A stretch of DNA of 35,490 nt from positions 1-35,490 of the IMG/VR virus record IMGVR_UViG_3300021440_000077, one strand, 5' to 3'. Within the stretch, counting starts at the first letter, position 1; each line of letters starts with the position of its first letter. The position numbers and the translations under genes were made by a program. This document shows, piece by piece, positions 1-35,490 of the stretch. The stretch comes from a virus. The notes below the pieces were generated by a model. The model was not told where the DNA came from, searched no databases, and worked only from the letters and a program-made list of their open reading frames with translations.

Positions 1-2037
1 GCTCAACTGAGCCCAGTAGAAGCCAGCTTCGCAGCCCGTTCCATTGTTTATGGTAACTCCACGAGCAGTGTCTCCTGGACAATTACCAGTATTATTCTGA
101 TAAACTATTACATTATCATTAGACCAAGCAATAAAAGTTTTACCATAATTGGAACCTGTGCGATGTTGCCAATATCTCGCCCTAAGACCTTCTGTATTTC
201 CTGCAAAGAAGTTGTTCATGATAGTCCAATTAACAACGATTTCATAAACATCGTCTTGATAAGAGCCGTTAATCTGGTCAATCTTAGTAAACTCGATAGG
301 AACGCCAGAAATAAATCTGTTTCCTTCAAGGTAACAATACATCTTGTAAACATCGCCATCTTTGTAAGGATAGATTTTGATAGTACAGCCATCGCAATCA
401 CAGTTCTTCATGACGAGAGTCTTGGAGTTGATAACATTATTCTCGAATGCACATCTGGTAAATCCCAAATATCCGTCACGGCTAGTATTATCGGTTACTC
501 TCTTGAAATTGATTCCTACAGTACAGTCTTCACAAATATATTGTGCGGCTTTATTGACAAAATCGGAACCTGCACGAATTTCAGAATCGTTGAACCATGC
601 AGCATTAACAGACGGTTCCATATTGAAGTAAATTCTGGAATCGTAAACAGACAACTGGTTACAAGTAATGATTGCATTGTCTAACTGGCAGTTTCTGATT
701 GTTATATTACGACCATTTGCAGCAATATTAGCATTATTTGTTACGTGAACATTTCTTAACTCAACAACACTTAACGGTAAATCAAGGTTATAAATCGATC
801 TACCTGCCAAATCAATTACCTGTTGACCGTCAGCACCCAATGCATTCACATAAGCTGTCATGTTCGTAAAGTTGTCGATTACGAGGCTATTGATAGAAAT
901 AGAACGAGCTACAACAATGTTGTAGAAATCGATATTAGCTGGATTATTCCACCAATGATCATGGATTTCAGTGTATGCAAAGCCAAGTTTGTCTGTAGAA
1001 TTAAAGATACGTTCAGCATTGATTACACAGTTATTGAAAGTAATACGACAATTGTCACCATTATAGGTTACTGGCAATCTAGTCTGACCTTCGATAATCT
1101 TGTTCTGCAAAACATAGTTTGTGTTCTGTAAAGTATGGTTTACAAAGTTGTCCTTAGCATCGAAAATATATTTCTTAGCACCACAAGTAAGATAACCAGC
1201 CATGGTTTTAAACCAGCTAGAATGAGCTTCCTGTTCTGGGTCATAGAAGTCGAAATCACAGATTGCACTCTGAGGTTCTCCAACAACCTTAAGATTACCG
1301 CAATAGAAATACTGACATGCAAATGTAGTATCTGCATCTAAAAGTAAACGTTTGGTAGTCTGTAAATTAGTGGTTACGTCATAGTTACCAGGAACAAACC
1401 AGACACCTGGAGCGGTCTTTTTACCATTAATTATTTCGACATATGATAATAGAGCATTAATGTTTGCGGTCTTTCCTGGCCATACACCGTAATATGACGA
1501 TGGTAAATACTCACCATTAAACTGCATTATCCAACGACCCGTTGCAGAAACATTAGAAGCTACTACATAACCACCATCTGGGTCCAATTGGGAATTCGGG
1601 TCCCAAACATACTGTCTAGTATCGCAGTCACCTAATTCATAATAACCAATAACATTAACCGCAGAATTTATGGTAGGGTCTAAGTCCTTCAATGCCTCCA
1701 TGCCGATAATGTATTCTCTGGATTCTGAATTTTCATCAAATCCCGCAAGGTAATCACGAACAAATTCAAAGATTTCTTGATTATGCTCGTCAATACCCAA
1801 AGATTTGTAAACTCTTATATACGAAAGTCTATCGCTAAAGATTGTTTGCATAGCGCGACCTTCAATACTCAAGCGAACTGGGTTAGTCGCAATCGTATAT
1901 TCTGCATCAGTATATGTCCAAACATCCAATGGATTATTGGATATTGGATCCAATATCTCCACTTTACCGTTTACCAATGCATCCTGATTTAAATCAAGGA
2001 ATAATTCTTCCTGATCAATAATAGGAATTCTCTGCAT
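1..2037 (-). CDS. Tailspike-like protein, 3' end outside the window
   Basis: The minus-strand frame is open from the ATG at 2037 to base 1 (679 codons, no stop), so the C terminus lies outside the window. The first ~95 residues resemble the P22 tailspike head-binding domain: a GKVEILD strand, a YTDAEYTI segment, an IEGRAM turn and a SYIRVYKSLG strand, the usual order in these capsid-adaptor domains. The remainder is rich in Asn, Ile and Val with many short strands (for example ITIRNCQLDNAIITCNQ), as expected for a right-handed beta-helix that binds or cleaves surface polysaccharide. No catalytic residues can be assigned. Its ATG overlaps the portal stop (TAATG) and an AAGGAGG SD precedes it, so the two genes are translationally coupled. 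Receptor-binding role inferred from domain layout and position. Confidence 0.75.
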   Translation of the reverse strand, partial: MQRIPIIDQEELFLDLNQDALVNGKVEILDPISNNPLDVWTYTDAEYTIATNPVRLSIEGRAMQTIFSDRLSYIRVYKSLGIDEHNQEIFEFVRDYLAGFDENSESREYIIGMEALKDLDPTINSAVNVIGYYELGDCDTRQYVWDPNSQLDPDGGYVVASNVSATGRWIMQFNGEYLPSSYYGVWPGKTANINALLSYVEIINGKKTAPGVWFVPGNYDVTTNLQTTKRLLLDADTTFACQYFYCGNLKVVGEPQSAICDFDFYDPEQEAHSSWFKTMAGYLTCGAKKYIFDAKDNFVNHTLQNTNYVLQNKIIEGQTRLPVTYNGDNCRITFNNCVINAERIFNSTDKLGFAYTEIHDHWWNNPANIDFYNIVVARSISINSLVIDNFTNMTAYVNALGADGQQVIDLAGRSIYNLDLPLSVVELRNVHVTNNANIAANGRNITIRNCQLDNAIITCNQLSVYDSRIYFNMEPSVNAAWFNDSEIRAGSDFVNKAAQYICEDCTVGINFKRVTDNTSRDGYLGFTRCAFENNVINSKTLVMKNCDCDGCTIKIYPYKDGDVYKMYCYLEGNRFISGVPIEFTKIDQINGSYQDDVYEIVVNWTIMNNFFAGNTEGLRARYWQHRTGSNYGKTFIAWSNDNVIVYQNNTGNCPGDTARGVTINNGTGCEAGFYWAQLS

Positions 2038-3920
2038 TATTTAGCCTCCTTAACAATCTTTGCAGTGGTTTCCTGTGCCTTGGCCAAAGCTTGTCTAGTC
2101 TTGGCGTCTGAAACCTTTATCTCGTTCTCTGCCTTTACTGCGTCTGCCTGATTCTTCATGGCCTGAGCTTCAAGTTTCATTCCTTCACGCTCAATTTCGA
2201 CTTTTCCCTTTTCCTGCTCTTTGGCCATATCTGCCAAATCTTTATCAGTTAACTGACCGTCGAGTTTGTGCTGGAGAATCATCTGTTCCAAAGAGTTGCG
2301 ATGCTTATATTCTTCTAAGGTCAATTCGCGTTCAAGGCTATAGCTCTTGAGTTCCAATTGTCTCTTGGTGTCCTCGAGTTCCTTAGAGAGCTGAGCAATC
2401 TGCATATCCCTCTGTTTAATTTCAGAATTAGCCTGATTAATTAGCTCCTGGTCCTGCATTTCCTGGGCAGTCGGCATTGGCTGTAGCGACATACCAAATT
2501 GAGTAATGTATTCATTATCGCTTTCAACATTGCACATTGCAATTAAAAGTTTGCGCTGGTCCTGTGGTTCTGTTAACAAAGGCTGCATGGATTGCAATAC
2601 AACTCTTGCTTCCTGTTTCTTCAAGCCCTCATCAGGTCCCTGAATAATCTCGATTTTAACCTGACCATACATGCTAGTCTGACTCAATAATTCAATAAAG
2701 CTCAATCCGACAACCTGAAGTGAAGCCCTCAAATTATACATGTAAGCTCTTACATTGTTATTAAATACCTTTTCGGCGGTCAATACTTCAGTAGCTGTTT
2801 TTTCTGTCTCAGTCTCCAAACCAACAGCTGGAATACCGATAATGCTATTGACCATTTGCAGTGATTGCGAGAACATTTCACCAACATCGCCTAACTGAAT
2901 TTCATTATTAATTCTTTCAGGTTTTGGTAATTCTCTCTTACCATCTGGGCTCCAGGAATTATGGATTAAAAGTGGATTTAATGTCTTGTTGGAATCCTTA
3001 TAATATTTCTCCATTCCTTCGATAGCTTCAGAATCTGCAAGCCATGTGTTCTTTGGAGATGAAGCCAATCTAACTAAAATATTAGAATATGCATAGTTAA
3101 TCAATTTCTGAATCGGCTTCATTTGCGAAACGACACCTGTATATGAAAATTCATCATCGTCATAAACAGTCTCGCCAAATACTGGAACAACCGGAATATA
3201 AGTCAAAGGCAACTGAATCGTCTCGATTACATCGTTACCGACAAGTTTGTATACTGAAACACCTTCGTTAGCCTTTTTATAATAAGTGACAACAGGAGCA
3301 TATTCCTTTCTGTCGTATTCTTCGTCAATATCTACCATTGGTCTGTCCATCGTGGTAATATCGATTCCATATGTTCTCTGAATAAAATTCTTATTCTTTA
3401 ATTCTACAATTGCTGCCTCTTCTGCATCAGAACCGTTCAACTTAGAAATGTCAGCATCCAAATAAACCTGGTCCAAATCCCTAATAGAATATAAAACGGG
3501 CTCTACATTTCCCATGACATCTGTATCATTTGAAATAACTAGAACGCCCAAACCGAAACTTACGGCATTTTCCAAAGCCTGCAATGTGGCAGTTATATTA
3601 TCCGGTTGTGAAAGGAATTTATCAGAAACTGCATTAAATGCCTGCGAATCCGCCTGTAACATATTGTCGATTACTTTCCATTTGTATGGTGCCTGACGAT
3701 ATGTGTTAACAATTGTTCTTACAGCATTCTTAACAACATTCAATTTATTTCTGGAACGGTCTGATCCTAGAATCTCTATATCTTCTTTGTCCCATTCATT
3801 GTCATTAAGATATTTCTTATCGTTTTTAATTCGGTCAAGTAACTTCTTATAATGCTTACGTGACTTTTTCTGGAAATCCCTAAAGGATTTAATTACGTCA
3901 TTGTTTTCAATCATTTCCAT
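2037..3920 (-). CDS. Portal protein, P22 type
   Basis: Portal of about 627 residues that would form the dodecameric DNA-entry ring at one head vertex. The N terminus (SFRDFQKKSRKHYKKLLDRI, then NKLNVVKNAVRTIVNTYRQ) and the central VRLASSPKNTWLADSEAIEG and GIPAVGLETETEKTATEVL segments fit P22 gp1-like portals. The last ~150 residues are charged coiled coil rich in Glu, Lys, Gln and Ala, comparable to the P22 portal barrel. The frame continues upstream to 4073, but that part runs through hairpins and lacks portal character. I chose the ATG at 3920; one at 3914 is equally possible because the SD is weak for both. Unusually, it is not next to the terminase genes. Confidence 0.88.
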   Translation of the reverse strand: MEMIENNDVIKSFRDFQKKSRKHYKKLLDRIKNDKKYLNDNEWDKEDIEILGSDRSRNKLNVVKNAVRTIVNTYRQAPYKWKVIDNMLQADSQAFNAVSDKFLSQPDNITATLQALENAVSFGLGVLVISNDTDVMGNVEPVLYSIRDLDQVYLDADISKLNGSDAEEAAIVELKNKNFIQRTYGIDITTMDRPMVDIDEEYDRKEYAPVVTYYKKANEGVSVYKLVGNDVIETIQLPLTYIPVVPVFGETVYDDDEFSYTGVVSQMKPIQKLINYAYSNILVRLASSPKNTWLADSEAIEGMEKYYKDSNKTLNPLLIHNSWSPDGKRELPKPERINNEIQLGDVGEMFSQSLQMVNSIIGIPAVGLETETEKTATEVLTAEKVFNNNVRAYMYNLRASLQVVGLSFIELLSQTSMYGQVKIEIIQGPDEGLKKQEARVVLQSMQPLLTEPQDQRKLLIAMCNVESDNEYITQFGMSLQPMPTAQEMQDQELINQANSEIKQRDMQIAQLSKELEDTKRQLELKSYSLERELTLEEYKHRNSLEQMILQHKLDGQLTDKDLADMAKEQEKGKVEIEREGMKLEAQAMKNQADAVKAENEIKVSDAKTRQALAKAQETTAKIVKEAK

Positions 3921-3960
3921 ATAACTACCATATATTATGTGATTAACACTGTGGTTAATA

Positions 3961-3968
3961 TATTTATT
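3961..3968 (-). promoter_or_regulatory. Late-promoter-like AATAAATA upstream of portal
   Basis: The minus strand reads TTATAATAAATATATTAA about 45 bases before the portal start and directly after a terminator-like hairpin. It differs from the T4 late consensus TATAAATA at one base. With a gp55-like sigma in the window this is a plausible late promoter, but an A/T word this short also occurs by chance. Confidence 0.45.
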
Positions 3969-3975
3969 ATAACGT

Positions 3976-4004
3976 AAAAGACTGTCAAGTTGCCCTGACA
4001 GTCT
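3976..4004 (-). terminator. Terminator-like hairpin upstream of portal
   Basis: On the minus strand AGACTGTCA and TGACAGTCT form a perfect 9-bp stem with an 8-base loop, followed by a short T run. It would separate replication-operon transcripts from the portal, whose candidate late promoter follows within about 10 bases. The short T run keeps confidence moderate. Confidence 0.55.
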
Positions 4005-4016
4005 GATGAATAATAA

Positions 4017-4085
4017 GGATTTAATTGGTTGCTTCCCGGAGAAATAACAAAAGGATAAAATATGAGGAAACAACCAATTAAATCC
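4017..4085. repeat. 15-bp inverted repeat A, upstream of portal
   Basis: GGATTTAATTGGTTG (4017-4031) and CAACCAATTAAATCC (4071-4085) are perfect inverted repeats with a 39-base spacer. The right arm shares six bases (4080-4085) with the left arm of the neighbouring inverted repeat, so the two hairpins cannot fully form together. Function unknown. Confidence 0.8.
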
Positions 4086-4147
4086 TACTACTGGATTAGT
4101 GAACGTGAATATAATGTGAAATATGAAATCAGCCAGTAGTAGGATTT
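4080..4147. repeat. 15-bp inverted repeat B, overlapping repeat A
   Basis: AAATCCTACTACTGG (4080-4094) and CCAGTAGTAGGATTT (4133-4147) are perfect inverted repeats with a 38-base spacer. The hairpin lies just past the stop codon at 4154. It may terminate the replication operon, although there is no long T run after it. Confidence 0.8.
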
Positions 4148-4153
4148 ATTTAT

Positions 4154-4738
4154 TTATGCATTTGCCAATCGTGCAAAAAGTTCATCTTCATTCTCAGCTT
4201 CGACAACCTGACCTTCCTTACCACTATAAACAGGATTAATGTCAATATCGATAGCTTCAACGCCGTAGACCTTTTTATCATAATCCGTTACTTTTGTAAT
4301 TCCGAAATCCTTAATAGGTTCTTCTAATTCCAAAACTTTTGTAACAGTTGCAAAACTACCGTTTTCCTTAACATCGACCTTAATGTCCAATGTTGCAAAA
4401 ATGTCCTTTACGTTATTATTCTTGTCATAAACAATCTTCAAATAATTATCGAGAGAATCAGCGGCACCTACATTTTCCCAAATCTTCGGAAGTGTAGACT
4501 TATCTGTAAACGAAATTGTGCATGGCTTAGTGGAAACATGAACACTCTTTCCAGCCTTGTTCTTACAGTCCCAAAGGAATGAAACTAAATTCTTTGGTTC
4601 CTTACCTTCTTCAACAAATTGCTGTGACTGCTTAGAAATCTTTACAGCAATCAATCGACCCTTATAAATGCCTGCCTTTTCAATATTATCAAATGCGTCA
4701 TTAGTCTTCTGTGTGTAAAGTTCATTGTAATTAATCAT
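4154..4738 (-). CDS. Replication-operon protein, possible ssDNA-binding protein
   Basis: A 194-residue protein I do not recognise by family. The body (YKGRLIAVKISKQSQQFVEE, then LVSFLWDCKNKAGKSVHVST) alternates beta-like strands and could be an OB-type fold. It ends in an acidic segment, VVEAENEDELFARLANA, similar in style to the acidic tips of phage ssDNA-binding proteins. It follows helicase and primase but has its own extended -10 promoter at 4782-4790 and an AAAGGA SD. These points make an ssDNA-binding protein a reasonable guess, not a demonstrated one. Confidence 0.7.
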   Translation of the reverse strand: MINYNELYTQKTNDAFDNIEKAGIYKGRLIAVKISKQSQQFVEEGKEPKNLVSFLWDCKNKAGKSVHVSTKPCTISFTDKSTLPKIWENVGAADSLDNYLKIVYDKNNNVKDIFATLDIKVDVKENGSFATVTKVLELEEPIKDFGITKVTDYDKKVYGVEAIDIDINPVYSGKEGQVVEAENEDELFARLANA

Positions 4739-4781
4739 AATTATTTTCCTTTAATGAATTGTTTGTTATTGTTATATTACA

Positions 4782-4790
4782 AATATAGCA
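4782..4790 (-). promoter_or_regulatory. Extended -10 promoter for the 194-residue gene
   Basis: The minus strand reads TTTGCTATATTT, giving an extended -10 (TGC plus TATATT) about 44 bases before the start codon. No good -35 is seen at 17 bases, which an extended -10 can tolerate. The same element recurs near 7774, 8440, 16528 and 33521. Confidence 0.6.
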
Positions 4791-4810
4791 AATAATTTTA
4801 CTATAAATGA

Positions 4811-5566
4811 TTATTTTAATTTATGTTGGATTTCTCTTTCAGTCCAATTTTCAGATTTGGCCTTATCGATTACCATTTGTAATGTCCGTTCATCATTATA
4901 CTGCTTACATGTTTGCAAAGCGGCATATAACCATGATGAACTATTACCGTTGCCAGTCATATAAGGAAACGGCGTTTCCAAATATCTCTTGACAACATCC
5001 CATTTACTACAATCTACAGAATTATTAGTTCCCATATAATTGCGGTACCTTCTGGTAAGCTCAGACCACTTTTCTCTAGTTGCAGACTCCAGTAATACTT
5101 GATTATAGCAATCCTCAAATACACTCTCGTCTATTTGATTTCCACCGTTAAATAACAATTTCTGTTCTTTACCGGTGTCCTTACGAATTACATCTGGTCT
5201 TCTAGTCAAACGAGACGGGTTGGCACATGCTCTATCGCAATTACCACCAAACCATTCCCTGTTGAAATATTGCCAAATCAATTTGTAGTATTCACTACAG
5301 AACTTTTCATCCTTAGACGGAAACTCAACAATAACATGAATAGATTTCTTTCCTGAGAATGTAACTCTCATTATATTGTCTCTATGTTTCCTAGCTAATT
5401 CTATCTGTTCTGCTAATGGTAAACTATCGGATTCGAATAGAAATCTTGTATGATAAAGGCAGTTATCGTCACTGCGATAAGCTGACTTTAGTTCATTCAA
5501 GACTTCATATTCACATTGTGATAAAGGTTTATTTGTAACTTGTGTTTTTGTTGCGTAATATATCAT
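4811..5566 (-). CDS. DNA primase, archaeo-eukaryotic (AEP) type
   Basis: A 251-residue primase-like protein that would make primers for the phage fork with the adjacent SF3 helicase. It has FLFESDSLPLAEQ near residues 43-55, a position matching AEP motif I, then FSGKKSIHVIVEF near 90-102, matching the S-x-H motif II, and CANPSRLTRRPDVIRKDTGK near 138-157, resembling the segment around motif III. The C-terminal ~80 residues (SSWLYAALQTCKQYNDERT onward) look like a small helical domain. Its ATG overlaps the helicase stop (TAATG), so the two are coupled. Assigned from motifs; the metal-binding acids are not certain. Confidence 0.78.
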   Translation of the reverse strand: MIYYATKTQVTNKPLSQCEYEVLNELKSAYRSDDNCLYHTRFLFESDSLPLAEQIELARKHRDNIMRVTFSGKKSIHVIVEFPSKDEKFCSEYYKLIWQYFNREWFGGNCDRACANPSRLTRRPDVIRKDTGKEQKLLFNGGNQIDESVFEDCYNQVLLESATREKWSELTRRYRNYMGTNNSVDCSKWDVVKRYLETPFPYMTGNGNSSSWLYAALQTCKQYNDERTLQMVIDKAKSENWTEREIQHKLK

Positions 5567-7626
5567 TAGAATGTAAAATCATTAATTTTGTTATCTTTTT
5601 CTGTTTCTGGTATTCTGAATTGTAATGGATAAGCTTTTACTACAAATCCGTCGCGTCTAATATCTTTATATTTTATATTTTTGATATTAGCTAAGAACTG
5701 TGTCCACTTCCACCAATTTTGGTCTTTTGTATTTATTTCACCTACAACTTCACTTCCAGTTCGAACATATCTAAATGCGAAAGCATCTCTATAGTCTCTA
5801 TTCTTATCGTCCAATAATACTTCTTCAATCTTATGGCGCATTTCTTTCGCTGAAATACCATCTTTGATTTCAGCAGGTACAAGAAATTGGTTATAAAAGT
5901 TTTCATAATCTATATAATCTTCAGTATCTGTATATTCATCCGTGTTGAAGTAATCTCTTAATAATTCTTCATTGAATGCTCTCTTAGTAATAATATCATC
6001 AGAGACATCAACAAATTTAGATTTATCTTTTAGATATTGTTCTTCATCTTCTAATGACATTACCAAATACTTATTGTTAACAAATAATGGATTCTTTTTA
6101 TAGATGGTATAGCAATAATTAAGGAAATCCTTTGCAGTGCTATTTAATGCTTCTTGTTTTTCTTCAGTCCACTGATATTGACCAACAAATGTTAATGGAA
6201 TTGCTCTTCTTCTGTTTGCATATTCTTTAATAGTCGCTTTCTTATTACTGAATACAATTAACTTGTGGTTTACTGGATTCCATTTGACATGACTTTTTCC
6301 TTTTACATTCAGAGACATAGTATTATTTGCAATGAATTTCTTTGCTTTATCAGAACTTAAAGAATTATTAGAATATTCTTCCATGATAGAAATATGCGAA
6401 TTCCATACCTTTAATCCAGCCAATCCAAATTCATTACTGTCAGATAATACACCCTGGTCAATTGGAGAAATAGCATTTTTTGGTAACGCATGTTCTAATG
6501 CTCTCATCATGACACCTTTACCTGTACCACCTTGGTCAGAAATAATCAAATATTGTTGTGTTGAATTATTTGCATCTATGCACATTCCTAAGAATGTTAT
6601 CAATCGCATTTGAAAATGAACCTCTGGCATTTTCTCTTTAAGAAATACTTTCCATGGCTCAGGCATACTTTTTACTTCTTCTGGAATCCAATGAGAAACT
6701 GCTGTATCTGTTGGATTATTAGACCATGCGAGAAATTCAGTTTGACCATAAATCATTGACTTATATTTTTTCCAATTTTCCAATACATATTGGAATATAT
6801 CATCAAATTGTTCAATTCTATTATTTCGCTTTAAATCGAAATTTCTTAATTTCTTATGCGTCTTACCTTTATCATCTGTCCATGTTTCATATACTGCTCT
6901 AACTTTATATAATGTTACAAATGCGGTCGGTAATTCATTCTGAATAAAATCTTCTATTGGAGTTTCTATAACTCCATTTTCTAAATCGATTTCTATATTA
7001 TCAATATCCAATCCATCAAGAAATTCCATAAATTTTCTATAATAAATTGAAATCTTCTCCATGAAATTTCTTTTTACTCTATATGCTATACCTGTTGGCT
7101 TAATCCAATGACAATTATCGATTGTGACAACACCTCGCATATCTTCAGTCAACAGTTCACAGTCTCCAGATTCCTCGAGTACAAGCTGATCACCACACAA
7201 CTTGAAGTTACTGAACAAGTTCAAATCCTTGGAATTGATTTTGAAAAGTTCGTCCTTAAGCTCTACTTCCTTATAAGTTACTTCAAGTTCTTCTCTTGTA
7301 TACTTTGGGCCAGATAATCTTTTAATTCTACCCTCTTGTTGTTTCTTTATTTTATATTCATTTTTATCATTAATTAGACTTTCAAATAATAAGATAATGT
7401 CATCAATATTGACTTTTCTTCCTATAACACTTTTAATCATCGGAATTAACATTTCCAATGTCATAGGATTTTCTTTCTTCTTATCTTCTGCTCTAAAGAA
7501 TAATATCTTGCAATTTTCAATAAAACTATCAAATAATTCTGGATCTAATTTTACTGCATTTGCTTCATCGAGTATTACTTTTAAAGTATCTACATTATCT
7601 GTACTATATAATTTTAATTCAGTCAT
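5566..7626 (-). CDS. Superfamily 3 replicative helicase (D5/DUF5906-like)
   Basis: A 686-residue ATPase that would unwind DNA 3' to 5' at the fork. The core lies near residues 350-500: Walker A QGGTGKG at about 365, Walker B SHISIMEEYSNN with the acidic pair typical of SF3, and motif C NHKLIVFSNKK ending in the expected Asn. The N-terminal ~280 residues have no motif I recognise and may bind DNA or primase. The C-terminal ~150 residues resemble winged-helix tails of D5-type helicases. It is the first gene of the replication operon, behind a promoter at 7774-7802 and a structured leader whose hairpin covers the AAGGA SD. Confidence 0.88.
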   Translation of the reverse strand: MTELKLYSTDNVDTLKVILDEANAVKLDPELFDSFIENCKILFFRAEDKKKENPMTLEMLIPMIKSVIGRKVNIDDIILLFESLINDKNEYKIKKQQEGRIKRLSGPKYTREELEVTYKEVELKDELFKINSKDLNLFSNFKLCGDQLVLEESGDCELLTEDMRGVVTIDNCHWIKPTGIAYRVKRNFMEKISIYYRKFMEFLDGLDIDNIEIDLENGVIETPIEDFIQNELPTAFVTLYKVRAVYETWTDDKGKTHKKLRNFDLKRNNRIEQFDDIFQYVLENWKKYKSMIYGQTEFLAWSNNPTDTAVSHWIPEEVKSMPEPWKVFLKEKMPEVHFQMRLITFLGMCIDANNSTQQYLIISDQGGTGKGVMMRALEHALPKNAISPIDQGVLSDSNEFGLAGLKVWNSHISIMEEYSNNSLSSDKAKKFIANNTMSLNVKGKSHVKWNPVNHKLIVFSNKKATIKEYANRRRAIPLTFVGQYQWTEEKQEALNSTAKDFLNYCYTIYKKNPLFVNNKYLVMSLEDEEQYLKDKSKFVDVSDDIITKRAFNEELLRDYFNTDEYTDTEDYIDYENFYNQFLVPAEIKDGISAKEMRHKIEEVLLDDKNRDYRDAFAFRYVRTGSEVVGEINTKDQNWWKWTQFLANIKNIKYKDIRRDGFVVKAYPLQFRIPETEKDNKINDFTF

Positions 7627-7631
7627 ATAAA

Positions 7632-7753
7632 AAATGTCCTTGTGGCGCCTCTACTCACCACAAAGACATTTCATTACTATATAGGATATTTTTATATATG
7701 AAATTTGTGTTCTGCACGTTAGACTGAGAGTAGAGGAAACCTAAATACCGTGC
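7632..7753 (-). promoter_or_regulatory. Structured leader RNA with complementary hairpin loops
   Basis: In the leader of the helicase mRNA, hairpin 1 pairs GCACG (7753-7749) plus TTAG with CTAA plus CGTGC (7722-7714), leaving an 18-base loop that contains CCTCTACTC (7736-7728). Hairpin 2 pairs AAATGTCTTTGTGG (7671-7658) with CCACAAGGACATTT (7645-7632) through 14 pairs including one G-U; its 12-base loop contains GAGTAGAGG (7656-7648), a perfect 9-base complement of the hairpin 1 loop. Hairpin 2 contains the AAGGA SD and is followed by a T run just before the ATG, so it could stop transcription or hide the ribosome site. I match it to no known riboswitch class. Confidence 0.7.
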
Positions 7754-7773
7754 TCATAATTATTTATGTTGAT

Positions 7774-7802
7774 AATATAGCAAATTTTCGCTAACTTGTC
7801 AA
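7774..7802 (-). promoter_or_regulatory. Sigma70-type promoter of the replication operon
   Basis: On the minus strand a perfect -35 TTGACA (7802-7797) is followed by a 17-base spacer ending in TGC and a -10 TATATT (7779-7774). This is the best host-type promoter in the window. Transcription would start near 7767, giving a ~140-base leader before the helicase. Confidence 0.85.
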
Positions 7803-7808
7803 CCCCTA

Positions 7809-7826
7809 TGTAAAAATATTTTTGTA
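7809..7826. promoter_or_regulatory. Imperfect palindrome, operator candidate
   Basis: TGTAAAAATATTTTTGTA lies six bases upstream of the -35 box of the replication promoter. Its first 16 bases nearly repeat the perfect palindrome at 8405-8422; the last three differ at two positions. Sharing between two early promoters suggests a common DNA-binding regulator. Confidence 0.5.
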
Positions 7827-8104
7827 GCAGACCCCGTAGCTAAGAATAGGCCTATTTGGTAAGCTACACGAAATTGGCCTTTTTTGCTCAAAAACGATGC
7901 TTTTAGGAGTTGTAGCTTTGTAGCTAACCCCGGGCGACTAACTTCTTATATACGTACATAAATAAATTTTTCTAATTGTATATATGTATTAATATTCTAT
8001 TTTACTAAGCTACAAAGCTACAAAGCTACAAATAATAAAAAAGTATAAAAAACAAATAGTTTTTATACTTTTTCATTCAAATTTGTAGCTTAGTCTTAAG
8101 CTAC
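7824..8104. other. Iteron-rich non-coding region, candidate replication origin
   Basis: No gene is seen here. The region carries nine copies of GTAGCT or its complement AGCTAC: 7836, 7862, 7912, 7920, 8008, 8016, 8024, 8085 and 8099. Three are in tandem at exact 8-base spacing (AGCTACAA unit). ACTAAGCTACAAA at 8004-8016 is mirrored by TTTGTAGCTTAGT at 8082-8094, enclosing a second hairpin. A very AT-rich stretch (about 7940-8005) adjoins the repeats. Iterons, an AT-rich block and adjacency to helicase and primase genes fit an origin; a regulatory or termination role is also possible. Confidence 0.5.
8038..8073. terminator. Bidirectional terminator-like hairpin inside the repeat region
   Basis: AAAAAGTATAAAAA (8038-8051) and TTTTTATACTTTTT (8060-8073) form a perfect 14-bp stem with an 8-base loop, with T-rich ends in both directions. 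It lies about 30 bases past the stop of the minus-strand gene ending at 8106. It is very AT-rich, so it could instead be part of a cruciform. Confidence 0.5.
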
Positions 8105-8105
8105 A

Positions 8106-8336
8106 CTAAGATACATTTACACCAGCAACAGGTGGCACAATATCTATATCGAAATATTCTAAACTGTTTTTGATAGTATCGTCTAATATTTCTATAGTTA
8201 TATCCTGCGGTATGTAAACCCATCCAGCCCTACCATTATATTCTGCACACCAATAATCTCTATCATCTGGATAACTAAATTTCATACCTACTGGCGAATG
8301 TTCGTTTAAATATTTGTGAATTTCTTCATAATCCAT
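8106..8336 (-). CDS. Hypothetical 76-residue protein
   Basis: A small acidic protein with no family I recognise. Its centre, DDRDYWCAEYNGRAGWVYIP, is aromatic-rich and may form a small beta-sheet. The N terminus is helical and the C terminus is IDIVPPVAGVNVS. It has a good SD (AAAGGA) and its own promoter at 8366-8394, diverging from that of the sigma-factor gene, so it is probably expressed early. The shared control region hints at a regulatory or host-takeover role, but nothing in the protein shows this. Confidence 0.7.
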   Translation of the reverse strand: MDYEEIHKYLNEHSPVGMKFSYPDDRDYWCAEYNGRAGWVYIPQDITIEILDDTIKNSLEYFDIDIVPPVAGVNVS

Positions 8337-8365
8337 AATTTTCCTTTAATAAATTATTAATCTCT

Positions 8366-8394
8366 AATATACTAATAATTAGATAAACAGTAAA
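8366..8394 (-). promoter_or_regulatory. Sigma70-type promoter for the 76-residue gene
   Basis: On the minus strand TTTACT (8394-8389), a 17-base spacer and TATATT (8371-8366) form a recognisable promoter, diverging from the one at 8417-8445. Confidence 0.6.
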
Positions 8395-8404
8395 TATCAG
8401 ATTT

Positions 8405-8422
8405 TGTAAAAATATTTTTACA
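8405..8422. promoter_or_regulatory. Perfect 18-base palindrome, operator candidate
   Basis: TGTAAAAATATTTTTACA is its own reverse complement. It lies between two divergent promoters and overlaps the -35 box (8417-8422) of the plus-strand one, so a bound dimer would block that promoter. A near copy lies at 7809-7826. Confidence 0.6.
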
Positions 8423-8445
8423 TACTTCCAATAATTTGCTATATT
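8417..8445 (+). promoter_or_regulatory. Sigma70-type promoter of the sigma-factor operon
   Basis: TTTACA (8417-8422), a 17-base spacer ending in TGC, and TATATT (8440-8445). Start expected near 8452, just before the GAGGT SD and the ATG at 8465. Confidence 0.8.
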
Positions 8446-8464
8446 TTCAGATACGAGGTATAAT

Positions 8465-9013
8465 ATGGGAAGAAAACCGAAAGCAACAGATTACGTATCG
8501 AATGCACGATTACGTGAACTAATTATTGAATATAATGACATAAATCCTAACGATAATGGCGAATGGCTTGATAAATTTGAGAAGACAATGCGAACAAAGG
8601 GCAAATACGAGTCTGTTCGCACATGGATAGCCCTCAGACGTCAAAAGTATGTTCAGCCTAGGAAACATACGCCCCGATTCGAAATGGTCTCTAACGAGCT
8701 CTTTAAAGCGATTTACAAGATAGCTCAGGGTAGAATAGCATGTTTCTCTGGAATACCGGTCGACGAGAAGGAAGATTTATTGCAAGATTGCATGCTGGCA
8801 GTTACACAATACATCAATCGTTACAGGGAGGATATAGAAAGTTCAGCATTTGCGTATACGACGCAGATAATAAACAATGCGATTAAGCTGCATATGGGAC
8901 AAGATAATGATTCTAGGTGGTGCAGACAACCATGGAATGACATTTCGGACCAGTGTATAGCATTAATGTATGGAGTAGATGAAGATGGATACGAAAGAGA
9001 GACAGAGATTTAG
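8465..9013 (+). CDS. Late-transcription sigma factor, T4 gp55-like
   Basis: A 182-residue protein close in length to T4 gp55 (185 residues). The N terminus, TDYVSNARLRELIIEYNDIN, parallels the gp55 start (a YVNN-type motif then a helix). Residues ~75-135 look like sigma region 2: NELFKAIYKIAQGRIACFSG, then DEKEDLLQDCMLAVTQYINR with the DLxQD signature, then SAFAYTTQIINNAIKLHM. It would bind host core RNA polymerase and direct it to short late promoters having only a -10 element. In T4 the gp55 C terminus binds the sliding clamp; here the end (CIALMYGVDED) has a hydrophobic patch beside acidic residues but no clear match, and no clamp or gp33 gene is visible. The gene is early, behind a strong host-type promoter with a palindrome across its -35. 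Confidence 0.75.
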   Translation: MGRKPKATDYVSNARLRELIIEYNDINPNDNGEWLDKFEKTMRTKGKYESVRTWIALRRQKYVQPRKHTPRFEMVSNELFKAIYKIAQGRIACFSGIPVDEKEDLLQDCMLAVTQYINRYREDIESSAFAYTTQIINNAIKLHMGQDNDSRWCRQPWNDISDQCIALMYGVDEDGYERETEI

Positions 9014-9302
9014 AAATACTAAACAATGGAAAGAATTTAGACGCAAGCTAATTGAGAAGCAGAAGAAGGATGCAATTACTGGAAATCCTTTAACAATTAC
9101 AGCCAACTGTCATCACTGTTTGTTGGACTATGAGAGATATACGGAATTAAATGACGAGAATTTCGTGATTCTCAACAAAGAATCACATGATACAGTGCAT
9201 TTCTTCTTCCTCAAATCTAAACCTAGAGAATGGAGAAAACGAGTATTGAACCTTATAAAGATACTAAAAAAGATGGAAAAATTAAATAGTAAGCAAAAGT
9301 AA
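8979..9302 (+). CDS. HNH-like protein overlapping the sigma gene
   Basis: A 107-residue basic protein with a His-Me-finger-like layout: a WKEFRRKLIEKQ helix, DAITGNPLTI, then CHHCLLDYERYTELNDENF and SHDTVHFFF. The HH pair, the Asn and the later His in an H-x3-VH pattern correspond to H, N and H positions, with no zinc-binding Cys pairs. Such proteins may be nucleases in recombination or DNA processing; activity is not proven here. Its ATG lies inside the end of the sigma gene (overlap 8979-9013), behind GGAG, so the two are co-translated. An ATG at 8985 is an alternative. Confidence 0.65.
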   Translation: MKMDTKERQRFRNTKQWKEFRRKLIEKQKKDAITGNPLTITANCHHCLLDYERYTELNDENFVILNKESHDTVHFFFLKSKPREWRKRVLNLIKILKKMEKLNSKQK

Positions 9303-9312
9303 ATAATTTTTT

Positions 9313-9320
9313 ACTATATT
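9313..9320 (+). promoter_or_regulatory. Possible -10 element before the 134-residue gene
   Basis: TACTATATT recurs in this phage's promoters. No -35 is visible and the surroundings are almost all A/T, so this is a weak call. Confidence 0.35.
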
Positions 9321-9364
9321 TTATCATATATAATATAAATTAATTTATAAATTGAGTTATTAAT

Positions 9365-9769
9365 ATGGCAAATAGAACATGGACAGACGAGCAACGTGCC
9401 GCGCAATCTGAAAAAATGAAGGCAGCATGGAAACGTCATAGCACAAAACGGAGGGTAAGGGAGACAAGAAGACTAAGCCGCGAAAATGGCGAGAATCTTG
9501 TCAATATCGAACAGATGGCTTCAGACGAGGCATATCGAGATTACCAGAGAGAATATAAAAGGATTTATTATAAACGTCCAGATAAATATGCAGCTTGGAA
9601 GGCTTACACTCATATACAGAAACTTAAACAACGTTCAATGGACGAATTGATTGCCCTAAGGGATAAACATATTCGTAACGGACATGATGAATGGCGACAG
9701 AGAGTAGAACAGGCTATGCAGTTAAAAATGGAAGAGGAAACAGATGCACAAATATATTCTAACACATAA
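9365..9769 (+). CDS. Hypothetical basic 134-residue protein
   Basis: Strongly basic and helical. The start, RTWTDEQRAAQSEKMKAAWK, resembles the NUMOD3-type DNA-binding motif of phage homing nucleases, followed by an Arg/Lys-rich stretch (RHSTKRRVRETRRLSREN). The middle has tyrosine repeats (YRDYQREYKRIYYKRPDKYA). No catalytic motif is seen, so a DNA- or RNA-binding role is the most that can be inferred. It ends inside the start of the next gene, in another frame. Confidence 0.65.
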   Translation: MANRTWTDEQRAAQSEKMKAAWKRHSTKRRVRETRRLSRENGENLVNIEQMASDEAYRDYQREYKRIYYKRPDKYAAWKAYTHIQKLKQRSMDELIALRDKHIRNGHDEWRQRVEQAMQLKMEEETDAQIYSNT

Positions 9770-10442
9770 AGATATGGAGCCTGTTGAGGGATTTGAGATA
9801 ATCGACAACAGGGACAATAAAGAGTTGGATCATAGAATTTGGTCAGAGTTGGCTGGTATGCAGCTAATATACAATAAACTCATAAATGAAAAAGCAGAAA
9901 ACGGGATGAATGCTTATGAAGATAATGAATTTATTTCATTAAGTCATTATAGACGCAGAATTGACCCTGACTGTATTAACCGCTTTTATGTCCCGCAACC
10001 AGTAAGATTTCAGACAACATTGGCTATGCAATATGCAGCGGCACACAATATTGAAGATTTGAAATTGTGTGGTGAGGCTTTAAAACAGGAATTCCCGCAT
10101 TTAGTTCCAGTGTTTGAAGGAACGATGAATGGAAATGTGTTTGTTCCTTATATAATTGCAGTTATGACGGTTGGACAATTTAAGGATTACTGGAACTTCT
10201 TATATAAGGTATTAATTAATTTCCATAAGAAGTTAGGTACTGAAACGTTTGAACAAAGAATCGATTATATCGAACGTCATGCCGATAAGTATACTGGAGA
10301 AGGAAAAGACAATAAAGTAGAGTATCAGGCAAGGATTGAATCATTTTTAGCTGAAAGATTGGCAACTACATATTTTGGTTTATGTTCACAAAAAATTCCG
10401 ATTTATCCAGCCGCTATTATTAAAACAGAAGGAGCATGGTAA
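9744..10442 (+). CDS. DUF4422-type glycosyltransferase
   Basis: A 232-residue protein with marks of the DUF4422 family, found in bacterial capsule and O-antigen clusters: YILTHKDMEP at the start, SELAGMQLIYNK before the core motif FISLSHYRRRID (residues ~63-74), and a C-terminal ARIESFLAERLATTYF segment. The HYRRxx motif is the family signature. The enzyme would transfer a sugar from an activated donor; donor and acceptor are unknown. The ATG is inside the end of the previous gene, with AGAGGA as SD. Glycosylation of phage DNA, virion or host envelope is possible. Confidence 0.72.
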   Translation: MHKYILTHKDMEPVEGFEIIDNRDNKELDHRIWSELAGMQLIYNKLINEKAENGMNAYEDNEFISLSHYRRRIDPDCINRFYVPQPVRFQTTLAMQYAAAHNIEDLKLCGEALKQEFPHLVPVFEGTMNGNVFVPYIIAVMTVGQFKDYWNFLYKVLINFHKKLGTETFEQRIDYIERHADKYTGEGKDNKVEYQARIESFLAERLATTYFGLCSQKIPIYPAAIIKTEGAW

Positions 10443-11557
10443 TGAATAAAGATTTAATTTTATGTATTTCACCCGAATGGACCGCGGGCGGTTGTGGTGT
10501 ATTGAGAGTTCAACAGAATGTAAATTACATCAATCAGAATTGGCAGCGATTTGGTGTTAAAATCATTATGACACCTGAACCAATTTTTGACACAAACATC
10601 CTTAGTCGTTGCAGATGTATATTTGTACAGAGACCGTTTGGACCAATGCCATGGTTAAAGAATTACAAAGAGCTTCAGCCGAAGATGGGTTACTCTATAA
10701 TCGGAGAATGCGATGATAATTTCACTACATACAAAGGCGAAAATATCCCTGACTACAACATGAGTTCTTTGAATCCAAGAGACTGGAATATCATTGATAA
10801 AATTGTAGCTGAAAATTTGCAATACATCGACAGAATGATTTTAGCAACTGACTATTTGGCTACTATATTACATGAAAAATTTCAGTATTGGAATACTGTT
10901 GTTATTCCTAATGTTTGCGAACGTTCTTTGTGGTCAAGAGAAAGAAAGACATTCTTCAGAGATAAGCCATTAGTATTGAGTGCATCCGCAATGCAACATG
11001 TAAGACCTCCACAACCAATGAATCAACAGTTTCCTGTAGGAGTAACTGGGTTAAGAGGTGACTATGTTGGTGAATGGCCAGAGTGGTTAATTGCAAATGT
11101 TGATAAGATGGATCTTCATTACTTTGCTGATGTTCCTTATTTCCTAGACTGTATCAGAGATAAAATCCAATTGCACCCATGGCAATCTACAGACTTGTAT
11201 ATCGGTGAATATAACAGAATTAGACCAGACATTGTTATTGCACCATTAAAGAATAATATCTTTAACCGTTGCAAAAGTAAATTAAAGTTTACCGAATGTT
11301 GTGCATCTGGTGCTATATTGATGGGCAGTGATTTCGAAGAATCTCCATATAGCTGCATTCACCCATTATGTAAAGTTCCTGACAATCCAACTAAAGAACA
11401 GTTAGAAACAATCTTTAATAATATTAAAACACATTGGAAAGAAATTGTAGAATGGCAATATGATTTTATTAACAAAAACGGTGAATGGTTAGAATCTGAG
11501 GATCATTTGAATAAATGGTTGACAGCTTGTAGCACACCTAATACGAGGTTGATATAA
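10442..11557 (+). CDS. GT-B-fold glycosyltransferase
   Basis: A 371-residue protein starting at the ATG at 10442, which overlaps the previous stop (TAATG) and has AAGGAG seven bases upstream; the in-frame ATG at 10436 is too close to that SD. The C-terminal half carries the GT4-like donor-binding signature DIVIAPLKNNIFNRCKSKLK followed by FTECCASGAILMGSD (about residues 270-305). The N-terminal half (LILCISPEWTAGGCGVLRVQ) fits the first Rossmann domain. It would use a nucleotide sugar; acceptor unknown. It follows another glycosyltransferase, so the two probably act in sequence. Confidence 0.75.
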   Translation: MNKDLILCISPEWTAGGCGVLRVQQNVNYINQNWQRFGVKIIMTPEPIFDTNILSRCRCIFVQRPFGPMPWLKNYKELQPKMGYSIIGECDDNFTTYKGENIPDYNMSSLNPRDWNIIDKIVAENLQYIDRMILATDYLATILHEKFQYWNTVVIPNVCERSLWSRERKTFFRDKPLVLSASAMQHVRPPQPMNQQFPVGVTGLRGDYVGEWPEWLIANVDKMDLHYFADVPYFLDCIRDKIQLHPWQSTDLYIGEYNRIRPDIVIAPLKNNIFNRCKSKLKFTECCASGAILMGSDFEESPYSCIHPLCKVPDNPTKEQLETIFNNIKTHWKEIVEWQYDFINKNGEWLESEDHLNKWLTACSTPNTRLI

Positions 11558-11727
11558 TGAACAGACTAGAACTTGAATGGGCGATAATGACTCCTGAAGA
11601 AAAAGCAGCAATTATGTTTCCTGACATGAGCACGTTACCGCTTAACGATATAGAAAAGAAACATGTATATGAAATGTTCGAATTCAAGGATCCTGATGCA
11701 TGGAGAGCTGAATTGGACGAAGGTTAA
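11557..11727 (+). CDS. Hypothetical acidic 56-residue protein
   Basis: A short ORF coupled to the glycosyltransferase by a TAATG overlap, with a GAGGT SD. Product: MNRLELEWAIMTPEEKAAIM, then FPDMSTLPLNDIEKKHVYEM, ending in FEFKDPDAWRAELDEG. It is acidic and probably helical; I recognise no family. It is the last gene before a clear terminator at 11748. Confidence 0.6.
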   Translation: MNRLELEWAIMTPEEKAAIMFPDMSTLPLNDIEKKHVYEMFEFKDPDAWRAELDEG

Positions 11728-11747
11728 CTGAATCAAAAATTATTTAG

Positions 11748-11778
11748 GTCCTAGGGTTAACAAACCTTGGGACTTTTT
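11748..11778 (+). terminator. Rho-independent terminator after the sigma/glycosyltransferase operon
   Basis: GTCCTAGGGTT (11748-11758) pairs with AACCTTGGGAC (11763-11773) through 11 pairs including two G-U wobbles, with a 4-base loop and a TTTTT tail. Confidence 0.85.
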
Positions 11779-11779
11779 C

Positions 11780-11785
11780 TATATT
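11780..11785 (+). promoter_or_regulatory. -10-like TATATT at the start of the 75-residue gene
   Basis: TTCTATATT follows the terminator T run, and the ATG begins seven bases after the hexamer, so transcription from here would give an almost leaderless mRNA. No -35 is identified. Confidence 0.4.
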
Positions 11786-11791
11786 ATAGTC

Positions 11792-12019
11792 ATGAAGATT
11801 GAATATTACAAAAACAAATACATCCACCTTTCTCTTGGCAACCTTAATATTGAGTATTCTATTAGCAATAAGACTGTCTTCTTCCCTTATGGCAAGATGA
11901 AGACATTTGATTCTAAGAAAGACGCTTGTGACTTTCTTGATGCTCTTAATGCTAAGTTTGCACAATTTAAGGGATGCACTCGCAATGAAATGATTAACCT
12001 TATTAAGGAGGCAGCATAA
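11792..12019 (+). CDS. Hypothetical 75-residue protein
   Basis: Small protein of unknown family: a beta-rich N-terminal half (KYIHLSLGNLNIEYSISN) and a helical C-terminal half (KKDACDFLDALNAKFAQF). There is no SD before the ATG; a -10-like hexamer sits seven bases upstream, suggesting a leaderless transcript. It is the first of two genes between terminators at 11748 and 12405. Such independently transcribed small genes are often accessory, but no function can be assigned. Confidence 0.65.
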   Translation: MKIEYYKNKYIHLSLGNLNIEYSISNKTVFFPYGKMKTFDSKKDACDFLDALNAKFAQFKGCTRNEMINLIKEAA

Positions 12020-12384
12020 TGTCTATTAAATCTACAACATCCAAATCTAATAGTGTATTTGGTTATCTGCGTGAAGCTATTAAATATGGAACATTGATGG
12101 CACATACAACCTATCCGTCTAAATATTTCTTAGCAACTAAGAGAGTAAACTGTAATGGTGTGTATTGTGATCAATACTTTACTACAACTTTCAAGAAATT
12201 CGGAAATGCTAAATTACGTCTTTATAAGAATGATTTAGAAATAACCATTAACCATAAGGTTATTATTATTCCTGATTTAGATAGATATTATGTAGAACAT
12301 CCAATTATTACTATACAAAAAACAGATTCAACTATTACAGAGTTATGTAATGAAATTTTAAGACTTTTGTACAAAGAGATTTAA
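12019..12384 (+). CDS. Hypothetical 121-residue protein
   Basis: Unknown family. Basic, with predicted strands (KRVNCNGVYCDQYFTTTFKK, KLRLYKNDLEITINHKVIII) and a C-terminal helix (TITELCNEILRLLYKEI). Coupled to the preceding gene by a TAATG overlap with a strong AAGGAGG SD, so the two products may act together. A terminator follows at 12405. Confidence 0.68.
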   Translation: MSIKSTTSKSNSVFGYLREAIKYGTLMAHTTYPSKYFLATKRVNCNGVYCDQYFTTTFKKFGNAKLRLYKNDLEITINHKVIIIPDLDRYYVEHPIITIQKTDSTITELCNEILRLLYKEI

Positions 12385-12404
12385 AATATGTGATTCCTCA
12401 TTAA

Positions 12405-12468
12405 AATAAAAGGTGACTGAATCAAAAGTTTTTGGCATAATTTACTTACGATTCAGTCACTTTTTATT
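12405..12468. terminator. Bidirectional terminator, 19-bp stem
   Basis: Left arm 12405-12423 and right arm 12450-12468 pair over 19 bases with one G-U wobble; the core is GTGACTGAATC with GATTCAGTCAC. Both strands end in T-rich runs, so it can stop plus-strand transcripts from 11792-12384 and late minus-strand transcripts passing 12815. Confidence 0.8.
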
Positions 12469-12505
12469 ATATTTGATATATCAACAAATAACAAATGAGG
12501 TAAAT

Positions 12506-12814
12506 ATGAGACTTATTATCGGTCAAACATGGAATGATAAAATGAATGGCATTGATAAGTGCTGGGTTGCTACAAACCGTAAAACTGACAAGCACTTAAT
12601 GGAAGGTACACATGCAGAATGTTATGCATTTGTACAAGCTAAGTTAGCAGAAGATAATGCAAAGTTTAAAATTAAATTTGACGCATTTGATGGTAAACTT
12701 GTAACTAAGGAAGAATTTAAACAAATAACTAAATCACTCAAAAGTGATAATACAAAAACCTGGCGCATGATGGAACATCAAGGCCAGATTAAATTGAAAG
12801 TTTGGGATATTTAG
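12506..12814 (+). CDS. Hypothetical 102-residue protein
   Basis: Starts at the ATG at 12506 (MRLIIGQTWNDKMNGIDKCW) behind a TGAGGT SD. The same frame extends upstream to 12413, but that part is the terminator hairpin and is not taken as coding. Lys-rich, mixed strand/helix, no family recognised. A -10-like TTATATT near 12467 follows the terminator, so the gene seems to have its own promoter. It converges with the late minus-strand genes. Confidence 0.65.
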   Translation: MRLIIGQTWNDKMNGIDKCWVATNRKTDKHLMEGTHAECYAFVQAKLAEDNAKFKIKFDAFDGKLVTKEEFKQITKSLKSDNTKTWRMMEHQGQIKLKVWDI

Positions 12815-12874
12815 TTATTTCTTTTCACCAAATACATCTTTAATTTTAGGCGGTTTCTTTTTATCTCCACACAT
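12815..12874 (-). CDS. Possible 19-residue ORF at the end of the late operon
   Basis: A very short ORF, MCGDKKKPPKIKDVFGEKK, with an excellent SD (AAAGGAGAG) seven bases before its ATG, directly after the ejection-protein gene. It is basic with an unusual Met-Cys start. The SD and spacing are the main support; no homologue is recognised. Confidence 0.45.
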   Translation of the reverse strand: MCGDKKKPPKIKDVFGEKK

Positions 12875-12888
12875 AGTTACTCTCCTTT

Positions 12889-14580
12889 TTAATCCTCTTG
12901 AACTCCAAATATTTCAATTATTCTAGGATCATCCTTGTATTTTTTAAACTTTTCAGGTAACTTAGGTTTTTCAATATATTTGTCAAAACCTTGTTTCTTA
13001 TTAAGTTCTGCCATTCTCTTTAAGAATTCAAGTTCAGCTAAATCCTTATTTGAAAGTTTTGGCTTCTTCTCGAATGTTTCTTCTGATACAAAGCTATTAG
13101 GAACAATAGAACTAATACCACCTAACATTCTATTACCATATTGGCTTCTACCCTGTGCGTTAGCTAAGTATGTACCTGGAGCTTCTCCAATATTACCTTT
13201 TGCCCAATTCCAAAGAGATTCTTTAGGTTTTGCGCCCATAACTTCAAGTTCATCAGATGTTAAGGTAGACATTGGATCAGTACCTTGTAAAGATGCAGTT
13301 CTCATTTTCTTTTCCGTGAGATATTCACCAGCTGGTTCAATAGACGGTGCATATTCTGCAGCTACAGCTTCTTCAGCATTAGTCTTTTTACCACGTAAAA
13401 GTTTAGAGTCTTCACCAAAGGCATTTAACTCTTTTAATGTTATCTTGTTGTTATTACGAGCATATTCTTCAGGTGATATTTCTTTAATTACATATCTTCC
13501 ATTTTCCTTACGAATAGTCTTATATGTAACTTTCTCAATTTCATCAGGACCAGTCATTTCAAATTCCTGCCATACGCCGCCGTTCTTTAATTTTCTTTGA
13601 ACGTCACGAGCAGCATTAGCCTTTTGGTTAATGAAATCTTTAGCAGCTTGGCCCTTAGCACCCCCCTGGAATGGACGAGTAGCCCAACGATAACCACCTT
13701 TCAATAAGAACGGCGTTGCAATATTGGTAGAAACTTCACCAACAATATCTTTAGCTATATCTTCAGAATCTTCTTTATTTAATAAACCATTTGCTACCCC
13801 TTTAATAACCGGTGCTGCAGTATTATTAACAGCATTCTTAACGAATTCCTTTGCTGCAACATTTTTGATTGGTGTACCAGCTATAGAACCGCCAGCACCA
13901 AGCATAGCTGCATTAATACCAACGTCAGCTGCCAATGGTAATGCCATATCGCCTATATCATCAATATTTTGATAATTCTGACGTGCATATTCCTTAGAAA
14001 CAGGTAACATGAAATCTACAGCAGTACCAGCTAGATCATTTGCCTTAAACGCGTCTTCTACATTTTTAGCTTTATGATATTCGTAAACCTTATCAAGAAA
14101 TTCCTTTCTATCAGATTTGTCAGTATAGTCATAACCGTACTGGTCAGCTAAAGCCTTCATTTGTTCATAGTCATAACCCTGGGAATAAATTTCATCAACG
14201 TTAAGGTCATCAAGTTTATTTGTTTCAGGGGTAATAGAAAGCTGATCAAAGAATCTAAGCTTGTCTAATTCCTGACTATCTGCAAATTCAGGCCAGTTGT
14301 CGAGACCATAACCTTCCAATTCAGCTTCCTGTTTGGCAAGTTCTTCAGGATTAGTCCAGTGTGCAAGTTCTTCTTTCAATGCGTTAAATGTGGTAATCTT
14401 ATTATTGATTCCTTTAGCATTCTGAGCGTCTTCCCAAAGACGCTTAAGATTTTTTGCATCGTCGTCAAGAACAAAGGAACCATTAGATTTCTTTTCGCCA
14501 TACCATTTGTTAAGGTTGGTATATAATGACTTCTTATTCTTTCTCAAGTAATTATCAATTTGTTCTATTGTACTTGACAT
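12889..14580 (-). CDS. Probable DNA-ejection protein, large (gp16-like position)
   Basis: A 563-residue protein in the slot where P22-like phages encode their largest ejection protein (P22 gp16, 609 residues). N-terminal ~190 residues are charged and helical. A central stretch (~200-270: AADVGINAAMLGAGGSIAGT, then NTAAPVIKGVANGLL) is rich in Gly and Ala and mildly hydrophobic, as in proteins that enter the host envelope. I see no lytic transglycosylase or protease motif. It starts three bases after the previous stop with a GGGAG SD. Role inferred from position and composition. Confidence 0.6.
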   Translation of the reverse strand: MSSTIEQIDNYLRKNKKSLYTNLNKWYGEKKSNGSFVLDDDAKNLKRLWEDAQNAKGINNKITTFNALKEELAHWTNPEELAKQEAELEGYGLDNWPEFADSQELDKLRFFDQLSITPETNKLDDLNVDEIYSQGYDYEQMKALADQYGYDYTDKSDRKEFLDKVYEYHKAKNVEDAFKANDLAGTAVDFMLPVSKEYARQNYQNIDDIGDMALPLAADVGINAAMLGAGGSIAGTPIKNVAAKEFVKNAVNNTAAPVIKGVANGLLNKEDSEDIAKDIVGEVSTNIATPFLLKGGYRWATRPFQGGAKGQAAKDFINQKANAARDVQRKLKNGGVWQEFEMTGPDEIEKVTYKTIRKENGRYVIKEISPEEYARNNNKITLKELNAFGEDSKLLRGKKTNAEEAVAAEYAPSIEPAGEYLTEKKMRTASLQGTDPMSTLTSDELEVMGAKPKESLWNWAKGNIGEAPGTYLANAQGRSQYGNRMLGGISSIVPNSFVSEETFEKKPKLSNKDLAELEFLKRMAELNKKQGFDKYIEKPKLPEKFKKYKDDPRIIEIFGVQED

Positions 14581-14582
14581 TA

Positions 14583-15383
14583 TTAACTTCTCCCAGAAGG
14601 TCTGACCTTTTTAGTTTTGACTGTCTTTCTATGCAATTTATCCGCATCGCTAAATGCTTTATTGAATGCTGGATCGTATTTAGCTTCAGGGAAATCCCTT
14701 GTAATCTGAGTATATTGTTGTAACAAATAATCATGATATGCCCTAGGATCCTTGCCAAAACCTCCCTCGTCCTTTGTTACATTAAACAAGTTCGTTGCAT
14801 TGGTCATAGCATCCATAGCCATCTGTGCCCTTTGCTGCGGTAACTGTCCATTAAGCTGTGCTTCAGCTTCAAGAATATTGTTATATTCATCAGACAAATT
14901 ATTGTTCATGGCTTCTGTCTTAAGACCAGCTAAAGTATTCTTAAATTGCTGAATCTGTTCTGGACTTGTCTTCCAACCAATAGACATTGTAGGTAATGTT
15001 GCTGAAATTTTATTTCTAATAAATTGCTTCTGATCTTCCTTAGTCTTCTCCTTTTCTTTCTCGATACGTTCCAAGTCCTGTTTACGGAATTCAGCCGCCT
15101 GTTCCTGACCTGCTTTCCATCTCCAGTTACTGAACGAAGTATCTGGATTATTAATACGTTCTGCAGCAAGAGAATCAATCTTCTTATAGTCTGGATTCTC
15201 CTTATCCATTTCATTGGCAATTTGACGATTCTTAATAGCGTCATAGACCTGTGTGCCAAACTTAAATAAATTCTGAAGTCCTTGTGTATCAGAAGCCTGA
15301 TTTGCCGCCATTTGCTGAGAAAAGTCTCTAGGAGCAAAGACCAATGATGTGGGAATTCCAAATTGTGGTGTATTTAATGCCAT
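14583..15383 (-). CDS. Probable DNA-ejection protein, 266 residues
   Basis: Starts at the ATG at 15383 (MALNTPQFGIPTSLVFAPRD) behind AAGAGG; the same frame opens at 15428 but lacks an SD there. Mostly helical and rich in Gln, Asn and Lys (ERIEKEKEKTKEDQKQFIRN), ending in a basic tail (KTVKTKKVRPSGRS). Position among gp10-like and gp16-like genes suggests a virion protein released with the DNA, comparable in place to P22 gp20. An AATAAATA element precedes it at 15398-15405. Confidence 0.55.
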   Translation of the reverse strand: MALNTPQFGIPTSLVFAPRDFSQQMAANQASDTQGLQNLFKFGTQVYDAIKNRQIANEMDKENPDYKKIDSLAAERINNPDTSFSNWRWKAGQEQAAEFRKQDLERIEKEKEKTKEDQKQFIRNKISATLPTMSIGWKTSPEQIQQFKNTLAGLKTEAMNNNLSDEYNNILEAEAQLNGQLPQQRAQMAMDAMTNATNLFNVTKDEGGFGKDPRAYHDYLLQQYTQITRDFPEAKYDPAFNKAFSDADKLHRKTVKTKKVRPSGRS

Positions 15384-15403
15384 TATAAACCTCTTATTAT
15401 TTA

Positions 15404-15919
15404 TTATATGCGGTGTGAACGCATCCATGAACCGTTCTTTGAAAGTTCCCTACCTAAAGAGCCGGAATTAATTAACTTTAACACTTCTTGTGCAGCTTCC
15501 TGAACAGTATTGCCTCCGCGGAAAGTATAACTCTTAGAATTGCCATACTTAATACCAATAGTGTTGTCTGGATTGATTTTGATTTCTGAGATTACAGATG
15601 ATGACGGAGTTAGTGGTCTTCTAGGCGTTTTGTCTTTTGCAGGATTCCATTTAGCTAAATTCCTTTCAATCTGTTCGCCCATCATCTTTCTTACAGCTGG
15701 CGGGTATTGCATTGCAGCCAAATAAGCGTTTAATGCATCATTGTGTTCCTGTTGAGTTTGAGCTAATGCAGCGTCCTGTTCTGAACGATTGCGGAGAGCA
15801 TTGTTTTGAACAGCGCCTGGAACGTAAATTACATCATACGTGAAACCACCTGGCGCATTATTTGGTAATACGTCATTAATAGGAGCCATTGGCCCGAATA
15901 CTTGTGCAGTCGAAGCCAT
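15404..15919 (-). CDS. Virion-associated protein, 171 residues
   Basis: N-terminal ~100 residues are Gln/Asn/Ala-rich (SEQDAALAQTQQEHNDALNA) with a proline stretch (RRPLTPSSS). The C-terminal ~60 residues form a separate small domain: IGIKYGNSKSYTFRGGNTVQ, then EVLKLINSGSLGRELSKNGS. This resembles short KTSC-like folds in phage proteins, though I am not certain. Strong SD (AAGGAG) overlapping the end of the previous gene. Probably part of the ejection set. Confidence 0.55.
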   Translation of the reverse strand: MASTAQVFGPMAPINDVLPNNAPGGFTYDVIYVPGAVQNNALRNRSEQDAALAQTQQEHNDALNAYLAAMQYPPAVRKMMGEQIERNLAKWNPAKDKTPRRPLTPSSSVISEIKINPDNTIGIKYGNSKSYTFRGGNTVQEAAQEVLKLINSGSLGRELSKNGSWMRSHRI

Positions 15920-15929
15920 TAACTACTCC

Positions 15930-16100
15930 TTAGTAATTACCGAAAACAGAATTGATTGATGGCAACTGTAAATTAGGCTGCTGCTGACCAATCTGAAGTT
16001 GATTCTGTCTCAATGCATTAGCCTGGTTTTGAAGATCCTGATTTTCAGACTGTGCTTTTTTCTGTGCGGCTGAAATTGCTGCTAGAATTAAAGGAAACAT
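15930..16100 (-). CDS. Small 56-residue virion-region protein
   Basis: MFPLILAAISAAQKKAQSEN at the start, then a Gln/Asn-rich helix (DLQNQANALRQNQLQIGQQQ) and the tail SINSVFGNY. GAGG lies seven bases before the ATG, and the stop overlaps the SD of the next gene, so it is coupled. Its composition matches the neighbouring ejection-type proteins. The short hydrophobic N terminus could touch membrane. Confidence 0.6.
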   Translation of the reverse strand: MFPLILAAISAAQKKAQSENQDLQNQANALRQNQLQIGQQQPNLQLPSINSVFGNY

Positions 16101-16113
16101 TTTTTACCTCTAC

Positions 16114-16518
16114 TTATTTCGCGCGATTTGAATTTCTTACACCGTTCTTGTAATGAGAAGTATATTCCGCGCCAGACATACCCTTATTCCAAGGTGTTTT
16201 ACCTAATTGCGTTTTAAGACCCTTGTTTGCAATGCTGAGTTTCTTGCGATATTCAGGATTTGCATTATGCAATGTATAGTGTTCTTCGCGTGTCATAAAG
16301 ATTAGTTCATTTGCTGGGCAATGCCAGTAACGACCGCTTTCTTTCAATTCTGCAACAGAACGATATACCGTTATACCAGATGGTAAAGTCTTAACTTCAT
16401 CTCTATGATGTAAAATCCACATATGTTCGGTATCATTGATCGCTTTTTCATAGTTTTCAATGAGACTAACATCGTCTTTACAAATACGTCTTAAATAAGC
16501 TTCTACTGTATTAATCAT
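16114..16518 (-). CDS. HNH endonuclease with NUMOD3 motif
   Basis: A 134-residue free-standing nuclease inserted in the ejection-gene cluster. WILHHRDE (residues ~34-41) supplies the first His pair, HCPANELIFM the Asn, and REEHYTLHN the final His. The tail (KLSIANKGLKTQLGKTPWNK) is a NUMOD3-type DNA-binding segment, usual in homing endonucleases. It has its own promoter (16528-16556) placed so the mRNA would begin at or just before the ATG, and no SD. This differs from the flanking genes and suggests a mobile insertion. Confidence 0.82.
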   Translation of the reverse strand: MINTVEAYLRRICKDDVSLIENYEKAINDTEHMWILHHRDEVKTLPSGITVYRSVAELKESGRYWHCPANELIFMTREEHYTLHNANPEYRKKLSIANKGLKTQLGKTPWNKGMSGAEYTSHYKNGVRNSNRAK

Positions 16519-16527
16519 ATATTACCA

Positions 16528-16556
16528 AATATAGCAAATTTTACATCATTTGTAAA
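16528..16556 (-). promoter_or_regulatory. Sigma70-type promoter of the HNH gene at 16518
   Basis: On the minus strand TTTACA (16556-16551), a 17-base spacer ending TGC, and TATATT (16533-16528). The -10 ends 10 bases before the ATG, implying a nearly leaderless transcript. Confidence 0.75.
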
Positions 16557-16569
16557 CTCTGAATTTTCC

Positions 16570-17295
16570 TTAGCCGAAGATTTTCCCCAACAAAGACTTG
16601 TTGTTCTGCATTTGGTTAGCGGCTTTTTGCATAGCAATATTTGCTTGGTTTTGTGCAAGCATACTGTTATTATTTGCAAGGCCTTGAACATAGGAACCAA
16701 AGGCATTAGTAGTATTATCCAATGCATTCTGAGATAATCCCAATAAGTCTTTATTCTTATTGTAGATATTTGAATATGTCTGTTGGCCCAAATTAGCATT
16801 AGTGGAAAATTCCTGCAATGCTCTAGCTCTATCTTGCTGATAACGGTCGAAACTTTTATCCCATTCTTCAGAAGCCAAAGCCTGTTGCTTAGCTGCAAGA
16901 GCGTCAGTATAATCAGAACTAAACATATTACCAGCATTAGCCATAGAATTCGTAATAGCATTAGTAGCCTTGTTAACTCTCTGATTTGCCGCCTTGGAAT
17001 AGAAATCTTCAATAGACTTGTCATAACCGGATTGACCAGCATCATATGGAGTAAGATTTTCTAAATCTTGAACTCTCTGATCATACTGTCCAGCCTGATT
17101 CCCATAATTAGCATTTACCTTATTGAGGTATTGCTGATATAATGAATTATTCCTAGATGCTGCATCTTCAGCTGCTTTTGCTGCTTCATCTAATGTTGCA
17201 TTTGCTCTCGAGAGATTTCTACCACCACGAACTCCAAAAATATCGCCCGGATCGAAAATCTGACTCAATGTTTCTTTTGTATCACCTACTGCCAT
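16570..17295 (-). CDS. Probable DNA-ejection protein, 241 residues (gp7-like position)
   Basis: Helical, rich in Ala, Asn and Gln (ATLDEAAKAAEDAASRNNSL, NRVNKATNAITNSMANAGNM), ending in SLLGKIFG. Size and composition fit P22 gp7-type ejection proteins, and it follows the gp10-like gene as expected. Strong SD (AAGGAG). An AATAAATA element at 17311-17318 lies just upstream, inside the last codons of the previous gene. Confidence 0.58.
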   Translation of the reverse strand: MAVGDTKETLSQIFDPGDIFGVRGGRNLSRANATLDEAAKAAEDAASRNNSLYQQYLNKVNANYGNQAGQYDQRVQDLENLTPYDAGQSGYDKSIEDFYSKAANQRVNKATNAITNSMANAGNMFSSDYTDALAAKQQALASEEWDKSFDRYQQDRARALQEFSTNANLGQQTYSNIYNKNKDLLGLSQNALDNTTNAFGSYVQGLANNNSMLAQNQANIAMQKAANQMQNNKSLLGKIFG

Positions 17296-17305
17296 ACAAG
17301 TCTCC

Positions 17306-17599
17306 TTACATATTTATTATGATAACTAGAGCGTTCGATTCGAGCTCTATAAATTGTTGTTGAAGGTTAATTACTCCTCCAGAAATACCGTCTTTAGTAA
17401 ACGCCATATATGGAACTACTTCAGTTCTATTATTCATGAACGTTTGAGGAAGGACATTCTTTCCCTCTTTGCATAATTTCTTATACAAAGTTAGATGTCC
17501 TTGTTCAATACATTTCCATCCGTTGTCTACAGAAACATTCCATGTTCCTGCCAATCCTTGCAAAATATCATTTACTGATGACCCCTGGTTTAAATTCAT
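17306..17599 (-). CDS. Hypothetical 97-residue protein between gp10-like and ejection genes
   Basis: No family recognised. Contains SVNDILQGLAGTWNVSVDNG and ends with INLQQQFIELESNALVIIIN. It sits nine bases after the gp10-like gene with an AAGG SD. In P22 this slot holds the tail needle gene, but this protein is too short and lacks coiled-coil character. Probably a small virion or assembly protein. Confidence 0.55.
   Translation of the reverse strand: MNLNQGSSVNDILQGLAGTWNVSVDNGWKCIEQGHLTLYKKLCKEGKNVLPQTFMNNRTEVVPYMAFTKDGISGGVINLQQQFIELESNALVIIINM
17311..17318 (-). promoter_or_regulatory. Late-promoter-like AATAAATA
   Basis: The minus strand reads CATAATAAATATGTAAGG just before the gene starting at 17295. 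One mismatch to the T4 late consensus. It overlaps coding sequence, so support is modest. Confidence 0.35.
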
Positions 17600-17607
17600 A
17601 TATTACC

Positions 17608-19221
17608 TTAAATTGGAGTGTTCAAAATATCAAATCTCAAAGAAGCATCCGAGATTACGAAGTCTGAATTTTCAGAGAACATAACCTTTAATACGGCCTG
17701 TCTCATTCTACCCAAATTCAACCATGAGAGTCTTGTGGAATACTGACCGCGTTCACCCAATGAACCTTCGATTACGTTACCAAAAGTCATGCCACCGTCT
17801 TGAGATACTTGAAGTAATGCTTTAGAAAGTTTACCGTAATTCTCGATGGCACCTACATTGCATTCTAGATTTAACTGGTATAAAACGAATGGCTTGTAAT
17901 CTGCTGTGATTACAGGTGTCTGTCTAACACGATATAATGGTAAAGAATGTTCCGCATCGAAATCTTCACAATAATAATCATCGTCCAGAATATACAAATT
18001 ACCGTTTTCGCAGCATCCTGTAATAATTTTGTTATTGAACCAAACAGCATAGAGAGGCATATAAGGCTTGTTCTTGGAAGTATAGTAATTTCGAGAGCTT
18101 CTAATATGCCATTCACCAGTCATAACGTCATAGCAATATGTTTCGTTACCAACTGTAAACAAATAGAAGTTATGATTATTCTTGGAATATGTCCATGCTC
18201 GGGTATTAGAAATCTCATTGGCATTTAATATTCTATCAAGCCATTCTTCAGAAATCTTAGAAACCTTAGTTCCTTCAATCATCAAAACACACTTGGCATT
18301 AGCTTTACCTGTGCCGATACAGAACTGAGTTTGATTGACAGATGCCAATGAATACTTAGCTTCTAGACCTTGTTCCTTGTTGATTGTGTAAGAAACTCTT
18401 TGCCAAGTCTGAAAAGATTCAGCATCACCTCTCTGCCAGAATTCAATAGAAGTCGGGCCGTATAAAGTCAATAATGCACCGACAGAATAAATTGCAGTAA
18501 CACGGTCAGAAGAAGATTCAGCATTGAAATACATCTGGACGCCATAGTCATCTAGGAAACAATATTCTCCAGAATTAACTGGTTTCATTTTAACAGTTAT
18601 CTTATCCTCTTCATATTGCACCTCACCGTCAACAATATCAAATACTTGACGTTCTTCTTGAGATAGTGGATATGGCTTAGAATAATAAACATAACCAGAA
18701 CCTAAATCGTTTAATACGATAGACCCAGAAACGACAGCGATGTGAGTAGGTCTAATATAAAGATTTTCAGTAATTCGTTTAGGTAAAGTTATAGAAACAG
18801 ACTCACCGTCTTTAATATCATAGCCATGAATAGCAACACCGTCTACCCATAATAGAATATCGCGTTCACCTGCAGATTCAGCAAATTCTACTTTATTGCC
18901 AGCTGTATATTCGCCGATTACTTCTGTATTATATCCATTGTCAATTCTATAAATGTTACCGTTATATGCGACAAAAAGAGACTGAGCATAGTTCGTCTCT
19001 CTTAAACCTGTAGAAGGAACATACATACCGTCAATTTGTGCAGTTGTCCCGAGTGACATCAGATACTTGATACCTGGGCAACTTTGCATAAAACGACGAG
19101 CATCATCCTTGGAACCGTTAAATCCTGTAAACATATTACGGGACATTGCAGCACCTTGAATTGATGGGTTTTTAGTCTTAGCTGTAGATCCTACAAAACT
19201 GTATACTAAATTCTTAGCCAT
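17608..19221 (-). CDS. Tail hub / packaged-DNA stabilisation protein, P22 gp10-like
   Basis: A 537-residue protein resembling P22 gp10 (472 residues). The start, FVGSTAKTKNPSIQGAAMSR, fits the gp10 opening in which the chain first lists the genes of its sources. Beta-propeller-like strands follow: LFVAYNGNIYRIDNG, ILLWVDGVAIHGYD, GALLTLYGPTSIEFWQRGD, TYCYDVMTGEWHIRS. The block LYGPTSIEFWQRGD followed by Trp-Arg and CIGTG is typical. It plugs the portal channel after packaging, with the gp4-like protein encoded just upstream. SD AAGAGG. Confidence 0.82.
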   Translation of the reverse strand: MAKNLVYSFVGSTAKTKNPSIQGAAMSRNMFTGFNGSKDDARRFMQSCPGIKYLMSLGTTAQIDGMYVPSTGLRETNYAQSLFVAYNGNIYRIDNGYNTEVIGEYTAGNKVEFAESAGERDILLWVDGVAIHGYDIKDGESVSITLPKRITENLYIRPTHIAVVSGSIVLNDLGSGYVYYSKPYPLSQEERQVFDIVDGEVQYEEDKITVKMKPVNSGEYCFLDDYGVQMYFNAESSSDRVTAIYSVGALLTLYGPTSIEFWQRGDAESFQTWQRVSYTINKEQGLEAKYSLASVNQTQFCIGTGKANAKCVLMIEGTKVSKISEEWLDRILNANEISNTRAWTYSKNNHNFYLFTVGNETYCYDVMTGEWHIRSSRNYYTSKNKPYMPLYAVWFNNKIITGCCENGNLYILDDDYYCEDFDAEHSLPLYRVRQTPVITADYKPFVLYQLNLECNVGAIENYGKLSKALLQVSQDGGMTFGNVIEGSLGERGQYSTRLSWLNLGRMRQAVLKVMFSENSDFVISDASLRFDILNTPI

Positions 19222-19230
19222 TTAAACCTC

Positions 19231-20109
19231 TTACCATGATCTTGGATAATAACCATTGTAGAAAGAATCCAAATATGAACCTCCTTCTACAAAGTTATAA
19301 GTCATCGGTCTATTTGCCTGGTTAATTCTCTTTAACAATCTCAAACCATTTGCATATTCTTCATCGAAGAACTGCTTAATATCAATTAACTTATAGCGCA
19401 AACATAATTTAGCGCAAAGTCCCTCTTCAATAACCGATAAAACCTTCTCAGAGAAATATAATCTGTCATTCAATTTGTACTGAGGAATTGTCTTTAAATA
19501 TGTAATTCTATAATTTACTGTCTGAATACTATCAGTTTCTATAATAAAGACTTCGTAGTTATATTCAATATTTTCAACTTTATGTTTTTCTAACTGAGTT
19601 TCGCACATATAGAATGTAGGCAAACTTCTCTTAGTACAAGCGTCCAATACCTGCTTTTCCGCTGGATAAATCGGAACATAACGTTCACCCAATTTTCGGG
19701 TTAATGCTGTTACTCTATCTGGAAGAGGATTAATAATTAAATCAGGCCATTTAATATCTGGACGTTCTACCCATTCAAAGATATATGTTCCCGGGATAGC
19801 CTGACAACCATATACTTTATTTTCGCATTTTCTTACCTTACCAACCAATTGACTAGATGCGGCAGGTAATTCTGCAACTTCTTCCCAGCCATCAGGTAAC
19901 TCTTCCATGATACGGATAATGCCATTACTAATGACATCTGCAATCTCAACATCTGAGAGAGCTAAATTCTGGGCTGAAAGTTCGGCAATAACAGACATTA
20001 AATCTTTTAATCCAGCCATTGCTTCAGTCCCGGAAACAGATTGGCCATTGCCGCATAATGAACATTTTTGATAAGCATCATTTATAAGTGTGTTTACAGT
20101 TGTAGACAT
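19231..20109 (-). CDS. Head-completion adaptor, P22 gp4-like
   Basis: A 292-residue protein whose first ~60 residues (TTVNTLINDAYQKCSLCGNG, then GLKDLMSVIAELSAQNLALS) match the helical start of P22 gp4-type adaptors that attach below the portal. It is longer than P22 gp4 (166 residues); the extra C-terminal part (LRYKLIDIKQFFDEEYANGL) is helical. Position between coat and gp10-like genes supports the call. A terminator and late-promoter-like element lie just upstream. Confidence 0.75.
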   Translation of the reverse strand: MSTTVNTLINDAYQKCSLCGNGQSVSGTEAMAGLKDLMSVIAELSAQNLALSDVEIADVISNGIIRIMEELPDGWEEVAELPAASSQLVGKVRKCENKVYGCQAIPGTYIFEWVERPDIKWPDLIINPLPDRVTALTRKLGERYVPIYPAEKQVLDACTKRSLPTFYMCETQLEKHKVENIEYNYEVFIIETDSIQTVNYRITYLKTIPQYKLNDRLYFSEKVLSVIEEGLCAKLCLRYKLIDIKQFFDEEYANGLRLLKRINQANRPMTYNFVEGGSYLDSFYNGYYPRSW

Positions 20110-20133
20110 AAAATCTCCAAATATTATCTTATA

Positions 20134-20141
20134 TATTTATT
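20134..20141 (-). promoter_or_regulatory. Late-promoter-like AATAAATA before the gp4-like gene
   Basis: The minus strand reads TTATAATAAATATATAAG, immediately after the coat-gene terminator and about 25 bases before the start codon. Near-identical to the element before the portal. Confidence 0.5.
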
Positions 20142-20147
20142 ATAACA

Positions 20148-20180
20148 AAAAAGAGCTGAGGAACTTCCTCAACCCTTTTT
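20148..20180 (-). terminator. Rho-independent terminator after the coat gene
   Basis: On the minus strand AAAAAGGGTTGAGG pairs with CCTCAGCTCTTTTT (14 pairs with G-U wobbles) around the loop AAGTT, ending in a T run. It would reduce read-through from the highly expressed coat gene into the gp4-like gene. Confidence 0.8.
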
Positions 20181-20201
20181 AAATTGTTATTTCACTTTAG
20201 A

Positions 20202-21380
20202 TTAGTCAATCTTGAACCAACCAACGACCGCCTTACGAGGATCTGGCAATGTAACAGCATATGGAAGATCCAATCTTGTGAGAGTCGTCATATTCTGGCC
20301 ATTTCCGTAAGTGCTCATCTTGATGGAAACGTTGTTGACAGTTTCAGTAACGTTTTCAGAACCCGGAAGGTCGCTGAATGTATACTTATCGAAACCAACA
20401 GCATCTTCAGTTCTGCACTGACCGAGAGCATACTTACCGGAAGCTACAGCGAGTTCTGGAGCAGCAGTGGTGTAACCAGTCGGAACCCAAGCGTTTGCGT
20501 TGTTGATATTGTGACCTTCAACAGCGAAGCGGACAGCCGGAACCTTACCGTTCTTGTCTGCGATGATGAAGAGGTCCTGGTCGGTTTCCATACCGTCAAC
20601 ACCAATCAACTTAGCATTGACCTTGAAAGGAACGCCTGGAGCAGCAGTGAATGCAACATCGTAGCCAGCAGTAATGGTAGCAGTGCCATCCTTAGCAGTA
20701 ACAGCAGTAACAGCCATAGCAGCAGTTTCGTCACCAGCAACAGTTACAACCGGCATGAGGCTTTCTTCAACGACAGAAGCACCAGCATACTGGCCTAAAT
20801 AAGCGTCCTTATAAATCTTGGACTGGATTTCAGACGGAATGAAGTTTGCGAGACCGCCGTTAGCAATGGTGCCTGCAACAGTCGGCTTGAGGAACGAAAT
20901 CTTTGTACCTGCGACACCAACTTCGTCAAGAGCCTTAGACATATCAGTGAGGGTCTTGAAGTTAGCAGAACCAGTAACAACCTGGAATGCCTTGTTGATA
21001 GTCTGGTCGATAGCGTCCTTTTCAACAGAACGAGCGAGCTTAACACCACGAGGCTTAGCAATTTCGTTTGTGAAAGATTCAATATCGGTTAAACGGTTCC
21101 ATGCATCGAGTTCGACAGAAGTATTCTTGTTCTGAAGAGTAACATCGACTTCGACTTCGTTGATGGTATCTGGATTTGCTTCGAGACCATCGGCAACTTG
21201 ACCCGGGTCAGGAATATAAATGGAATAAGTCTTGCCATACTTCTTGCCATCAAGTTCACCCTGTGACATGTAGGAATGAGCTTTCTTTAAGTATGGAAGG
21301 TTGTCATAAACTTCACCAGCGATGAGCTTGGTCTTGTGGTTATTGCTGAACTTGTTACCAGCACCTGTATTCTTAATCAT
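20202..21380 (-). CDS. Major coat protein, P22 gp5-like
   Basis: A 392-residue capsid protein. The N-terminal part (KLIAGEVYDNLPYLKKAHSY, TYSIYIPDPGQVADGL) and EVDVTLQNKNTSVELDAWNR followed by a long helix fit the HK97-fold P22 coat family. Residues ~205-330 form an inserted beta-rich domain (AVTAVTAKDGTATITAGYDV) comparable to the P22 I-domain. It is directly downstream of the scaffold gene. Codons look more restricted and GC-richer than in neighbours (many AAC, ACC, GTC), as expected for high expression. Confidence 0.85.
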   Translation of the reverse strand: MIKNTGAGNKFSNNHKTKLIAGEVYDNLPYLKKAHSYMSQGELDGKKYGKTYSIYIPDPGQVADGLEANPDTINEVEVDVTLQNKNTSVELDAWNRLTDIESFTNEIAKPRGVKLARSVEKDAIDQTINKAFQVVTGSANFKTLTDMSKALDEVGVAGTKISFLKPTVAGTIANGGLANFIPSEIQSKIYKDAYLGQYAGASVVEESLMPVVTVAGDETAAMAVTAVTAKDGTATITAGYDVAFTAAPGVPFKVNAKLIGVDGMETDQDLFIIADKNGKVPAVRFAVEGHNINNANAWVPTGYTTAAPELAVASGKYALGQCRTEDAVGFDKYTFSDLPGSENVTETVNNVSIKMSTYGNGQNMTTLTRLDLPYAVTLPDPRKAVVGWFKID

Positions 21381-21399
21381 AATGATAATCCTTTAATGT

Positions 21400-22248
21400 T
21401 TAATGTGTTCTGAGATACTCTAATACTGAATCATCCGAATCAAATATCGAGCCCCTTGTTGTTTCTTGCTGCAATCCTGGCTTGCCAACTACTGGAGCAG
21501 GTGCAACCATTTCTTTACGAAGTTTGGACTCAAGTTCTCTGATTTTGAATTGCCTATCCATGTCAGTAACAGATTCGTTGAACATGTCTTCTACAATTTC
21601 TGGCTTCGTTGCCATTTCATAGAGAATCTTCGGACCTAAATCGCTTCTCATTATATACATTGCTGTTTCTTTGTCAGAATCAACGAGTTCACCTAATCCA
21701 TTCTGAAGTGCTTTTCCGATTGTTTCACGATACTGTTGTTCGGCTTCTGGAGTCTTAAACAGTTTCTTTACATTTTCGTCTGCACGAGAACGATATGTGT
21801 TAATTTCTTGATCCTTACGAGACTGTTCAGCATATGCTTTCTGAGCTTCTTGCAACTTAGAGTTCCACATGTTATCGAAACGCTGTTGAACTAAAGCATC
21901 AATATAGCTATCGTCTGTCTCGAACTGTTCACGATTCAAAGGCTGATACTTATTTGGATTTTCGAGTTTGTCGAGTCGTTGCAATAGTTCATTATATTGA
22001 TTCTGCAACTGACTGTAACGGTCCTCGTATTTCTGTTTCTGCCTGCCTAATTGCTTGCGGAAACTATAAGTCATCTCTTCTTCGTGAGTCCTGCCACCAT
22101 TGCCCTTTTCAATGACGTCTTTGTTTTCTACTCCAGGGACTTGCTGAGGGTCTACTGTTTCGGAGGGGGTCTGAGTATCTTGATTTTCTAAACTTTCAGC
22201 ATCGTTTAAATTATCTTCGACACCATTAACCATTTCTTCATCAATCAT
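21400..22248 (-). CDS. Scaffolding protein, P22 gp8-like
   Basis: A 282-residue, highly charged helical protein close in length to P22 gp8 (303). Gln/Glu-rich coiled coil (YSFRKQLGRQKQKYEDRYSQ, QNQYNELLQRLDKLENPN) and a basic segment near the end (FKIRELESKLRKEM), consistent with coat-binding scaffolds. I use the ATG at 22248 (MIDEEMVNGVEDNL) behind AGG; an in-frame ATG at 22281 is closer to the candidate late start site and has no SD. Confidence 0.78.
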   Translation of the reverse strand: MIDEEMVNGVEDNLNDAESLENQDTQTPSETVDPQQVPGVENKDVIEKGNGGRTHEEEMTYSFRKQLGRQKQKYEDRYSQLQNQYNELLQRLDKLENPNKYQPLNREQFETDDSYIDALVQQRFDNMWNSKLQEAQKAYAEQSRKDQEINTYRSRADENVKKLFKTPEAEQQYRETIGKALQNGLGELVDSDKETAMYIMRSDLGPKILYEMATKPEIVEDMFNESVTDMDRQFKIRELESKLRKEMVAPAPVVGKPGLQQETTRGSIFDSDDSVLEYLRTH

Positions 22249-22293
22249 GTTTTTACCTATAAGTGCGATTAGGGTTCGCATTACCCATTGTTA

Positions 22294-22301
22294 TATTTAT
22301 A
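22294..22301 (-). promoter_or_regulatory. Late-promoter candidate TATAAATA before scaffold and coat
   Basis: Exact match to the T4 late consensus on the minus strand, just after the large-terminase stop and ~45 bases before the scaffold start. Position before the scaffold/coat pair is what a late promoter would need. Confidence 0.55.
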
Positions 22302-22308
22302 AAAGCAA

Positions 22309-23562
22309 TTATCCCATAAATTGGCATTGCCTTGTTGTTCTCTCCAATAATAATCCTCTAGGTTGATCATCAGTATAGAAGCTCAATGCAAAAGCGTCTG
22401 CAGAGTCAGGAGAACGTTTCAGAATTAAACGAATATCGTCCTTGGGGATTAATTGAATGCGATCATGATTACTCATGATATATCGTGTAGCCTTTAATTC
22501 CTCTCTTAATTGTTCATCCAATCCAGAAATACCGTGATCAATAATGTAACGTTTTGCTTTCAAATAAATTTCTGCTCTTGCATTTAGGTATGCCTTGTCT
22601 TCTGGAGCTCCACCGAATGGTACTAGATTTACTAATGATTTATATTCAGAATCCATTAATAATTCATAAAGACCTAAACCAAATGCTTGGTCAATATTAA
22701 TTCCAGAGAAGTTAGAAGCACCATATTCGTGAATCCAACGCTTTACCAACGCAAACATATCTTTATTTGTTGTTACGCCAATGCGTTCTAATTTTTCTAT
22801 GTGATTACCTTTTCGTAATAATATACAGTTGCAGTCCCTTCCCAGACCGCTCATATCTATACCGATAGAGAGGCAGGTTCCAGAAGTAGGTGCAGGTTCC
22901 AGTAATGAGTCAGTAAAAATTGCACCTGAATTTTCATCGTCACACTCTATACCCAAAAATTCTCTTTGCCATGCAGCTTCGGAGAGACAAGATTTTCGCA
23001 TCAATTCGATTTCTTGTTCTGTGATTTTCGGGTTATCTCGTGTCGTTGCGGTAATAACCTTTACATTATTTTCCTTTACGAATGCTGTAACCCAGTTCAT
23101 GCTTCTAGGAGTAGATAACCAGATTTGTCGGGTCTTAACATTACAGTCTCTCATGCAAAATGGAACAATATTCAAGATTTCTGGAGCAGACAAAGCAATC
23201 TCGTCACAAATGGTCAATGCAATCTTTGAAAAACCTCTTAAGTTATCCAGGTTTTCATACGACGCAAAATAAATTACACCGTCTTTGTAGCATATCTTCA
23301 TAGAAACTTTGTGGATCTCGAATTCACCAGGTTTTAATATTTCATAAAGTCGTGCCACACATTCACTGAATAATACTTCAGTTACCTGTCTAAATGACGG
23401 ACCCAAACAAAGAACTCTCTGACCTTTCAATAAAGCTAATACTGCCATCAATGAGGCAATGTATGATTTTCCCGCACCTCTGCCACAACGAAGATAAACT
23501 ATGTCCTCTTTAGAACATATTAACTCTTTCTGATGTTTAAAAAGTTTTACGTGAATATCCAT
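22309..23562 (-). CDS. Terminase large subunit
   Basis: A 417-residue packaging motor and nuclease. Walker A is GRGAGKS (27-33); Walker B is LTICDE (116-121). WLSTPRSMNWV follows as the coupling segment. The C-terminal RNase H-like nuclease begins at SIGIDMSGLGRDCN, whose first Asp is the expected metal ligand, and a later Asp occurs in RSPDSADAFALSF. It would cut and pump DNA through the portal. Its ATG overlaps the small-subunit stop (TAATG). Confidence 0.93.
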   Translation of the reverse strand: MDIHVKLFKHQKELICSKEDIVYLRCGRGAGKSYIASLMAVLALLKGQRVLCLGPSFRQVTEVLFSECVARLYEILKPGEFEIHKVSMKICYKDGVIYFASYENLDNLRGFSKIALTICDEIALSAPEILNIVPFCMRDCNVKTRQIWLSTPRSMNWVTAFVKENNVKVITATTRDNPKITEQEIELMRKSCLSEAAWQREFLGIECDDENSGAIFTDSLLEPAPTSGTCLSIGIDMSGLGRDCNCILLRKGNHIEKLERIGVTTNKDMFALVKRWIHEYGASNFSGINIDQAFGLGLYELLMDSEYKSLVNLVPFGGAPEDKAYLNARAEIYLKAKRYIIDHGISGLDEQLREELKATRYIMSNHDRIQLIPKDDIRLILKRSPDSADAFALSFYTDDQPRGLLLERTTRQCQFMG

Positions 23563-24119
23563 TAAACGTCTTCTATAATAATATTAATCGAATTGTCAGA
23601 CTTAACGTCAGCTTGAACTGTCTGTTCTACCTTTTCAGAATATTCGTTCTTGAAACGTCTCTTTAGAATCTCGTTATACTGTATTTTACCTTCTGCATAA
23701 TACTTGAAGGTTATATCATTCATAATTCTGTATTTCATTTCAAGATACCATTCTCTTATAGCGTCTAATAATTCTAAAGTTTCTGGTGCGAACTGACAAT
23801 TACCACTATAAGAGTTACTGGTAAATAAAGGTTTGCATCTATAGTCAGAAGGTCTTAGTTCCTTAGGTAAATAACCTTGAATACGTGACATAAATGTTGC
23901 AATTTGATTCGGTGAAATCTGCTCTTTCTGAAACGAGTTCTCCATATTGCAGTTCAGGATAGCGAGAGAAATACCAGTAGGTGAATAACCATTATCTTCA
24001 TACTTAATTTCACCGAAACCGTCAGATTCTAATACTGGTTTCGTAAAATTTTCTAAGAGGAACTTAAATTGTTTCTCTCTTTTCTTTTTCAATATAACTT
24101 CTCCGCCACCTAATCCCAT
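23562..24119 (-). CDS. Probable terminase small subunit
   Basis: A 185-residue protein in the small-terminase slot directly upstream of the large subunit, with overlapping stop and start. Motifs are not diagnostic: a basic start (ILKKKREKQFKFLLENF), a helical region (LELLDAIREWYLEMKYRI) and RRFKNEYSEKVEQTVQADVK near the end. It would recognise phage DNA for packaging. Called from gene order. Confidence 0.62.
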   Translation of the reverse strand: MGLGGGEVILKKKREKQFKFLLENFTKPVLESDGFGEIKYEDNGYSPTGISLAILNCNMENSFQKEQISPNQIATFMSRIQGYLPKELRPSDYRCKPLFTSNSYSGNCQFAPETLELLDAIREWYLEMKYRIMNDITFKYYAEGKIQYNEILKRRFKNEYSEKVEQTVQADVKSDNSINIIIEDV

Positions 24120-24268
24120 TACAGGCCTCCTCGAAAATCTAATTTACTAAGTTGAATGTAAATATCCTTTAACAAATCTTTAATTTCTTTAAGATCTTCC
24201 TTATAATTTAAAATCTCCTGAGCTTCCTCTTTAGGCTCAGGAGATGCGGTTTTTGCAATCTTCTTCAT
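24119..24268 (-). CDS. Small 49-residue protein upstream of terminase
   Basis: MKKIAKTASPEPKEEAQEIL at the start, then a lysine-rich helix (KEDLKEIKDLLKDIYIQLSK). The stop overlaps the next start (TAATG) and its last codons contain the GGAGG SD for that gene. A TATAAATA element lies about 45 bases upstream. Probably an assembly cofactor; no family recognised. Confidence 0.6.
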   Translation of the reverse strand: MKKIAKTASPEPKEEAQEILNYKEDLKEIKDLLKDIYIQLSKLDFRGGL

Positions 24269-24311
24269 AAATCATGTCCCTGTGTGCTTATGCGGCACAT
24301 TCGCCATGATA

Positions 24312-24319
24312 TATTTATA
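24312..24319 (-). promoter_or_regulatory. Late-promoter candidate TATAAATA before the terminase genes
   Basis: Exact T4-type late consensus on the minus strand, overlapping the stop codon of the 177-residue gene and preceding the 49-residue, small- and large-terminase genes. Confidence 0.5.
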
Positions 24320-24848
24320 AAGACCAGTAACCTGACCCAGCTTCATGCCAGCCTAATTCGTTTTCTTCGTCATAGGCTTTAGTGAAGTCGACATAACAAC
24401 CGGACCCCAATGTATATGAACGATTACCAATTGTTGCCGTATAAAAAGACGGTCCGTCATAATTATAAGGCGTCGTAACTCTGAAATGCTTTAAGGTATC
24501 TGGCAAATTAAATGTTACACTCGTTTCTGCAGTTGTCATTGCATGAGCAGAACATACAGGAGTAACTACAGATGGATTTGTAATGGAGATTGTCTTGTCA
24601 CCATTATATTTGACATAACCGACCACATTTGAAATTGCTGGAATTAAAGTAAATTCTCCACTAGAACCTTGTTCGTTTTTAATAATGACAGTATTACCAG
24701 TAATTGACGGTGTAGGACGAACTACCTGAAATGTCATTGAAGAAACTGTAGAATTATCGATACCCCCAACGGCAAAAGATGCAGAAACTGGGAAGTTACC
24801 ACCACCGTTTGCGAAGATAATATTGTTGCTATTGTGTAATGCAGCCAT
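24315..24848 (-). CDS. Hypothetical virion-type protein, 177 residues
   Basis: Beta-rich, Ser/Thr/Asn/Gly-rich protein (MAALHNSNNIIFANGGGNFP, SSGEFTLIPAISNVVGYVKY) with an aromatic end (EENELGWHEAGSGYWSL). The composition fits fibre tips or head decoration. It begins the segment between the fibre genes and terminase, behind an AATAAATA element at 24883-24890 and an AAAGGA SD. Confidence 0.55.
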   Translation of the reverse strand: MAALHNSNNIIFANGGGNFPVSASFAVGGIDNSTVSSMTFQVVRPTPSITGNTVIIKNEQGSSGEFTLIPAISNVVGYVKYNGDKTISITNPSVVTPVCSAHAMTTAETSVTFNLPDTLKHFRVTTPYNYDGPSFYTATIGNRSYTLGSGCYVDFTKAYDEENELGWHEAGSGYWSL

Positions 24849-24882
24849 AAATAAATCCTTTAAATAATTTTACACTTTAATA

Positions 24883-24890
24883 TATTTATT
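24883..24890 (-). promoter_or_regulatory. Late-promoter-like AATAAATA before the 177-residue gene
   Basis: The minus strand reads TAATAATAAATATATTAA about 35 bases before the start, matching the elements before the portal and gp4-like genes nearly base for base. Confidence 0.45.
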
Positions 24891-24906
24891 ATTAGAAATA
24901 ATTTAC

Positions 24907-24912
24907 TATATT
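24907..24912 (+). promoter_or_regulatory. -10 element of the plus-strand HNH gene
   Basis: TTTACTATATTTT gives TATATT nine bases before the ATG at 24922, implying a nearly leaderless mRNA. No clear -35. Confidence 0.5.
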
Positions 24913-24921
24913 TTAAACTAT

Positions 24922-25491
24922 ATGATGACCAATTTAGTTATTTTAGATAAAAAATACATTTTGACAGATGAAGGGCGTTTATTTAATAGAATTACTGGCG
25001 AAGAATTTATACCAACCTGCGATGGTAGTGGTTATCAACAATTGTGTAGATACATTGATGGAATTAAAAAATCTGTAAAAATTCACCAATTAGTTATGCA
25101 ATATTTTGGACCATCTAAACCGGGAGATAATTATGAGATTGACCATTTTAATAGAAATAAATTAGATAATTCAATAGGTAATTTAAGATGGTTTACTCAT
25201 AAAGAGAATGAATATAATGTGGATAGGAATTTAGAAATCGGAAAACGAGCATGTGATTATAGCACAAATGAAGAATATCATAGAGAATATTCAAAAGAAT
25301 GGCAGCAATCGCATAAGGAATCAACGAGAAAAGCAGCAAAGAAATATGCCTCTTCTGAGAAGGGTAAAACATATATAAAAAATTGGGCAAAAGCAAATAA
25401 AGGAAAAAAAGTAGAAGCAACCAGAAAAAGTAGAGCTAAAGCGAAAGGCTTTAGCTCTTGGGAAGAATATCAAAATGCTAAACATCAATAG
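24922..25491 (+). CDS. HNH homing endonuclease
   Basis: A 189-residue nuclease on the strand opposite to the flanking late genes. The HNH core is KIHQLVMQYFGP, then YEIDHFNRNKLDNSIGNLRW with THKEN, the usual H-N-N pattern of phage nucleases with a NUMOD4-like N terminus. The C-terminal ~75 residues are Lys-rich with YASSEKGKTYIKNWAKANKG, a repeat-like DNA-binding tail. There is no SD; a -10 element sits just upstream. Orientation and private promoter suggest a mobile insertion. Confidence 0.85.
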   Translation: MMTNLVILDKKYILTDEGRLFNRITGEEFIPTCDGSGYQQLCRYIDGIKKSVKIHQLVMQYFGPSKPGDNYEIDHFNRNKLDNSIGNLRWFTHKENEYNVDRNLEIGKRACDYSTNEEYHREYSKEWQQSHKESTRKAAKKYASSEKGKTYIKNWAKANKGKKVEATRKSRAKAKGFSSWEEYQNAKHQ

Positions 25492-25539
25492 ATTGCTGCA
25501 GGCATTTAAAACTCCTTGAATAAAAATTTACTATTATAT

Positions 25540-26475
25540 TTATGCTCTAGAAACTACTCCGTCCCATACAAATGTAGCAGTTTGTCCTGTACCAGTTTTT
25601 GCATCAAAAACGGTTGCTGTTGCTAATGTGTTCCATCCGCCGTTTTTTACTATCATAACTGGAGAATTACTCCATTCAATATATTGCATTTGAACCCCGT
25701 TATCACAAAAATAAGTAGAACCACCCAACGTAGCGAATGTATATTGTGTCCAAGAGCCTTTCAATTTCCAATCACCGCCAATTCTTAGAGTTATATGAAA
25801 TGCTGATTCATTTGCGTTTTTTTGGGTTAAAAACAAATGTGCATCTGAAACTGTCCCGCCGGAAGACCAATTTGCAGTGTTAATAACAACATGCATAGGA
25901 TTATTCGCAGTAGAAGACCACCAACCAGCATTGTTAGATTGTGAATAATGAGTATATCCAGAAGTTCCAGTTAAAGCTGTAAATGCTCTATAGCCAGATA
26001 CTGCACTATTGTAAATGTTAATTAACGAAACACCATTATAAGCATTAGTAGCATAATAGGCAGTAGATGCTGAACCTGCGGAAGCTACCTTAATAGCTGT
26101 ATTTGTTAAATTATATGCGTCGGTAGCACTGAGAGCAGAACCAGCATTTGTTGCAGAAATATTTTTACCGTTTATTGTCTGAACATAATCTGTAGTTCCA
26201 CCTGTTGCGGTTACAACACCGCCTCCGCCGCCGCCCTGTGAGTAAATTCCAGAACCATTAATCTGAGAAATCTGGTCATCAGTATAACCAAATGTTAAGG
26301 TATCTTGTTTACCAGTTACTGATGCTGTAGTAGCGTAATCAGACATTCCTGCGGTTGTCTGATATTTGCTTGTAATTACATCGCCATTAGAATCTTGATA
26401 AGCTTTTATTGCAGACTGAGCACCAGCTGCAATAATTTGTTTACCGTCATAAGAAGAAATACCTGTAATTGCCAT
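25540..26475 (-). CDS. Tail fibre protein, 311 residues
   Basis: Begins MAITGISSYDGKQIIAAGAQ, with the Ala/Ser/Thr repeat style of trimeric phage fibres (ASVTGKQDTLTFGYTDDQIS) and a flexible Gly run (residues ~77-82). The C-terminal half (HVVINTANWSSGGTVSDAHL, FHITLRIGGDWKLKGSWTQY) looks like a globular tip domain, ending FVWDGVVSRA. It is last in a run of fibre genes and has an AAGAGG SD. Receptor binding is inferred. Confidence 0.65.
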   Translation of the reverse strand: MAITGISSYDGKQIIAAGAQSAIKAYQDSNGDVITSKYQTTAGMSDYATTASVTGKQDTLTFGYTDDQISQINGSGIYSQGGGGGGVVTATGGTTDYVQTINGKNISATNAGSALSATDAYNLTNTAIKVASAGSASTAYYATNAYNGVSLINIYNSAVSGYRAFTALTGTSGYTHYSQSNNAGWWSSTANNPMHVVINTANWSSGGTVSDAHLFLTQKNANESAFHITLRIGGDWKLKGSWTQYTFATLGGSTYFCDNGVQMQYIEWSNSPVMIVKNGGWNTLATATVFDAKTGTGQTATFVWDGVVSRA

Positions 26476-26496
26476 TTAAAACCTCTTATTATTTAT

Positions 26497-29136
26497 TTAG
26501 ATTGAACCTGTTGCTGTAGAAGGGTTAACCCAAGAAGCAGAAGCAGTTTGAACGTGATTCAATAAAGCTTTAAGTGCATTAATTTCTTCATAATTAAGCG
26601 TAGCTCTAACATTCCAAGATTGATCGTAGAAGTTGATATAAGCTGGTGTTAAATCGACTACGCCTGTTATAGCTTCACCTGCAGAATTTTGAGCAGAACC
26701 TTGAATTCTAAATCTTGTAGCACCATCTGCAGCAGTAGTATACCAACGGTTATTTCCTGCAGAATCATAGATTTCCATTCCAAGTGGACCAAACGAAGCA
26801 GTTCCCCATTGATTCCAGAATCTTACTCTTTCAGAACCTATTTGCCATATCTTGTTTTCTCCGTCACCACCTTCGCCTGTAGCAGTCAAGCTATGTGCGG
26901 CAGTTCGGTAAACAATAGCACCATTTACTATGTCTAAACTTGCGGTAGTTGCATCAGAATAACTAGAATTTGCATTAGGTACAACAGCTCCAGAATTCCA
27001 GTTCATCTGTAAGTAGCCGCCGCCAGCACCGTCTAATTCTGCCCAGAAGGATTTATTACCAGTATAGTTCTGTGCAACCTGTAAATGTGCTTCGTTTGCA
27101 TTTTCCTTATTCTGGTTATACATTTCAACCCATCCAGAAGCAGCAGTTACGCGAATACCGGAAGCGACATTGTAAACAGTAGTTCCAGAAGTACCAGTTG
27201 TTATATTAGTGTAAGGAATATATTTACCAGCAGCGTTTGCAGTAGCCTCGTTATAAGCATAACTAGAAGCAGCTGTAATAGTATTCTGCCAGTCTTTGCC
27301 AGAAATCGTAAAGGTAGTTCCTGCAGTTGTGACATTGATATTAGAACCAGCCTTGACGTCATAAGTAGAACCCGCAGAGAAAGCAGTTCCATTATAACCT
27401 GTAATCTTTCCATTTGCAGTTTCCCAACCGCCAGTTACAATAGTCGCAGTTTGCGAAGAAACAGCCCCATTTGCAGAAGTTGCAGAATTAGCATAATTTG
27501 TCCTTTCAGCAGAGATTGCAGAACCGTCATAACCTGTGATATAACCGTCAGAGAATCCTAAAGCAGATTCATACATGACTCCTTCAACTTCTGGTAATCC
27601 AGAAATACCGATAACTGTAGCAGATTCAGAATCTTCGACGAAGTATAATGGTTCCTGAACTCCTAATTTAGCAGACTGTGCAGAAATCTTATGTTCAACA
27701 TTGTTTACAATAATTGGTGCGATACCTTCATATTCAATTCCACCTTGACCAGCAAAAGCAGAACCGCTATAACCAGTAATATAATTGTCACCGTCATATT
27801 CCAATCCTGAAGTTAACATTAAACCAGTAGGAATCTGGGCTACTGCATTGGCTGAGGCGTCCTGAATTTCTGAAGTCCAGTCCTTACCACTTACAACATG
27901 GTCAGTTATATCTATATTTTGACCAGCACTGTATGGAGTGTTATCACCAGTAACGGCTGTCAAGTAATGCTGGTCAACAACCCAGTTGACTGCTGAATTA
28001 TAAGCGTTACCAGATGCGTTCTGGATAGTCGGTGTCCAGTCCGGGAGTTCCTGGTGAGCAGTTAGATATGTATCAACAATTTTACGTCCTAAGGAGTCGT
28101 ATGTAGCAGAATCAGCAGACGGAACAGAACCTGTAACACTTATAACATGATCAACAATAGAAATGTTAGAACCAGCGCTATATTCAACGACATTAGCAGC
28201 ATAGATAGCAGATCCATTAATGGATGAAACTTCTCCTTCAGAGTTTGTTTCGAATGTTGGAAACGCGGAATCATCAATACCGATAACCGTAGAAGATGGA
28301 GTGTCTTCAACGAAATATAAAGGACCTTGAACACCCAATTTAGCAGATTGTGCAGAAATTAAGTGGTTTTCATTATCAACTACAATAGGAGCAATACCAG
28401 AATATTCGACACCGCCTGCACCACCAGAAATACCGATAATCGTAGCTGTTTCGCTATCTTCAACGAAATAAAGAGGTGACTGAACGCCAAGTAAAGCAGA
28501 TTTTGCAGAAATCTTCATCTCATCGTTATTGACAACGATTGGCTCTATACCTTCGTATCTACCACCACCGGCACCTGCAAAAGCGGAATTGTTATATGCA
28601 GTGATAAAACCATCAACATCTAGTTCCCAACCACCGTCAAGGAATTGTGCTGTTAATGCAGTATAAGCGACATTAGCAACTTCGGCATTCAAAGCAGAAG
28701 AAGCAGAATTAGCGAAATTTGCGGTTGCGACGAAATCAGCAGAATCGGCATGTGTTGCATTGTCAGCATAATCGGCATGATATGCATCGTCTGCATGATA
28801 AGAATTATTTGCAGATTCGGCAAAGAAACCGTCACCAGAAATAGACGAAATTAGATTACCGTTATAACCTAATGCAGAATTCTGGACATATGGAAGGTTA
28901 TCAACGTCCTGATGAGCTGTTAAATACCCTTGTTCTTCAGTCCAAGCAGTAGACTGATTAAATGCTTCGTTTACAATGTCGCCTGAAGTGGAAGAAATTG
29001 CAGAGTTAATTTCGTTATCCCAATACTTACCAGAAATTACATGGTCAGTAATGTTAATATTCGGACCTGCAAAATATTCCTGAGATCCGCCCTCGCCAAC
29101 TCTTAAAATACGGTTATGTTCGCTTAATAAATTCAT
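26497..29136 (-). CDS. Large modular tail fibre protein, 879 residues
   Basis: The longest complete gene in the window. It carries three copies of a ~43-residue module with YEGIxPIxVNN, ISAxSAxLGVQ and PLYFVEDSE segments (about residues 193, 245 and 465), and four copies of a GxNIxITDHVISGKDW-type segment. An alanine-rich block (HADDAYHADYADNATHADSA, ~residues 113-132) is probably a trimeric coil. The C-terminal third (WAELDGAGGGYLQMNWNSGA onward) is a beta-rich tip. SD CAGGAG. The module also occurs in the fibre gene at the right edge, showing shuffling between fibre genes. Confidence 0.72.
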   Translation of the reverse strand: MNLLSEHNRILRVGEGGSQEYFAGPNINITDHVISGKYWDNEINSAISSTSGDIVNEAFNQSTAWTEEQGYLTAHQDVDNLPYVQNSALGYNGNLISSISGDGFFAESANNSYHADDAYHADYADNATHADSADFVATANFANSASSALNAEVANVAYTALTAQFLDGGWELDVDGFITAYNNSAFAGAGGGRYEGIEPIVVNNDEMKISAKSALLGVQSPLYFVEDSETATIIGISGGAGGVEYSGIAPIVVDNENHLISAQSAKLGVQGPLYFVEDTPSSTVIGIDDSAFPTFETNSEGEVSSINGSAIYAANVVEYSAGSNISIVDHVISVTGSVPSADSATYDSLGRKIVDTYLTAHQELPDWTPTIQNASGNAYNSAVNWVVDQHYLTAVTGDNTPYSAGQNIDITDHVVSGKDWTSEIQDASANAVAQIPTGLMLTSGLEYDGDNYITGYSGSAFAGQGGIEYEGIAPIIVNNVEHKISAQSAKLGVQEPLYFVEDSESATVIGISGLPEVEGVMYESALGFSDGYITGYDGSAISAERTNYANSATSANGAVSSQTATIVTGGWETANGKITGYNGTAFSAGSTYDVKAGSNINVTTAGTTFTISGKDWQNTITAASSYAYNEATANAAGKYIPYTNITTGTSGTTVYNVASGIRVTAASGWVEMYNQNKENANEAHLQVAQNYTGNKSFWAELDGAGGGYLQMNWNSGAVVPNANSSYSDATTASLDIVNGAIVYRTAAHSLTATGEGGDGENKIWQIGSERVRFWNQWGTASFGPLGMEIYDSAGNNRWYTTAADGATRFRIQGSAQNSAGEAITGVVDLTPAYINFYDQSWNVRATLNYEEINALKALLNHVQTASASWVNPSTATGSI

Positions 29137-29160
29137 CGCTAAAACTCCTGTATTATTTAT

Positions 29161-30114
29161 TTAAGGATGTAGGCCACTAATATAACCATACCATACAGCA
29201 GAATTTGGTCTTATATTAGAAACTGTGTGACCCGTTGATGGTGCAGTTCCTGTGACATAAAATGTTAATTTCTGATTATTACCGGTTATAACAATAGGTG
29301 ACGATAAAACAACTTTTCCAGGATTTCCATTATTTAATGTATAAATTGAACCAGTTTCATTTATCATAGACCCTGTAGAGTTTAAAGTTTGTCCATTTAA
29401 TTTAATCTTAAGGTTATTTACTCTCCCGTTTATATTATTAGTAACGCCTGTTACATTAATATAAACAGCTGTAATAAATGCAGATTCAGTTCCTGAAAGT
29501 TTCATATAACCAGCGGTTACATTATGTCTTAAACCATCGCTAACTTCACTATATGTTGTGTATTTATCTTTCATTCCATAAAAATCATTATATTTTACCG
29601 GTGATGGATAAGCAAAAATATTTCCTGTAAATTCTAAGTTTACAGCAGTTCCATCCCAGCGCATACCGGTAAGATTTCTAGAAACAGTATATGACTTTGT
29701 AACTCTAGTAACTGGTTGGAAATAGTCTATTGTTGGATTGTTGTCTGCAGTTAAATAACTACCAGTGAATGCAGTAGCACCCTGGAAAGGTGTTCCATTA
29801 TTAAAATACATTGCTGTATAATAGGGTACAGCAGAAAATCCAGCTCTTGCAGTCACGTCATTATTCAAAGTGAACTGATTGCCGGTTAAGGTTGCGCCTG
29901 TAATAGAATAACCAGAAAAACCATAGTTTGCATTTGGTGTGTTACTCAACGTGACATTAGTCCCAGAAAAACCAGACATTGGAGAAGCAGTCATTGCGCC
30001 GTGACCGTCAGTGGAAGTAGTGACCTGGTAAATATTTCTTTGCCAGAGCATTTCTTTGGAATTATTTAACAAAGCCTGCCCATTGAATGCTAATGAATAA
30101 GATGATTGTATCAT
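29161..30114 (-). CDS. Virion or fibre-associated protein with an InlB-like repeat
   Basis: A 317-residue beta-rich protein. Residues ~45-95 (GTNVTLSNTPNANYGFSGYS, then TGNQFTLNNDVTARAGFS) resemble the divergent InlB B-repeat of surface adhesins. The rest is Asn/Gly/Thr-rich (INGRVNNLKIKLNGQTLNST) and ends NSAVWYGYISGLHP. Its ATG overlaps the holin-like stop (ATGA). Adhesion or fibre function is inferred from composition and context. Confidence 0.58.
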   Translation of the reverse strand: MIQSSYSLAFNGQALLNNSKEMLWQRNIYQVTTSTDGHGAMTASPMSGFSGTNVTLSNTPNANYGFSGYSITGATLTGNQFTLNNDVTARAGFSAVPYYTAMYFNNGTPFQGATAFTGSYLTADNNPTIDYFQPVTRVTKSYTVSRNLTGMRWDGTAVNLEFTGNIFAYPSPVKYNDFYGMKDKYTTYSEVSDGLRHNVTAGYMKLSGTESAFITAVYINVTGVTNNINGRVNNLKIKLNGQTLNSTGSMINETGSIYTLNNGNPGKVVLSSPIVITGNNQKLTFYVTGTAPSTGHTVSNIRPNSAVWYGYISGLHP

Positions 30115-30374
30115 TTCTGTTTGCCCTCCAATAACATCTGGATATACTTTAACGACGTTTCAATAGAAGCCAGACGTGCGTCCAAATCCAAGTCTTTCAG
30201 TCTCTGTATTTCGCTCTCCAACAGTTTTACTCTTGTGTCCATGGATTCCTGAGCATCGTCCCTCTTGGCTTTCGTATCTTTGCGCTGGAAGTAAATTATC
30301 AGATACAGTATAGCCGCGACGACTATAGTCTTCAAATCCCCAGTAGAGAATGCGTTTGTCAATATGTCTTCCAT
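30111..30374 (-). CDS. Holin-like small membrane protein
   Basis: An 87-residue protein with one N-terminal membrane segment (LKTIVVAAILYLIIYFQ, residues ~14-30), a charged turn (RKDTKAKRDDAQES) and a C-terminal coiled coil (RVKLLESEIQRLKDLDLDAR). Layout fits single-span phage holins or membrane-anchored lysis accessory proteins. No endolysin gene is visible beside it, so lysis function is likely rather than certain. Confidence 0.55.
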   Translation of the reverse strand: MEDILTNAFSTGDLKTIVVAAILYLIIYFQRKDTKAKRDDAQESMDTRVKLLESEIQRLKDLDLDARLASIETSLKYIQMLLEGKQK

Positions 30375-30385
30375 TATAGCCCTGC

Positions 30386-30865
30386 TTAGTTATTGACGAT
30401 ACGATTGATGCCGATGACTGCGTAAATTCCTTTAGGAAAAGAACCTCCTTCTTTTACATAAGTTGACTTACAAGTTACTCTTTGGTCTGATATTTTATTT
30501 GCGGAATTATTAGAAATAGTCCATTTACCTGCATCTATGATAAAGTTAGTTCCATCGTTAGCAATAATAACGGAGGTCATATTCCAATCTGGTTGAGTTC
30601 CAGAAAATTCATGAAAAATAGAACTATCATAACCACGACCTTCCAATACTTTTACACGTTCAAATGCAGAGGGTGGTTCTGACATTACTACAGTCCCAGT
30701 AGTCGGTGAACCAGGAGCTGCAGTAAACAGCACCGTTTCATTATATCCAGGCACAACACCCAATGGACTATCCACAGTTCCATTTCCGCTCAGCGAAGCG
30801 TCGTGATTAACGATTTCGGCTCCTTCAGTAATGAAGCCACCAATTTCCATTAACTCTTTTGCCAT
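30386..30865 (-). CDS. Fibre-tip paralogue, 159 residues
   Basis: One of three related small proteins. Shared features: an ETVLF/W segment followed by a LSEP-like stretch (VVMSEPPSAFERVKVLEG), a variable middle (EFSGTQPDWNMTSVIIANDG) and the end AVIGINRIVNN. Its first ~40 residues (EGAEIVNHDASLSGNGTVDS) are unlike the others. Start overlaps the previous stop (TAATG) with a GGAG SD. Probably an alternative receptor-binding tip; inferred. Confidence 0.62.
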   Translation of the reverse strand: MAKELMEIGGFITEGAEIVNHDASLSGNGTVDSPLGVVPGYNETVLFTAAPGSPTTGTVVMSEPPSAFERVKVLEGRGYDSSIFHEFSGTQPDWNMTSVIIANDGTNFIIDAGKWTISNNSANKISDQRVTCKSTYVKEGGSFPKGIYAVIGINRIVNN

Positions 30866-31380
30866 TATGCGTTCTCCTTACGATTTACTCCAATTATGCG
30901 TTGAATGTTAGGTCCTTGCGTATTATTTCCACCATTTGCTGATAGACCTGTATTTGACCAATATAAGAACTTCTCTTTATATAAAGTAAAATTCAAACCA
31001 TCAGTTGCTGAATAACTTGCGCCTCTAATTTGATAGGGATTGTTGTCATTCTCAAAAGTATAATACTGGAAGCATACACCAACACTATTTGGATTATAAG
31101 GTGTAGAAATTTCATAAATTGGTGTAGATGCACCGTATTGAACACCCTCAAATCGTATTTTATTGAAGGCGCTGAAGGACTCTGATAATGTAAAGGCAGT
31201 AGTATGTGAATTTGACCCTGTATTACCACTCCAAAGCACCGTTTCGTCAGGTCTCCAGCCCACATAGACAGCATCGCCGCTATTGGCAGTAAATAGAGGT
31301 TCCTGGACATAGAGCTTCTTGGCATCTATGTTATGTAAGATATAGTTGGATTGACTTATTGATTGTATTGGATCAGACAT
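30865..31380 (-). CDS. Fibre-tip paralogue, 171 residues
   Basis: Second of the related tip proteins: DETVLWSGNTGSNSHT, then LSESFSAFNKIRFEG, and the end RIIGVNRKENA. The N terminus (SISQSNYILHNIDAKKLYVQ, PLFTANSGDAVYVGWRP) aligns with that of the 172-residue paralogue. The start overlaps the HNH gene stop by eight bases. Confidence 0.62.
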   Translation of the reverse strand: MSDPIQSISQSNYILHNIDAKKLYVQEPLFTANSGDAVYVGWRPDETVLWSGNTGSNSHTTAFTLSESFSAFNKIRFEGVQYGASTPIYEISTPYNPNSVGVCFQYYTFENDNNPYQIRGASYSATDGLNFTLYKEKFLYWSNTGLSANGGNNTQGPNIQRIIGVNRKENA

Positions 31381-31867
31381 TTTCTACCTCCCAACGGCAA
31401 TATCCGTGTCTTCTGTAAAAGTTATATTCCATATTGTATAATCTAGGATTGTCCTTAGAGTTTCCAAATTTATCACGAAATTTTACTCCAAAGTCCGTAA
31501 CACATTTCCTATTATAAGTATACCCAGTGCATCTTTGTTTAGATTTGCTCATTTTTGCAAGCGTTAAAGGATTGTTGATATTTTCTTTGTGCGTCACACA
31601 TCTAAGGTTTTCTAAGCGATTATCAGTTTTATCAGTGTTAATGTGGTCTATTTCATAACCTTCTGGAATTTCGCCCATAAAGGTTTCCCAGATTGCTTTA
31701 TGTACACGCCCACTTGTACCGTGCCCGTTATGTCTTATAGCAAATCCTACATAACCATGAGTCAGTGTGTGTAAATTACATAAGACAAGCTTATCTTGCT
31801 TTTTATCGTAACGATATACCAAGCCTTCTTTAGAGAACCATCTATCATATTTGGCATTGTATTTCAT
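31373..31867 (-). CDS. HNH homing endonuclease, paralogue of the one at 33047-33511
   Basis: A 164-residue nuclease. NUMOD4-like start (KYDRWFSKEGLVYRYDKKQD), then HNH core VHKAIWETFMGEIPEGYEID with HINTDKTDNRLENLRCVTHK. The C terminus has a distinctive FRDKFG and YRRHGYCRWE tail shared with the second copy. It sits between two fibre-tip genes with a normal SD (AAGGAGG), so it is expressed with the operon. Confidence 0.85.
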   Translation of the reverse strand: MKYNAKYDRWFSKEGLVYRYDKKQDKLVLCNLHTLTHGYVGFAIRHNGHGTSGRVHKAIWETFMGEIPEGYEIDHINTDKTDNRLENLRCVTHKENINNPLTLAKMSKSKQRCTGYTYNRKCVTDFGVKFRDKFGNSKDNPRLYNMEYNFYRRHGYCRWEVENV

Positions 31868-31881
31868 TATGTTAAACCTCC

Positions 31882-32400
31882 TTATGCGTTAGAACCACTG
31901 ATGCGGTTGATGCCGACTACTTTTAACAACCAGTTATAACCTTGTCTATTAAACCCACCACCAGCAAATGCAGTAGATAAGTTGATTGTGCTGTTATATG
32001 GATTAGTTAAAGATGTTCCATTACAGTTGAATTTTGCTTCACGCCAGAATATATTGTCGTTGCTTGGTCCGTCACATCGCCAAGCAACTAAATTGTAGTT
32101 AAAATTATTATACGCGTTGAATGTATGGTATTCAGCATTTTCAACATAATCATCAGCGGCATACAAAAATGCAACTTTCTCAAAATTTGTTATTGGTTCT
32201 GACAATGTTTGCGGCCATTGTAAGTCTTTAGTAAATGTATTATTAGTGTTTTCCCACAGCACCGTTTCATCTGTGCCAATTCTCACTGTGCCTGCGGAAG
32301 GCTCGTCTATCTTGATGCCAGGACCAGCTACGAAATTTGTGGCTGATGTCTGACCTAATACGAAACTTCCGTTTGCTATACTTTGTATGTTTTCACTCAT
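31882..32400 (-). CDS. Fibre-tip paralogue, 172 residues
   Basis: Third related tip protein: DETVLWENTNNTFTKDLQWP, TLSEPITNFEKVAFLYAADD, and the end KVVGINRISGSNA. N terminus SENIQSIANGSFVLGQTSAT then FVAGPGIKIDEPSAGTV, which echoes the GPNIxI segments of the large fibre. SD GGAGGA. Confidence 0.62.
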   Translation of the reverse strand: MSENIQSIANGSFVLGQTSATNFVAGPGIKIDEPSAGTVRIGTDETVLWENTNNTFTKDLQWPQTLSEPITNFEKVAFLYAADDYVENAEYHTFNAYNNFNYNLVAWRCDGPSNDNIFWREAKFNCNGTSLTNPYNSTINLSTAFAGGGFNRQGYNWLLKVVGINRISGSNA

Positions 32401-32414
32401 TTAAACTTTCCTCC

Positions 32415-33056
32415 TTATCTCTTAGGAATACCGAGATAATCAACATAGATTAACCTGCTAGCAGCAGTTGGTGATACTTCACGAGAATTAAAATTCAAGG
32501 TGCCATCACTAAACCAACTTAAATAATCAGCCCAACCTTCCCAGTCAATAACCGTTGGAATGAACGTATTGTCTAATAAAGCACTTGCTCCATTAGTTGC
32601 GATTTGAACTGCATGCCATGTTGCAGGCATAGCAGTCGTTGGTCTTAACTGTCCTTTTATTCGACACATTCCATTTGAAAGATAATACCAATACAGATAT
32701 GAAGTACCTGATACATAAGTGCTATTCAGTGTGTATGCACCAGATTCAGTAATACTTATAGGGTATTCCCCAAGTAGCTGAGCAACAGCACTCAAGTTGA
32801 CGCCAAGTGCAAATTGCGCTGAGTTACTTAAATGACAAAGCGTATCGTCATGAACCAGGAATTGCTTTTCAGCCCCGTATTGCGCTATTGCACTTCCATT
32901 TAATGCAGATACCTCGTTCACTGCATTATAGCCAACACCTGATTCTGGTAAATATGATGTTATCGGATAACCATTTACATCGTAGCTTGCAGTAGAAGCA
33001 CTATAAGCTGATTGTGCAAAGAATGCACTGTTATTAACACCTGAAATTACTTGCAT
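32415..33056 (-). CDS. Fibre protein, 213 residues
   Basis: Starts at the ATG at 33056 (MQVISGVNNSAFFAQSAYSA) with GGGAGG four bases upstream; the in-frame ATG at 33074 lacks such a site. The N-terminal ~90 residues carry SAxSA and NGYPITSY segments like the large fibre; the rest (YLYWYYLSNGMCRIKGQLRP, TVIDWEGWADYLSWFSDGTL) is a tip domain ending LIYVDYLGIPKR. The start overlaps the end of the HNH gene. Confidence 0.62.
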   Translation of the reverse strand: MQVISGVNNSAFFAQSAYSASTASYDVNGYPITSYLPESGVGYNAVNEVSALNGSAIAQYGAEKQFLVHDDTLCHLSNSAQFALGVNLSAVAQLLGEYPISITESGAYTLNSTYVSGTSYLYWYYLSNGMCRIKGQLRPTTAMPATWHAVQIATNGASALLDNTFIPTVIDWEGWADYLSWFSDGTLNFNSREVSPTAASRLIYVDYLGIPKR

Positions 33057-33511
33057 GTTGCCTCCCATCTGCAAACTTTATGTCTCTGGAAATATGCTCT
33101 TTCACAATCATAAAATACTGGATCTTGATTTCGGAGCATACCAAATTTCTCTAAAAATTTTTTCCCAAATTCACCACGAGGTGGTCTATTTCTATTTCGT
33201 TGTAACGTTATAGGATTATTACAATTTTGTTGGTAGGTTACGCATTGAAGATTCTCAATTCTGTTATCATCTCTGACAGTATTTTTATGGTCAATTACCA
33301 TACCTTTTGGGATTTCGTTCTCAAAAGTTTCGAATACTGCACGGTGAACAGTCATGGGCGAATATCTATTACCATTTTTGTAAGAGAATGTCAGATAACC
33401 ATCGTTATCATGACGAAGCTTACAAAGAATTAATTTTTCTTGAGCTTCACTGTATCTGTATACCAGACCGTCTTTGGTAAACCATCTATCATATTTCTTG
33501 TTGTACTTCAT
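33047..33511 (-). CDS. HNH homing endonuclease with private promoter
   Basis: A 154-residue paralogue of the HNH protein at 31373-31867: KYDRWFTKDGLVYRYSEAQE, core VHRAVFETFENEIPKGMVID with HKNTVRDDNRIENLQCVTYQ, and tail FLEKFG plus FQRHKVCRWE. It has no SD; an extended -10 (33521-33529) lies directly upstream, so the mRNA would start within a few bases of the ATG. It interrupts the fibre genes. Confidence 0.85.
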   Translation of the reverse strand: MKYNKKYDRWFTKDGLVYRYSEAQEKLILCKLRHDNDGYLTFSYKNGNRYSPMTVHRAVFETFENEIPKGMVIDHKNTVRDDNRIENLQCVTYQQNCNNPITLQRNRNRPPRGEFGKKFLEKFGMLRNQDPVFYDCERAYFQRHKVCRWEATCK

Positions 33512-33520
33512 AATCTATTA

Positions 33521-33529
33521 AATATAGCA
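33521..33529 (-). promoter_or_regulatory. Extended -10 promoter of the HNH gene at 33511
   Basis: The minus strand reads TTTGCTATATTT with TATATT at 33526-33521, nine bases before the ATG. -35 match is poor. Same element as at 16528 and 7774. Confidence 0.6.
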
Positions 33530-33549
33530 AATTTTTGGTTACGTGTTGG

Positions 33550-35490
33550 TTAAATCTCAATATATCCGAAATTTAGTTCTGTTCCAGCAGACAATACGAT
33601 ACCGCTAATAGCAGTCACTTTATTATCTACAATTCCAAGGTCAGTATTCTGCAAATATGTCTCAGGAACGGCTGTTAAGAATGAACCAGAAACGTCACTA
33701 AATGCCGTTGTGTCAAGCTTATTGCTAATATCTTGGTGAGCTGTCAAGAACGTTCCAGAGACGTCAGAGAATGCTGAAGTATCTAATTTAGCGCTTACTT
33801 CATTCCAATTTGCCGATACATTATCAAGGGCATCTGCTGTAAGATACGAGCCAACCGGCTGATATGCAGTCATTCCTTCAACCGTCTGATAAGGTGTCAA
33901 ATCAACACCGGTAATGAAAGCCGATGGATTATCACTAGGATAGAAATTAGCAGAATCACCAGTGGTCAAATAATCACCAACCGGCTGGTAAGCAGTCATA
34001 TCAGCAGTCAACTGATATGGAGTCAAATCGACACCGGTTATGAAACCGGATTCGTTAGCAGTCGTGTAGAAATTGGCAGAGTCAGATGTTAACAAGAAGT
34101 TTGCAGAATCCGTAGCAGAAATGTAATCACCGGCATCCTGTTTGGCGGTCAAAGACTCTACAGTAGCATAGGCGGTCATATCTGCCTTTTCTTGATACGG
34201 CGTCAAATCTACGGCGGTCAAGAAATCGCCGGAAACATCGCTAAATGCGGTAGTATCAAGTTTTTCAGAAACCTGTGCAGTCGTCGCATAGTCGCTTAAA
34301 TCAACGCCGGTAATGAATCCGGACGGGTTATTTCCAGGATAGTAATCAGCAGAAACTTCAAATACGACTTTATCGCCTGATTCGGAAATCTTGATGCCGT
34401 TGATGCCGGTTACAGGAATCTGAGGATTGGTTGCTCCCCATTGTGCAGAATTGCTAGAAACTACGTTAGTAGTATTGTTCCAAATAGCCGAATTGTTATT
34501 GACAACAGTAGTGGCTTCGTTCCAACCAGCACTCTCTTGAATGTCGATGCCGGTTATATAACCTTTACCTTCTACCCATTGTTCTGTTGCATAACCTTGT
34601 AAACTTTGGTGTGCAGTTAAGAATCCGCTTGGGTTTCCTTCCATAGGGTAGAAATTACCAGAGTCTGTCTTATCTAATTTTTCATCAAGTTGAGCTGTAG
34701 TGGCGTAATCTGTTAAATCAACACCAGTAATAAAACCAGAAGGGTTATCACTTGGATAATAAGCAGTCAATTCACCACTGTGAACTAAATCTTGCGGTAA
34801 TGCTGTAACGTCTAGTTTAGAGCTAAGTGCAGAATTGTAAGCGTAATCGCCCTCAGGTTGTAAACCAGTAACACTAATAGTATGACCGTCAATATCAATG
34901 TAAGATCCTGCTTCATATTCTGTTCCTTCTGCCCACTGTGCACTGTTTGCTATAACGGCGTCTGATGCTTCGTCCCATTTGCTGGATAAAGCCGATGGAA
35001 TTTCTGTCTGAGCTGAGCAACCTAGAATACACGCCGTTTCTGAGTCTTCTACGAAATATAATGGGTCTTGAACTCCAAGCGGAATATGGTTAGCGGAGAT
35101 TCTGTTAACATCGTTGTTTACTACAATAGGATCGATACCTTCGTAAACCTTACCAACCTCGCCAGTCAAATAAGGAACGTAAACTGTAACCTCACCTACA
35201 TGGTAACTGGAAACACCGATATGTTCTGATGGCGCAACAGCTACGTCTGCATGACTGTGTTCGCCTTTAGAAAGTAAATATTTGTCTACAGAGAATATCT
35301 CGTTATCAAATTGGTCACAAACTACAAGTGTATAGTCAAAGTCATCTGAACAATAACAATGACATTGGCCAAGATCGTCTAAAATAATCGGATTAGGATT
35401 TAACGATTCTCCATCTATATCGGACCAAGTGTCCATTAATCTGGTTCTTCCTAAAGCAAAAACGTATAATTTTCCCGCTGCTAAAGGAAC
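33550..35490 (-). CDS. Tail fibre protein, 5' end outside the window
   Basis: The frame is open to the right edge (646 residues in the window). An ATG at 35436 exists, but the 18 codons before it (PLAAGKLYVFALGRTRLMDT) belong to the same adaptor domain, which continues with LNPNPIILDDLGQ and YTLVVCDQFDNEIF. This is the usual PLxGGKLYxF...NPIxLD layout of fibre N termini that attach to the virion, so the true start probably lies a short way outside. One PLYFVEDSE module follows, then many FYPSDNPSGFITGVDL and MTAYQPVGDYL repeats of a trimeric shaft. It contains no obvious tip domain. Confidence 0.75.
   Translation of the reverse strand, partial: VPLAAGKLYVFALGRTRLMDTWSDIDGESLNPNPIILDDLGQCHCYCSDDFDYTLVVCDQFDNEIFSVDKYLLSKGEHSHADVAVAPSEHIGVSSYHVGEVTVYVPYLTGEVGKVYEGIDPIVVNNDVNRISANHIPLGVQDPLYFVEDSETACILGCSAQTEIPSALSSKWDEASDAVIANSAQWAEGTEYEAGSYIDIDGHTISVTGLQPEGDYAYNSALSSKLDVTALPQDLVHSGELTAYYPSDNPSGFITGVDLTDYATTAQLDEKLDKTDSGNFYPMEGNPSGFLTAHQSLQGYATEQWVEGKGYITGIDIQESAGWNEATTVVNNNSAIWNNTTNVVSSNSAQWGATNPQIPVTGINGIKISESGDKVVFEVSADYYPGNNPSGFITGVDLSDYATTAQVSEKLDTTAFSDVSGDFLTAVDLTPYQEKADMTAYATVESLTAKQDAGDYISATDSANFLLTSDSANFYTTANESGFITGVDLTPYQLTADMTAYQPVGDYLTTGDSANFYPSDNPSAFITGVDLTPYQTVEGMTAYQPVGSYLTADALDNVSANWNEVSAKLDTSAFSDVSGTFLTAHQDISNKLDTTAFSDVSGSFLTAVPETYLQNTDLGIVDNKVTAISGIVLSAGTELNFGYIEI

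Follow-up and report, generated by a model that had tools for sequence, protein, structure and literature searches.

A Divergent gp55-Family Sigma Factor as the Predicted Late Switch of a P22-like Phage

Introduction

The product of positions 8465–9013 in virus record IMGVR_UViG_3300021440_000077 is, as judged from sequence and modelled fold, a divergent late sigma factor of the gp55 type. The record is classed as linear, and its 35,490 bases are the whole stretch analysed here (the window). We are strongly inclined to regard this gp55-family sigma as the late switch of a P22-like phage, acting on WATAAATA boxes and probably without a phage clamp or gp33. In T4, gp55 works with late promoters of the type TATAAATA. 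P22 relies on the host sigma-70 and on gp23 antitermination at one late promoter. The present phage resembles P22 in its set of virion genes and differs from it in having many dispersed late boxes and a sigma factor of its own.

Gene Layout and Virion Genes

The virion genes had been called P22-like in the sequence-only reading, and this description holds. The portal product matches P22_portal with an E-value of 9e-39, and PHROG matches were obtained for coat, scaffold, terminase and a gp10-type Hc3 head-closure protein. Tail-type proteins are also encoded on the minus strand beside these genes. A primase/helicase pair adjoins the portal gene, while the block of plus-strand genes, 8465–12814, begins with the sigma gene; the gene order matches that of related contigs. 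The main genes are the following.

2037–3920, minus strand: P22-type portal protein, with its own late box
8465–9013, plus strand: gp55-type late sigma factor of 182 amino acids, an intact ORF supported by profile, profile-profile and fold matches
12889–24119, minus strand: virion operon with ejection-type proteins, gp10-like head closure, coat, scaffold, and large and small terminase
8979–9302, 9365–9769, 16114–16518, 24922–25491, 31373–31867 and 33047–33511, both strands: HNH/homing-endonuclease-like genes

Gene starts were taken as the first ATG, and some probably lie upstream of the true start. For the scaffold gene the true start is likely at 22248, to which both a box and a leader hairpin point. 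The Rfam scan of the window gave no match.

Several other features of the region were recorded. Two glycosyltransferase-like genes on the plus strand, 9744–10442 and 10436–11557, one matching DUF4422 (E 1.5e-13) and the other PHROG 7162, have counterparts close to the sigma gene in almost every relative whose contig covers this region. The replication modules are swapped among relatives: the window carries a primase and a DUF5906-type helicase (4154–7626, minus strand), and the probably complete genomes G001 (21135–22817) and G003 (22218–23931) show only an AAA ATPase, with no recognisable primase, helicase or polymerase. The HNH/homing-endonuclease-like genes number at least six in 35 kb and are mobile among the relatives too. 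Long tail-type proteins (26497–29136 and 33550–35436, minus strand) contain repeated units of the form LGVQ(D/G/S/E)PLYFVEDSE and show piecewise sharing with other tail genes of relatives.

The Sigma Factor and Its Relatives

The ORF is not a chance one, since its relatives are about 37–75% identical and a homologue is found in every contig with a window-type portal whose length leaves room for the gene. In the profile search, residues 7–140 matched PHROG 234, "late sigma transcription factor" (gp55), with an E-value of 8.6e-7, and residues 100–141 matched the Pfam domain Sigma70_r2 at 25.0 bits, against a cut-off of 24. Both profiles were matched by all seven homologues first aligned. The stretch DEKEDLLQDCMLAV (residues 100–113), earlier proposed as a sigma region 2-like core, falls inside the Sigma70_r2 match. 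A translated search of some 50,000 phage genomes was headed, at E 0.02, by a gene annotated in phage pf16 as late sigma factor; the other, weak matches lay mostly in gp55 genes of T4-type phages. Comparison by hhalign with a three-member gp55 alignment gave a probability of 97.7% (E 1.4e-12), as against 3.9% over 19 columns for gp36 of phiEco32; an origin from a phiEco32-type sigma was rejected on this figure.

Structural comparison pointed to the same family. The AlphaFold2 model has a mean pLDDT of 81 and is uncertain after residue 145. The top PDB chain by Foldseek and VIA-align was 7d7c_F, T4 gp55 itself (Z 9.9, 3.0 Å over 99 residues, 25% identity), so that a non-sigma fold as best match, which would have spoken against the assignment, was not seen. 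The chains that follow are other sigma region 2 domains, with SigB at Z 8.8. The Foldseek E-value is weak even for the top chain (0.095); hence the fold backs the sequence evidence and would be insufficient alone. A PDB sequence search with the single protein returned nothing meaningful, and one with the sigma profile placed gp55 first, but at an E-value of 0.074. The HMM check of gp55 likeness set beforehand thus gave a clear match, as did the profile-profile and fold comparisons, and "gp55-like" should be taken, as far as such comparisons go, to mean a divergent homologue.

The 182-residue protein can be divided as follows.

Residues ~27–66: family-specific helical insertion
Residues ~70–145: sigma-2-like core
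C terminus: short acidic tail

Like T4 gp55 (PHROG 234; 7d7c/7d7d), the protein is small, has region 2 only, and keeps the YVxN motif and the base-reading residues equivalent to N13, Y97 and T99. The N-terminal motif Y10-V11-x-N13, which lies outside region 2, is common to gp55 and the present family. Conserved segment 1 of gp55 is defined by aromatic residues at positions 10 and 23 (PMC2988020); here Y10 is invariant and position 23 is Y or W. On a T4 late promoter, gp55 holds A-12 by Y97, A-9 by N13 and H95, and A-8 by T99 (PMC7892883). T4 N13, Y97, T99 and H95 align with N13, Y131, T133 and F129 of the window sigma. Across nine homologues N13 and Y131 never vary and position 133 has T or S; the H95 column holds F or L. 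As regards the other pocket residues, the F86 column is Y, the L54 column mostly R and the R57 column C, S or A, the alignment being less certain at the last two. The acidic residues of core binding, E70 and D74 in T4, correspond to D104 and D/E108 and are acidic in all homologues, and the E77 column is L, V or I. The R114 column (T4 helix-loop-helix) is N, A or K, in a part of the model with pLDDT of about 60. In this alignment the T4 contacts without conservation are L54, R57, E77 and R114, less surely for the first two.

The family also differs from T4 gp55 in its low identity (20–25%) and in the insertion of about 35–40 residues that follows the N-terminal motif and precedes the core. In none of the homologues was a T4-like terminal clamp-binding motif found, which is likewise not obvious in the annotated gp55 of phage Syn33. 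The window sigma and its three closest relatives do carry, near the C terminus, a hydrophobic-aromatic-acidic stretch, I(S/A)LMYGV(D/E)E, which resembles T4 LDFLYE; the likeness was judged by eye only. G006, G007 and G010 encode homologues without the stretch, and the G004 homologue has it in altered form.

Two relatives, G001 (37,225 bases) and G003 (37,144 bases), have 127-base repeats at their ends, from which we take them to be probably complete. G005 (loci L027 and L028) is a mosaic whose terminase is 30%, portal 24% and sigma 75% identical to those of the window, and the boxes are present; the sigma and its promoters thus move as a pair between head modules. No relative turned up when bacterial genomes were scanned for sigma and portal, and locus L016 was rejected as a relative because it holds a small terminase-like ORF. 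As a separate observation, G014, the 66-kb contig behind L065 and nearly twice the usual length, carries a second, weak sigma-type match (22593–22832, minus strand, E 2.8e-5) besides a true homologue.

Late Boxes

The late box WATAAATA, which is the T4 late box with T or A in first position, was spotted by reading the gaps between genes; k-mer counts, strand bias, shuffling at gene level and four held-out genomes afterwards served to test it. In T4, A in place of T at −13 is tolerated, as nine sites show (PMC2988020). Boxes of the TATAAATA type had been predicted before virion genes, and they were indeed found there by sequence, although start sites have not been mapped. Matches in the window include the following.

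3961–3968, minus strand: late box AATAAATA, 48 nt upstream of the portal gene
4147–4154, minus strand: late-box match AATAAATA of uncertain role, at the end of ORF 4154–4738 and upstream of a terminator-like hairpin
15398–15405, minus strand: late box AATAAATA, before gene 14583–15428, the likely ATG being just downstream
17311–17318, minus strand: late box AATAAATA, 23 nt before gene 16570–17295
20134–20141, minus strand: late box AATAAATA, 32 nt before gene 19231–20109, with a hairpin and T run just upstream
22294–22301, minus strand: late box TATAAATA, upstream of the scaffold gene, whose ATG is likely at 22248
24312–24319, minus strand: late box TATAAATA, before the terminase operon
24883–24890, minus strand: late box AATAAATA, 42 nt before gene 24315–24848
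26490–26497, minus strand: late box AATAAATA, 22 nt upstream of tail-type gene 25540–26475
29154–29161, minus strand: late box AATAAATA, 25 nt before tail-type gene 26497–29136

Eight genomes together have 79 copies of WATAAATA on the virion strand against five on the other, and for the longer WATAAATATA the figures are 34 and none; the corresponding ratios for the window alone are 11:0 and 5:0. The boxes precede many different genes and lie mostly 20–50 bases upstream of virion-gene start codons. A box within 75 nt upstream was found for 55 of the 207 virion-strand genes of the eight genomes, as compared with 7.5 in shuffles, and for four of the 91 other genes (5.1 in shuffles). In the window, seven of the 29 virion-strand genes have a box where 1.2 would be expected, and no box stands before the starts of the early genes at 4154–8336, which lie on the same strand. 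The number of WATAAATAT matches in the window is not in itself unusual (six, 3.7 expected); only their placement and strand are. The four held-out genomes, found later, all carry the sigma and show boxes in a ratio of 14:2. As a control, a late region of T4 gave a strand bias of 19:6, while two podoviruses with a P22-type portal and no sigma match showed no late-strand bias (VvAW1 0:0, BA3 1:5); the controls differ in G+C. At the late boxes, matches to a −35 element were as frequent as in shuffled sequence, so the boxes, by sequence, lack the form of sigma-70-type late promoters, which would have counted against a phage-sigma switch.

Some late genes lack a box. Boxes that are homologous between related genomes do not count as independent observations, so the statistics overstate formal significance. 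A simple EM motif search on the late-strand gaps did not return the box. It returned instead a G-rich leader motif that includes the hairpin leaders.

A short hairpin with a 5-bp stem lies just after the late boxes of the terminase-leader and scaffold genes (24283–24299 and 22264–22280, minus strand). It is also present in G001, G002, G003, G004, G007 and G008, with many compensatory changes; xNxAA stands in front of it, and in most cases an AGGA-type site comes next. The full stem is found in 11 of 12 leaders (0.3 expected in shuffles). The hairpin would sit at the extreme 5′ end of late mRNAs and is possibly a stabiliser or an operator.

Early Promoters and Terminators

Promoters of a different kind, sigma-70 type with the form TTKACA-17-TATATT (TTTACA or TTGACA), were derived from the gaps between genes. 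At 29 of 53 sites the −35 hexamer has five or six of six matches to TTGACA, where 1.5 sites would be expected. Two of these promoters and one terminator-like hairpin bear on the window.

8417–8445, plus strand: TTTACA-17-TATATT, predicted to drive the sigma gene as an early promoter for host sigma-70; TG stands in front of the −10
7774–7802, minus strand: TTGACA-17-TATATT, predicted to serve the helicase/primase operon as an early sigma-70 promoter although it shares the strand of the virion genes
3979–4004, minus strand: hairpin resembling an intrinsic terminator, which separates the replication genes from the portal late box

Several late boxes (G000, G001 and G005) directly adjoin the end of a terminator-like hairpin and its T run, and hairpin-plus-T-run stretches also stand before the G001 portal box and one G005 late box. 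Hairpins so placed upstream of the boxes would insulate late genes from early transcripts.

Search for a Clamp and Co-activator

No phage clamp, of the gp45 or the bacterial beta type (PF02916, PF00712), was found by profile in any of eight genomes, two of which are the probably complete ones with end repeats; the lack of a visible sliding clamp remarked on earlier is thereby extended beyond the window. By profile, no sigma region 4 domain was present in the eight genomes either, and no DNA polymerase was found among the proteins scanned. None of the ORFs scanned carried a gp33-like Pfam name, in a search made without a gp33 profile for what is a small, divergent protein.

In T4, gp55 alone gives basal transcription, C-terminally cut gp55 doing equally well, and gp33 with the gp45 clamp provides activation (PMC2988020, PMC7892883). 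The present system looks clamp-free since the clamp-binding tail and the R114 contact of T4 are not conserved, and from the failure to find a clamp, region 4 or a DNA polymerase we infer that it works without a phage clamp. Phage clamp and gp33 are thus probably dispensable for the late switch, clamp independence being an inference; use of a host clamp is not excluded. Whether small P22-type phages carry out gp55 late transcription without any clamp or gp33, their late genes being uncoupled from replication via the clamp, and the insertion (~27–66) or another phage protein substituting for the roles of gp33 and clamp, is to our minds evenly balanced.

Proposed Mechanism and Alternatives

In the proposed mechanism, which is inferred without transcript data, the host polymerase with its housekeeping sigma would transcribe the early genes, including those for the phage sigma and replication, from TTKACA-17-TATATT promoters; this timing is read from promoter type. 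The phage sigma, having region 2 and no region 4, is predicted to bind core polymerase through the β′ clamp helices and would direct it to the −10-only WATAAATA boxes before the virion genes. There, A at −12, −9 and −8 may be read by Y131, N13/F129 and T133, respectively, as in T4. Terminator-like hairpins, such as that at 4004–3979 before the portal box, may block early transcripts from entering the late genes.

The same sigma and boxes could also depend on a host clamp, the I(S/A)LMYGV(D/E)E stretch docking on the host beta clamp and so coupling late transcription to replication. The LDFLYE-like character of this stretch in the window sigma and its three closest relatives is what recommends the idea; however, a likeness seen only by eye, lost in three homologues and altered in a fourth, is slender support, no phage clamp was detected by profile, and we think host-clamp dependence unlikely. 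It is harder still to accept that WATAAATA is an A/T-rich translation or leader signal and no promoter, with the protein an anti-sigma-like or other regulator of host polymerase. Many boxes do lie only 20–30 nt before start codons, beside AGGAG-type ribosome sites. Early-strand genes are translated as well, however, and have the box at chance level only, the early genes on the virion strand lack it before their starts, and in the bases that gp55 contacts the box agrees fully with the T4 target, with A accepted at −13 in T4 (PMC2988020). We therefore give this explanation very little weight.

Least credible to us is that the protein is an ordinary ECF or phiEco32-type sigma whose likeness to gp55 is convergent. 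All sigma region 2 domains share one fold, and several sigma chains, SigB among them, come near the gp55 score, which favours this view. Against it stand the hhalign preference for gp55 over phiEco32 gp36, the shared Y10-V11-x-N13 outside region 2, and a box that is T4-like and unlike the phiEco32 late box tAATGTAtA (PMC8948821). The divergent gp55-type sigma acting on WATAAATA boxes remains the reading we prefer.

Comparison with Other Systems

As in T4, a TATAAATA-type box without a −35 element stands before virion genes, which it is taken to control. Unlike T4, the genome is of about 37 kb and the head P22-type, and gp45, gp33 and DNA polymerase were not found. A podovirus with its own sigma is already known. 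In phiEco32, a Kuravirus podovirus of 77 kb, gp36 is a sigma without region 4 that serves virion genes from single-element promoters lacking a −35 (PMC8948821). The late sigma gp47 of phage 7-11 has region 4 and uses the bipartite promoter GTAAtg-16-aCTA (PMC8948821). The present phage is like both in that a podovirus would switch on its late or virion genes by its own sigma; it is unlike phiEco32 in that gp36 is unrelated to gp55 beyond a short region-2 stretch and the phiEco32 virion is not P22-type. A gp55-type sigma and T4-type boxes together with a P22-type virion, in a genome of about 37 kb where no clamp was found, form a combination not met in the open-access literature searched.

Conclusions

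In the standard review of T4 late transcription, gp55 together with the sliding clamp is assigned to the T4-related phages, and its restriction to them is called puzzling (PMC2988020). The open-access literature searched, which lacks most subscription papers, yielded no previous account of a gp55-type sigma in a small podovirus; as far as found, this would be the first gp55/TATAAATA system outside the large T4-type phages. The promoter-recognition half of the T4 late system, protein and boxes, is met here in a 37-kb P22-type genome in which no clamp was found, and a comparison of clamp-dependent with apparently clamp-free gp55 would allow one to ask what clamp coupling adds. The boxes, together with the early promoters, offer a way to predict early and late genes across this group of uncultured phages. 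Moreover, the finding means that P22-type virion genes can run under a quite different control circuit.
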